Shown: in pieces, positions 1 to 64,000 of the stretch | Position numbering within the stretch: position 1 is the stretch's first letter | Layout: every line of letters begins with the position of its first letter | DNA from: Lonicera japonica | Lineage: Eukaryota; Streptophyta; Magnoliopsida; Dipsacales; Caprifoliaceae | Assembly (NCBI GenBank): GCA_021464415.1 | Contig: CM038469.1 | Span: 12,688,501-12,752,500 of the forward strand | Reading direction: 5' to 3' | Length of the DNA stretch: 64,000 nt | Notes under the pieces: model-generated | The model's database searches: none | Told to the model about the DNA's origin: nothing | The model's input: the letters and a program-made list of their open reading frames with translations, nothing else | Made by a program: the position numbers and the translations under genes

Positions 1-2944
1 GCTGTGAGCTCACTTCTAATTCGGTGAAAACAACGCGAGTTATTACACCTAAGTGCAGGTGATCGGTCAAGTAATAAATACTCGGTAAGTCCGAGGTCGA
101 TCCATGAGGAAGAGGGTAGTTCTTTGAGTTATGAATATTCCTTTCAAGAGAAAGATGGGAAAAATAAAGAGAAAATGAAATATGGAGAGAATGGAATAAA
201 AATCAAAAACTAAACTGACTAAGCTAATTATATAAAACATGCAAATAAAACTAATCCTAAAGGTAGTGAAATATTATTATGCAAAGGAATCTAAACTAGC
301 ATAACAAGAATATGGAATAAAGCTAAATAAAATAAACACTAAAAATAGTGTACGAAATTAATTAAATGCGTGAAAAACTTTAACTAAAATTAAGAATAAA
401 AAACGCTAGGGGTATCCATAAGTTTCAGGTAACACAACGGGCAATTCGGTGGACCGGAAATCCTTTTTTAATTAATGTTTCTTTAAAAATTAGGCTACTA
501 TCCATGAACTAATTAATCTCATAAACTTGTATCTTTCGCAATAATTCATGCGTGACATGAACTATACGTACTAATACTAATTATGGAATCAATTTGCATT
601 ACCTAATTTTACCGAAAACACTTGTTTATTAAAGTGAAATAGTGCTTAATACTACAAAATATTTTATTAAAAGTAAGTTTAGAAATATTAAGTAAAAATC
701 ATAATTTAATTCAAATATGTTAAAATATGATTGAAATCAAATTTAAATTAAAATGGGCGGTGGAAACACAAATTTGGCGAATTTGGTATCAAAAAGTAAG
801 GATTAAAACAAATACTAAAAACAGCGCGCTCTAGTTTGAAATCTAAAAGAATGCATAACTAATTAATTTAAAGAGTATAGACTGCTCTTTAAGTCAACCG
901 GTTAGGTTTTATCGCAAAAACAACAATTCAAAGTAGTTTGGTTCTTTTGTCGGAAAGATTTTATTAATTTTCTTATAAAAGTATGTGATTAGCATACTAG
1001 AATAATAATTTAATAAAAATAAGATTTATAATGACACTATTAACCTATAAAAAATTAATTATAATTAAATTCGGGTCTGAAAAATTATCGCGTCGACATA
1101 CATATTCTTTACGGACTCCTAACTAATGAACTAATTAGCCATAATTAAAGTAAACATGAAAATAATCTTAGAAATCATGAAAAATAGTAAAAACATACTT
1201 ATTAATGTAAAAAATCATATTTAAAAACTTTTGGCCTTGGATTTTTGTAATTCCGATTTAAAACAAAGATTTTACGACAAAAAAGATAAATAAACTTAAA
1301 ATCGATAAAAACTAAACAAAATTGACCTAAACCCTAATAATTCTTGAAAATCATATTCTTAATGATCAAGGATGAATCACATATGAAAAGCATGAAAAAA
1401 TTATAAACTATTTGAATATAAAACAAGAATCAAACATAAATCGATGAAAAATTGAAACACTGACAAAATATATCTATAACCCTAGAACCATCCCAAAAAA
1501 TATGGGTTTAAGGTTGATTCCAAAATATATGTGATCTCAAGTAACTAATCTATGAATCGCAAAGCAAACAAACAAATAAAAGTAATCGAATTGAAATAAA
1601 ACAAAAAACTAGGGTTTACCCGGAACGCGATTGAAACTTGAATTAAATGTTGATAATAGCAAAGTTCCAGCCTTAAAACATTATAAACAAACTAATCTAA
1701 CAATTTTTTAAGGAATTAAATAAGAAAACTCTCTAGTTTGATCGTCAAATACAGCGTAAAAGCTCCAAAGAAAATTACGGTGCTTTCAGCCTCTCTGTTA
1801 ATCGATTTTAAGTTGTTGCGTACCTTAAAATATGAGATATATGACTTTTTATATGGTACACAAGTGTCTCAAGTCGTGATTTTAATAACCCTTGAAGAAA
1901 CGGGTCGATACAGGATTTAAAATTAAATTTGGGCCTAAAATTAGGGTTCATTTCTTTATGATGGCCTCTTCTTTTACTCATAACTTTCTGCTCCAAGTTC
2001 CGATTGATGCACCATTTTTGCCTACGCATAGATAATTCAAAACTATACAACTTTTATTTCTAGAGATTTTTTCAAATTTTTAATGGATCAAAACTTTGAT
2101 TAGCTACAACTTTGAACTTCTTATGGCAATTCTTAATTTTTTTCAGAAACTTCAGGAATCGATTCAATTGAGCTTATTGTCTCTTGGAATCACTCTTGGA
2201 CACTTGCATTCACTTCATTCATGCTTGGAGACTTGCTTAATCTCTTCTTACTAGTGCTTTGGGGGTAGTTTACTGAGTTTTCTTTACCTCGGGCCTTTGG
2301 AATGGATATTGACTTCTTTTTCGGACATTTTTCATGCACTTTTCCGCATTCAACCTTTTTACCCACATCCAAACCTTAGTTGCTTAACCATTTCAGGCCT
2401 GTAAAATGACTTAGTAACATAGGAATACAATGCAATACCTTATTTTCACGCTTAAACTGAATTTATATGTAATTTCTAATTTTATGCAGTAACTAAAAGC
2501 TAATTAAGCCTTATTTAAGATATTAGAAATGAAATTTATGGGCTCAATCAACCTTGTTTTTATTAAATAAATTCAGGTATACAAGAGACGAATAATGTTA
2601 AAGAAACGACGGGTTCGGGGACGGTGTAAATTGCTCTAATACGAACTTATTTTTGTTATACACATGTTTATATGGTAAGCCACGGCTAGCCTAAGTTACT
2701 TTAGATGTTTAGTCACATGTTGATATGATTTTGTATATCTTTTGAATATGTACATATTTATTATATTTTCGTTATATATTATAATCATATCTATGAGTAT
2801 CAAATGGTTAATTGAAACGTGTTATATATTTTACCATGATTTATTATTTATATCAAACCCATTTTAGCTAGTCTAAAGTGAGTTAGTAACGCTCCAAGTC
2901 TTAATTACAAGTGTTACCTCTTTAATCAAGACGGGGGTGTTACA
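1..2944. repeat. Degenerate retrotransposon-like intergenic DNA
   Basis: No gene is recognisable here. The stretch is AT-rich and its open frames are short and random. It ends at 2932-2944 with GGGGGTGTTACA, the form of terminus often seen at the 3' end of plant Ty3/gypsy LTRs (TG...CA). The beginning (1-110) shares the words GCTGTGAGCTCAC with 6391. No matching TGTAACACC start or target duplication was found, so this is at most the remains of an old LTR. Confidence 0.3.
2560..2944 (+). repeat. Dispersed repeat, copy 1 (LTR-end-like)
   Basis: A diverged direct copy of 6405-6800. Shared landmarks in the same order are an 'aattcaggtat-caagagacg' block, a 'ttatatggtaagccacggctagc' type block, and a 'tagctagtctaaagt' block near the end. 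Two copies in one intergenic region, with a GGTGTTACA ending here, suggest LTR fragments of one family. Confidence 0.45.
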
Positions 2945-3369
2945 TGGCCAGTTTGAGGGTAGGTCTTAATTACAGGTGTTACCCCGTTTTAATTAACGAT
3001 TTGAGGGTAATGGCGAAAAATGTGGTCGCCTTCGGCCTCCAAAAGTTTGAACATTTTAGGTGCTCCCAAATTTTTTTGTCTATCTATATATATCATGTTA
3101 TATAAAAATATAAAAGCACATTTATATATTATAAAAGCTCAATATTTATACGTAAAAAAGTGAACTTAAATAACAAAAGCTTACATATATTAACCATTTT
3201 AACACTTAAAATAATAAATTATTGGAATTTATTTTAAATGTTTAATTAATAGTATTTTAGTTTTACATTAATAGTGTTAATGGGGTCCATTTTCAAAGTG
3301 CGCCTTGGGCCACTGAAACTTTTTAACCGGCTCTGACCCTAGCCCATTAAGTGCTTTACCTTGGGCCAA

Positions 3370-3715
3370 GACATTATACGCTTTATTGAAATGAATTTCG
3401 GGAAAAGCTAGCTATATCCAATCATGGTTCGTAGACAATAGGTAGCTTGCTTCCAAGTAGGCTTGGCCATGGGGAATCAAGAGATCTTTTGCCAATGCTA
3501 ACTTGGATCTCGGGTGACGAAATAAGGTGTCAAAATCAACGAGCAGTCTCAGTCTAATTTAGCTTTAGTCGATAGGCTAACAATAAGCTTGGGTTTAACG
3601 AAATGTTTACCAAGTGCGAAGGAAAAGGCATTTGCCACTTAAGCTATATGCGGGGGAACTCGCATGTGCAGTTCCTAGGGCAGAGAGCTAATAGGAGCCA
3701 TCCATCCCAATAGTG
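3370..3715 (+). other. Possible organellar insert with a group II intron tail
   Basis: Base composition changes here from very AT-rich to mixed. At about 3636-3680 the sequence can fold as a hairpin of the group II intron domain V type: GCGGGGGAACTCGC, then a GTTC-containing 3' strand. The upstream text also lacks the low-complexity look of its neighbours. I infer a nuclear copy of mitochondrial DNA carrying the end of a group II intron, but I could not match it to a named intron. Confidence 0.3.
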
Positions 3716-5150
3716 TATATTTGGAGCTTAATAATATATTAAATTATGTGCTTGGTGAGTATGTAGAGTTTGATTGAAAGACCCACTAATATAATAAAGA
3801 CTGACCAATGTTGCTTCTACTATGTCATTTGGTATAGTAATTTGCTCATTTAAATTAAATTGGAACGTTCCTCCCAATCAAGAGTACTTCATTTAATGAC
3901 ATATTTGCTGGAAACGATCTTTCTATGCGATTCTCTTTTTTCTTTCTCTATTTTTGTTTTGTTTCAAATGTAGGGCTTCGAATTTAGGTTTAATTTGCTT
4001 AATATCTAACTTTTAACTTTGAATTTTGCATCTCTCCACTACTACCTTTTCCTAGTGAGAAGAACCCAAGTATTTATCAATATTTGTTTTTCTCCTGAAC
4101 CTTAATTGGGGGAATTTAAAATACATAGCAGTAAATGTAAAAATTGAGTTTGATTATTCTGATAGCTAGAGATGAAATGGGTTTCTAAAAAAAATGAAAT
4201 AAAAATGTGGGTTTGGCTTATTTTGGATTTTTAGCTAACAGAGAGAGGAGACACATTGTTGTGAGTTTTATATGAGAGTAATTGTGCGAATTTGATGGTG
4301 TGCAAAGGGGTAATTTTGTAGCTTTTTATTATTATTATTATTATTTATTTGGGGTATTATTTTTAAGGCAGAGATAATCGAGCCTTCTGAAAATTTGACA
4401 TGAAATTGATAGATTCATATCTTGAATTTGTTCATTGTTGATTGCTAGTCCAATTTTGTTGATGAAGATAGAGATGGGAATATAAAAAACGATGAAAAGA
4501 GAGAGACATGTTGAGGATGCTTCGTTGATGATGGAGGAAACTTGGTGGTGCTTCGTTGAGAAAGAAAGAGCAGGAATGATGATAGAGCTCAGTGTTGTTG
4601 AGTGAGCGAGAAATGATAAATTCGTAGAAAGAAGATGAGAGCGAGTTTTGGAGGATTTGAATTTTTTTTAAACAACTGGCTTGTTTGGATGGGTATATAT
4701 GTAGAGAGAGAAAATAAAGTTTGTATATATGTATGTATATAAAATCTAGGTATGTGTATATATAGAGAGACAACAATGAAAAATGATTATGTATATCTAT
4801 AAATCTTTAAATCTGGGTATGCTTATATATAGAGAAATAAAATGAAAACATTATAGACGTTATACACCATTACTTAATTATAATACCTTGTAATGTAATT
4901 AGTGTAATTTAGAAACATATTAATCTCGATTAAGTGAAATTTTTGAAGAGTTTAGAAATTTTGGTTGAGCATGGACCAAATTGTAAAGTTGCAAAAGTTC
5001 AGGATTAAAGTAATAAAGTTATGAAACTTCAGGGTTAAATGACGTAATTAAGCCAAAACTTTGATTTTTTCATTAACCACCAACTTGCCCCATTCCATTT
5101 AATCTTCAACTTTCTTCCATTTAATCTTGGTGGCCGAGAGACAGAAAAAC
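3716..5150. other. Intergenic, no gene seen
   Basis: AT-rich unique-looking DNA. A short ATT microsatellite lies at about 4327-4350. The longest open frame (minus strand, 4432-4776) is low-complexity Tyr/Ile/Ser-rich sequence and lacks any recognised motif. Confidence 0.5.
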
Positions 5151-6850
5151 AAAAGATATTAAGTACGAAGCTTTTTTTGTATAAATTGGTCATCAAAATT
5201 CTATCGAATCGAGTCGAGCCTTAAGAAAAAGTTATTTTATACGTCGAAGGATACGTAGGAGTATAAAATTTTAGAGTTGTACTGATTATCAACTCAAATT
5301 TTATTCTTTGTAGTTAAATATTTTGAGGTAGGGGTTTAAATATTTTTAAAACCTGATAATATGATTTTATTCTATATAAATCATTATATTTTAATTGTCT
5401 TTGTTTTAAGAATTATTATATGATGAAGATGATGATGTTTTATGATTTATAAAGTCATGAGCATGTGATTTGAAGTAAGATATGCCATTATACTTGATAT
5501 AGTTTTGTTATTTGATATACATGAGATATCCCTTGGATGTATAAATGTTGTATATTGATGAAATTGATTAATTGATGAATTATATATATTAAGGGACATG
5601 TATAGAGATTTGTTGTAGTTATATAGCATAAGTTGTTTCAAATATTCATTTATTAGCATGTTATGCATATTGTGCATCGTAATTGTGTCAACCGGATTCT
5701 TGGAGACCTTTCGGCAAGCTCGAACTATTTTTATGGTCTATCATGTAGGCATATATCTTGTATCTATTGTGCGAAAAGCTTTTTATGTCTATTATATCAT
5801 TCTGGGATGTGATATAATCCCGTGACGGATCCAATTATGATTTTTACTGTGGCCCTTCGATGATGAAGAGAATATGTATTGACCAGTGCTTGTCGATGTG
5901 AAAATAAGTAGGGCTCAGTGTCATTGGGTTAAAAATCCTTAAACTCCCGAGGAACAGCAATGAGGTCGGTTGTCTAGAGTCAACGGTGAGTAACCTAAAA
6001 ATTTAAATCTCAGCAAAGCACTTATGATTCTGTGATATGATATGAATGGACATGTGGTCCAATTCTATTATGATATGATGATGATCCTTTATGGGCCGAA
6101 TGATGTTATATCATGATTATGTTCGATTTATTCTCTGGGGCGGTCAGGCCCATTCTTATTCTTATGATTATGGTTCGGCCCAACTTCGGTATCTCTTGGG
6201 GGCGGTCACACCCATTGTTATTATTATTATTATGATTCGGTTCGGTATTATCTCGGTATAATGGTTGACACAAGGGAGGTAATCTGCATATGCACATGCA
6301 TGCATTGTTTTATCGGTTAAACCATGATTTATGATTAAATAGTTAATTACGTTTTGTACGTAATATTGCCTGTTATATCCCCCTACTAAGCTGTGAGCTC
6401 ACCCTATTTTATGTAAACAATTCAGGTATTCAGGAGACGGATAAGTCAGAAGAAGCGATTGGGTCGAGAACAAAGTAGATAACCTCTGATACCGACTAAT
6501 TTTTATTGTATATGTGTGTATATGGCAAGTCACGGCTAGCTTGAGTTATTGTTTACTTTGTAATACTTGTTGACCTGGTGTGTATACCTCTCAGATTACA
6601 TCTATGTGTATAGATGTATATTACACTCATGTTTTATATTATTGCTCACAACATGAGAATCAGGACTGCTTATTCCATGCGTTGTGATTTTCTTGAATTT
6701 ATTGTTTTATTATTTATTTTAGACATACTTTAGCTCGTCTAAGGTAGTTTAATAATGTTGTAGGTTTTAATTACATGTTTATCCTACTAATTAGAAGTTA
6801 TGTCAATGTATTTTAAATTCACATGTTACATACTTATATTAAAAAAACGA
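5150..6850 (+). repeat. LTR-like dispersed repeat, copy 2
   Basis: Contains the second copy (6391-6800) of the repeat at 2560-2944, including the CTACTAAGCTGTGAGCTCAC block at 6384-6403. Upstream, 5690-6300 carries imperfect internal repetition around ggcggtcaggccc / ggcggtcacaccc and a TTA microsatellite (6218-6232). The organisation resembles a degenerate plant gypsy LTR, but neither end is preserved and no coding region of an element is attached. Confidence 0.35.
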
Positions 6851-7027
6851 AAATTTCAATATAACATTAAATATAAAAAAAAATATAAGAGTTAATTTTT
6901 TTGATTTACGGTAGTTTTAACACGAGGCATAGGAGCAAGGGTTAACCTTTTCCATAAATCAGATGTAACCATGTGGACAAGAACCATGCAACATGGACCA
7001 CCTATTAGCTAAGATTTTTTTATTTTT

Positions 7028-7330
7028 TTTGGTTCTGAATTGGCTAAGGTGGCGTTTAATAAAAAAACTGAAAAGTGAAAGTGAAAATGAAAACTGAAAA
7101 CTGATAATTGAAAAAGCTGTTTGTTTAGTTCTGAAAACTGTATTTGAAAAAATGTTGTTTGTTTGAATATAAGACATCTGAAAATTGAAATTTTTTTAGT
7201 ATAATAATTTTGCCCTTATTATTTTATTTTAATCACATGATTCTAAATGAAAATAAGAAACATTATATAATTTAAATCCTTGAACTAAGTATAATAGTTT
7301 TATAAGTTTCGGAGAGCTAATGTATGTGTA
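7028..7330 (+). mobile_element. MITE-like repeat, copy 1
   Basis: Begins with GGTGGCGTTTAATAAAA and continues with repeated 'ctgaaaactgaaaa' blocks and GTTTGTTTAGTTCTGAAAACT. The same order of words recurs at 7967-8262 in the same orientation. The right end is not clear. Confidence 0.45.
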
Positions 7331-7553
7331 TGTATATCTCATTTACACATCATGTCATGTGAATTTTCAGAGAGTTGATCAAAACGAAGTGGGGGTTGTT
7401 TATTAGCAAAGGGCAAATGAGCTGATCAAACAATTATGGGGTTAAATGAATAACTGAGGGTGGAAAAATATTCCCACCAGAATTACTGACCTAGGTAGAG
7501 AGGTACAGGGCTGTAAAATTGCGGTTGGTGATGGTGGAGGAGAAGGAGAATGA

Positions 7554-7736
7554 GGAGGAGGAGGAGGTGGTGGTGGATGCAGTGGTTATGGAGGTGGTTT
7601 CGGTGGTGTACGTGGTGGTTATGGAGGTGTAGGCGGTTGTTGTAGTGGAGCCGGTGGTGGTTGTGGCAGTGGTGGCGACGGCGGTAGCGGTGGTTGTGGA
7701 GGCTACTATGTAATTTTGTTAAAAGAAAGAGAGTAA
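7554..7736 (+). pseudogene. Glycine-rich protein-like reading frame without a start
   Basis: Immediately after a TGA at 7551, a frame runs to a TAA at 7734-7736. It encodes about 60 residues, mostly Gly with regular Cys, Tyr and Ser: GGGFGGVRGGYGG-type repeats, then GCGSGGDGGSGGCGGYY. This composition matches plant glycine-rich proteins, but there is no in-frame ATG, signal peptide or upstream coding exon. It may be a captured fragment, or simply a GGN simple repeat that happens to stay open. It lies between two MITE copies. Confidence 0.25.
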
Positions 7737-7966
7737 AGTAAACATTTTACACATTTTAAAATTAAGTTTCAGATTAAAGTGGCAAAGTTGACACTTAAAA
7801 TTTTGGATGAAAATTTTAAGTTTTAAGTCGTAAAAATTAAGTAACAACTTAATTTTTTGAGTTGCTAAACAACTTTTCTAACCACTTAAATCTAAAAATT
7901 TTAAGTTTTTATATTTAAGTAGCAAATTAAGTTGGCAAGTGAACAACCCCTAAGATTAATTTAGGT

Positions 7967-8262
7967 AGCGTTTGATAAAACAACTAAAAAATGAAAACTG
8001 AACTGAAAATTGAAACTGAAACTGAAACTGAAAAAACTGTTTGTTTACTTCTGAAAACTGTATTTAAAAAAATATTTTTTATTTGAATATAACATATCTA
8101 AAAACTGAATTTTATTTAATATGACAATTTTAATCTTACTAATTTATTTAAATCATACGTAAAATAAAAAACAAAGAAGATAAAATAGATATTTTATAAT
8201 ATAATATTTAAAATTTTTAAGTTTAAATAACAAAATATTTAAAATTTTTATCAAACAAATGA
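7967..8262 (+). mobile_element. MITE-like repeat, copy 2
   Basis: Terminal inverted repeats are visible: left GTAGCGTTTGATAAAAC, right TTTTTATCAAACAAATGAC. About 300 bp, AT-rich, no coding capacity. It lies 386 bp upstream of the CRK start codon and could form part of its promoter region. Confidence 0.5.
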
Positions 8263-8381
8263 CTTTAAAACCACTTGAATTTCAAAATTTGGCTAAAACA
8301 ATCGATCCCTTGCTTCCCAATCGTATCATCTCAATTAACAAACCATTTTTCATTTATAAAAATGATTTTAGTTTTGACATA

Positions 8382-8408
8382 TTATTATTATTATTATTAT
8401 TATTATTG
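8382..8408 (+). repeat. (TTA)n microsatellite in the CRK 5' region
   Basis: Nine TTA/ATT units in a row, followed by a pyrimidine-rich leader (about 8450-8640) typical of a plant 5' UTR before the ATG at 8648. No clear TATA box could be chosen. Confidence 0.8.
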
Positions 8409-8647
8409 AATTTAATATTCTCGACAAAAGCGAACTCATCGTCGTTTAGCTTTTATCCTCCATCTACACACTATACACTCATAGATCTATGTTCCCTCTT
8501 TCTCTTTCAAACTCCTTCACCTCCAAAATTCAGCCAAAAAAATTGCCATACTCAAATTCTCTGATTCAATGCTCCCACTCTAATCTAGGATTTTAATTTC
8601 ATTGGGCTTGGGAAGGAAAAAAGGTAAAGTAAAATCCCCCACAATTA

Positions 8648-11600
8648 ATGGGTATTTGCACTTCCAAACCCTCCCCAGAACCTTATCTTTCCGATCATGA
8701 CAACGACCCAACTCCGGCTAATAGTAATGCCGGCGAAAACCATAATACCCATCAAGAGAAAAAGAAGAAAGAAGAGTTGGAAATAGGTAAAAAATCGCCA
8801 TTTTTTCCGTTCTACAGTCCTAGCCCAGCACACTATCTCTTCTCGAAGAAATCTCCGGCGACGGGGAAATCTCCGGCGACTGGGAAATCCCCGGCGAGGT
8901 TCTTCAAGAGGCCGTTCCCGCCGCCGTCTCCGGCGAAGCACATCCGGTCGCTTCTGGCACGGCGGCATGGGTCTGTGAAGCCGAATGAGGCGGCGATACC
9001 GGAGGGGCAAGAGCCGGCGGAGGGTGGTGGTGGTGGGTTGGATAAGAATTTTGGGTTTTCCAAGAATTTTGGGAATAAGTATGAGATTGGGGAGGAAGTA
9101 GGGAGAGGGCATTTTGGTTATACTTGTAAGGCTAAGTTCAAGAAAGGTGAGCTTAAGGGACAAGAAGTTGCTGTTAAGGTCATACCTAAAGCTAAGGTTT
9201 GTTTGACATTTGAAACTCTTAATTTTCACTATTTCATGGTTAAGTAATGTGTGATCTGTGTTATTTTTGTATTTCTATGAATTGCGTTTTAGTGGGTGTT
9301 GTTGATATTGACTAGATCTGCAGGTATAATAATTAATTTTGGTCTTTTGAAGTGATGATGATCATGGGATGAATATATAATTTTGTTTAATTGGTCTCTA
9401 TACAATATTTGGTATATATATGTGACAGTGTAAAGGGTCACTGATTCATTAAGAACTTCCATGAATGGCAGCTGAATTTCTGAGAAATATATTAGACCAC
9501 TTCTATACTCGTTGATCTTGAAATTTTGGTTATAAATGGCACTTCGGATTAACGGTGGAAATTTTGTAGGTGAATTGACAAATTCTTAGGTTATGTTAGG
9601 AGCAGAAAGTCAAAAACTTAGTTTCTCCATTCTTGATATTTTGTTCTATGATCTAGGCCAAATGCTTCCTGGAGCTTGATTGGATTCAGAATAATCCAAT
9701 TTTAGTCAACCCGAATTAGTTGGGATTTTGATTATTCGCAAGTTCAGTATAGTTAGATCATCCCGGGTGTTGACTTAAAAATCAATGATGCGCCTTTGTA
9801 GTCTTCTATTAGGTAACTTCTGTTTTTCTGGATGCCAAAAGGGATAGAGCCAAAAAATTTCCATTTCCATTTCTTTTTTCCAAAGGAAAATGAAAGAAAA
9901 GGACAAGGTTGACTTTTATTCTGTAAGTTCTATATTTTCTTTATTGATAAAAGTCCCGTCAAAGATACCAAAATGTCTGGATAATATGTTTGTTATTTTC
10001 TAAATAAGTTATCATTTGTTTTTTCCTAGATGACCACGGCTATAGCTATTGAGGATGTGAGAAGGGAGGTGAAAATTTTGAGAGCTTTGACAGGACATAA
10101 CAATCTAGTACAATTTTATGATGCATTTGAAGACCATGAGAATGTGTACATTGTGATGGAGTAAGTTCTGATATTGACCCTTAATTTCTTTACGTCATTA
10201 TTAATTTTTTTTTGGTAAATACATTATTATTGTTATTTTACTTTCTAGTTGGTTAATTGTATTATCCCACCCGATTTAGCGTGCTTTTATGATTGCAACT
10301 CATTTCTCAGGTTATGCGAAGGAGGGGAGCTTTTGGATAGAATACTTTCAAGGTATTTTCATTTCTGTTAGCTACGTTAAAGAACTTTAACTTTGCTTTT
10401 GGATAGAATACTTTCAAGGTATTGTTATTATTGTTAGCTACATTAAAGAACTTTGGTTCCCTGTTCAACCAAAAGAAAATATTTAAGGAGATAGTTTCTC
10501 TTTTCCTTGGTAGTTAATGGTATATGAAGTAGTCATATTTTGCCCTGCAGAGGTGGCAGATACACGGAAGATGATGCCAAGGCTGTGATGGTACAAATAT
10601 TGAAAGTTGTAGCATTTTGCCACCTTCAGGGTGTTGTACATCGGGATCTTAAGCCCGAGGTGAGGGATTTTTTTTTCAAGCTCTATTATCTCATCTGTGA
10701 GTTGGATTTGAAAACCCACTGAACTGCTTCATTATAAATGTCATCTCTTCATTATAATGGGTGGATGAGGATAATGTGTTATGTTCGACATATAATCTGT
10801 TCAGCAATATTTGTAGGAATAATCATGTATTTTCTTATAGTCTTGATATTTGTGATTATTTGTTTTTTTGCCTGGAATCTTATCTAACTTCAGCTAATTG
10901 CTGGATCAGAATTTTTTGTTTACATCCAAGGATGAAGACTCGCAACTCAAGGCCATCGATTTTGGGTTGTCAGATTTTGTCAAGCCAGGTTCTCTCTCAT
11001 CCCATATCCGAGTTACCTTCAAGTGCACGTTGTTAGCACTAGCTCTCTTGCTACTTTATCAATTGTTATTGCAACCTCATTGTAATCACCTTTCTAGCAA
11101 TGACGTAATTTTTGGTTTTCTGCAAATGCATTCTCGTGATACTGTTATTGTTGCTTAATCTCTGCTGCATTCTTTACAAACTTACTGAATTTGACTTGGC
11201 TATGGTCAAGTCCCTTGTTTCACATGCCCCCCTCTCTCTCTATATATGAAATCAGTCGATTTTTTAATCATATTGATTGATTTGCAGATGAGAAGCTAAA
11301 TGACATAGTGGGCAGTGCGTATTATGTGGCACCTGAAGTTTTACATAGATCTTACAGTACAGAGGCTGATGTATGGAGTATTGGTGTAATAGCGTATATT
11401 TTATTATGTGGGAGCCGTCCATTTTGGGCTCGAACTGAGTCGGGGATATTTAGAGCCGTTTTAAAAGCGGATCCAAGTTTTGAGGAATTACCCTGGCCTT
11501 CTCTATCTTCTGAGGCGAAAGACTTTGTCAAACTTCTATTGAACAAAGACCCAAGGAAAAGAATGACTGCTGCTCAAGCCTTGAGTGAGTTTATATCATC

Positions 11601-14600
11601 TTTTGTCAATAGGTCCCGACCCTTTCATTTTTATATTCCAGAATCAGGAATGGCAGAAAGGCACGACGCGGTGGGCTTTGGCCTGACCTGAGCCTAATGG
11701 GGCGGGTATGGGTTCTAAAATAAGAACCCAGTCGGGTTTGGGTTCACATTGATTTAACCTGTTTGACCTGACTTGAATATAATGTTTTTGAAACTTTAAT
11801 GACCTTATGATATCATGGGGGAATTGATAAATTTGACCCTAAAGTTTGGGGTCTATTGCAACTTTAATCCTAATGTTTCAATTTTAGTAATGCCAACCCT
11901 TAAGTGCCTTTAGTTATGCAATGTCAAATTGTCAACCCTCTGTCAACTTCCGTTTAAAAGCTCTTAACGAGGCTTACATGCCAAGCTGAAGTGGATCTAA
12001 CGTGGACAAATGAATTGTAATTTGACCTCGAAGTTAGGTATGTTGCAGCTTTAACCCTGATGTTTTAATTTTTGGCAATGTTAACTCCGAAGTTTCTTTA
12101 GTCATGCAATTTTAACCCTCTATCCGCTTTCGCTCGAAAGCTAGTAACAAAGGCTTACGTGGATAAAAATAATAATCCTGAAATATGATAAAAACGACAC
12201 AAACCCCAAATGAGAGTGGACGGAAACTAAATAATGCCATAACTTTGAATCTACATGCTAATTTTTTATAAATTTTGTTATTCGCCGAAGATTTCTAAAA
12301 ATGCATTTAACATGAACTAGCTATCTCTGTAATGATATTGGATTATTTTATTTTTAAATTTTTGGAATACTAAAATGGAAAAAAATGTATGTTTGTAGTC
12401 AGACCTGAGAATGGGTCGGGTCGGGTTTATGTCGTTTTTATTATGTTTCGGTATTATCATTTTTGTCCATGTTAGATCTACGTAAGCCTCCATTAAGAAC
12501 TTAAATTGGAAGTGGATGGAGGATTGACATTGCATAACTAAAAGAACTTTGGGGTTGACATTGCTAAAATTGAAACATCAGGTTTAAAGTTGCAAAATAT
12601 CCCCAACTTCAGGATCAAAGTTGTCACTTAATTTGTCCGTGTCAGTTGATTACGTAAGCCTCCGTTAAGAACTTTCAAATAGAAGTTGACGGAGGGTTGA
12701 CATTGAATAACTAAAAGAACTTAAGGGGTAATATTTCTAAAATTGAAACATTAGGTTAACGTTGCAATGGATCCCAAACTTCAGGGTCAAATTTGTTAAT
12801 TCCCCGATATCATGCAAGTACAACGTGGTGTGGTGGGGCGGGGCGTGGTGGGTCATGTTAGGGTTTTCTTAAAATGGATGTGCTTCAGTTTGGGTTTGGT
12901 CACCCATTTTTTTTTTTGAAAGACTGGGGCCGGGTTTAGCTTAACCTGCCCCAAACCGACCTGTTGCCATCCCTATCCAGAATCGCTTCTAAACCTTTTT
13001 TGTTACAGGTCATCCATGGATTAGAATTAATAATGAAATAAAAGTCCCACTGGACATACTCATATTCAGACTCATGAAGGCTTATATGCGCTCATCTGCT
13101 CTCCGGAAAGCTGCTTTACGGGTGCGTATTTCTCATATTTTAATTTTCCCATAAATCTGTGGGAAAACAACAAATTTTTTTTTTAATTCTTACCTTGCCT
13201 TTTATTCACTTTTCCATTTGATGTTCTATTTCTTCTATGTGCCTGACGGTAGTTTGTTCTTGGAATTCTTATCTTTCTGTTTTTAAATTTGGTAGGCGCT
13301 ATCTAAAACGTTGACTGTGGATAAGCTGCTTTATTTGAAGGAGCAATTTGCTCTACTGGAACCAAGCAAAAACGGTACCATAAGCTTGGAAAATATCAAA
13401 GCGGTTGGTCTCTTACTAAGCATTTAAATCTCATTACGGTGATTGACTTGAATGTTGCTCTCATTTTTTATTTATGATATTTTCAGGCTTTGACGAAACA
13501 TTCAACAGATGCCATGAAAGAGTTCCGTGTCCGTGATTTTTTGGCATCAGTACGTCCTTTAATCTCATGATAGACATAGCAATTGTCCCAAATTAAAAGT
13601 TCAATTTGACTGTTGCATGGTTTTAAGGAAACTCAAGTTTCAACATAATCAATGTTTAAGAATAAAACTTGTTTCTCGTGAGATCTAGTACATTGATTTA
13701 TGTCTAGTGTCCTACAAAGGAAACTGGCCTCTTAATTTGGGACGTCCCCAAAAGTAGTAGACTCTTGATTTGGGACATTCCAAACAACGGACAGGTGGAC
13801 TTTTAATTTGGGACAGAGAAACATGATGTTTTGACCCCTGTAGCTTTCAAGTGTAAACTATCTTAATCCTCTGTCATGGCAGCTTACTGCACTTCAATAC
13901 AGAAGGATGGATTTTGAAGAATTCTGTGCAGCTGCATTAAGTGTACACCAACTTGAGGCTTTTGATCAATGGGAGCAACATGCTCGTTGTGCCTATGAAC
14001 TTTTTGAGAAAGATGGAAATAGAGCCATTGTCATCGAGGAGTTGGCTTCTGTAAGTTGAATACTTCTTTTTAGGGGCTACATTTAGCATGCTGAATAACT
14101 GAATAAGGGCGCAGGATCGGGCAAATTGTCTCTTATCATGTTTGGTGTTGGTTTGGATTGGATATAAGGATGGATAACCAATCCCGGCTTCTCATCCCAC
14201 AAAACATGGATAAAATAAATAAATAACACTGAAGAGATGAGTTTATTTTATCATGTTGTGCGAGTCAAAGTGGTATTATAAAGAGACATACCATCACTTA
14301 TTTTATAAACGTATATACATATATATATATATATATATATGCTAGGTCTTAACACGTGCTAAAGGCACTATCAAGTATCAACCATTCAAAAAGCATCTTA
14401 AATCTTAGCCTCACAATTCTTTATTCCTTATGTATTTATAAGATCCAAAAGCCATTGCCCCTTATTTTATACTAGGTTGTAACCCATACCAGAGGCACTA
14501 TCAACCATTCAAAAAGCATCTTAAATCTAAGCCACACAATTCTTAATCCCTTATATATTTTTAAGATTCAAAAACCATTGCCCCTTATTCTATATATATA

Positions 14601-15989
14601 CACACACTAGGTCCTAACCCGTGCCAAAACACTACGACTTAAAAAAAAACATCTTCAATCTCAACCATACAATTCTTTATCGCTTATGCATTTCTAAGAT
14701 TCATAAACCATTGTTTCCTTATTATATATATATATATCTATGGAGAGCCCTTCTCTTAAGAACCGTCCTTAAGTGAGTTAACTAACTTAAGGACCATCCA
14801 TTTTGAGAGGGCAAATGAATAAATTTTTTCATGAAACTTGGTGGAGAAGATCTCTATAATGAGTAGATCATCTCCACTAAATTTCATAAAAAAATTCAAT
14901 CGGGAAGTGGGTTAACTGAACAATTGATGTGTATGTGCATTTCTAGAGGTTGAAATTTTAGATTTTTAACTAACCATTTTTCCCGTAATATAGAGATCAT
15001 CTCCACCTAATTTCATAAAAAAATTCAATCGGGAAGTGGGTTAACTGAACAATTGATGTATATGCGCATTTCTGGACGTTGAAATTTTAGATTTTTAATT
15101 AACCCCTTTTCTCGTTTGAGTTTTTTTGATAAAATTTGGTGGTGGTGATTTTTAATTAACAGTCCTTAAGAGAAGGGGACTGTATATATATTTGTTATAT
15201 CTTATGTACTTTTAAACTGAGACTGTTCCAAAATCCAAACATAGTATTGGAGTAAGTCTAATTCTTTCTTATCTGGCTTTTATCCTATCATATCGTGCCT
15301 TTTGTTCCACAATCCATTTGGATTGAGGGAATGGAATGGGAAGGAAAAGGAAAATAGGAGGGATTACATTTCATTCGTCTGATGAGAGGGATTGCCAATC
15401 TCCTTTATTCCTTTATTTTGTTTCCTTCCAATATTGAGAGGATTGAGAGGGAAAAGAAAAGTTTTTAATGAATTATTAATCTTATTCCAGATTTAACCTT
15501 AATTTGTTAACAATATATTAAATCACATTGTTTTCCTTTCTTTTATTTTTCCTTTTCAAACAAGAGTTATTTCCATTCCCTTCTATTGCATCCTTGGCTA
15601 TCCAAACAACAATGAAATTAAATTCACTCATTTTCATTCCAACCCCTCCTAATTAACGATTTGCTTTCCATTCCTTCCACTCAATCCAAACGTACTGCAA
15701 GTGCAAATACAAGAGTTTCTTCTCTTTGTTTGACATTTGTTGGAAATTCTACCTGTTATTTGTTGTGCTATAATAATATGTAATTTGCCTAGAGCAGATG
15801 AGCTTAGGTAGACCAAAATCTGATTCAATCTCAAAAATATTGTTCCAGGAACTGAGCCTCGGCCCATCCGTCCCAGTTCACGCCGTGCTCCATGACTGGA
15901 TTAGACACACTGATGGAAAGCTTAGCTTCCTCGGATTTGTCAAATTGTTGCATGGTGTCTCTAGCCGGTCTCTTGCTAAAGCCCATTAA
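8648..15989 (+). CDS. CRK: CDPK-related protein kinase (CRK), 11 exons, 599 aa
   Basis: Exons: 8648-9196, 10030-10160, 10311-10352, 10551-10659, 10910-10988, 11288-11584, 13009-13121, 13296-13403, 13487-13549, 13883-14050, 15849-15989. All introns are GT-AG and all phases join, giving 600 codons including TAA. A serine/threonine kinase of the plant CRK family, expected at the plasma membrane because MGICTSKPS offers an N-myristoylation Gly2 and palmitoylation Cys4. Residues 20-140 are a Pro/Ser/Lys-rich variable domain. Kinase domain from about 144: glycine loop GRGHFGYTC (152-160), VAVK Lys177, HRDLKPEN (271-278) with Asp273, DFG from 294, APE (318-320). A linker and four degenerate EF-hands (about 404-599) follow; they keep DG-type loops (EKDGNR, HTDGK) but lack full calcium ligands, which separates CRKs from true CDPKs. 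Length fits the family's roughly 600 aa. Which numbered CRK it is cannot be decided here. Confidence 0.95.
10329..10460 (+). repeat. 66-bp tandem duplication across the CRK exon 3 splice donor
   Basis: 10329-10394 and 10395-10460 are near-identical. Each starts GCTTTTGGATAGAATACTTT and carries the exon end plus donor CAAG|GTATT. The second copy therefore supplies a decoy donor at 10419. Using it would keep phase (66 bp) but run into an in-frame TAG within the first copy's intronic part. Confidence 0.85.
11646..12975. mobile_element. Outer MULE-type MITE in CRK intron 6
   Basis: Flanked by a perfect 9-bp duplication, TCCAGAATC, at 11637-11645 and 12976-12984. Ends are AGGAATGGCA and TGCCATCCCTA (imperfect inverted repeats). 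The 9-bp duplication points to a Mutator-like non-autonomous element. Removing the inner element leaves about 333 bp, rich in GGGCGGG / CCTGCCCC words. It belongs to the same family as 27513-27997. No coding sequence. Confidence 0.8.
11818..12805. mobile_element. Inner MITE nested in the outer one, 988 bp
   Basis: Long terminal inverted repeats of roughly 45 bp (left GGGGAATTGATAAATTTGAC, right as its reverse complement with a few changes). Flanked by a perfect 9-bp duplication, GATATCATG, at 11809-11817 and 12806-12814. Internal blocks about 'ttaaccctgatgtttcaattt' repeat in both orientations. Mutator-like by duplication size, non-coding. Confidence 0.85.
14316..14340. repeat. (AT)n microsatellite
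   Basis: Alternating A/T run in CRK intron 10, directly before a run of Helitron-like ends. Confidence 0.8.
14342..14725 (-). repeat. Three tandem copies of a Helitron-like 3' end
   Basis: CTAG at 14342, 14472 and 14607 each begins a ~130-bp unit: ACTAGGTCCTAACCCGTGCC, then a 'cattcaaaaagcatcttaaatct' block, then 'ccattgcccctta'. Read on the minus strand, each unit ends in a GC-rich stem region followed by CTAG and then T at the second and third copies, the form of a Helitron 3' terminus. No matching 5' TC end was identified. Confidence 0.45.
14742..15182. mobile_element. MITE in CRK intron 10
   Basis: About 440 bp with inverted ends GAGCCCTTCTCTTAAG and CTTAAGAGAAGGGGACT. The interior holds two direct copies of a ~130-bp block (around 14856 and 14990) containing CAATCGGGAAGTGGGTTAAC. 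It lies in an AT-rich target, so the duplication cannot be read. Related to the palindromic repeat at 38331-38565. Confidence 0.65.
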
Positions 15990-17032
15990 CACCTTTGAAT
16001 CCCATGCTCATTTCCCCCCGAATGCGGGGCCAATTATTATGCGAGGAGGTCAAAGTGCGTGCGAGCCAAAAGCATTATATTTCTCGAGGATCGGGGCATT
16101 GACCTCGTGCTAGGACCGAGGCATTTGGGTGTCCTACTGTAGAGCTGTTGTTGAATGTTGTACCTGATGTTGTGACATGTTGTACCAAGGGGTGGGATGT
16201 ATGAAATGGCCTTGCACCAACTGCTGTGCCTGGTAGTACATTTAACTGGTGTCTTCCCCCCATTATTTTTTTTAAGTTTTACTCTTTCCTAGTAATTTGG
16301 CTGTAAATCTAAGTGAGGACATTTGTTGTGCTTTAATATTATTTGGGGCATTCATATTAGCTGTTTGAAAATGAATATTATCAAATGTTTAACAAAATGA
16401 ATGTGATGTATGAGAGCTGTGAATTGAAAGCCTATTTATGTTTCTTGAAAGTTTAATCTCACTAAAAGATTATTTGAAATATTTCAATAAGATAACGATC
16501 GCATTATCTTTTGTTGAAGGATTTACTATACCAACACGCGCAAGAGACATGGTAGGTATAGTCATGTCAACAATATTTGGCACACAAGATCATGATGTTA
16601 AATACATGTTATGGGACCTTGTCCATCGCTAAGCATCCTGGTAGGCGTAAAATTATTGTGGCCAACAGCAAATTTAGAATTGCAAGTTGAGGGGACACGT
16701 GAATTCACAAAGAACTTCAATTTTTGATTTTTTACATAAATAAAATAAAAAGCGTCTCATAAAATTACATTATTTCTATACAAAACTTAAATTCATTATT
16801 TCTCGACAAAATAACTAGTGAATTATTGAAGATGAAAGCACAATATATGCATATATATAGTTCCAAGGGGAGGGGGCAGAGATGGATATTGAACCATGTT
16901 CCTTGTATAGAATCACACACTCACAGCTGCTGGGCAAAGTCTTGGAGAAATTTTAAAATGAAACGAGTGTCGCATGGTATTTGGTTGTTAGGTTCAAGTA
17001 TCTGATTCAGCATTACTTATTGTAATTTCAAA
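15990..17032. other. CRK 3' region and intergenic DNA
   Basis: 15990 to about 16430 is likely the CRK 3' UTR and downstream sequence. The rest is AT-rich; no gene, RNA gene or clear element was recognised. Confidence 0.5.
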
Positions 17033-17412
17033 GGAGTTGGTTGGTGGATGTTTTGAGTTGAATTTTTAATTTGAGTTTTTAAAATACGGTGTTTGGTAGA
17101 ATTTAAAAGTATGTTGAAAAGTGAATTTGATTTTTGTTTGAGTTTTTTCAACCAACTAAAAATTTTTATAAAAGAATTTCAAAAAATAGTAAAAATAGAT
17201 CTTATTTTATAGATCTCGACGAGTATGTTTTAAATATATATTTTTTATTTAATTTTGATTTTTGAATTTAAAGTTATGGTGTTTTAAAAGTTTTTTTAGA
17301 GAAAGAAAGTAAAGTTAAATAAATTTTGGGAAGCGTAAAAGTAGAGTTAATTTTGAGTTGAATTTTTAAAATTTGGGAAAAAAAACAAAAAAAAACAGAT
17401 ACCAACAGGGGC
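17033..17412. mobile_element. MITE, copy related to 35443-35831
   Basis: Shares long collinear blocks with 35443-35831, for example GTTGAAAAGTGAATTTG, ATCTTATTTTATAGATCTCG and a 'gatttaaagttatgg' block in the same order. The left end is blurred. Confidence 0.6.
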
Positions 17413-17603
17413 TTTGGTAAATTCATGTTGCTAATAGTATATATGTATATGTAAAGTCTGTTTTTAATATGGATTGTTTTTTTTTTATGACCTTTTTCTT
17501 TTCTTGAAAACATTTGAGAAATTTTTATAACAAAAAAATGTCATAAAAAGGTTTCATCATACGGACCGATCCAATTTGAAATATTCCGAGTATATATATA
17601 TAT

Positions 17604-18248
17604 GGTGCGTTTGGCGCGCCGGATAAGAAAGTAGGATATGATAGGATAAAGGCCGGATATAATAAAAGTCGGAATTAGTCGGATAGGAATTATGTGGGAT
17701 AGGGTATGAAAGGAATTAGTCGGATAAGGATTAAGCGAGATCGGACATGATAAGAACTAGTCGGATAAATATTTAATAAACTTTGCATTTGATGGAGTTT
17801 CGGATTATAAGTCCAAATATTATATAATACAACTTGCTTTTCTTTTAAAAATATATGCAATTTTAATTGTTATCCACAATTTTATTAGTTGAGTTATTCT
17901 GATTGTAGGTGGTTGAAAATTTTCATGAATAAATTTAATTATCTAAGAAAGTGTAAAGAAAAAGATTAAAATAAAAAAAAATATATTCATTTTGTTATCC
18001 TTGTTATCCGGTAATCATGGGATAAAATAATACCACCTATAGGGATGGTATATATTTATCCGGTTTTAAAAGGATAAAATGATAATTAATCCCGAGTGCA
18101 ATTCAGTTCCGAGTTGCGCCAAACGCGGGATATAATTAAAATATCATATCCACCTTTACGCCAAACGCGGGATATAATTTATTTATCCTATCATTTCTGA
18201 CACCAAACACTGGATATGATTAATTAATCCTGCACGAAAAACACACCC
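17604..18248. mobile_element. 645-bp MITE upstream of the SAP gene
   Basis: Imperfect inverted ends GGTGCGTTTGGCGCGCCGGA (left) and TCCTGCACG...ACACACCC (right). The interior repeats GCCAAACGCGGGATATAATT and GGATAAGGAT-type words. It inserted in a TA repeat, so the duplication is ambiguous. It ends 202 bp before the SAP gene start and may overlap its promoter. Confidence 0.7.
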
Positions 18249-18450
18249 ATATATTATTATCTATATTTTTATATTAAGTATTAGAATCTTTTGAATAATT
18301 TAAAATAATCTAAAGTGCATATGCATAGATGCCATGAGCAATTAAAATCCAATGAATTTTGTTCAAAAAATATACATAACAATTAGCACGAAAATATTCA
18401 TTCAAATCAACCAAACTAAACCAAATTTGTGTGTGGGATGACAGAGTGAC

Positions 18451-21400
18451 ATGGCTGAGAGGAAAGATCGGAAACGCTCTTTCATTTTAATTTCCTCGTC
18501 CTCCTCTGAATCTGAAGATGAAGATGACCAACAAGATTCAGACTCTCAATCAGAAGAAGAAGAAGATGAAGAAAGCCAAGATGAATCAGAGTCTGAATCG
18601 GAAGAAGAAGACGAGGACGATGATTTCGATGAGGCCGAGGATGACGACGAAGATAGTGTTCAGCAGATTAGCTATTCAACTTCTAGGTTCACTTCAATTT
18701 ACATATATATTCACACATTCTATTCCCTATAGTTATTGATTAGTGTATTGCAATTTGTTTTGGTTATTTCGATTTTTGTGTGATCAGTGATGATGATGAT
18801 GATCATCATGATAAGGATGGGAGTGAATCGGACGAGGAGGATTGTAATAAGTCTTCTCCCGTCGAAGCCAAATCTGCGTGCGAAAGAGTCGTATGCCTCC
18901 TAAAAGGTTAGGGTTTTTCCATTTCTTTACATATGTTATGACTTATGTGGTGTTTGATTTTGCCTCAATAATGCTCAATTTCAATCAAATTAAGTAAACA
19001 AGAAGTGAGCGAAATGTAAAACACCAATACTACCTCTTAATTACATTCTTTGTTTAGAAAATAAGAATGTATATTAAAATAGTAAGTTAAATTGTCAATG
19101 TGTCCGATATTCTGCCAATAATCCAGAAAAAAAGGAAAAAAGTTCTTGTATTTAGGTTCATTCGTATAAAAGAAGTAGAAATATTTTTTCATTGATATCG
19201 TTCAACAATAGGCATTAAGAAATCATAAGTATTCAGTATTCAGAGCGGATCCAGGATTACGGGGCCAAGGGAGCTTAGTGTGCAAAGACCAAATGCCTTA
19301 AGATATTTTGGAGTTCTGTTTTTTTATAATTTTTATAGTCGTTCTTGTTAGGACATACCGAGCCGAAATAATACTGAAGGGTGCAACTTTATTACTAATT
19401 TCTTTTTGAAAAGAGTAGAAGATAAAAGATGCAAAATTATTACCAGTAGTAAAAAGCACTCCCATTCCCATGTAAATTCATGAAACTAATCAAATTTTAT
19501 CAAAATCACACCTGGTAACGTGAGCAAAGAACCAATCTTTTGTATAATTACTCTCACCAACTATGTACACTAAATCTTGGTTAGGGTACAACTCTGCATA
19601 TCTTTCCCATAATCCATACTGTCTGAACCTGCCCATGGGATAACAAGATTAAGTTCAAGGTTAATTAACAAAGCCAGTAAGACTTAATATCAAATAAATC
19701 ATTTTTATTAAGTCAAAAGTTCAGTGTTAATCACTATATATATATATACACCTGTCGGGATGATTAACAAATAGATTGCTGATGTACTTAGGATTGGGAT
19801 CAGGAATGTTGATTTCCTGTCTCTTGGAGGCATAAACGAGATTGCCCTTAAATCTACAAATCAATTAATTCAATCAATCATTAATTTTTATCCAAATTAT
19901 AATATGAATATGAAAATGTCAATAAGCCACTCTCAATATTCAATATACTCAATCAATTCATATTATCAATCAAGCATAAACTTAATCAATCTACATTAAT
20001 ATGATTATCACTATGATTCATATCCATAAATTTAATTACATAAAAAAAATATCAATATCAATATGAATATGATTCATATCCATAAATTTCAACCATAAAC
20101 TCAATCAAGCATAAAAGGGGGAAAAATTACCAAGCCTAGTGAATCTGATTATCACTACTGTTTAAATGTATAAAAGCTCGAATCAAGCTTAAATAAATAA
20201 AGTAATTATAAAATTAAATTAACAAAAGGGGGAAAAATTACCAAGCTGAACTCTGGAATGGAGTGGTGTTGGAGGAGAGGAGGAGATTGTAGAGAGAGGA
20301 AGGGTAGATGAGGATCCTTCATCTTCTTCCTCATAGATGGCTACTGTGCCCAAATTTTTCCAGCCCCTCATTTCTTCCATGGAGCTCTGCCTTTTCTTTT
20401 CCCTTGACAAAAAGAAAGGAAAAGAAGACAACAGTTACCCAAACTTTTTAATTGAATGCCCTTAATTTGGAGGGAGAGAGACGATTGAGGCGTGCTTGGA
20501 GGGAGAGAGCCAAAGAGAAGAGCCGCTGAGAGAGAAACGATTTGGGAGAGGTTAGGGTTTGAGAGCAGTGGCGCTGAGAGAGAGACGACCCAAACTTTTT
20601 TTTTTTTCCCAACTTTCCAAGGGGTCGTCCGACCCCTCTTGTCCCAACGTGCGTCCGCCTTTGTTCAGAGACTTCAAAATCGAATGTCCCTTTAAACGTG
20701 CCTTATGTTTAGAAGAATGCACAGCTATTCTCTATTTTGTAATTTAATTAATTAATTCTTCTAATTGAATCATACTCTTGGGTTATCTGGGCAATTTTTA
20801 TGAAAAATATATGGATGATACTTGCTTAATGTATTGATCATATGATTTTCCTGTATATATGTGTATATTTTTGTGTGCGATACTTATGAAACAAATTTTA
20901 TTGAAAAAGATATTGTTACTGTTTGTTATAACTTATAATAAACCAAATGTAAATGTCTTGATCATATCATTATAAGGATATTGTCATTTCATGACGTCCT
21001 GTGAGTCTTTATTGAAAATCATTGTATTTTTAGCTCCTCAAAGTGCATTAATTATCGCATGATGCGTTCTGAAATTACAGGAAGGAGAGATTTACAACAA
21101 GAACTAAATCTAATGGAGTGTAAAGCTTATTTGCGGGAACACGGATTGAGATTGTCGGGGACTAAGGCAGAGTGCACAGAGAGGATCAAGGAACATTGGA
21201 GGTGGGTTTTTTCTTGCTTGCTTGCTATCGTTTTGTCTTCTTTAGGCCTTTGGAGTTTCTTTGATGACTTTGTTTTGTGATGATTGATACTTCAGACCCC
21301 AAGTTATGCAAGTTGTTTTCTTATATGATTCTTGATTAAGTCTGACTAGAAATTGTAATCCTGAACAATACATATGACTTTTTCTAACAAAGAATGACTA

Positions 21401-24333
21401 AGACAAGGATCTTAAATCCCCAGGTCTATCCCTTTAGATAAAAACAAGCACTCGGGTGTTGGAAGTGTTATGGTTGCTATTTGTCTGCAGACTACATGGT
21501 TATATGGAGTTTGAGAACAGATCTTTGGTACCTGTCCATCTTTTCTTCCAATTATTGTCCTAAACTCTGAATGCTAACCTGAGTTGAAGTTGCTGCCCTT
21601 TGTATTACCAGTTTGAAATTGAATTGCTTTGCTCTTGTAAATTCAATTCTTGCATATATTCGTAACTTCATTTGTTCAGGTTTCATATAAATGGAAAGGA
21701 TTATTGGACAGGTTTTTAGATTTGTAAAATTTGCTTAATAATGTATCACTAGATGCTTATCTATTGTAGTCTTGAAGTGTGAGGTGAGTTGTTGGAACTA
21801 AGTTCATACTTTTTTTTTTTTAAACATTTTATATGTTGGAATGCTCCTCTTAAATGATGTTTTGCACCTCAGGCTAAAGGATGGTAATGGTGAAGCAATA
21901 TATCCCAGATCATCCTTCAACATCAATTGTACTGGTATGCTATCTTTTTTCTTTTGGGCGCAACTTTTTACTCAATTTTTAACTCTTTCTATTTTCTTCC
22001 ATGTACTTGTTTATTTTGACAATGAAACTTTTTGTTTCTCCATTCAGGTGATGTCTGCAAAGGAGATGTTGTATTATTCTCGCAAAAAGTATACGGAAAG
22101 TAAGAATTCGTTTGGAGATTTTCCTTTATTTTCTCATTTCCTTGTTTGGACGTCCCAATTAAAACTTGTCTATCAGAAATATGCCCCAATAATTAAGGAT
22201 TTTTATGTTGGCCGATGATTACATTATAATTATTATTTTCTTAAAAAAGTTAAACTTTAAAACAGGTTTGACAAAGTGATGAGGACAGGAAATCCTCTAG
22301 GGAAAAGAACTGTTGCTGGGAGGATTGTTAAGGAAAGTTATGGTGCAGCCAAACAACAGCATACATTCACGGTGAGGCTGAGAGCCTGTCATTGGCCAAA
22401 AACAAGTGCTAAGAAACAGCTGAAATAATCTTGTCATAGAACTAGTCAACATTTGCATTATGCTCCCGTTTTTATGTATGCATGGACTCAACTTGAATTT
22501 TTTTCGAATTACAAGGTTGAAGTATTGTGGAGCAAAGGGTTAAAGAAATTGCCTCCACTGTTTCCTCTGCTTGTAAAGGGTCGAAACCTCTATAAATTGA
22601 AGACTTACAGACAGGTGAACTGTTGATTAGTGAAATTACAGTAATTCTGGACCATTTGTTCTCAGCAAATCTTCATTTATCTACTTTCTTTTTTGCCCGA
22701 TTCCCTTATAGCGTTGGAAGAACGAAGCGGAAAGATCAAAAGTGCTTGACGAAAAACATAAACGAGGGGCAGCCGCAAGACTTAGGAGAGCAATGAAGAA
22801 ATCAAAGAATATCTCATCCCATACAAGTGCAGGTACGAAAAAAAGAAAAGCAGGGAGCTTTGCTCTCTTAGTTTTGTGCCTTTTATTTTGTTAAATTTCT
22901 TATTCCCGCAATTCATTTATGGTTGTAATTAGGTGCAAAGCGTCATAATGATTTCAATCATAATCCATCTAGAAAGAAACAGAGAACTGAGCCGGATAGA
23001 GGGAAGCATGTTGACAGATTCAAAAAGGCACCAGGTATGAAAAAGAAGCCGTGGAGCATTATCAAAATAACTACTTTTCCAGTATTTGCAAGAAGCCCTT
23101 ATATGTAACTAATAACAACACTCTGTAGCCAACTACTCCAAAACTCACCTTTTAGTGACGCAAAGGGTATATCTAGCTAAGCATCTTATTTTTCTCTTGC
23201 AAAATTCTCCAATCCTACTCTTTTTAGCAACATGGGTGGTTCTTCCAATACATGCTAGGTTGAGAAAAATTGTGGATAATAATAGTTGGAGGAAGGATTT
23301 TTATATTTATTTTGCACTTGCCTTGTTATTTTACTCCCCATCTCAAATTAAGTCCCCTTAGAGTTTGACGTGCCGGATTAGAGAGTAGGATAGGATTATT
23401 TAATCCCATCTGGATGGGATAAAACAATCCCAACCTCTTAGGTGGGATTTGTTAATCCCTCTCTCAGTGGGATAAAAAGCTTTAGTGGAATAAATAATCC
23501 GCTTCGATATCCAATCCCGACGAACACCAAACATGGGATAGGATAGAGTTATCCTATCCCACCCTTTTATCCTGCGCGTCAAGCGCAACCTTATGGTTTT
23601 TGGGGTGTCAGTCTTAAATCCTTTTTGGGGCACAATCTCATAATAATAAGTTGTATTCCTGATTTCAAGTTGGTGTTTTCTTATTAATTACAATCGTCAA
23701 AGTCGGCCGCTTGATTTTGAGACTTGGGCAATGTATATTCTTTCTTGTGTTAGATTACACTACAGTTGCTGCGGCTCACTTTTGTTCTTATATTTAGGGG
23801 CAAAGCAGCAGGATCAATCACGTCGTAAGCCATCTCAAATGAAACAGAGAACAAAACCCGACAAAGGGAAGTCCATCGATAAACGTGCAAAGGCCCCAGT
23901 AAGTAAATCGAAGTCAAATGTTCACCGCCACGAGACCCATCAGTTTAGGCAAGCGAATTATAAGCAGCATCAAAGCTTCACCAATCTCAATGAAGCTAGG
24001 TACCACACATACCCTTCACACTCTAATCATGCTCCCCATGATATTCACCTCCAGAGAGCACCCTTGAGCATTCCTTCTGCAGACCTGACCTCTACGTCAT
24101 CTATGATGATAGCACCACAATTTAGGCCTTATGCAAACTCTTCTATGGCACATTTTTCTGAACCTCAAGGGTTCAACCATGGCACATATCCCAACCATGC
24201 TTATGTTCGTTCAACCTGTGAATATGAACCAAGAAATTGTGATATTTTTTATAGGCCAGTTAATAACAGACCGCCTCATCCATTTCCTGTGAGAAGAGAG
24301 ACGCATGAACAGAGGCGGTATGGATTTTTGTGA
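18451..24333 (+). CDS. SAP-domain acidic nuclear protein, 10 exons, 517 aa
   Basis: Exons: 18451-18686, 18788-18906, 21081-21201, 21873-21934, 22048-22099, 22266-22371, 22516-22614, 22712-22832, 22933-23034, 23798-24333. Every junction is GT-AG and phases sum to 518 codons. N-terminus is strongly acidic and Ser-rich (about 13-105). Residues 126-159 form a SAP motif (helix-turn-helix nucleic-acid binding; LNLMECKAYLREHGLRLSG core). Residues 160-270 are a conserved region with DVCKGDVVLFSQKVY and EVLWSKGLKKLPPLFPL, resembling plant 'zinc finger CCCH domain-containing protein 62'-type proteins. The remainder is Lys/Arg-rich then His/Pro/Ser-rich; I see no clear CCCH finger in this model. Likely nuclear DNA/RNA-binding; the function is not established. 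The family match is from memory and moderate; the exon structure is strong. Confidence 0.85.
19512..19853 (-). pseudogene. Antisense fragment of a rhamnogalacturonate lyase gene
   Basis: Lies in intron 2 of the SAP gene on the opposite strand. Two adjacent exons keep their splice signals: 19853-19752 and 19628-19512, intron 19629-19751. Together they encode about 73 residues including IPDPNPKYISNLFVNHPDR and RQYGLWERYAELYP, the signature of the C-terminal half of plant polysaccharide lyase family 4 (pectin rhamnogalacturonan I lyases). The catalytic N-terminal half and the downstream exons are absent. Because the intron is retained, the piece moved as DNA, not through mRNA. Confidence 0.7.
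20242..20380 (-). pseudogene. Antisense first-exon-like fragment, possibly NPH3/RPT2-like
   Basis: Reads ATG (20380) through MEEMRGWKNLGTVAIYEEED and a Ser/Pro-rich tail to a possible GT donor at 20241. The composition resembles the first exon of some plant NPH3/RPT2-like BTB proteins, but the match is short and from memory. It lies 390 bp from the lyase fragment on the same strand. The word AGGGGGAAAAATTACCAAGC occurs at both 20116 and 20225, showing a local duplication. Confidence 0.3.
23361..23590. mobile_element. PIF/Harbinger-type MITE in SAP gene intron 9
   Basis: 230 bp, flanked by TTA at 23358-23360 and 23591-23593. Inverted ends are GAGTTTGACGTGCCGGAT and ATCCTGCGCGTCAAGCGCAA. The TTA duplication is the mark of Tourist/Harbinger elements. 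Its GGATAGGAT-type core words resemble the larger MITE at 17604-18248. Confidence 0.75.
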
Positions 24334-24866
24334 CATTAGCATGTGTGCTAAACTAATGCCTAATGGCTAAATTTTGTTATGGATCATATCTGAAAATTAG
24401 ATAACAGATGGGAATCCAAGAATTTGTTGTTAGTATATAGCGTTGTGTTCTTGCATATTTGTTTAGCCCACAAGGCTGCTTAGGTTATGTTTAAGGGAAG
24501 TGACAATCCTTGTGTAAATTAGAAAGCAGCGCGTCTCACTAATCATGCAGTGATCATATTGGTTGGATGGTGGATGGTCCAAAAGATTTGTGGAAGGTTT
24601 AGTATAAACATTTCAGCTCTGCTGCTAGTGTTTTATCTGTTTTTTTTTCCCAATTTTATTATCTATTTTTAGGTGCACCAGGCCTTGGAAGTGTGATAGG
24701 GCACGCTAGGGGTTTGGATCAGAGCTGGCAAACTGTTAATGAACTAACTAACGAGGCACGACGTTTAACAGGTTCGTTTTGCTTTAGAAGGTGCACATGG
24801 CTTGTGCACTAATTTTTTTAATAAGATTGGTTGGTATCTTCATCCTGATAATTATTCTGACTTGTG
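24334..24866 (+). other. SAP gene 3' region with a possible extra exon at 24672-24770
   Basis: 24672-24770 is open in one frame (GAPGLGSVIGHARGLDQSWQ and onward), is preceded by a TTTTTAG acceptor and followed by GTTCG. Its phase (starting GT after a G-ending exon) equals that of exons 9 and 10, so it could replace exon 10 or be a spliced UTR exon. Without transcripts it remains uncertain. Confidence 0.3.
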
Positions 24867-24997
24867 GTGCGTTCGGTTGCAGTTTTTTTCCATGAAAATT
24901 AAAATGCTCATGATACAATATTTCCTTGGAAACTTTTAAAATGTAAAATAGTTTGATGGATTTCAAATTTTTTGATAGGTAAGCCAATCAAATGCAC
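24867..24997. mobile_element. Small MITE, about 131 bp
   Basis: Inverted ends GTGCGTTCGGTTGCAG and CCAATCAAATGCAC. No coding sequence. Confidence 0.45.
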
Positions 24998-25599
24998 TCG
25001 TAGTCTTGATGGAGCACTTGCACGCTACAAAGAAATCACACATCCTTCCCATCAAATTTTAAAATACAGTATTTGATAATTATTTTGAGTATAATACTAT
25101 TTTGAGAAGTTGCACTGCATATTTTTAAAATTGGTAATTATTTTAAAAGTATAGATAATTATTTTGACAATAATACCATCGTTTAATAAATGTGATATTT
25201 CTTAGATGTTGATTGAGGAGTCTGCCTATGAAAAGTGATTTGACTTATGGACATAATTGAAAGAGGATCAACTAAAAAAAAAATGCTAAAAAGGTGACAT
25301 TGACATTAAAAACCATAAAAGATGGACAAACATTGACACTAAAAACCATAAAAGATGGACAAACATATGGCCCCTCACAAAACCTCATTTTCATGTACCG
25401 ACAAACAAATTCTGAAGGGGTTTACTAGTAGACGGGATCTTTGTGGAAGAATTGACTCTTACGAACTTTTTGACCCAGATTAAACTCAGCTCTATCTCTT
25501 AATTTAATTTTATTGAATGAAAGAACAAAGGTTTTGCCCAGGTTAGATTAATTATTTACCAATTTAAGTTTAAGAGAATGTTGGAAAAAACAAAAAAAG

Positions 25600-25750
25600 A
25601 ACCGTAATAGAGTGGCTCAGCGGCTAGTTCCGTAAGTTCACAAGCTTAGGAGCTTCTTAGATCGAGTCTCAACAAATATAAATTTTTTGTTGGCCAGCGG
25701 TGCAAAATCTTTGTTGGCCAGCGATTGGTACTTTTTGCGAGGGAGATTAG
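25600..25750 (+). mobile_element. tRNA-derived SINE candidate
   Basis: Contains a pol III A-box-like TGGCTCAGCGG (25613-25623) and a B-box-like GATCGAGTC (25660-25668), about 37 bp apart, after an A-rich stretch. A duplicated 'ttgttggccagcg' word follows. The spacing and the lack of a foldable anticodon arm favour a SINE head over a tRNA gene. Confidence 0.45.
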
Positions 25751-26086
25751 TTGAGATTAGGGGCGTGCATGGTTTGACTGATTGAGCTGTGTGTCTTTCC
25801 AAGACCGAACTGACATTGCGGATTGTTGCATTTTACCAACCTAGACACAACCGAGAGGGGCAGAAACCGATCTTGATCGGGTTGGTCGGTTCTGGTCTTT
25901 GTTAGTCGATGGCTGAATACAAAGAGCATTGGTTGCACGGAAAAAAAGAAAAATAATTGATGTAGGAAAGGAGAAGAGGATTATATGAACCCTAAAACTA
26001 ATAAACTTGATAGATCTAACATAAATGCACTCAATCAAAGCACATGATTCATCAAATTAAAATAACTAGCACACACATAAATATAA

Positions 26087-27479
26087 TCTATATTTATATA
26101 TAAAAGTACGAATACTTTAAGTGTTTTTCCCTTTTTTTTTGTATGGACAAATATATCATTTTATTTTAAAATTAAAATCTCATACTCAAAATGAAAATCA
26201 TGTTGTACTAAAACTAAAATTATGTATTTTATGTTTTCTATTGAAAATGAAATTTACAATAGTATTAAATTACTCTACTAATGAAAAAAAATTATGTATT
26301 TATGTCTTCTACTCAAAATGAAATTCACAATAGTATCAAAATGAAATTGACAATAGTATCAAATTACTCTACTAATGAAAAAAAAATTATGTATTTATGT
26401 CTTCTACTCAAAATGAAATTCACAATAGTATCAAATTACTCTACTAATGAAAATAATGTATCAAATTATTCTACTAATGAAAATCACGTTGTACTACTCA
26501 AAATAAAATAAATAAAAAAATTATTCTACTAGTGAAAATCAGGTTGTATTACTCAAAAGAAAATTAAAATAAATACTAATGAAAATCATTTACTACTCAA
26601 AATAAAATTAAAACAAAATTATGTCTTTTACTCCTTTTATTCTACATAAAATAGAATTAAAATCTGCTACTCAAAATCAAATTCACTATGATATCATATT
26701 AATTTGATTTAAACTCTACTTATTTTAGTTTATCTACTCCTTCCAATGATATTACATCTCTTACAATACATCTTAATTTATTTCAACTACAATTTCAATT
26801 CACCAACTTATATATACACACATAAGCCATATTAAAAAACACAAGAAACATTACCAGCTTCTCGAAATATACACTGTTCATTCTCTCTCTTCGTACATAT
26901 TATTATTATTATAAACAAAATCCTATTTCATGAAACAATGGTTCAACAGAACAATGGCTATTGGTTAGTGTTTTTATTATTTTTTTATGGTCGACAATAG
27001 TTCTCTCTCTACGTAAATGATTTTTTTTACTATTTTATTGGTTAGTGTTTTTTCAATTGGTTAATGGTCGACAATAATGTTTTTATTGGTTATTATTTTT
27101 TATTATTATTGGTTGCGTACGCTTTAAATTTAATTAATTTCTTTGTCTATTGGTTAAACCAAAAATACAATTAATTAAACTAATAGTAAATGTACTAATT
27201 ATATAATATACTTTAATACAGATTTATGCTTGGCCACTCGCGGAAATTTGGCGCAACAATTTTAGAACACCTAATTGATTATACCATTCTTTTACAATTT
27301 AAATTACCTTCTACACTTTGGTTTATTTGTTATATATTTATCAAGCTTTTGCTTTGGATTGAACTTTTTTTTTTTACTTCATTAACTAATTCTTTTTACA
27401 TATTTATTACTAAGACTAATAACCTTTGTCAAATACTAAAGACACGTGCATTGCACATTTGCACGTGCACAAGAGCTAG
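26087..27479 (+). mobile_element. Non-autonomous Helitron, 1393 bp
   Basis: Starts TCTATATTTATATATAAAAG after A (26086) and ends CTAG before T (27480), the A^T insertion pattern of Helitrons. Ten bases before the end lies a perfect hairpin, CACGTGCA / TGCACGTG with a 9-base loop (27443-27467). The interior holds degenerate tandem repeats of a 'ctactcaaaatgaaattcac' unit (about 26180-26600) and no Rep/helicase frame. Confidence 0.8.
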
Positions 27480-27512
27480 TAACTATAAAATTAGGGTTTC
27501 CTTCTTCATTTG

Positions 27513-27997
27513 AGGAATGGCAACAGGGCGGTTTTACTTAAACCCGAAACCGAACCGCATTCTTTTATCCCGAACTGAAACCGCACCGAAACCGCAACGT
27601 TTTTTTTTTCGAAATCGAAACCGATCCAAATCAATTTACAGTTAATCGATTTGAACTGCCCTGCCCCGAATAACCATTATTTTAAGCTAAAAATAATTTT
27701 AGACATTAAATCTAGACACACAATTAAACTTCAAACAAATTAAGTATCCATTCTTTAAAAATAACATATATATATATATTTATATAAAATAATATTTATA
27801 AATATTTTTTATATAAAATATTATTTCTATATATTATATATATATATATATATATATTCAGGGCAGTTCGGAGCGACTTTTAGAAAAAAAAACCCGAAAC
27901 TGAACCGGTTTTAAAAAAACAGCCCCGAAATCGCTCCAAACGGATCGGATCGGATCGGTTCGGTAACCCAGCGGGTTAGTTTTTTTTGCCACCTCTA
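27513..27997. mobile_element. MULE-type MITE, 485 bp
   Basis: Ends AGGAATGGCAAC and TTGCCACCTCTA, flanked by 9-bp duplications CTTCATTTG (27504-27512) and CTTCATTTT (27998-28006), one mismatch. Interior rich in CCGAAACCGAACCG-type words. Same family as the outer element in CRK intron 6. Confidence 0.75.
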
Positions 27998-28844
27998 CTT
28001 CATTTTGTCTTATTGGGGTTCAAGATAGGTTGTACATTGTTCTTCTCAACAATTTAAAGCTTCCATTAATAATCTTCACGCCACTTTGAGTCTGAAGAAA
28101 AATATTATAGCCGTAGTAGATCCTCCTTTTAAGGCTTTGACGAATGAGGATATCGGAATCAGTTTGATTGATTTCATCATTCTGAGTGTGAGGTGAGGTT
28201 GAGAGATAGAGAAAGAGAGGCGTGGTTGAGAAGCAGCTGTGTTTTAGGTTTAACCTTAAATTTAAATAATATAAATACATGTATACCCTTGGGCTGTTCG
28301 GTTCGGTCTAAGAGCGTTATTTAGAGGACTAAACCCTGAACCGAACCAAAAGACTTTGGTTTTCTGCTTAATAAACCGCAAACTGGACCATAAGTTATGA
28401 AAGCCGCCGGTTTGTCCTCGTTTTGGTTCAGTTTGGTTCTTCAGTCCGATCTATTTTTTACACCACCTTAATTGAGGTGTGCAAAAATTGGTGTAAGATT
28501 AATCGAGATTTGCAAAAGTTGGCCTAAACAACCGTGACATAGACCCAAAAAAGAGGAAAAAGAAAAGGTTTTAAAATTTCTTTTATCTACATATGAATCC
28601 ATAAAAATTGTCCCATGTGCCGTCTTTATTAATACCACACCAATCACATATTTAAAAAAGAAAAATATAAAAACTATAACAACAACAACGATAATAATTA
28701 AAATCAAGTGACAAAACGATTACAAACATAAGAAATATCCAGAAGCCCTGCACACACTTAATAAATAGAGCACCGGGGATAGGAATAGTTTTGTAATTTG
28801 ACACTAGTGGACGGAAGTAGTAGTTCTTGTAATGCCTGAATAAT

Positions 28845-31726
28845 TTAGAATAGAAAAGGGGTAAGCATGGGGGTGGTGGTGGCGACGGCGACTGCGGCAG
28901 CGATGGGGGTGGGGGAGGGACGAAGGTCGATCTCATGGGTCCAAGCCATAGGGTCTTGAATGTGCAAGCTCCAGTAGGTCTGGGCCACCGCATCCGGGTC
29001 CATCCCCACTTCGCCGCTTCCTCCTCCTCGAAAGGCCTCTTGCTGTTGTCTTTGTTCACCAACCACCACCTGTCCAACAACCACTTGTCTCTGCTGCTGC
29101 GCATCCGCCATTGACTCCCTACAATTTTATATATTATTCATCCAATAATTATACTAAAATAGCAGAAATGATTGACGTTAGTGATCAATTATTATAGAGA
29201 AACATACGGTTGTCAATTAAGAAAGGTGGCTGAATCTATATCAGGTATACACAAAATCGATACAAATTTACCGGGTTAATGGGTGTGAGTAATAATGAGG
29301 CTGACCCAACAAACTCATTTATAAATAAGTCGTTTTCGTGTAAATTCGCTAAACCCGAATAAAACTCATTTAAGTCAGTAAGAATACAAGTCAATTTCAG
29401 GTCGTGTAAACCCGTTAGTAACTCATGTAACTCATATATGATAAATAGATATTTACCTAAAACTTTTAAAATTTTTTAAATTTTGTATTAAATATTTTGT
29501 CTTCCATCATGACTTTTCATTTTCTCTTGTTCTAACACAATTACAATATACAATGTTTTTTAGTTATTGTTGTTGCATATCTATAAATTATTGAGTTTGT
29601 ACATTTTAATAGTTAATTGATTATTAGCGGGTCACTAAATATCATTCGTATACGACTCGAATTGAACTGTTTATCTTAAATATGTAAAAACGAATCGGGT
29701 CATGTCATTCCTTAATTAAAGAGGTCGTGCATGAATTTAAATTTTTCACTCGTTTATTAAATGAGTCGTATATGGGTAGAGGTACTTTTCACCCGACACG
29801 AAATCAACTCGTATACAACTGTTTGCCAAGTTTAAATTATTAGGATATGGATTTAAAATTTCAATCTGATTACGATTTGAATCCTCTAATTTGATAATAT
29901 AGTATAGTAAATATGAATTTAGATATATCTGATCTATAAACAGTTGAATTGATTTTATAAAATATATATTTTGTATGTCATATCTCTATAAATATCAAGT
30001 TGCGTTGAGATGATGTTGTCAGCTTGGAACACTCATTTTTTAACACAATTGTCCACGCTGATGTTAAGTTGTTGCTTCATTTCTTTTCCTTTTTACTCAA
30101 TTGTCCACGCTGATGTCATTTGACACGAAATGACATATTTCCCGATCTAGCTACACTTGCCTATTATGTAACTAATAATTAAAAACACAAAATCCAAAAC
30201 CATGTTACAATTGGACCAATCATGCATATGGTTAATTGCTGCCGCCTCAGCCAATTGCATTTATTCTAATTAAATAATGTTCGGTTGACGAGGAACCCAA
30301 AAGTGCTTAAAATGACAAATAAATAAATTCTGGCATCTTTTCGGAATCTGGAAGCCTCTAAAAGGGCAAGCAATCATTACATAATCCATATTTTTTATCT
30401 TGGATTCTTATCTTTTTTCTCTTGCATCGCTATCATTGGAAAAATGAATCTAAACGGTTGGCATTGTAGTAGCCTATCAATTTTATATTTTATGAGTGGT
30501 ACACAAATAAATTTAGAATTTAAAATTATGGGAAAGAAAAAGTGGTCGGAAGGTTCTGACCTTTGAAAATTAGGTGTCAGTGGCACGATCTTTACTATCC
30601 TACTATCTAATTGAATCTTAAACTCATGGGTTTTGTTTTATTTTGTAATTATATAAATTTTTTAAATAGCATATATACCACAAACAAAGAAATTGCGTTA
30701 TTTCTATATTCAATTAAATATAACAAGGGAAATGGGAGAGCACGAACCGGGGTGCGCCAACGATGCCGTCGATAATGACATGAGCCACATGAATTCCCTG
30801 AGGTTGAAACTCCCTTGCTAGGCACTGCGATAAGGCTCTTAACGCGAACTTCCCACAACCTGTATATATGCATCATAGTCACAATCAACAACAAATTTTT
30901 AGGGAAATCCAAATATGCTGCAATATATCTCAAAGAAATATTCCAAAATATAACTCCTTGGAGGTGGTGAAATGTTATGTTTAACATACATAATTGAGAG
31001 TAACCTGCAATGCCAGTGAGGGAAGCAGAACAGCCAGTGAAAAGAATTGTCCCTCTCCCTCTTTCCACCATTCCTTTAAGAACCTTCAATTAGTTCACAC
31101 CACCAAAATCCGGCACAAAAAAAAATTCCTCAGATTATCGCTCGAATATGGGATGTGTGTTTATAAAATAGGCTAGGATTAGAAATTTATGGAGCTGATT
31201 GGGGAGGAGAGCTAGAGTACCTGTTGAGCGCAATGGAAGGCGCCGACAGTGGAAACTGCGAGGGATTTCTCGAAGGAATCGACACTAATCTCACTGAAAT
31301 TCAATGGATGACAAGGGACAGGTTGATATGCGTTGTAAACTAAAACCTCAACAAATCCTAGAGAGAGGACGCCTTCGAATGCCTCTTTAACACTTTGAGA
31401 ATTGGAGCAGTCGATTCGTATTGCAAATACCTGCCCCTTCTCCTCCCTCGCTATCTCATCCGCATATCTTGACAAGCTCCCTGTACTCTAAACAATTATT
31501 AATTAGCAATTGAAACTCAAAAGTCATTGCTGAGAGATAGATATATCTAGAAAGAGGCCGGAGAGAGATCAATACCCAAGTCGCGAGAGAGAATGGCGAC
31601 TATGTAACCTTGGTGAGCGAATTTGCGAGCGATGGAGCGACCAAGCTTTGGACCGACGCCAACAATGGCAGCTATGTGTTTGGACAAGGTGGAGCTCGGC
31701 ATGGTGCGCATCTTGGCTATGGTCAT
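28845..31726 (-). CDS. Atypical short-chain dehydrogenase/reductase, 5 exons, 296 aa
   Basis: Exons in gene order: 31726-31576, 31480-31221, 31083-30990, 30859-30748, 29118-28845; all GT-AG, phases join to 297 codons. The ATG at 31726 is the first after an in-frame TAA. Rossmann-fold NAD(P)-dependent oxidoreductase family, probably soluble. The cofactor motif is GVGPKLG (23-29), and YNAY (99-102) stands where NNAG usually is. The active-site region is GCSASL (154-159), then CCGK with Lys172; the residue four before Lys is Leu168, so the usual YxxxK tyrosine is missing. Plant relatives recalled from memory share this. The last exon adds a Gln/Gly-rich linker and DPDAVAQTYWSLHIQDPMAW near residue 243-262, an extension also recalled in plant orthologues. 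Substrate unknown. The exon 3 donor was chosen (TAT|GTATGT) because it keeps the family's YSQLCCGK segment. Confidence 0.85.
29119..30747 (-). other. Large last intron of the SDR gene
   Basis: 1.6 kb, AT-rich. Holds GGGTTAATGGGTG...ACCCGACACG words (29270-29800) suggestive of a decayed MITE, and a 'ttgtccacgctgatg' word repeated at 30050 and 30100. No other gene seen. Confidence 0.5.
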
Positions 31727-31840
31727 AGTAAATAAAATGCAGGGGAATTAAATGAAAATCTTCTGTCTTTTTCTTATTCTTCTTCGTAGGAAGTAGGGAA
31801 GTAGTTAGTGTAATGCATTGGTGTTTGAGATACGGAACTC

Positions 31841-31853
31841 TATATATATATAT
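31841..31853 (-). promoter_or_regulatory. Possible TATA region of the SDR gene
   Basis: A TATATATATATA run lies 115-127 bp upstream of the ATG on the minus strand, at a sensible distance for a plant core promoter, although simple AT repeats are common here. Confidence 0.4.
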
Positions 31854-31859
31854 GCTCAA

Positions 31860-32322
31860 TTGTTGCTGCCACCTCATAGAAAGGCAATAATTACGGCCAA
31901 GCTTTAGTTTTATGCCTGAGGTATGCCAGTGGTGTTTGATTTTACTTCTTCATGCTTGATGCAACTACTTCCTAGCTAGGTTACCTATGATATAACTACA
32001 CTAGGTCATGCGAAAAACACTATTCACCTTTAAAAAAAATATCTTGGCTAAGAACGAGTTGCTTACGGATGTAACGACTCGCATCACTCATTGGTACGTA
32101 ATACCCTATATATTGTTGGGGAGAACCCGGGACGTTATATAGTTGTCTACTTAATTTGAATGAATTATTACATTATTGTCTTTATTCCTTTTGTTGATTT
32201 AAAGTAATAATGTTCTATGTTACAATAATAAGGGTAAAATTATCAACAAAATATTTAAAAAATTAAAGCCAGATAAATTCGAACAAAAAGTGTATATTCA
32301 AAGTTTTCATTTGATAAATATA
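31860..32322. other. Intergenic, nothing recognised
   Basis: AT-rich unique DNA upstream of the SDR gene. Confidence 0.5.
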
Positions 32323-32600
32323 GGGCGGAGATATTGGTAGCCCATTATCTCTTGGAAACACTCAAGCTTTTCATTTAGTCCTTGATAACTGAGTAATGTG
32401 TATGTTATTTGGTTGTGAATGACTAAGTATATAAAATTGACAATGCCTTACTTGGTTGTCAAGGACTGAGTATATAGGCCTTATACTTGGCCCTTAATCA
32501 GCCCTCAAGTATTGAGTAACAAATATCTTATTCGGTTACGAAAAACCGAATGAAAGTGGGAGTGATACCAAGTGTTTTTGGGGTACCAATATCTCCACAC
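32323..32600. mobile_element. MITE related to the 37554 element
   Basis: Inverted ends GGCGGAGATATTGGTA and TACCAATATCTCCACAC. Like 37554-37839 the interior consists of alternating 'ggttnnnaanaactga' words. Confidence 0.6.
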
Positions 32601-34146
32601 ACACCAAAAAACTCCCTAATACTTCATCCCTTCTTAAAACACTCCAAGTACAAATTTTTTTATCTATCTAATTTTAAGATTAATTAATATTAATAATAGT
32701 AATTATATAATTAGTATTATTACTAACAACTTCATCACAAACAACCCCACACCACTCTGCTCTCTCTACAATTCAAACAAACACACAAGCTAATTGCTCC
32801 ATCTATTCTTCTCTCGTCTTGTACATAAAACATACAAATATTCTTCATCACAAGTTCAAGTTCACACATAGAGTTGCTTCTGCGCTTCCACTTAGATGCG
32901 GCGTTGGTTCTTCACAACAGATTTACACGGATCTTCTGCCATAGATGAAGGTGTACTCGGTTTTTTATGATCAAGTGACTTGTGCGGTACTCGGTTCCTT
33001 TGAGCGGAGTATGATAAATATCTCTCGGTTCCTAAGAACTGAATAAGCTTGGCTAAAAAGGCCATTTTTTTCTTCTATTCCACTTGGTTCCTTAGGACGG
33101 GGTGACTTGTGATGAATTGGTTCCTAAGAACTGAGTAAATATTCTTGATTAATCAATACAAAATTTATGTACGCAGTGATAGAGACCAATCGTATCCAAA
33201 TGTACTTGGACCATAACAATTTACATTTTGGAACACCATTTTCATGCTCTATTTTCTCGCACTCCCTGTTGTGATTTATGCCCTTCAATCACAACATCAC
33301 TAACAATAATCTTTGTTTTCTTGTTTGGATTTTGAATTTTCAAAGGAAATGAAAATGAGTTTGTACATTGTTCGTTGTTTGCTTAGGGATAGGGGTGGGA
33401 AAAAACCCAACTTGCCAGGCTCCTGACCCGGGTGGGGCGGGGTTTGGGTTTTGGGAAAAAAACCCGAACGGGGTTGGAGGCGGGTTTGGGTTTTGCCATT
33501 AAAAACCCAACCCGACCTAGCCCATCCCGTATATGTATATATAAATATATTTTTAATTTAATATATATATATATATGTCTTTAAATTAAAACCTATGTCA
33601 ATTTCACTTAATTCAGGGTGGAGTGGGTTCGGGTTTTGAGAATTTAATATATCTCTATACATATACCATATGTTTTAAAGTTATACATTAATTGCTCTGT
33701 CAATATCGATAATTGGTTTGATAGTAACACCACCCTTAATTTTACATTATCTAACTTTACATTTTGTTTGCAAAAAACACCCCTTATGTAGTCCTTTTTG
33801 GCGAGCCAAAAATACAAAGTAGCCCTAAAATTTTACATGTTTCAACTTGGTTTAGCTGAATTTTCTCACAATTATATAAAATTCAAAATTTCTCCATGTA
33901 AATTCATGAAAGAATGCTAAAAAGAATGACGCCCCTTATAAATTTGATTCAAATCAAATAAAAGGTAAAAGGTCAAAATTACAGTTATAAATAATACTCC
34001 TAGCTTGCATTATAAAAAAAATAAAATAATAAGTATTTGCCCCATATCCATTTTTTATTTGGTATAAATTATAAATTTGATTCAAAGGGTTTTGGGTCAT
34101 TTTCAGTCCAAATACTTATTTTAAGATGTATGTCTAATCTCTTTGA
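32601..34146. other. Intergenic DNA with a truncated MITE-like segment
   Basis: 32880-33180 repeats 'cggttcctaagaactga' words like those in the flanking MITE. 33390-33540 starts AGGGGTGGGAAAAAACCC and is rich in GGGGCGGGG words, resembling the GGGGTGGCAA-type MITEs, but no second end is seen. No gene found. Confidence 0.4.
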
Positions 34147-34179
34147 CAAAAAAAAAAAAAAAAAAAAAGTTATAGTCTT

Positions 34180-34378
34180 TGGCTATATGAATTTTTCAAT
34201 GAAACTGGGAGATCGAGAAGTATTTTTCATAGAAGTAGCCAATGATTTCAGGCATATAAAATTTTCAATGAAACCGGAAAAGAAGCATTTTTCATAGAAG
34301 CAGCCAATGGTTTGGGCATATGAATTTTTCAATGAAACCGGGCGCGGAAGAGAGGCATTTTTCATAGAAATAGCCATA
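34180..34378 (+). repeat. Three-copy ~66-bp minisatellite after a poly-A run
   Basis: TTTTTCATAGAA recurs at about 34222, 34289 and 34358 and TTTTTCAATGAAAC precedes each. The upstream A-run is at 34147-34168. Open frames on both strands across it come from the repeat, not from a gene. Confidence 0.7.
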
Positions 34379-34843
34379 CAGCGAGCAATTTCGTTAACAT
34401 ATGGAGGGACAAAAGATACAGAAGTAGACACACGACACTTCTTTCTTTCAGTAGTATTGATATATTACTTATTAGTATTACTGTCCAAAGAGCCAGAATT
34501 AATGTACTCGGTCTCCCCTAGCTACCCACAACAATCTGATTCTGCACTAACAAACATTTGTCTATCATTGACAATGGCAAAATCAAAAGAAGTTTTAACT
34601 TAAATTTGGATAATTCCGGCGTAGCACAGTGAAAAGGAAATGCCTCTCCGGCCATCTACGAATTTGCCGGTATCATCTCTAACAAAAGAAACTCACCGTG
34701 CCCATCGAAATATGGTGATTTAAAAAGACCATCACAAATTAAACTTGTCTAGTTCAAACAGTCTCGACACTAGGCCTCTCACTAATTACTTTGATCTCAT
34801 TAGTCACTCGAAACCAAAATATAGATGGCTGTTTGTACTTTTA

Positions 34844-35079
34844 GACCTCGTTTGATTCGGGTATTAAAAAGTGGGATGAGATTATTAATATCATTTTTTT
34901 TATAATACCTTATTTGATTCGCACAAATGTGCTGGGATTATTAATACTGGTACTAACTTAATACTACTCTTTGTGGTATAATTTAATACCAGGGAAGGTG
35001 ATATTGTTTATCCAGGATTAAGAAAAAGGAAACATATATTTTTAAAAATAACATTACTACTATAATATTTTCAAAAATG

Positions 35080-35118
<39 letters not shown>

Positions 35119-35311
35119 TATTATTATTATTTTAATTTTTTTTTATTTTGTTAGTCCAAAATATAATCCCGTATACGAGTTATAGAACCAAACATGGTAT
35201 TAACATCAGCATGAGATATCTCAGTATTAGTACTGCATGAATCAAACAGAGTATTGGTATTAAATTAATACCAGTATTAATAGTACCCTAATACCTAAAT
35301 CAAATGAGGCC
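34844..35311. mobile_element. PIF/Harbinger-type MITE with CTA microsatellite
   Basis: 468 bp, TTA at 34841-34843 and 35312-35314. Inverted ends GACCTCGTTTGATTCGGGTA and TACCTAAATCAAATGAGGCC. A (CTA)n run lies at about 35083-35118. Same superfamily as 60420-60880. Confidence 0.85.
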
Positions 35312-35442
35312 TTAATATATTATTTATTAGTTACTTTTATTCATAACAATTACATTTCTATTGGTTGTCATTTGATCATCTTTTATATATATGATTTGAA
35401 AAAAGTTAACAAATACTTCTGGTGTTTCAGATTAAAATGTTA

Positions 35443-35831
35443 AGGTGGTGTTTGGTTAATGTTTTTAGACAAATTTTCTAGATAAGTTTTTAAAAATTTG
35501 GTGTTTGGTTGAATGTTTTTAGTTAGAGTTTTTATGTTGAAAAGTGAATTTGGTTTTGTTTGACTTTTTTTCAACCAATGAAAAAAATGCATAAAAAATT
35601 TCAAAAAATTGTCACAATGGATCTTATTTTATAGATCTCGATGAGTAGGTTTCAAATATATATTTTTTATTATTTTTTGATTTTTGGATTTAAAGTTATG
35701 GCGTTTTAAAAAAAATTTAGAGAGAGAAAGTATAGTGAAATAAATTTTGAGAAATGTAAAAGTAGAGTTGGTTTTGAGTTGAGTTTTTAAAATTGTGAGA
35801 AAAAAAAAAGAGAGCGACCAAACACAACCTT
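35443..35831. mobile_element. MITE with TTAA-type flanks
   Basis: Inverted ends AAGGTGGTGTTTGGTT and ACCAAACACAACCTT. Collinear with 17033-17412. Non-coding. Confidence 0.7.
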
Positions 35832-36464
35832 AATTTCTCGTTTTAAAATATGATCATGTACTAAATTTTATGATAATTAATAAAGTGTACTTTAATTATT
35901 GATTGTGTTATTAAAAAAAAAATACAAAAATACAAAAGTACTGATTGTGTTATAATTTATTATATGATTATAAAGAGAAAAAATTGAAAGGCAAAGACAA
36001 ATGAATATTCCTTGCTCTTACTTCCAAAGGAACCCTTGCTCATAATTGGGTGGGTCCCCTACGCTCTTTCCCCCATTTCTGATGCTTTGTACTGTGATTT
36101 TAGACCTCCGTAACTTTTTTTTCTTGTAGGCTGCTGTTTGCTTGCTTGCTAGGTTGTGTTTTCGGTTTGTATGCTTGTTTTTTTGGTAAAAAAAAAACGC
36201 TCACACACAAAAAGTTTTAATGTGAAAGAACATCTTGATACTAATTTAAAAGGTTAGTTAGGTAATTTACTTTTATTTTTAAGAAGAAACTCGGTACTCT
36301 GTGAAAATAACGTATCATTTCACCAAATTGGTAACTGTTTACCTGATATACAAATTATTTTTAACATGGTACTATAAAAACGTACTATGTCATACGCACG
36401 TGTCAAATGTTCCTTTGGGCTCACTTGATAGTTCTTGCTCACTGTATTGTTTGCCTATGGGCAA

Positions 36465-36980
36465 GGCTTGTTTGATTTGAGTTTTAAAATGAAATAGACA
36501 TTTTAAATTTTTGAAAAGTTTTTCTCCTAACATTTAAGATACATTGTTAATGTTTAATTCAAGCATATATTATTTTTTCTTGAAACGTTGAATTACTTTT
36601 CTATATTTTGTTCAAAGGAGAATACAAATGAAATTCGTGTAAATTATCAAAATATTTTTCATTTTATAAAATTAAAAAACAAGTCCTAACAATTTTACAA
36701 AAGTAAAATTTAAGTTTTATTGTTAAGAACTGTGAAAAGTCGTTGTATGTATTTAATAATAAAAAGAAAGGGTTTAATATAAAAAAATCTTTTAAAAAGA
36801 ATATTAATGAAAAAAGAAAGTTGTCTTGGTAAAAAGACATTTTTCTGTCGTAAGAGGAAATCTTTTGGGAAAAAATCTAGAGTAATCATTTATTCCCATT
36901 TATTTAAGAGGGAGAACTTTGAACGAACATTCCATTATTGGAATGATGCATTCTAATCCAAAACTCGAACCAAATGAGCC
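36465..36980. mobile_element. MITE related to 58663-59146
   Basis: Left GGCTTGTTTGATTTGAGTTT, right AACTCGAACCAAATGAGCC (inverted). Interior blocks such as 'caagtcctaacaatt' and 'ttaagaactgtgaaaagtcgt' recur in order in 58663-59146. Confidence 0.65.
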
Positions 36981-36984
36981 ATAT

Positions 36985-37382
36985 GGGTGACAATTTAAGA
37001 CACAAAAAAAAATCACAAAACAAAAATAAATTAATTGACCCAAAATTAAAACTTGAATTTATGTTATTGTTGTTTTTGTGTTTAAAGATTTTGACACGAT
37101 GTCGTGTTTAAAATTTGGACGAAATTGACACAAAATTAGAATTATATTGTGTTGATCGTGTATGGTTGTGTTAATTGTGTCTAAATGGGAGAAAATCTTC
37201 AATTTTACTCATATTATGACATATTTATTATGATGAAAAAATTGTAATCATGTATGTTGGGTAGTGTTGTGTTCGTGTTAGCTAGAAATTATACGAGCTC
37301 GTATGATGTCGTGTTTTTGGTTTTTTAGTCATATCGAGTCGTGTTAGACAAAAATACGGTCCAAAAACACGAATTGCCACCC
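36985..37382. mobile_element. MITE with GGGTGGCAATT-type ends
   Basis: Left GGGTGACAATTTAAGACAC, right CACGAATTGCCACCC (inverted). About 400 bp, abutting the previous MITE. No clean target duplication. Confidence 0.6.
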
Positions 37383-37553
37383 TTGCCACGTACCATTTGG
37401 TACTGGTTTTGCGCACGCTTGAATGGTCATGCATTATCTAACAAGAGTGGCCCAGTGGTCCCAAGGGTGGATTCAAGCTTTTCAAGATGAATGGGTTATA
37501 TTTAGAAATCAAATTTTAGAAAGATCAATATATTTTTTTACAACCTTTATAAT

Positions 37554-37839
37554 GGGTGGTGATGTTGGCACCCTCAAAAATACTTGATAACACTCTTACT
37601 TTAATTCGGTCATTCGCAACCGAGTAAAGTGTCTATTATTCGGTTGTTGAGGACTGAATATAGGTCTATATATTCGGTTCTTGACAACCGATTAAGGCAT
37701 TTTTAAGTTTTTTCAAAATTTTGCAAGTTTATATTCGGTCCTTCACAACCGAATAAAGTATACGTTATTCGGTTGTTAAGGACCGAATGAAAAGTGGGAA
37801 TGTTTTCAAGAGATTTTGGGGGTGCCAACATCACCACCC
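37554..37839. mobile_element. hAT-type MITE, 286 bp
   Basis: Near-perfect inverted ends GGGTGGTGATGTTGGCACCC and its complement. 8-bp duplication TTTATAAT at 37546-37553 and 37840-37847. The interior is a series of small palindromes of the form ATTCGGTNNTTNNNAACCGA. Confidence 0.9.
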
Positions 37840-38330
37840 TTTATAATTATTTTATTTTTCTCGTTCTAAAGTAAAAGAATTCACTATTTCTTTTTAGATA
37901 AATTAAGACTTTACTTTTGTGAGACAATCAATATAACAATTTTTCCTATAGTAAAGTTCCATATTGAATACCAAAAAAACGTTCCATCTACTCATTGAAT
38001 GTGGCGAAATTAGTGTAACCTTAATAAAATGAATAAAAAATATAAATTCTTAATTTAGGATAGAAAACGAAAAGAATATATAATAATATAACTTCATGTG
38101 TATAAATATTACATACATCAATAGAAAGATAATGAATGTAACAAATATCATTATATATAAAATAAAACAAATGCCTACCCAGTAATAAAAAAATGGAGAA
38201 ATTAAGAGAGATTGGTTGACGATTCACCATATCAGTACGAAAGTTTTATTTAATATGATGTTTCACAAGGGAGTTTGGCTCATTTCCAAAAATTTTTTGT
38301 TCAATTCTATCCAAAGAACTCTAGTTCGAG

Positions 38331-38565
38331 AATTAAATAAATGAATTTTTTCATAAAATTTAGTAGAGATGATATCTATGATGAGTAGATTATTTAAAGA
38401 TTCAATCTAGAAATTGGTGAGATGATGATCTAAAAGCATAGTTTCAGTTTGAATTTCTTGATGAAATTTTGTAGACATAATCTACTTATTATAGATATCA
38501 TCTCTACTAAATTTTATAAAAAAATCTGCCCGTTTAATTTTTGAATTAGACTCTCTTTTATAGAA
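38331..38565. mobile_element. Palindromic repeat related to the CRK intron 10 MITE
   Basis: A block around TTTAGTAGAGATGATATCTA (38360) is repeated inverted near 38490. Related words occur at 14860-15030. Confidence 0.5.
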
Positions 38566-38764
38566 TTATACTAAAATAATAATGGAGAGTAGCGAAGTTC
38601 TTTCAAAAGAAAGTTTATGTAACTACGGACTTGAAAACCATAGAGGGCTGGGCTTCATTTATTGTTTGACTACAAATTTAGAGCAGTAAGAAGTTGCTTG
38701 GGATGGGCTAGAGGCCGGCTCTGTCCCCCCTGTATCTGTCTTTGGTGTTCGGCACATTAGATTT

Positions 38765-38879
38765 AAGGATACATTATAAAAAAGTTTAATGTAAATATAT
38801 TGATTTTATAATTTTGATAATGTACATTTAAAAAAAAAAAATTTGGATAATGAAATTTCTATTTGTTTTCCTTTAGTAT
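38765..38879 (+). mobile_element. Left arm (outer part) of a foldback transposon, split by the retrotransposon
   Basis: 38800-38879 aligns with the reverse complement of about 58275-58380 (shared ATTTCTATTTGTTTTC-type and GATTTTATAATTTTG-type blocks). The arm resumes at 57669 after the retrotransposon. The outer end is blurred. Confidence 0.65.
38875..38879. repeat. 5-bp target duplication AGTAT, left copy
   Basis: AGTAT directly before the left LTR equals 57664-57668 directly after the right LTR. Confidence 0.95.
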
Positions 38880-40067
38880 TGTGAGAATCCGCAAATGCGA
38901 CCCCCCGGGTCTCGTCCCCGTTGGTGGTGGGGGTCATGGGACGTCGGAACTGATTCCGTCGTTCCATTTTGCTGGAGTGTTTTCGTTGATTCATATCAAG
39001 TGTCCCTACGTTCTATTTCTAGATGCAAGGGGGGTTCATTCAGAGTCGCCAGTACGTTTTTACGAGAAAACGGACAAAAAAGGTCGTGTAAGAGGAAAGG
39101 CTATAGACAAGCCTTTCTTTACACGTTTGTCTGCGAAACCGGGATTCTTAGAGGGTTCGGAAACTATATTACGGTTTGGGAAGGTGTTAAGCACCCATTC
39201 CGCCCTTTCGGTCTCTAGTGGTCTTATATGTTTATTCTATGTTGAAAAACTTGGATGCTTTTACCGACAGTCTACTACTTTCTAAATAAATAAAAAAAAC
39301 CTTAATTTGGGAAAACGGGGAAAGGAATGAAAACCTTTGTGTTCCGAGATCCGATGTTTTTATATTTAAAAGATGTAAATGACAAATGACAAAAACCTTT
39401 TATTTTTGAAAGAGCATTCCGTATTATTTCCTCAGATAATGACGGTTTTCTCGAGTTGTGATTATTCTGAAAAAGGTTCGGATCTTTATGTCGGGACTAA
39501 TTCAATATGGAATTTGAACTCTTTGAGGAGAGTTTATCAGACACGTCGCAGTCTATGAAAAAGACAGGATATGTGGATTTTAATTCCTAGATAAGTCTTT
39601 ATCGGTCCGGGGTTTTGAAAACAGGGTTTATCCGGACGATAATATACTTACTCTTCTGGTTTTGAAAGTAGTTTTATCAGGGTCTTTTGTTTTGAAAACG
39701 GTAGACTATTGGTAACTTGACAATAAGTTTATTCAAATAAAACGTGGACAGAATAACAGAAGTAAAACAAGTACACAGATATCTAATTTTAAATACTAGA
39801 AGGGACTTTCTTTACCTTCCCGACGAGAATAATAATAATAAAGAAAATATAATACGGCAGAGGGATCTCCGGCGATAATAATCTTCTCTTTCTTCAGATA
39901 TTTCCGAGAAATCGATTCCGGAGACGGGACACGTCGAGTGTCGAGGATAGATTCGATAATTCTTCAGAAATAAGATAATAGTAGAAAAGTGCTTGATAAA
40001 AATCAGATCTAAAGCTCCAAATTCTCAGATTCCAATTGCTGCCCCTGAACCCTTGGGGGTGTTGGCC

Positions 40068-40075
40068 TATTTATA
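40068..40075 (-). promoter_or_regulatory. LTR TATA box
   Basis: TATAAATA on the minus strand, 15 bp downstream of the last palindrome in the direction of transcription. Confidence 0.75.
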
Positions 40076-40090
40076 CTGCTCGGGAGAGAT

Positions 40091-40348
40091 TGTCGCGCGA
40101 CATTTCCTTAAAAAAGGAGAATGTCGCGCGACATTGTGATATGTCGCGCGACATACGGGAATGTCGCGCGACAAACGGCTGAAGTGATGGTTCTGACAGA
40201 TTGATGTGTCAGAAAGTGGTTGGTCTGGTGCAGAGGGGGAATGTCGTGCGACATAGTGGAATTGTCGCGCGACATATCAGGGATTGTCGCGCGACAATGT
40301 GATATGTCGTGCGACAATCTCTCTAAAGAACAAGTTTGTCGGGCGACA
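40091..40348. promoter_or_regulatory. Array of nine TGTCGCGCGACA palindromes in the 3' LTR
   Basis: Starts at 40091, 40122, 40142, 40162, 40242, 40263, 40285, 40305 and 40337. Six are perfect; 40242 and 40305 read TGTCGTGCGACA and 40337 reads TGTCGGGCGACA. Start-to-start steps are 31, 20, 20, 80, 21, 22, 20 and 32 bp. They sit in U3, upstream of the TATA box. Confidence 0.95.
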
Positions 40349-40455
40349 AACCTTCCTAGTGTAGTACCGGGTCCTCGGGTGGGTCCCGGACCCAAAATAG
40401 TAGTTCTCGGAGGTCGTTAGGGTTCTTGCGGGGGTCACGGATCGGGGTGTCTACA

Positions 40456-40470
40456 GACCCTCTCGACTCA
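40456..40470 (-). other. Polypurine tract candidate
   Basis: On the minus strand the bases directly before the 3' LTR read GAGTCGAGAGGGTC, purine-rich but short and imperfect. Confidence 0.4.
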
Positions 40471-40559
40471 AGCTCCTTGCTTTGCAAGGAATTGAGGCGA
40501 CTGGAAGAGACCTTGATCCATGGCTCCCGCAGGAACTCTAAGAAAGTGTATGCGTATAG

Positions 40560-41380
40560 AAGTACTTGTGAGTGCCTCCGGAGAGGGCTTGGCGATTGGT
40601 TTGCCTCCGCAGAGGGCTTGTGTTACCTCATTGCCCCTTTCGAGGACTTTCATTTGTTCCTCTTTGCGCCTCAGATGGGAGGACTACCGTATGCCTCTCT
40701 GGGAGGGCTTCGCCTCAGGTGGGAGGACTACCGTTCGTGCCTCTCTGGGAGGGCTTCGCCTCAGGTGGGAGGACTACCGTTCGTGCCTCTCTGGGAGGGC
40801 TTCGCCTCAGGTGGGAGGACTACCGTTCGTGCCTCTCTGGGAGGGCTTCGCCTCAGGTGGGAGGACTACCGTTGCTACACCGTGCCTCTCTGGGAGGGCT
40901 TTTTAGATCTTCTCGCCTCATGTGGGAGGACTACCATTGTGCCTCTCTGGGAGGGCTTCGCCTCAGGTGGGAGGACTACCGTTCGTGCCTCTCTGGGAGG
41001 GCTTCGCCTCAGGTGGGAGGACTACCGTTGTGCCTCTCTGGGAGGGCTTCGCCTCAGGTGGGAGGACTACCGTGGTGCCTCTTTGGGAGGGCTTCGCCTC
41101 AGGTGGGAGGACTACCGTTGTGCCTCTCTGGGAGGGCTTCGCCTCAGGTGGGAGGACTACCGTTGTGCCTCTCTGGGAGGGCTTCTAGATCTGAAAGAAG
41201 AAGGAAAAAATGCCTCTGGGAGGACTTTCATGAGTAACTTTTGCCTCTGGAGAGGGCTTGTGATTTTGTGTATTGCCTCCGGAGAGGGCTTGTGTTGGTG
41301 AATGCCTCCGGAGAGGGCTTGTGTTTGTGAATTGCCTCTGGAGAGGGCTTGTGTTGGTGAATTGCCCCTCTTAGACTGCT
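40560..41380. repeat. GC-rich minisatellite region
   Basis: Main unit of 43-46 bp, GCCTCTCTGGGAGGGCTTCG plus CCTCAGGTGGGAGGACTACC, about 11 copies from 40690 to 41185. It is flanked on both sides by a shorter ~30-bp relative with GCCTCCGGAGAGGGCTTG (40576, 40603, then 41233-41350). Several frames on the plus strand stay open through it because the unit has no stop codons. Confidence 0.9.
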
Positions 41381-42173
41381 AGAGTGAAAGAGAGTAGATT
41401 TTGCGAAGGTAAAAAGAACTTCTCAGGGTCTATTCGGGATGTCCGTTTCCCTGTATCTTTCTGAACTTTACTCTCATGTTTTCCTCGAGTGAAGATGTTT
41501 CACTCAGAAGGCAGTTTTCGGATTTCTTTGCTCTCCGCAGAGTGATGGTCCGAAGTTTTCCAAATCATCTTTTCTGTATCGTGCTGAAAAGAAAATTTGT
41601 TTGAAAGTTCAATCTCTGATCTTTATTCTTTTCTTAGTTTTCTCTTTTGGTGGGCCCACATCGTTTTCTGTTTTTTCGATGCCCTTATTTCTCCCTCTTT
41701 TGGGAAAGACTTTTCCTGGCCCTCTCTGTTTTTGACCAGGAGTCTTTTCATCCCTTTGTCGTGATCAGGAGCCTTACTCACCCTAAAACGAAGCCCTGAG
41801 CCGTTTTTTGGCCTAGCTATCACTTTCGGTGTGGCTCTCCCTGTCACTCTGCATTTCTGTTTCTCTCGCTCGCTTTGGGCGTTCATACGGGTTATTTCTC
41901 TTTTCTACTCTTTCAATTTTTTCTATTCCCGTCTTATATCGCTATTCTGCTTTTTATTTGACGGTCTCGGTCCTTCTGTAAGATCAGAGACTACTTTTAA
42001 TCGCGGCATTCTGTTTTCGCATTTTTTCGAAGAGATGATTTGGAAGTTTTCTCTTTGAACTTTTTATCATGGGTGTGCGGTTTTTAGCAATTTTCCGAAA
42101 ACTGCTTCTCCGAAGTGCCTCTGCAGAAGATAAAATGAGACAAAGATCAAAAAAATCAGGGAGGAGGGGGGAT
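41381..42173. other. Retrotransposon 3' region between minisatellite and gene A promoter
   Basis: T- and C-rich single-copy-looking DNA; no gene or repeat recognised. Confidence 0.5.
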
Positions 42174-42238
42174 TGTCGCGCGACACTTCGGTGTCTGGCT
42201 CTTTGTCGCGCGACAATGTGGCCATTTGTCGCGCGACA
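42174..42238 (+). promoter_or_regulatory. Three TGTCGCGCGACA palindromes before gene A
   Basis: Perfect copies at 42174-42185, 42204-42215 and 42227-42238 (steps 30 and 23 bp). The last ends 11 bp before the TATA box. Flanking bases differ from those in the LTR. Confidence 0.95.
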
Positions 42239-42249
42239 AACTGACCCAT

Positions 42250-42257
42250 TATATAAA
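42250..42257 (+). promoter_or_regulatory. Gene A TATA box
   Basis: TATATAAA, about 155 bp before the ATG at 42405, followed by a CT-rich leader. Confidence 0.7.
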
Positions 42258-42404
42258 CCCCTTGCTGAGCTCATTCCACCTCATTCTCTCCTTTCTCTTT
42301 CTCTCTCTAGCTCTCTTTTTCTCTCTTTTCTTCTCTCCCAAGCGCGGAAGCTCTGCCGTGTTTTTGATTTTTCCGATTTTTTCACACATATTCTACCTAT
42401 ATCG

Positions 42405-45400
42405 ATGGACCCTGCTCATCTCGACCGATTGGAGGGTGACCAGGAGGAGGTCACCTTTACTGACGCTCAGGGCGTTCTTCGCTGCAGCCCTCATCACGAC
42501 GACTGGGCGGACTTGGACTGGTATGATGAGGATGGGATAGACCGCGGTCGGGCGGTGGTCTATCGGGATGCTATCCGAGCTGCTCCGGTCCCGGACGTCC
42601 CGTGGCTTTTGATGGAGCCCGTTTCTCACGAGATTCGTCGTCGATCTCTGGTATGTCTTCTTTCGTGCATTTATCTGTTCTGTTTCTTGTCGTTTCCTGT
42701 ATTCGTTTTAGATAATGTTAGTATGCATGTCTGACTAGGAATAACGCCCGATTTTTAGCGAACACATACTTTCACCTGTGATACCTCTTAGTTTAGAAAA
42801 TTACATAATGTACCCCCATAACTCTATAACTCTCATAATTACACCAAAGTACCCTCAGGTTTTGAAAATTACATAATTTACCCTTATAACCCCTATAACT
42901 CTCATAATTACACCAAAGTACCCTCAGGTTTTGGAAATTACATATTTTACCCTTATAACCCTATAACTCTCATAATTGCACCAAAGTACCCTCAGGTTTT
43001 GGAAATTACATAATTTACCCTTATAACCCCTATAACTCTCATAATTACACCAAAGTACCCTCAGGTTTTGGAAATTACATAATTTACCCTTATAACCCCT
43101 ATAACTCTCATAATTACACCAAAGTACCCTCAGGTTTTAGAAATTACATAATTTACCCTTATAACCCCATAACTCTCATAATTACACCAAAGTACCCTCA
43201 GGTTTTGGAAATTACATAATTTACCCTTATAAACCCCTATAACTCTCATAATTGCACCAAAGTACCCTCAGGTTTTGGAAATTACATAATTTACCCTTAT
43301 AACCCCATAACTCTCATAATTGCACCAAAGTACCCTCAGGTTTTGGAAATTACATAATTTACCCTTATAACCCCATAACTCTCATAATTGCACCAAAGTA
43401 CCCTCAGGTTTTGGAAATTACATAATTTACCCTTATAACCCCTATAACTCTCATAATTACACCAAAGTACCCTCAGGTTTTGGAAATTACATAATTTACC
43501 CTTATAACCCCTATAACTCTCATAATTGCACCAAAGTACCCTCAGGTTTTGGAAATTACATAATTTACCCTTATAACCCCATAACTCTCATAATTGCACC
43601 AAAGTACCCTCAGGTTTTGGAAATTACATAATTTACCCTTATAACCCCTATAACTCTCATAATTGCACCAAAGTACCCTCAGGTTTTGGAAATTACATAA
43701 TTTACCCTTATAACCCCTATAACTCTCATAATTACACCAAAGTACCCTCAGGTTTTGGAAATTACATAATTTACCCTTATAACCCCTATAACCCTCATAA
43801 TTACACCAAAGTACCCTCAGTTTTTAGAAAATTACATAATTTACCCCTATAGCTTTATAACTCTCATAATTATACCGAAGTACCCTCATAACCCCATACT
43901 CGTTCCTTTGTCTGCAGTGGGTTGGCCGCGGTTGGGGTTCCCCCAACACTATATCTTCGGAGTGGCGACGGGCACCGGCCCCTGTTCAGGAGTTGATTCT
44001 CGCGACTCCTTTTGGCTCCCTCTTCGACGCCCTTCCGGAGCGGGTTTCTAGGGCGACAGTTTTGGTGTCGGCATTGGCTTGCCACTGGTGGGACACCACC
44101 CATACCTTTCACTGGAGCTGGGGGGAGATGACGATGACCCCCCTCGATTTGTTTGCTTTGACCGGGATCCCTTCAGGGGGGTCCCCATTCAGATCGACGT
44201 CCCCTTGCGTCTGACAGCCGAGGGCATCGTTAGTTCATTAGGATGGTTTCCGGAGCGACGGAGTTCCGGTGACACGATTCCTCGGGGCGTCTTGGTTACG
44301 CGGTTAGCCACAGAGAGGGCTCGACTAGCTGCTTCAGGGGTTCCTATGACCCGTCAGGAGGCGCGCCAGTATGCCCGCGTCTTTCTTCTATTGACACTCC
44401 ATGATCTATTCGAGGCTCGTGGTGGGGACACGGCTCATCTTTGGTGGTTGCCCTATCTTCGGGACTTCAGCCTCCTGTTTGACTACGACTGGGGAGGCTT
44501 TATTCTTGCAGTCCTTTACGATGCCATGGACCAGGTCTCTCGTCATTTAGCCCTGAACCTCAAGGGCTTTTCTTTGCTGTGGGAGGTACATTTTTTAGTC
44601 TTTCTGTCTTTGCTTCAGTTCTTTGCTCATTACTTGTTGATCATTGCTGATTTCTTCTATCTTTCCTTTTCAGAGCTGGTTTGTAGCTTATACCCGTCTG
44701 GGTCGCGCCCAGGTGGATCTCCTCGTTGAGAACGAGGACCAGTTCCCTTTTCTCCGCCGATTCATCGCGGGGAACTATAGGGCTCCCTATGTATACCGGA
44801 CTCGGGAGACCGGAGCTGCTGCTGTTCATGATCTGCGGGAGGAGCAGGTAAAATATTTTTAGTCTTCTTGCTTTTCAATAGTCAGATAGAGTAGAATATA
44901 TAAAATACTGAAATAAAATCTTATTCTCTTTTCAGATTGAGTGGGCCCCTTGGGGTGATCTGGGTCATCATTATGGGTATGGCCGTGCTCTGACCGCCTC
45001 GAGGACCAGGCGGCTTATCCGGGATGAGTACGGCCTTCTCTTCTACTTGGGCGAGAGGGTCATCCGTCAGCATACGCCGTCCCAGTGGCCTCGTGTCCCT
45101 TTGTTCCCTCCTGTTCTGATGAGGCGGACGGGTGAGATTGATCAGGTGATGGTGCAGGCTTTAGTCGACGGACTCGGTTTCCAGACGTTCGTCGAGGAGG
45201 GAGACTACGCTGTTTTTGCTGCCCGTTACCTGATGAGGGAGCCGAAGGGGACTCGGGGACGGGTCTTCTACGAGAGATACCAGACTTTGGGAGGTGATCC
45301 CCATTACATACGGGGACAGACTCATTTAGCTAGGGCGGTCCCGGGTCATTTGCCACCTGTCCCTGATCAGAGGGACAACATTCCGGATTCTGAGGATGAG

Positions 45401-46503
45401 GATCCTGAGGGAGAGAGGGATGTTCCCGCTGCGGCTGAGGGCGGTGATCGGCCAGAGGGAGAGGGAGGCGATGCGACAGCGGTTCCGGAGCCGCCACCTC
45501 AGGCGACACCTGCGGGGGAGCAGCGCGCTGAGGGCTTCGAGTTTCCCACCAGCCCTTCCGTGTCTCCGGGGGGCCTTTTTGCTGCTGCTGAGGCTGCTGA
45601 GGGGAGAGCGGGATTTTCTGAGAGGTCCTGGGAGCCCGCGGACCTTGGGGCAGATTTTGATCAGTTTGGGCGGACTCCTCCCGCGGCGGCGACTACTCCT
45701 TCTAGTGGAGTACCTCCTTTGGGGGCGACGGCCATGGTGGATCCTCCGGGGGTCCGAACATATGCTACGTTGACCCCTCTACCGACGACTGTCATGGGGC
45801 CTCCCGCCCGATCTCCGGGCTTTGGCGGCTCATCCTCTCGTCCACCCTTGTTCCCCATTCGTGAGGAGGGAGGGTCTTCTTCTGCAGCTACTCGTGCAGG
45901 GTCATCTATTTCGTGGGTAGACCTACCTCCACTCCCCAGAGATATTTCTTATGTCGGCGCGGGCCTATGTCGATATTCTGTCCCGGAGTATCCTCTTCCC
46001 GAGGATACTTTTGATTTCTTGGGTGGTCGCTCTGATGATGAGGTATCTTCTTCAACTTCTCCTGATACTTTCATGTTTATATCTATTTATTTTGACTGTG
46101 CTGATTCTCCTTTTTTTGTATGTCTTTTTTACAGAGAGTGGGTGTACGGGTGGCAGATCTTCGGGCTTGGTATGCCCAGTATTTCTACAGCTGGAACCTG
46201 CTCCAATACGTCGGTCGAGACCCTCCAGCCTACATGCGCGACTATCAGAGGGCTATCGACGTCTCCTTACGGCCGGACGACCCCCTGACCTCTTCCCATG
46301 CTCGGTCGGAGTCTAGGCGGAGTAGTAGTCGGACTTCTAGGCGGTCCCGATCTTCGGTGATTCGTCCGACGGCGCCTGTTCAGTCTACGGGTCTTTCCCA
46401 GGCGGCAGCTCCTCTTGCTCCCAGCGTCCCAGTTGTTGATCTTACTCCCGAGGAGGGCTCGGGTGATAGCGGGAGCGTGTCAAAACGCGCCCGAGTAGAT
46501 TAG
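42405..46503 (+). CDS. Antisense accessory gene A: plant mobile domain protein, five exons, frameshifted
   Basis: Lies opposite to gag-pol. Exons: 42405-42650, 43918-44585, 44674-44847, 44936-46042, 46135-46503; GT-AG introns. Intact length would be about 854 aa. Exon 2 holds a plant mobile domain (PMD; family with Arabidopsis MAIN/MAIL1): SALACHWWDTTHTFHW, WGEMTMTPLDLFALTGIP. Exon 3 continues it. Exon 4 is a long Pro/Gly/Glu-rich linker (IPDSEDEDPEGE). The end is Arg/Ser-rich with nuclear-signal-like SKRARVD. Exon 2 is 668 bp, one base short of a whole frame: the frame changes at or near the six-G run 44176-44181, with a TGA at 44212. So this copy is broken unless the run is misread. PMDs on Ty3/gypsy elements are reported; their role on elements is unknown. 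Confidence 0.75.
42780..43900. repeat. 67-70-bp tandem array filling gene A intron 1
   Basis: About 16 copies of a unit running ACCAAAGTACCCTCAGGTTT, GGAAATTACATAATTTACCC, TTATAACCCCTATAACTCTC. Copies vary by the presence of 'ct' in CCCCTATAAC. The array lies between the donor at 42651 and the acceptor ending at 43917. Confidence 0.95.
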
Positions 46504-46819
46504 TTTTCTCTTTTCTGCATTTAGTGTTAGTCGGACAGATATGTATTTATTTTAGACGGATATTTAAAAACTGTTCTTTTATTGGTTTTATAAAATATCT
46601 TCATCTGTGTTTGATTATACTTTTATTCTCTGTCTGTGCAAGATATATACATATATATATAAGAGTCGGTAATTTAAAAGTCGTACCTTCTAGTGTAGTG
46701 ATACTTATGTTTCCTGCAAAAAAGAACAAAGTGAGAACAGAAAAGCATCCAGAAGTGATTCTTTTGGCAAAGATGACCATTATGTATAAGAAAAAAGTAG
46801 GGTGCCCCCCAGATGGGTT

Positions 46820-46895
46820 TGTCGCGCGACAATCCCTCCTGGTCATGGGTTTGTCGCGCGACACTTCCCCCTGAAAATGGGTTTGTCGCGCGACA
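46820..46895 (+). promoter_or_regulatory. Three TGTCGCGCGACA palindromes before gene B
   Basis: Perfect copies at 46820-46831, 46852-46863 and 46884-46895, exactly 32 bp apart. The last ends 26 bp before the TATA box. Confidence 0.95.
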
Positions 46896-46921
46896 AACAG
46901 GTACAGGACCCTCTTTTTTGC

Positions 46922-46929
46922 TATAAATA
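46922..46929 (+). promoter_or_regulatory. Gene B TATA box
   Basis: TATAAATA, 38 bp before the ATG at 46968 in a C-rich leader; a short leader of roughly 15 bases is implied. Confidence 0.75.
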
Positions 46930-46967
46930 CACCCATCTTCCTTCCTTCATCCCCACACCTCTCCAAA

Positions 46968-48224
46968 ATGTCTTCCTACCGTACCAACTCTGATTTTTCT
47001 TATGTTAAAGCTCGAGATGCTCTGATATCTTCTGAAAATGGTTTGAACTTTGGTGCATTCAGTCCTTTGGCGGGCTGGTGCCATCGTCCTGTAGATTTCT
47101 CTTTTCTGTTAGGTGCTTTGTATTTCTGGAGTCCTGCGGACCATCTCTTCCGTTTTGGACTAGATGAGCTCTGCCCAACCTATGAGGAGTTCTCCTGGCT
47201 GTTACGTTCTGACGTTCGTCTCCCGATGGCAGTTCCTATAGAAGGAATCGGTCCCCGCGACATGCTAATTGCTCTGTTAGCCATTCCCCAAGCGGCCTGC
47301 GATGGTTTCATTGTCGACGGGCTCCTTGACCTCCACAAAATGGTGAGGTTCTTTCATCGTTATGAAGATAGGGCCTCTTACGGCGTGGGGCGTACTGCAG
47401 CGGCCCTGATTTGCCTGGTTTCTGATATGCTGCTGGTGACGGGTTCTTCCCGTGTTGATCCGACTATCTTGAGTCTGATTTACCAGGCTAGAAATGGGGA
47501 GTCTATAGTGCCGATCATTCTTGCAGAGACCCTGAATGGTCTTGATGATGTTCAACGGGGGGCCTCGCCCTTCTTTCGGGGGAGCCCGCGTCTGCTATAC
47601 ATGTGGCTGCTAGAGCGCTTTCGATCGGTGGGTTTCAGCGGAGTTCGGCTCGACAATCCGACTCATTTCTTCCATCGGCCTCTCTTTGGTGCTTTGACCA
47701 TGTCTTCCTCTGATTGGACGGTGTGGTTTTCGGAGAACTTTCGGGCTATCCGGTGGAACATTCCTTGGTGGAAGCTGAGGAAGATGGTACTTAGTACTGG
47801 GGGTCAGAACTACGTTCGGCTCCGCGGGCTCTGGTTTACTTCCTTTTATCTCCCTGGGCGCCTTCTTCGACAGTTTAACATTCCTCAGGAGGTTCCCCTT
47901 GGTCTGAACAACTTCTCTTCTGAGTCTAAATTTGTGACCCCACATGTTTCTTTATCGGTAGAGAGGATGTGGCGTGCTCGACTGACTCGTCAGTTTAACT
48001 ATGCTCGTTTCGGTATTTCCAGGCCTCTCCGGGCTGACATTATCCGCTCTTGCTGGCAATCTCTAGAAGGAGAGCTGATTGATGACCCCTTTCAAATGGA
48101 GTGGTTCCGATTCATGGATTCTGAGCCTACAGAGGATGGCATTGTCTTTGCGTACCAGATTTTGGATGAGGCTCGAATTGATTTGGCCGCTGAGGACCCA
48201 GTGTGGCCAACCCCTAGGGATTAG
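46968..48224 (+). CDS. Antisense accessory gene B: PMD-like protein, single exon, 418 aa
   Basis: Opposite strand to gag-pol and converging on it (226 bp between the two stop codons). One uninterrupted frame from an ATG in good context (AAAATGTC). Residues 54-80 (FWSPADHLFRFGLDELCP, TYEEFSWLLR) have the pattern of a plant-mobile-domain core (aromatic-H-x-F-x-F, acidic Leu, Thr-x-x-E, Leu-Leu), matching in layout gene A's THTFHWSWGEMTMTPLDLFA. The rest is helical with many Trp/Arg/Phe and no known catalytic motif. Similar domains of unknown function (the type recalled as DUF7745) occur in plant transposon-linked proteins. I infer A and B are distant relatives. An AATAAA-type signal is at about 48311. 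No frame damage. Confidence 0.8.
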   Translation: MSSYRTNSDFSYVKARDALISSENGLNFGAFSPLAGWCHRPVDFSFLLGALYFWSPADHLFRFGLDELCPTYEEFSWLLRSDVRLPMAVPIEGIGPRDMLIALLAIPQAACDGFIVDGLLDLHKMVRFFHRYEDRASYGVGRTAAALICLVSDMLLVTGSSRVDPTILSLIYQARNGESIVPIILAETLNGLDDVQRGASPFFRGSPRLLYMWLLERFRSVGFSGVRLDNPTHFFHRPLFGALTMSSSDWTVWFSENFRAIRWNIPWWKLRKMVLSTGGQNYVRLRGLWFTSFYLPGRLLRQFNIPQEVPLGLNNFSSESKFVTPHVSLSVERMWRARLTRQFNYARFGISRPLRADIIRSCWQSLEGELIDDPFQMEWFRFMDSEPTEDGIVFAYQILDEARIDLAAEDPVWPTPRD

Positions 48225-48450
48225 TTTCTTCTTTGTATGCTGTACTTCCTTTGTAACTCTTGGTGTTCTGAACCACCTCTTTAATAATATATGAAGGGAC
48301 TTTTTATGAGAAATAAATTTCTTTACAAAGCTTTAAACCGGGCCTGAAGTCACTTCTCAGGTTGCCTACGTTCCCCCCTTTTTGATTTTTTCAGAAAATA
48401 CGATATTCGAGTTGGGGCTCAGGTTTACGTAGTTCTTATACACGTCGTGC

Positions 48451-51400
48451 TTATTGATAATACTTCTTCAGTCGGTCCATGTTGACTGGTGAATGTAGTA
48501 ACTGCCCGTCTAGGTCAGTGAGTATAGCGGCGCCCCCTGTATTGATTTCTTTGACGATATACGGCCCTGTCCACTTCTGCCCGAACTTTCCCCTCGGATC
48601 TCTGGCTGGCTCTCGAATTTCTTTCAACACGATGTCATTTTCAGTGATACCCCGAGTCCTCACTCTCTGGTTAAATGCTCGAGCGATTCTCTTCTGATAT
48701 CCTTGATGGTGGTATGCGGCTTTCAATCTTTTCTCATCTAGTAAGGCTAGCTCGTTATAACGTGCCTGGACCCACTCCAGTTCATTGACCTGATTCTCTA
48801 GCATTACTCTGAGGGAAGGGACCTCTAACTCGACAGGGAGGACTGCTTCCATCCCGTATGTAAGCGAGAACGGGGTTGCCCCGGTAGAGACCCTTTCGGT
48901 GGTGCGGTATCCCCACAATGCATATGGTAATTTCTCCGGCCAGTCCCGGCAGGTGTCGGTCATCTTGCTTAGGATATTCTTCAAATTCTTGTTGGCGGCT
49001 TCAACTGCCCCATTGGTTTGTGGTCTATATGGCGAAGATTTGTGTCGGGTGATACCGTATTCCTCCATGACTGTATTAGCTTCTCCTTCGAAGTGGGTGC
49101 CGTTATCTGAGATGATCTCGTGTGGGACCCCATATCGGCAGACAATATTCCTTTTGATGAATCGGGCAACTTTCCTGGCATCCAGGGTTTGGTAAGATTC
49201 GGCTTCCACCCATTTGGTGAAGTAGTCGATGGCTACTAGTATGAATTCATGGCCGTTGCTGGCTTTGGGTGAGACTTTCCCAATGACGTCAATTCCCCAG
49301 GCTGAAAAAGGCCAGGGAGCAGTCATGTTGTACAACTCTTTTGGAGGAAGCTTCTGGGACTTAGCATAAATTTGGCATTTGTGACAACGGCGTACATGAT
49401 CAGCGCAGTCAGTTTGTAGGGTAGACCAGAAATACCCTTGCCTGATGATCTTGCGGGCAAGCGTATGCCCGCTCATATGAGGTCCGCAATCGCCCCCATG
49501 TATCTGATCCATCATTCTAACTGATTCTTCTTCGGTGAGACATTGAAGATGAGTCCCGTCGTAGTTCCTCTTATATAATCTTCCGGCACAGAGTATGAAT
49601 CCTGATGCTAGTCTCCTGAGTGTGACCCGTGTTTTCTTGTCTGCTTTCTCGGGATACTGATGGTTCTTCAGCAGGTTCCAGATATCATAAAACCAAACGG
49701 TTGAGTCACCGTCTTTTTCAATTTCCACCTCAAGGGTCATGCAGTGCGCGGGTCCTGATTTCTTTTGTACCGTGAGGGTTATTTCTTCCATCCCCTCCGG
49801 AATATCGATCATAGATGCCAGGGTTGCCAATGCGTCAGCAAAACTGTTCTGGGACCTGGGGATATAGTAAAACTCCACACGCTCGAACCTTCCTGCGACT
49901 TCTTCTAGTCGGGCGAGGTAAGGGACCAATTTCTCATCTCTGATCTTCCATTCCTTCAGAACTTGATGGACCACTAGTGCTGAATCTCCGTATACCTGTA
50001 TCCTCCTTATACCCCTTTGAAAAGCGATCTCTAACCCGAGTATGCAGGCTTCATATTCGGCCATATTGTTGGTGCAGAAGAAGTCCAGTCGATATGATAC
50101 CGGGGAGTGAGTTTGGTCTGGAGAGACTAACAGGATGCCTATCCCGTTTCCGTTCCGATTGGCGGCCCCGTCAAAGTACAACCTCCAGTCTTCATTGATC
50201 TCGACGTTCATGATGGTTTCGTCCGGGAATTCGGCTTCTTCTATCATGTCTCCCAATATCGGATTGTGGGCCAGGTAATCAGCTATGATCTTGCCTTTGA
50301 CTGCCTTCTGGGTCATGTAGGTGATGTCGAATTCGGAGAGTAGAAATAACCATTTTGCCATTCGATTCGAGAGAGCCGGTTTCTCGAAGAGGTATTTCAA
50401 CGGATCAATCCGTGATGCCAGGATGACTGGAAAAACTAGCATGTAGTGCCGTAGTTTCTGTGTTACCCAGACGAGAGCGGTACACGATTTTTCCAATGGT
50501 GTGTAGTTTATCTCAAATGGGGATAGCTTTTTGCTGAGGAAATAGATGGCCTGCTCCTTCCGGGTATCGGTGAGGTGTTGGGCTAGCATTGCTCCCGCGG
50601 CTGAATCAGTGACGGTTAGGTATAGAATTAGTGGTAGTCCGGTCTGAGGCGGGGCTAACACTGGGGGCTTGGAGAGGTAATCTTTGATTTTGTCAAAAGC
50701 CTCCTGGCATTGATCGTTCCATTCTCCTGTTGAAGACTTCCTCAGGAGTTTGAAGATGGGTTCGCACTTTTGAGTGAGCTGAGAGATAAACCTACTGATG
50801 TACTGCAGATTACCCAAAAAACCCCGGATTTCTCTCTCGGTACGAGGCTCGGGCATGTCTTGGATAGCTTGAACTTTAGCGGGGTCCACCTCGATTCCTT
50901 TCTTACTGACGACATATCCCAGGAGTTTTCCTTTGGTTACCCCGAACACACATTTCTGCGGATTGAGTCTCATCTGATACTGGCGGAGCCGATCAAAGAA
51001 GGCTCGCAAGGCTGGTACGTGGCCTTCCCTCTCTTTTGACTTGATTATCATGTCGTCTACATACACCTCTACTTCTTTGTGAATCATGTCGTGAAAGATA
51101 GCCGTAGCTGCCCTCTGATATGTTGCCCCGGCGTTCTTCAGCCCAAACGGCATAACGGTGTAGCAGTATGTTCCCCACAGTGTGATAAATGCTGTTTTCT
51201 CCTGGTGATCCGGGTGCATCTTGATCTGGTTATATCCGGCAAAACCATCCATAAATGACTTCAGGGCGTGGTTGGCAGTATTATCTACTATCAAATCGAT
51301 GTTGGGCAATGGAAAATCGTCCTTTGGACAAGCTTTATTGAGATCCCGGTAATCCACACACATGCGGACTTTCCCATTAGCCTTTGGAACAGGCACGATG

Positions 51401-54400
51401 TTGGCTAACCACGAGGGGTACTCGATCACCCGTAAGAATCCCACACTCAGTTGTTTCATTACTTCTTCTTTCACTTTCAAGGACCATTCTGGCGTAAGTT
51501 TCCTCAGCTTCTGTTTGACGGGCCTAAGTTCTGGATTGGTGTGTATTTCGTGCATGACTATCTGACTGTTCAAACCCGGCATATCTGCATAAGACCAGGC
51601 GAAGACATCCACATACTCTTTCAGAGTTTGTGTGAATTCTTCTCTCTCTGTCCCACTTAGGCTTGCCCCAATGCGGACCTCTTTTCTTTCCTCCTCTGTT
51701 CCGAGGTTAATCACAAGAGTGTCTCCTTCCTCGCTTTGTATACGTTGCTCCTCCCGTTCAGGGTGTTCATTCATTCTTTCCAATTCCATATAAGCAATTA
51801 CAGAATTAAAAATAACAGGATAACGCAAAATAGACTCTTCTTTATTGATACTAGTATTTACAGGTACAAGTTTAAAAAGTTCATTTAGGAGTGACTCCTT
51901 CCTATCTTTACCCTCACTCTTATCTCTCACCCTTACAATTTCGCTCTTTTCCCTTTCCCCTTGGTAGTCTGGATCAGCGTATATCAAGTGTACAGGGTCG
52001 TCTCCTGGCTCATCATCTCCCAGAGCCATGATGTCGAAGAGATCTCCGATCATTTCTTCCTCTTCGCCTTTCATGTCTTCACTTTCTTCCTTCGGCCCGA
52101 TTGTCAACTTGGTAGCGAAGCTGTGTACGGTGTTTTCTTTGATATATAGGTCCTCTTCATAGAAGATTTCCCACCCAGGAAGGTTCTCTCCGTCGCTGTT
52201 TCTCCAAGGCTCCTGGAAGCCGCAAAAGGGGAAGTCCTCTCCTTCTTTGACAAAGAACCCGTTCAGAGAGCTGAAACTCGGATACTGATGCCCTCGACCC
52301 CTTTTTTGTTGATCGTCCTCTTCAGTGTGTTGGTACCCCAAACCTTCCCTCTCGTACCTTGCTACTGGTTCCAATGCTTGAAGTAGTCCTGGTTGTCCCA
52401 TTCCCAGACCGGCTCCAGGCAAGTATTTCATCATTCTCAACATATTTGTAATCTTGGTGCTGAGACCGGGGATATTGTCAGGGGGAAGATACCTGATTGT
52501 CTGGGTGCTAAGAGTTTGCACTTGAGGCTCGTAAGAAAAGCCTCCTAACTGTATGCTCTGGCTCCCGATTCCTAAAACTGGTAACTCCATATCCGCCAAG
52601 GTCCTTTCAGGATCTCCTTGGATGGTAATTATGTTCCCTTCAAACGGTATCTTGATCTTTTGGTGCAAGGAGGAGGGGAGTGCTCCTATGTCGTGTAGCC
52701 ATGCTCTTCCCAACAGTAGGTTAAAACTGGAAGGAATGTCTATGATTTGAAAGTCGGCCGGGAAGCTTCCGGGACCAACCATGAGATCAAGTTTCAGAGA
52801 CCCCAGAACGGCCCTCCTGGTATTATCATAGGCCCTGACGGTTACAGCGGATGGTGAGAGCTCTGAATCTGAGATACCCAAGCATCTGGCAGTCTTTAGG
52901 GGGCAGACATTTATGGTCGACCCATTGTCGATGAGAACTTGTGGCAAGATCTTCCCTCGGGTTCGGACGGTGATATGGAGAGCCAGGCTGTGTTTTCTCC
53001 CCAACGGAGACAAGTCTTCATCTGAAAATGACAGACTTCTTTGGACTGTGAGTGACCCGATCATGTTTGGCAGTTGTTCGGGCGTGGAGTCCGGCGATAT
53101 GACAGCCTCATCCAGGAGTTTAATGAAAGCGGTCCTGTGAGGTTTGGAGGCAACCAAGAGGCCCCAAATGGTGATGTGTGCCTGGGTTTTCTTCAACTGT
53201 TCCAGTACTCGGTTTTCTCCTACTTCTTTTGGAGGCGGTGATTTTTCGGCATCCATCGGTGGTGGCTGGTATACCTTTCCTGAGCGGGTAATCTGTTGTA
53301 TCCAAAGGGATGTTGGGTCTGATCCTTCTGAAGTTTCTGACGACTCTGGTTCTGCCGACCAACTAAAAGTCCCGGGGGAGGTTTCTGTCATACAGATTGT
53401 CTCCTTATGAGGGGGGCGGGGTTTCCATGGTTGTTTTTTCTTGTCCTGGGTCCATCCTATCCCAGCTTTCCCAGGATTGGTTTTGATGGTGAGGGGTTGC
53501 GAGATCCCCTGATTTGTCTTTCCTAAGCCCTGCCCAGGTAGGAAGTTCATCTTGGCCATCCATTGGTCAATTATTGGGTTGAGGCCTGGGGCAACTTGTG
53601 TTTTTGTCAATAGCATAACGGGTGCCTTATAGGCTGGATCGTCCCGAATGCGTCCTACGGGATCAAAGCCTTCATCAGTGGTTAAGGCGTTAATTCCTGC
53701 AGGTGGAGCATGATTGGGGAGGGGGTTGTTGGTAATATTGGGCCCGCCGGGTGCGGGGATGGTTCCGGCTTCAATGAGGTCCTGGATACGATGGCGGAGA
53801 GCTAAACAACGTTCCGTGTCATGGCCTGCCGCCTGATGGTACGCACAGTTCTCATTCATTCTCCAAGTGTTGGGAATAGGATTTGGTGGAGGGCGTGGGT
53901 TGAGTGGGGTGACTAGTCCGGCTTTTTGGAGTAGTTCCAGGCTTTTGACCAGAGTAGTGGGGAGGGTGCAAAAATTTCTCCTTTTCTTGACCTCGGTGTT
54001 TGAAGAGTCTCCCTGCGTAGGCCAACTCATTGGGGGGACTTGCGGTGACTGCTGAAAGGGGTTTTGTTGATATGGGTACGAGCTTAGTTGGTTTACGGCT
54101 GGAGTGGCCGTCTTTCTTCCAGTGTAAGAGGCCTTCTTGGTATCCGTGTCTGCCTTTCTGGTCAATTCTTCCTCTACCTGTGACCCCATACTCAACAGGG
54201 CTCTGAAGTGTGGGAATACATGCTTTCCCATGCAGTTCAATATAGCTGGAGTAAAATTCTTCTGTATGATTTCTAACTGCTCTTCTTCGTCGGGCCGTTT
54301 GGACATTTGGGATGCCATTTCCCTCCAGCGGGTGACAAAGTCGCTGAAGCTTTCTTTCTCGCCTTGCTTGGCCATTTCCAGGTGTTTACGGGTAATTTCC

Positions 54401-55335
54401 AAATTCTCGTTGGACCCGTACTTGGTCATGAATTCTTTGACGATATCCCCCCAAGTTTTCGTGTGGTGTTTCTCTAGGTCGAAGAACCATCTCAGGGCTG
54501 CCCCTGTGAGAGTCATGTGAAAAGCCTGAGCCAGCTCCGGCTCTCCACAGCCGGACACTTGCATGGATCTGATGTAGGATTGGAGATGGGTTTTGGGGGG
54601 TGTAGTACCAGTGAATTTGGTGATAGAGGGGAGCTTAAATCCTTGAGGTAGTCTGGCTTCTGGGTAGAGGGAAAAGGCGTTCATGTCTGTGATCTCGTCT
54701 GCCCCTTTCATCAGAGAAACACCTCTTTGCAGAACCTTCATCTGCTCTTTCAATTTCTTCATTTCTTCGCTCTCTCTTGACACCTCATCGGGCTGTTCCC
54801 GGGCTATCATCGATTCTGCGTATACTGCCCGGAGTCGGTTGATGTCTGGGTGCTCATTGGGAGGGGCTATTGGGGCTGGTGGAATAGGTCTTGCGGGGAC
54901 TTGTGGCCATGGTTGATATTGGGGATCGAGGCCTTGCTGAGGTTGTGGCCAGACGATGGGTGGCTCTTGTTGTTGGTATGTGGGGCCTGAATCCGGGGCC
55001 CATTGGTTCTGATTGTTGGGGTCGGTTTGAACGGGACCGGCCATGTTGGGGCCCGTTTGGGGTGGATTAGTTCCTTGGATTGGGGGAAGTACTTGTGAAG
55101 ATTGCCCTTGATTCGGATCTCGATTCGGTGGTAGTTGCTCAAACCCGGGTGGTGCGGTCCATTCGGCTGACAACTCTTCCATTCGAATCCGGGTGTTCTG
55201 TTGCTCACTTGTGAGGCTTGCCAAATTCATGCTGACGGTCATCAACAAACGGTGCATCTCGGCTAAAGTCGGTTGAACTGCAGACGCCTCGGCTAGGCTC
55301 TGATTTGTCTCCTGATTCTCTCGTCCATCGGCCAT
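48451..55335 (-). CDS. gag-pol: Gag-Pol polyprotein, Ty3/gypsy Tat type, 2294 aa
   Basis: Makes the particle protein and the enzymes for reverse transcription and integration. Domains by residue: Pro/Gln-rich start (1-165); Gag 230-400 (ALRWFFDL); a knuckle-like C-x2-H-x4-H-x4-C at 497-510; G-patch-like segment 592-628; aspartic protease with D803 in LIDNGSTINVCPL and LLLGRAWLHDIGA (873-885); second G-patch-like segment 968-1001; reverse transcriptase 1290-1480 with YVDD 1425-1428; a degenerate first RNase H (about 1560-1690); a second, archaeal-type RNase H with YFDGA (D1722), AEYEA (E1760), YGDS (D1784) and D1834; integrase zinc region 1946-1987 and core D2016, D2077, E2112 (DD35E). No chromodomain. 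One continuous frame with no stop or shift; no intron between protease and RT, unlike Ogre elements. Confidence 0.97.
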   Translation of the reverse strand: MADGRENQETNQSLAEASAVQPTLAEMHRLLMTVSMNLASLTSEQQNTRIRMEELSAEWTAPPGFEQLPPNRDPNQGQSSQVLPPIQGTNPPQTGPNMAGPVQTDPNNQNQWAPDSGPTYQQQEPPIVWPQPQQGLDPQYQPWPQVPARPIPPAPIAPPNEHPDINRLRAVYAESMIAREQPDEVSRESEEMKKLKEQMKVLQRGVSLMKGADEITDMNAFSLYPEARLPQGFKLPSITKFTGTTPPKTHLQSYIRSMQVSGCGEPELAQAFHMTLTGAALRWFFDLEKHHTKTWGDIVKEFMTKYGSNENLEITRKHLEMAKQGEKESFSDFVTRWREMASQMSKRPDEEEQLEIIQKNFTPAILNCMGKHVFPHFRALLSMGSQVEEELTRKADTDTKKASYTGRKTATPAVNQLSSYPYQQNPFQQSPQVPPMSWPTQGDSSNTEVKKRRNFCTLPTTLVKSLELLQKAGLVTPLNPRPPPNPIPNTWRMNENCAYHQAAGHDTERCLALRHRIQDLIEAGTIPAPGGPNITNNPLPNHAPPAGINALTTDEGFDPVGRIRDDPAYKAPVMLLTKTQVAPGLNPIIDQWMAKMNFLPGQGLGKTNQGISQPLTIKTNPGKAGIGWTQDKKKQPWKPRPPHKETICMTETSPGTFSWSAEPESSETSEGSDPTSLWIQQITRSGKVYQPPPMDAEKSPPPKEVGENRVLEQLKKTQAHITIWGLLVASKPHRTAFIKLLDEAVISPDSTPEQLPNMIGSLTVQRSLSFSDEDLSPLGRKHSLALHITVRTRGKILPQVLIDNGSTINVCPLKTARCLGISDSELSPSAVTVRAYDNTRRAVLGSLKLDLMVGPGSFPADFQIIDIPSSFNLLLGRAWLHDIGALPSSLHQKIKIPFEGNIITIQGDPERTLADMELPVLGIGSQSIQLGGFSYEPQVQTLSTQTIRYLPPDNIPGLSTKITNMLRMMKYLPGAGLGMGQPGLLQALEPVARYEREGLGYQHTEEDDQQKRGRGHQYPSFSSLNGFFVKEGEDFPFCGFQEPWRNSDGENLPGWEIFYEEDLYIKENTVHSFATKLTIGPKEESEDMKGEEEEMIGDLFDIMALGDDEPGDDPVHLIYADPDYQGEREKSEIVRVRDKSEGKDRKESLLNELFKLVPVNTSINKEESILRYPVIFNSVIAYMELERMNEHPEREEQRIQSEEGDTLVINLGTEEERKEVRIGASLSGTEREEFTQTLKEYVDVFAWSYADMPGLNSQIVMHEIHTNPELRPVKQKLRKLTPEWSLKVKEEVMKQLSVGFLRVIEYPSWLANIVPVPKANGKVRMCVDYRDLNKACPKDDFPLPNIDLIVDNTANHALKSFMDGFAGYNQIKMHPDHQEKTAFITLWGTYCYTVMPFGLKNAGATYQRAATAIFHDMIHKEVEVYVDDMIIKSKEREGHVPALRAFFDRLRQYQMRLNPQKCVFGVTKGKLLGYVVSKKGIEVDPAKVQAIQDMPEPRTEREIRGFLGNLQYISRFISQLTQKCEPIFKLLRKSSTGEWNDQCQEAFDKIKDYLSKPPVLAPPQTGLPLILYLTVTDSAAGAMLAQHLTDTRKEQAIYFLSKKLSPFEINYTPLEKSCTALVWVTQKLRHYMLVFPVILASRIDPLKYLFEKPALSNRMAKWLFLLSEFDITYMTQKAVKGKIIADYLAHNPILGDMIEEAEFPDETIMNVEINEDWRLYFDGAANRNGNGIGILLVSPDQTHSPVSYRLDFFCTNNMAEYEACILGLEIAFQRGIRRIQVYGDSALVVHQVLKEWKIRDEKLVPYLARLEEVAGRFERVEFYYIPRSQNSFADALATLASMIDIPEGMEEITLTVQKKSGPAHCMTLEVEIEKDGDSTVWFYDIWNLLKNHQYPEKADKKTRVTLRRLASGFILCAGRLYKRNYDGTHLQCLTEEESVRMMDQIHGGDCGPHMSGHTLARKIIRQGYFWSTLQTDCADHVRRCHKCQIYAKSQKLPPKELYNMTAPWPFSAWGIDVIGKVSPKASNGHEFILVAIDYFTKWVEAESYQTLDARKVARFIKRNIVCRYGVPHEIISDNGTHFEGEANTVMEEYGITRHKSSPYRPQTNGAVEAANKNLKNILSKMTDTCRDWPEKLPYALWGYRTTERVSTGATPFSLTYGMEAVLPVELEVPSLRVMLENQVNELEWVQARYNELALLDEKRLKAAYHHQGYQKRIARAFNQRVRTRGITENDIVLKEIREPARDPRGKFGQKWTGPYIVKEINTGGAAILTDLDGQLLHSPVNMDRLKKYYQ

Positions 55336-56068
55336 TTCAAGTATGCTTGGTCTTACTAGTCTTCCGGTATGATCTCGACCGGCCCAACCTTCCAGACTGA
55401 CGTCGCTTTATGGCTGTAGACGAAACCACGTGGCGAAGATGAAGGGAGACTATGATGCGACTCGACTTTTGCCAAAAGAATCACTAAAAATGGTCGAGAG
55501 AAAACCTCGAAAAAATAGGTGTGGTAAAGAAGGCCGTAAGGTGGTACATCCCCTACAGCTGTATGACAAGTGTTTTAACTGACTCAATCTTAGATGCAGC
55601 GCAGGTGTTCGAACGGTTAAGGCTTCAGGCTCCCTCCTTTTTGGCAAGACCTTGCGATATACCCCAAGGGCGGGTACGTGCAAGAATCTTTTGATATACT
55701 TCCCGGGTACGTGAGTGTTCTCGTCACTCGATATACCTCGGGGGCGTACTTGGCCAAGGAGAGTGGAAGTAAATGCTTTCGGTTTATGTTGGCCCAAGCA
55801 AGCCAACTCCCTACTCACTTATAATACTTCCGAGGGTTTGGGGTAAATTCACACTCGTAGAACCAATGCATGATTTGTGATAGTGCGTGTAAAGTTCGAA
55901 AGGTTGGTTTCACAAATATCTTTATCTTTATTACGTCTTTTCGAAAAACTCCCATTTTTTAGAAAAAGGTTTCTTCTCAATCAATTAACATGAGTAGGGA
56001 AAGCAGTAAAAGCAAGTTTTCAACAGATAAACAAAGGTCCACATATAAGAGTCTAGTTTTCTAATGAT
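55336..56068 (-). other. Retrotransposon 5' leader
   Basis: Untranslated region between primer site and Gag start. Contains repeated GATATACC-GGG-GTACGTG words (55650-55750). A 122-codon frame inside (55818-55450) has no recognised domain and is probably chance. Confidence 0.6.
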
Positions 56069-56087
56069 GTCCCCAGCGGAGTCGCCA
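56069..56087 (-). other. Primer binding site
   Basis: Minus strand TGGCGACTCCGCTGGGGAC, one base after the 5' LTR. It is complementary to a tRNA ending GTCCCCAGCGGAGTCGCCA, which fits the tRNA-Arg type reported for Tat/Ogre elements (from memory). Confidence 0.8.
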
Positions 56088-56088
56088 T

Positions 56089-57663
56089 TGTGAGAATCCG
56101 CAAATGCGACCCCCCGGGTCTCGTCCCCGTTGGTGGTGGGGGTCATGGGACGTCGGAACTGATTCCGTCGTTCCATTTTGCTGGAGTGTTTTCGTTGATT
56201 CATATCAAGTGTCCCTACGTTCTATTTCTAGATGCAAGGGGGGTTCATTCAGAGTCGCCAGTACGTTTTTACGAGAAAACGGACAAAAAAGGTCGTGTAA
56301 GAGGAAAGGCTATAGACAAGCCTTTCTTTACACGTTTGTCTGCGAAACCGGGATTCTTAGAGGGTTCGGAAACTATATTACGGTTTGGGAAGGTGTTAAG
56401 CACCCATTCCGCCCTTTCGGTCTCTAGTGGTCTTATATGTTTATTCTATGTTGAAAAACTTGGATGCTTTTACCGACAGTCTACTACTTTCTAAATAAAT
56501 AAAAAAAACCTTAATTTGGGAAAACGGGAAAGGAATGAAAACCTTTGTGTTCCGAGATCCGATGTTTTTATATTTAAAAGATGTAAATGACAAATGACAA
56601 AAACCTTTTATTTTTGAAAGAGCATTCCGTATTATTTCCTCAGATAATGACGGTTTTCTCGAGTTGTGATTATTCTGAAAAAGGTTCGGATCTTTATGTC
56701 GGGACTAATTCAATATGGAATTTGAACTCTTTGAGGAGAGTTTATCAGACACGTCGCAGTCTATGAAAAAGACAGGATATGTGGATTTTAATTCCTAGAT
56801 AAGTCTTTATCGGTCCGGGGTTTTGAAAACAGGGTTTATCCGGACGATAATATACTTACTCTTCTGGTTTTGAAAGTAGTTTTATCAGGGTCTTTTGTTT
56901 TGAAAACGGTAGACTATTGGTAACTTGACAATAAGTTTATTCAAATAAAACGTGGACAGAATAACAGAAGTAAAACAAGTACACATATATCTAATTTTAA
57001 ATACTAGAAGGGACTTTCTTTACCTTCCCGACGAGAATAATAATAATAAAGAAAATATAATACGGCAGAGGGATCTCCGGCGATAATAATCTTCTCTTTC
57101 TTCAGATATTTCCGAGAAATCGATTCCGGAGACGGGACACGTCGAGTGTCGAGGATAGATTCGATAATTCTTCAGAAATAAGATAATAGTAGAAAAGTGC
57201 TTGATAAAAATCAGATCTAAAGCTCCAAATTCTCAGATTCCAATTGCTGCCCCTGAACCCTTGGGGGTGTTGGCCTATTTATACTGCTCGGGAGAGATTG
57301 TCGCGCGACATTTCCTTAAAAAAGGAGAATGTCGCGCGACATTGTGATATGTCGCGCGACATACGGGAATGTCGCGCGACAAACGGCTGAAGTGATGGTT
57401 CTGACAGATTGATGTGTCAGAAAGTGGTTGGTCTGGTGCAGAGGGGGAATGTCGTGCGACATAGTGGAATTGTCGCGCGACATATCAGGGATTGTCGCGC
57501 GACAATGTGATATGTCGTGCGACAATCTCTCTAAAGAACAAGTTTGTCGGGCGACAAACCTTCCTAGTGTAGTACCGGGTCCTCGGGTGGGTCCCGGACC
57601 CAAAATAGTAGTTCTCGGAGGTCGTTAGGGTTCTTGCGGGGGTCACGGATCGGGGTGTCTACA
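56089..57663 (-). repeat. 5' LTR of the retrotransposon, 1575 bp
   Basis: Same ends as the 3' LTR. Drives the genomic RNA leftward. TATAAATA (minus) is at 57276-57283. Confidence 0.97.
57299..57556. promoter_or_regulatory. Nine-palindrome array in the 5' LTR
   Basis: Same nine sites, spacing and variants as in the 3' LTR, shifted by 17208 bp. Lies upstream of the TATA box at 57276-57283 in the direction of transcription. Confidence 0.95.
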
Positions 57664-57668
57664 AGTAT
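57664..57668. repeat. 5-bp target duplication AGTAT, right copy
   Basis: Matches 38875-38879. Confidence 0.95.
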
Positions 57669-58405
57669 ATATCTGTTAGAGTTCTAAACTAACACCGTTT
57701 GTGAATATGACATATCACGTTAGAATTTTTTTTCAACTTTTTTTAAGGAGCTTGACGTATCAATTTTTTCATTTTTTTTGTTGGAAGTTTTACACTGGAT
57801 ATGTTAATATGTAATGGATCTGTTGCCAGCCATTAACACTATAATTATTCAACCTTTGCTTGTATTTTTTTTTTATTTGTAATGCTTAGTGGTGATTTAT
57901 TTATTTATGGGAGTTAAACCACGACAAGAACTTAATGCAAGTAATTTTATATGGTTAAATTGTTTCACCCTTAATAATTTAATAAGATATGTCATGCTCC
58001 TAAAAAATAAATAATTAAAGAAATATTATATTATGATTTGAAGATGACAGATCATATTAAATTATTTTAAATAAAAAAGAAATAATAATATAAAAGTAAA
58101 GCTTGAATAATTCCAGTGTTAATGGCTAGTAATAGACTCATTTCCTATTGATATATCCCGTGTAAAATTTTCAGCACCAAACAAAATATGATATGTCAAG
58201 CTCTTTAAAAAAAATGATGTGGTAAGCCAAGTGGCAGATGAGTCAATGTCTATCACTAATCACTAACATTTTTAGATTGGAACCCTAACAAATATATTAA
58301 ATGAAAATAAATAGAAAGTTCGTTGTCTATTTTAAAAAAAAATTGTACATTGTCAAAGTTGTAAAATCGTTTTAAGTACATTGTACATTTTTATGGTTAA
58401 CCCTA
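57669..58405 (+). mobile_element. Foldback transposon, remainder
   Basis: 57745-57860 is the reverse complement, with changes, of about 58100-58215 (AAGGAGCTTGACGTATCA against TGATATGTCAAGCTCTTT; CCATTAACACT near the centre). The arms continue outward through the retrotransposon insertion to 38765. Length without the insertion is about 850 bp. Non-coding. Confidence 0.75.
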
Positions 58406-58662
58406 GATTTAGCTTTAGGTTGTACAGGGAATTCTTCAAGTTAAGTTTTGACAGCTGTAAAAAGTTTTGATGGCAAGCAAGAATATGTTGAAATGTTTGA
58501 AAGCTGACCTACATACCTTGTGACATAGGAAAAAAATTGAGCATGTATTTTAGAACTTATTTTGTAGTTGCTAAGGATATATTATAACTAGCGTTCACTC
58601 ATTGAGGTTACACATATGTTCAACTTAATTTCCTTTATCAACTATGTTTTAGATAGAAATAT

Positions 58663-59146
58663 GCGCTCATTTGGTTCAAGTATTCAGAATGAAATGGGTA
58701 TCCTAAATACCTGAAAAACTTTTCCCCTTATATGTAGGATGCCATACCAATATTTGGTACTAACAAGAATTTTTCTTTCTTGAAATATTGAATTATTTCT
58801 TTATATTTGGTTCAAACAAGAATAAAAATAAAATAATGTTCTTCGTTTTATAAAATCAAAGGACAAGTCTTAACAATTAAAATTTAAGATTTTAATGTTA
58901 AGAATAGTAAAAAGTCATTATATTTATTTAATAATAATAATAATGATAATAAAGTTTAATAACAAATTTTTTTTCTTTAAAAAATAAAATAAATGAAAAA
59001 CAAAAAGTTCTCTTGGTAAATAAAAGGATTTTGGAAGAGAATATCTAAAGTAATCATCTAATCCTATCTATTTAAAAGGAATTTTTTTGAATGAATACTC
59101 AATTCATGAAATGATGCATTCCTAGCCAAATCCCTAACCAAACATT
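58663..59146. mobile_element. MITE related to 36465-36980
   Basis: Left GCGCTCATTTGGTTCAAG; right CCTAACCAAACATT (inverted, diverged). Confidence 0.6.
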
Positions 59147-59385
59147 GGAATCCTTCTAAAATGGAATGTAATATTCCGAGAATGATATAAAATTTGAACT
59201 GAACAAGTTCAAAGCATCTTTGTGATGGAAAAGGTTTTGAAATGATAAGTAAAGATCCATTTTCTCTTAGAATAATTGTGCGATATGTTTAAAATATGCC
59301 CACTGATGCTTGGAGTACCAAGATTCTTGACTCAATATTTACTTTCGTTTACTTATAATAACATATAATTTTTTTCCCAATTATA

Positions 59386-59874
59386 TCTTATTGTTTATTA
59401 CATAATAGTAAAACGGAGGAAGTTCCTCCATAATTACTTGATTAATTATCATAAATTTAATTTCTTCCTTTGATTAATTAATTGTTAGCCGTTTTTCATT
59501 TTTCTCCTCTTCTTATTATTTTTAATACTGCGATCATTCTATTCCACAAATCAAAAGTTTGAAGTATAATATTCACATTAAATGTAGTAATTTAATTGTA
59601 TAATTTGATTCTTCGGTTTCTCCTAACATTACTTATTTATTTCCTAGAGTCACCATTAAAAATGCATTGAACATATAAATAAGATATTTATAATAAGTTT
59701 GTAGAATAATTAATGTTTGTGTTAATACTCTTAATTAAATCAAGTTTGAGTATCCATAAATAGTTCTAATATAATAATACATTTTTTAAAATTTTGATTT
59801 AGTAATAACTTATGAAATAATTATGTAAAAATTAAATAATACAACGCCCTCACATCGGGCGGGATACAAACTAG
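59386..59874 (+). mobile_element. Short non-autonomous Helitron, 489 bp
   Basis: A|TCTTATTGTTTATTACATAA at the left. Right end has hairpin CGCCC-tcacatc-GGGCG (59845-59861), then GGATACAAACTAG|T. The 5' word AATAGTAAAACGGAGGAAG recurs in the Helitron at 62355-62803 in similar form. Confidence 0.75.
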
Positions 59875-60211
59875 TATCTTATTGAATTTGAAGAGGCAAC
59901 CCCTCCCAACTCTTTTATTTTCAAATACTTGCCAAACACTTTTCACTTTGCACTACAAGACCATTGGGAATAAGAAAGAAAGTTATACCTTCTTCTTTTC
60001 AGGCCCGGCCCATGGATAAGGCCCTCAAATTTTAATGAATTATTTTAGAGGTCCTTTGGGGGTATATGTGTGTGTTATCAAGTATAACAGATAATTGGGT
60101 AATCTGCATCAAAGGCCATAATCATGTCATCAACTAATAAAATATTAGAATTATCATCAAACCATGAGTGCACTTAAAATATATAAATCTAATCTAATAC
60201 AAATAGAATGT

Positions 60212-60243
60212 ATGTGTGTGTATATATATATATGTGTGTGTGT
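60212..60243. repeat. TG/TA microsatellite
   Basis: TGTGTG, then TATATATA, then TGTGTGTG. Confidence 0.85.
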
Positions 60244-60419
60244 TTTTGACATTATCCACAAAAATGGGCAAAACCAACTATAAATTGTACATATTAAATA
60301 AAACAAGGTCTAAGAGGGTCAGATGAACGTGATTTAAATTGACATACTATGAGCCCACTGAAAACGCAATCTTGGATCAATACTTACAAAAAAAATATAT
60401 GGTAGTGAGGGGATTTTTA

Positions 60420-60880
60420 GGCCTCGTTTGGTTGACATAAGAAAAATAAATTCCCTTGTCATTCCCATGGGAGTAAGAAACTAAAATTCTTATCATATTT
60501 CATTTCCTGTGTTTGGTAAAGTATGAAAAGTATTCAAGAAATAACATTAGATTTTTCTTCCGGTGTTTGGTTGGTACAAGAAAAGAAAGTAAAAATATAT
60601 CAATATTTCAATAATATCCTTGTATTTCAAAATAAAAACATCATCATAAAAATTTGGCAATAGTAGCATATTTAAGTAGGGGTATTGTTGTCCAAAAATT
60701 TTGTAATAAATGACGAAAAATTAGAAGGAAAAATCAATCCTATGATATCTGAGTGGAATGATTTTTCCCTCTACTTTTCCATTTGTCAAAAAAGTATTTC
60801 CGAAGTTTGTACTTACCAAAAAAAAAGAAAATAATAATTTTCCTTTCGCAAATTTTCAAATCCACAAACCAAATGAGATC
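60420..60880. mobile_element. PIF/Harbinger-type MITE, 461 bp
   Basis: TTA at 60417-60419 and 60881-60883. Ends GGCCTCGTTTGGTTGACA and AACCAAATGAGATC (inverted). Related ends to 34844-35311. Confidence 0.8.
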
Positions 60881-61540
60881 TTAAAAGAGAATAAGAGGGA
60901 TAGTAACGCATTATTTAAAGAAACTAAAAGTTATTAGAACATAATTAAAAGAAATAAAGTAGAGAGACTTATAAGGGTACATATGATTTTAAGAGAAAAA
61001 GAATAATGGAGGAACTTACACAATCAGGGGAGTAAAAAAGGGAAGTGCAATAATCCACAATTGAAGTTTAAAAATGGTAATTGTGAAGTCATAAACTCAT
61101 AATTACTAAATTGAAGGACTCGTTTATCCGTGCACAAAATGAACGGTAATTAAAATACATTAATTGTAGCAATAAATGGATGACTTATTCCATATTCCAC
61201 ACACACATATATATATATATACACACTAGATTCTAATCCATGCGAACGAACAATTTACATTTTACAAATTTATTTATACAATAGAAAATAAAAATCCACT
61301 TCAATCGTCTAATTTGATATATGTGAATACTTGGTAAAAAATGCAAATGATATGATAAAGAAAAAATAGAGAAAGAAATGAAATGCACATTCCTTGCGAT
61401 GAATTATTTATACAAAAAGATTTTATACTCTTTGCTTGCTAGATTTAGCGTGCATAAAGATAATCTTATGACACTTTAAATGATAAATAAATTACATTAG
61501 AACTTTCAATTTGGCGTGTAATTAAGTGTTGAGCCAAAAA

Positions 61541-61676
61541 TTGGTATAATCAATACTACTGCTAATCTAGAAACTCCAATGTCCAATATAATCAAAGAAT
61601 CTAAAAGATTGGTATAAATAATACTACCGCTAATTTAGAAACTCCAGTGTCTAATATAATCAAGAAATCCAAAAAT
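61541..61676 (+). repeat. 68-bp tandem duplication
   Basis: TTGGTATAATCAATACTACT and TTGGTATAAATAATACTACC begin the two copies (61541-61608, 61609-61676). Confidence 0.8.
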
Positions 61677-62040
61677 CATAGTTAGCTATACAATTTTATA
61701 TCACATTTTGCTATCATCTTTGCGTGTTTGTATTTGCTAACTTTTATTATCAACTTTCTTTTTGGATTCTTCTTTGTTGAAAAAAAATAAAATAATGATA
61801 TCAAAAACAGAATAACAGTGAAAATATGAATAGAAAAATAAAACAAATAAAGTAATAAGAATATTGATTGGTCATATTAAAGAAAAAAAAAAGCCTTACA
61901 AATCTTAGCAAGAGAACCATATTATCTAAGGAAGCAGTTGATGATGGTGTGTGAAATATATCAAAATGTAATATAATTTGTGCATCATTTAGTGAAAATT
62001 TAGCAAATTAAAATTATATTTTTCTTCAAAAAACACATGT

Positions 62041-62067
62041 AATATATATATATATATATATATATAT
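62041..62067. repeat. (AT)n microsatellite
   Basis: Alternating AT run. Confidence 0.85.
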
Positions 62068-62354
62068 AAGTTAATTAAATATATACAATTAATAAATATT
62101 AATGAAATAATTACATTTAATACATATTAATGATATATTAAATGGAGAAATTTCATCTATGATACTATTATGTAAAAGATATATTAAGTATAGATGTAAA
62201 TGCAAGAGTTAAAAAAGAAGTAAATAAAGGCTCGATAATAAAAAAACATTTATTACTATAATTAATAGCATAGATAATAAATAATGTCATTAATAGAGGT
62301 ACTTCCTCCATTTTACTATTATAAAATAATAAAGTGTATATATATATATAATAA

Positions 62355-62803
62355 CTAGTTAACCACCCGTGCGATACACAAGTGTTTAATAAATATGCAA
62401 CTTTAGTAGTGTTCGCTTTAATATTTTTGTCAAATAATTGGCTTAAATGTTTTGTGTACATAGGATAAAATATATATTAATTGCCTCCATTTAAATTTAA
62501 TTTTGCGACATTTAGCAACATTTACTTTGTTATTTTCAATAAATATTAATTTCAATCTAATTAATGGTTGATAATATAACTCATTTGCAATGGCAAAGTG
62601 AAAGTAAGTCTATTAATTTTAACACATTTTTAAAAAATATTATAATAAATTATGCTACTTCCAATATTATTATTTTATTATGCATTACGAATATATAAAA
62701 AAATATTAATAAGTAATTAATGTTACTAAAATGAAGAATATAAGAAAAATAATTAATAAGTAATTAATGTATCTACTTCCTCCATAATACTACATAGTAA
62801 AGA
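62355..62803 (-). mobile_element. Short non-autonomous Helitron, 449 bp
   Basis: Minus strand: A|TCTTTACTATGTAGTATTAT at 62803, ending in hairpin CACTTGTG-tatcg-CACGGGTG, then GTTAACTAG|T at 62355. The stem keeps pairing through G-T pairs, as expected after CpG decay. The matching pair of ends and A^T flanks support it. Confidence 0.75.
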
Positions 62804-63672
62804 TAACTAGCTTTTCGGCTAAACCATTTATAATTTTTTTATAAAATTAATAAATAGTATATTAATTTAAAAATGGAATGCTATATCTTATGCAATGGTC
62901 AAACTAAAAAATAAACCCAAAACTTAGTTTCTAATTACAAAGTTTACTTGATTAATTATTGGTGATAGAAATTGTTAAAAATCTTCTTGCAAGTAATTCG
63001 TTTTGTTTTCCAACCTTTAATTCTTATTTTGAACAATTTTATGCATCGATATTACAAATAGTACTCGCATTCTACAAATATAACGTTTATATATATACTT
63101 CTCTCTTTACTGTGGATCTATTTGAAAAAAAAGAAGAAGATGATAATATTCATTTATAAACACTTTCTACAAATCAAAATATGTATTATCAATGTATGAA
63201 GTTTGTTGAAGACATTATAAACTTTTATTCTCATCATTACATATATCACAACGGACTTAAATATGATATACAATCACAATAATATATAAATGTACGGATG
63301 ATAATAAAAATTTGTAACACTTAAAATTCATAATGGACTATCATTCCATCTTTGAATTCTAAATTTAATTGATAAACCATCTAAAGTTTGTTTTCACTCA
63401 TGAATTGCCACCATTTGTTGTCCATACAACCTTCAAATTAAATATTTTTTTTTAAAAGAAAAGGTTCAAAATATTTTTCTTCTATACAATAACAAAGAAA
63501 TTCTTTTCACCGAACTCAAGTTTAATTCGAACTTGACATCTCCTAAATTTGGAAGAATGTTTTTATAATTACGCTAACCTACTCACACTACGACCTTCAA
63601 ATTAAATTAGTGTCCATGAACAAATTTTTTAAATTGAATGCATTAGTCTAAACAAAAATATGTACACCTGTA

Positions 63673-63716
<44 letters not shown>

Positions 63717-64000
63717 TAGTTAAATAGTGAATTTTTAATGTGAAAAAAATATTAATTGACGATATTTGTGTACCTCTTAAATATAGCATAGCATGCATCG
63801 CATATATTTTAAATAGATCGATTTGAATGCAGGCACAATTTTACTTCTCTCTGGTTACAACTTGTGCAATACTCGGGACGATATTCAAATTATTATTAAA
63901 AAGAATTATGAAATAAGGAAAAAAATATTTAAGTAATATAATATCATAACAATTCCATGTAAAATAGCACAAATATACAATAAAACACACAATTAATCCA
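62804..64000. other. Intergenic, no gene seen
   Basis: Very AT-rich. A microsatellite (AT)n(GT)n lies at 63673-63716. Open frames are short and lack motifs. Confidence 0.5.

What the first reader, a model, noticed from the sequence alone, without database searches (positions are those of the whole stretch)
40068..46929. One 12-bp palindrome shared by the LTR promoter and both antisense accessory-gene promoters
TGTCGCGCGACA occurs perfectly six times in each LTR (plus three one-base variants), three times before gene A and three times before gene B, each array lying just upstream of a TATA box. A given 12-mer is expected about 0.004 times in 64 kb, and I saw none outside the element. The flanking bases differ between arrays while the 12-mer is kept, which argues for selection rather than a recent copy of the LTR. 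Inference: a dimeric DNA-binding protein controls the genomic RNA and both accessory genes as a regulon; gene A or B could encode or recruit it. Plant CGCG-box (CAMTA) or E2F-like factors are alternative binders.
Basis: partly seen in the sequence, partly recalled or inferred. Interest (0 to 1): 0.93.

Follow-up and report, generated by a model that had tools for sequence, protein, structure and literature searches.

The report
Shared palindrome switch in plant retrotransposon
A recently inserted jumping gene, probably from honeysuckle, carries the same 12-letter palindrome, mostly repeated at helix-turn spacing, in front of its main promoter and of two extra genes read in the opposite direction, which looks like one built-in control switch and could show what those extra genes do.

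Summary
TGTCGCGCGACA occurs 18 times perfectly and 6 times with one mismatch in the window, all inside one young 18.8-kb Ogre/Tat-type LTR retrotransposon: in its LTR promoter and the promoters of two antisense genes, each just upstream of a TATA box. Both genes resemble plant mobile domain (PMD) proteins. Between promoters the core is identical while outer flanks are unrelated (28% identity). The host genome (886 Mb, probably Lonicera) holds 13,909 close pairs of sites against 0 for a reversed control. In 16 stretches fetched around such pairs, 126 of 126 sites fall in these three promoter types of related elements. In 14 of 14 LTR relatives, sites are better conserved than the spacers. Of 113 consecutive spacings, 95 are two or three helical turns (20-23 or 30-34 bp). 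Best reading: a dimeric factor binds side by side and co-regulates all three transcripts. It is probably one of the element's own PMD proteins; a host factor is a serious rival. No binding was tested. Whether distant Ogre families keep this motif or have their own could not be tested, because that genome search did not complete.

The parts
38875..57668 (-). Whole LTR retrotransposon with 5-bp target duplication AGTAT (38875-38879 and 57664-57668); gag-pol reads on the - strand
   Evidence: LTR ends and TSD read; LTR pair compared
38880..40455 (-). 3' LTR (left copy), 1576 bp
   Evidence: differs from the other LTR by 1 substitution and 1 indel
56089..57663 (-). 5' LTR (right copy), 1575 bp, would drive the genomic RNA
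40091..40348 (.). Palindrome array in left LTR: 6 perfect and 3 one-base variants, all three variants at centre position 6
   Evidence: variant position from the sequences
57299..57556 (.). Same array in right LTR
40068..40075 (-). TATA box of the LTR promoter (starts 40075, reads leftwards), 15 bp below the nearest site
   Evidence: sequence
42174..42238 (.). Gene A promoter array, 3 perfect sites
42250..42257 (+). TATA box of gene A
42405..46504 (+). Gene A (antisense to gag-pol): PMD protein with RS-rich basic C-terminus. Inferred exons 42405-42650, 43918-44585, 44674-44847, 44936-46042, 46135-46504. Frame broken in exon 2 between about 44172 and 44181
   Evidence: splice signs and frames; PF10536 on the two exon-2 pieces (first above, second below the curated cutoff); relatives
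42750..43880 (.). 68-69-bp tandem repeat inside intron 1 of gene A
46820..46895 (.). Gene B promoter array, 3 perfect sites in a 32-bp tandem unit
46922..46929 (+). TATA box of gene B
46968..48224 (+). Gene B (antisense to gag-pol): intact single-exon 418-aa protein resembling PMD and DUF7745, below both curated cutoffs on its own
48451..55335 (-). gag-pol, one open frame of 2294 aa: gag, two G-patch stretches, RT, RNase H, second (archaeal-type) RNase H, integrase
40645..41211 (.). 45-46-bp tandem repeat next to the 3' LTR

Best explanation
The palindromes are binding sites for one sequence-specific dimeric nuclear factor. It sits in rows on one face of the helix immediately upstream of the TATA boxes of the LTR and of both antisense genes, so the genomic RNA and both accessory proteins form one regulon. 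The sites and their conservation are shown computationally; dimer binding and co-regulation are inferred from symmetry, spacing and position. I commit to the factor being element-encoded: gene A and/or gene B, two divergent PMD-like proteins, binding directly or through a partner. The expected effect is activation or anti-silencing of the element's own promoters with feedback on the regulator genes, comparable with VANC on VANDAL, TnpA on Spm and MAIN/MAIL1 on DOWN-motif promoters. My estimate is about 0.85 that these are shared functional cis sites and about 0.45 that the binder is encoded by the element.
For: 24 matches versus 0 in 100 shuffles. Cores 100% identical between promoters while outer flanks are 28% identical (45 pairs). 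No 2-mismatch sites in the window. 13,909 close pairs in the genome against 0 for the reversed control. 126 of 126 sites in 16 stretches fetched around array places lie in LTRs (102), gene A promoters (15) or gene B promoters (9). In 14 of 14 LTR relatives, site identity (0.90-0.97) exceeds spacer identity (0.51-0.76) and LTR-body identity (0.81-0.93), ungapped columns only. Of 36 one-mismatch sites in distinct contexts, 24 vary at the centre base, as for two half-sites TGTCG/CGACA with a tolerant middle. Among 26 spacer clusters of 50 bp or less, spacings are 20-23, 30-34 and one 42; the 10.5-bp phase score was reached in 0 of 20,000 random sets. CpG in array spacers is 5 observed versus 17.0 expected (P 0.0007), while site CpGs are kept 231 of 272 versus 649 of 871 for other LTR CpGs. 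Both antisense genes are PMD-like. PMD proteins MAIN/MAIL1 are required for promoters carrying a short motif (PMC7156037, passages).
Against: No binding, expression or methylation data were available. Neither PMD protein showed a recognised DNA-binding domain in the pieces scanned: the gene B model is weak (mean pLDDT 56) and finds no PDB match at E 0.001 or better. The copies compared are related and from one chromosome-size contig of one genome, so the counts are not independent. The alignment may favour site-to-site pairing. Sites do decay: 10 of 124 distinct contexts have two mismatches, and one relative's gene B promoter has one changed base in both sites. In 3 of 14 LTRs (L018, L022, L016) CpG retention in sites is slightly below that of the rest, and the window's LTR outside the sites is not CpG-depleted (observed/expected 1.11). 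Local duplication contributes to the spacing pattern; 17 longer spacings (72-103 bp) were left out of the phase test; and in the window alone periods of 10.0 and 12.0 bp concentrate the spacings more than 10.5. Co-activating transcripts antisense to each other would invite dsRNA silencing.
Confidence: 0.45

Rival explanations
1. The sites bind a host transcription factor (dimeric, plant) that the element uses to be expressed in a given tissue or stress; proteins A and B do something else.
For: Many plant LTRs use host factors (general knowledge). Every site contains TGTC/GACA, the core of auxin response elements (15 of 15; motif recalled). Two variant sites contain the recalled brassinosteroid element CGTGYG (2 of 15). 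A host activator would solve how a silent element first makes its own regulator.
Against: Recalled consensus strings of CAMTA (VCGCGB, CGCGT) and E2F match 0 of 15 sites, TGTCTC 0 of 15 and TGTCGG 1 of 15. 13,909 site pairs could titrate a host factor. The 126 sites in the fetched stretches are all in this element group, although the stretches were chosen for arrays and cannot show host genes with single sites.
Confidence: 0.37
2. The CpG-rich palindromes are primarily methylation or RdDM landmarks: targets or nucleation points for host silencing, or unmethylated islands, with no specific activator.
For: Three CpGs per perfect site, CpG-poor spacers, C>T at the centre the commonest change (21 of 36 one-mismatch sites).
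Against: Methylation does not need a fixed 12-mer, outer arms that rarely vary (3 of 36 one-mismatch changes at positions 1-3), or helical phasing. An element gains nothing by conserving silencing targets in all its promoters.
Confidence: 0.08
3. Neutral by-product: a short repeat that spread by slippage, gene conversion or LTR-derived duplication.
For: Local duplication is real: the 32-bp unit in the gene B promoter, two versus three copies between relatives, and similar site pairs within the LTR.
Against: Flanks between promoters are unrelated while cores are identical. Spacers are less and sites more conserved than the LTR body in 14 of 14. Short spacings are limited to two or three turns plus one 42.
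Confidence: 0.05
4. Structural role at DNA or RNA level, such as integration or pairing sites or RNA hairpins in the 3' end of the genomic RNA.
For: The 3' LTR array would be present in the genomic RNA; the perfect sites are exact inverted repeats.
Against: It does not explain the same arrays before genes A and B, whose transcripts run on the other strand; a gapless 12-bp palindrome should make a poor hairpin (not folded here).
Confidence: 0.05

Closest known systems
Ogre (Tat) LTR retrotransposons with PMD-coding extra ORFs (PMC6317226, passages; PMC5418596, passages)
   Same: Second RNase H between RNase H and integrase, very long element, PMD coding outside gag-pol (here antisense, downstream of pol).
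   Different: Two PMD-like genes here, each with its own TATA promoter carrying the LTR's palindrome; I saw no shared promoter motif in the passages read.
VANC anti-silencing system of Arabidopsis VANDAL DNA transposons (PMC5735166, passages; PMC10398659, passages)
   Same: Dense arrays of one short motif, family-specific, in non-coding regions of the element, turning over by tandem duplication.
   Different: LTR retrotransposon, palindromic motif, helically phased, in three promoters; no comparison with VANC proteins was run; binding and demethylation not shown.
MAIN/MAIL1 PMD proteins and the DOWN motif (PMC7156037 and PMC9899485, passages)
   Same: PMD proteins linked to promoters that carry one short motif; activation of transcription and effects on transposons.
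   Different: Host genes; the motif printed for MORC1 (CATGCAGTTT) is absent from all 15 sites here; direct binding was unproven there too.
TnpA of maize Spm (activation and demethylation named in PMC10398659, passage; 12-bp motif recalled)
   Same: Element-encoded regulator acting on a methylated element promoter, by recall through a 12-bp motif repeated near the promoter.
   Different: DNA transposon, by recall a non-palindromic motif and an unrelated protein.
Retand antisense ORFs with Transposase_28 (PMC11963269, parts 1-3 of 5 read)
   Different: Transposase_28 (PF04195) was not found in gene B or the gene A pieces scanned; PMD was.

Membership tests
Tat clade, Ogre/Retand type LTR retrotransposon | Second RNase H between RNase H and integrase | tested here: met
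   RT_RNaseH 1567-1669, RVT_3 1728-1839, rve 2009-2105
Ogre | PMD in extra ORF (57% of Ogre in PMC6317226) | tested here: met
   Gene A pieces hit PF10536, the first above the cutoff (37.1 versus 34.9 bits), the second below (21.9); gene B below (18.2)
Ogre | Position in an RT tree with Ogre | not tested
   No tree built; no reference elements held
Ogre | tRNA-Arg primer binding site | not tested
   PBS region seen but not compared with a tRNA
Retand | Antisense Transposase_28 domain | tested here: not met
   No PF04195 in gene B or in the gene A pieces scanned; gene A exons 1 and 5 of the window not scanned
VANC-type sequence-specific anti-silencing | Arrays of one short motif in non-coding DNA of the family, turning over by tandem duplication | tested here: met
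VANC-type sequence-specific anti-silencing | Encodes a VANC-family protein | not tested
   No direct VANC comparison was run; the accessory proteins hit PMD in Pfam
VANC-type sequence-specific anti-silencing | Protein binds the motif and removes methylation | not testable with these tools
   needs ChIP or EMSA and bisulphite data
CAMTA sites | VCGCGB or CGCGT consensus (recalled) | tested here: not met
   0 of 15 sites
E2F sites | TTTSSCGC or WTTSSCSS (recalled) | tested here: not met
   0 of 15 sites
PMD-DOWN motif module | CATGCAGTTT motif as printed for MORC1 | tested here: not met
   0 of 15 sites

The most novel reading that the evidence does not exclude
This is a self-contained regulatory circuit inside an LTR retrotransposon. 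Its own PMD proteins bind a helically phased palindrome array at the LTR and at their own two promoters to counter silencing. That would make it the LTR-retrotransposon counterpart of VANC/TnpA and would give transposon PMD proteins, relatives of the host proteins MAIN/MAIL1, a function: reading a family-specific DNA motif.
Probability: 0.38. Interest if true: 0.9.

Novelty: new variant of a known kind. Interest (0 to 1): 0.74.

Why it matters
The role of antisense genes of plant LTR retrotransposons (Grande, RIRE2, Retand) is described as unknown in the papers read (PMC7264820, parts 1-2 of 3; PMC11963269, parts 1-3 of 5), and how PMD proteins find their targets is left open (PMC7156037, PMC9899485, passages). 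Here sequence alone gives a precise, testable target: a 12-mer with a spacing rule, in 13,909 close pairs in one genome, directly in front of two PMD-like genes. One gel shift or DAP-seq with proteins A and B would go far to decide it. If positive, it links transposon PMD genes, sequence-specific anti-silencing and the host MAIN/MAIL proteins.

Tried and rejected
Led nowhere: plasmid DNA search (no match); viral-contig scans with the motif pair, with gene B and with an RT/RNase H piece (the one hit, L009, 32% over 110 residues, was not followed). Bacterial-genome scan with the motif pair gave 8 stretches, of which part of one was read and is a local repeat in a bacterium; the other 7 were not read. 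Structure of gene B: two models, mean pLDDT 39 and 56; PDB fold search of the second had 0 matches at E 0.001 or better and 27 at E 10 or better; PDB sequence search gave one match, at E 0.41.

A PMD-like exon (33% identical to gene A exon 2a) beside one fetched copy (L029:1327-1518) was examined for repeated palindromes in its flanks (2.1 kb and 4.9 kb); the only repeated one was an AT run. It is not known to be from a related element.

Rejected: random occurrence; simple LTR-derived copying of the arrays; CAMTA/E2F in their recalled consensus form.

Literature: the exact 12-mer was searched in the held library, and the one paper listed is on chicken PRMT4 (listing only). Searches were the other nine searches; their listed rows (capped lists) name no palindrome array shared by an LTR and antisense genes. 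One more paper, on sunflower LTR elements with additional ORFs (PMC11728184, passages), was looked at without bearing on the motif. I recall, without having found it, a more recent report on PMD protein-DNA motif modules and Polycomb; it was not seen.

Not achieved: the comparison with distant PMD-carrying families in the same genome (query P0003, 45% identical to gene B) did not complete. A genome-wide count of in-between spacings was asked once and not answered.
Full report
WHAT IS THERE. The window holds one LTR retrotransposon inserted on the - strand, with a 5-bp target duplication AGTAT and LTRs of 1576 and 1575 bp that differ by one substitution and one indel, so it is recent. gag-pol is one open frame of 2294 aa with a second RNase H before the integrase and two G-patch stretches, which places it in the Tat clade, Ogre/Retand type (definition in PMC6317226, passages); no RT tree was built. 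Between pol and the 3' LTR lie two genes on the opposite strand. Gene B is an intact 418-aa ORF that resembles PMD and DUF7745, below both Pfam cutoffs on its own; its closest relative is a Lonicera macranthoides protein at 96% identity whose precomputed label is PMD, though it too is below the cutoff in my scan. Gene A has five inferred exons; its two exon-2 pieces hit PMD, one above and one below the cutoff. Its C-terminus is RS-rich and ends in a basic KRAR stretch, and its two closest relatives are again Lonicera proteins. In this copy gene A's frame is broken once in exon 2. The host is therefore probably Lonicera; the genome record is unnamed.

THE PALINDROME. The motif is the only 12-bp palindrome other than pure A/T ones that occurs more than once in the window. 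Over all 12-mers of the window, 18 are at 0 mismatches from the motif, 6 at 1, none at 2 and 6 at 3. All three variant sites of an LTR differ at position 6, the centre. The nearest site ends 15, 11 and 26 bp above the TATA boxes of the LTR, gene A and gene B (TATA starts), so in all three cases the array occupies the proximal promoter in the direction of that transcript.

SELECTION, NOT COPYING. Over 45 between-promoter pairs of perfect sites, the 12 core columns are identical and the flanks beyond the first three bases are 28% identical; the two bases on either side are A or T with few exceptions. CpG outside the sites is depleted in the arrays (5 observed, 17.0 expected from spacer composition, Poisson P 0.0007), although the LTR outside its sites is not depleted (observed/expected 1.11). 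Another Lonicera copy of gene B was annotated 41 residues longer than here; that extension translates the promoter across two of the palindromes and agrees with the window in 40 of 41 residues, the exception being a stop in the window. The DNA of that copy was not seen, and synonymous changes would be invisible.

THE GENOME. The search of the host genome (886,079,548 bases) found 13,909 places with two perfect sites 5-35 bases apart and 0 for the reversed control. I fetched 16 stretches of about 10 kb from one contig around the first-listed places, so they were chosen for their arrays and are no random sample. Each carries LTR, gene A, gene B or gag-pol matches, with LTR segments 72-90% and gene A exon 4 78-90% identical. 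All 126 sites with at most one mismatch lie in LTRs (102), within 450 bp upstream of gene A (15) or of gene B (9) (one of the nine, at L018:82, is assigned to gene B by its distance from gene A because the stretch ends there). In an alignment of 14 LTR copies (the LTR pieces of two stretches, L021 and L028, were left out as partial), site columns are 0.90-0.97 identical to the window, array spacers 0.51-0.76 and the LTR body 0.81-0.93, gapped positions set aside; sites are above both in 14 of 14. CpGs in sites are kept 231 of 272 times against 649 of 871 for other LTR CpGs (Fisher P 0.0003, not independent); in 3 of 14 copies the sites are slightly below. Of 124 distinct site contexts, 78 are perfect, 36 have one mismatch and 10 have two. 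Of the 36, folded on the half-site, 24 vary at the centre base, 6 at position 4, 3 at 5, 2 at 2, 1 at 1 and none at 3. In gene A promoters three sites are present in 6 of 6 copies aligned, two of those copies with one changed site; in gene B promoters the window has three sites and the 4 relatives two each, by a 32-bp tandem unit, and in one relative both sites have one changed base. The copies share ancestry, so these counts are not independent tests.

SPACING. Of 113 consecutive spacings up to 130 bp, 63 are 20-23 bp, 32 are 30-34 bp, one is 42 (containing a decayed site) and 17 are 72-103 bp. Collapsing similar spacers of 50 bp or less to 26 clusters, the mean phase score at 10.5 bp per turn is 0.794, reached by 0 of 20,000 random sets of spacings 16-50; scores are lower at 10.0 (0.501) and 11.0 (0.645). 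The longer gaps were not in that test, and 80-81 bp is not a whole number of turns. In the window alone the signal was weaker: P 0.0004 with all 12 spacings and 0.01 with distinct spacings, and there periods of 10.0 and 12.0 bp gave higher concentration than 10.5. The places printed fall in the same two classes except one of 43 that holds a one-mismatch site between, although the pattern allowed 17-47. Sites two or three turns apart lie on the same face of the helix, as expected for side-by-side, cooperative dimers.

WHO BINDS. Not shown. Recalled CAMTA and E2F consensus strings match 0 of 15 sites; the TGTC core of auxin response elements is in all 15 by construction, but TGTCTC is in 0, TGTCGG in 1 and the brassinosteroid string CGTGYG in 2. 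For the element's own proteins speak the place of the arrays in front of exactly these genes, their absence elsewhere in the window, and the biology of PMD proteins: MAIN and MAIL1 are needed for a set of promoters that carry the short DOWN motif, with direct binding left open (PMC7156037 and PMC9899485, passages); PMD-A clades occur only in Gypsy elements, and an anti-silencing use has been speculated for PMDs captured by MULEs (PMC5418596, passages). VANC proteins show that a plant transposon can be regulated through dense arrays of a short motif read by its own protein (PMC5735166, passages), and TnpA of Spm is named as activating its element together with demethylation (PMC10398659, passage). 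Structure prediction of gene B was too weak to help.

HOW IT WOULD WORK. Shown: shared, conserved, mostly phased sites at three promoters. Inferred: a dimer reads TGTCG..CGACA; rows of dimers keep the promoters open or active; the same sites on the regulator genes give feedback. An open problem is that genes A and B are antisense to the 3' region of the genomic RNA, so simultaneous transcription could make dsRNA; a repressor or a timed switch is therefore possible.

VERDICT. Parts of it (antisense PMD genes in Ogre, motif arrays read by transposon proteins) are known kinds; their combination in an LTR retrotransposon did not appear in the listed rows of the ten literature searches.

Noticed in passing
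window 44160-44200 and L015, L018, L020, L022, L029: The frame of gene A breaks at one point in exon 2 beside a run of G, and the distance between the two matching pieces varies there among relatives; slippage hotspot, annotation problem or a programmed shift are all possible. Not mended or followed.
   Followed up: no
window 42750-43880: A 68-69-bp tandem repeat (15 overlapping copies listed) fills most of intron 1 of gene A; VANC targets in Arabidopsis also include introns with tandem repeats (PMC5735166, passages).
   Followed up: no
window 40645-41211: A 45-46-bp tandem repeat (GCCTCTCTGGGAGGG...) lies next to the 3' LTR, as reported for Retand elements.
   Followed up: no
window 53455-53559 and 52327-52446 (- strand): gag-pol carries two G-patch stretches (residues 593-627 and 964-1003), a domain reported in some plant Gypsy elements and type D retroviruses (PMC9289625, passages).
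   Followed up: no
window 40182-40241: The gap in the LTR array (80 bp start to start) holds an imperfect inverted repeat CTGACAG...TGTGTCAG, possibly decayed or different half-sites; in the 101-103-bp gaps of relatives, 2-mismatch sites stand 20, 22 or 31 bp from a neighbour.
   Followed up: partly
L024 4177-4548, L025 4437-4669: LTR arrays of relatives reach 9-11 sites, apparently by repeating 20-22-bp units, showing array turnover.
   Followed up: partly
L008 1710-2010: A Bacteroidales genome has a local array containing the same 12-mer in a 42-bp repeat; unrelated context.
   Followed up: no
L029 1054-1683: A different PMD-type coding exon lies beside a fetched copy, which is inserted next to it with target duplication CAGAC.
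   Followed up: partly
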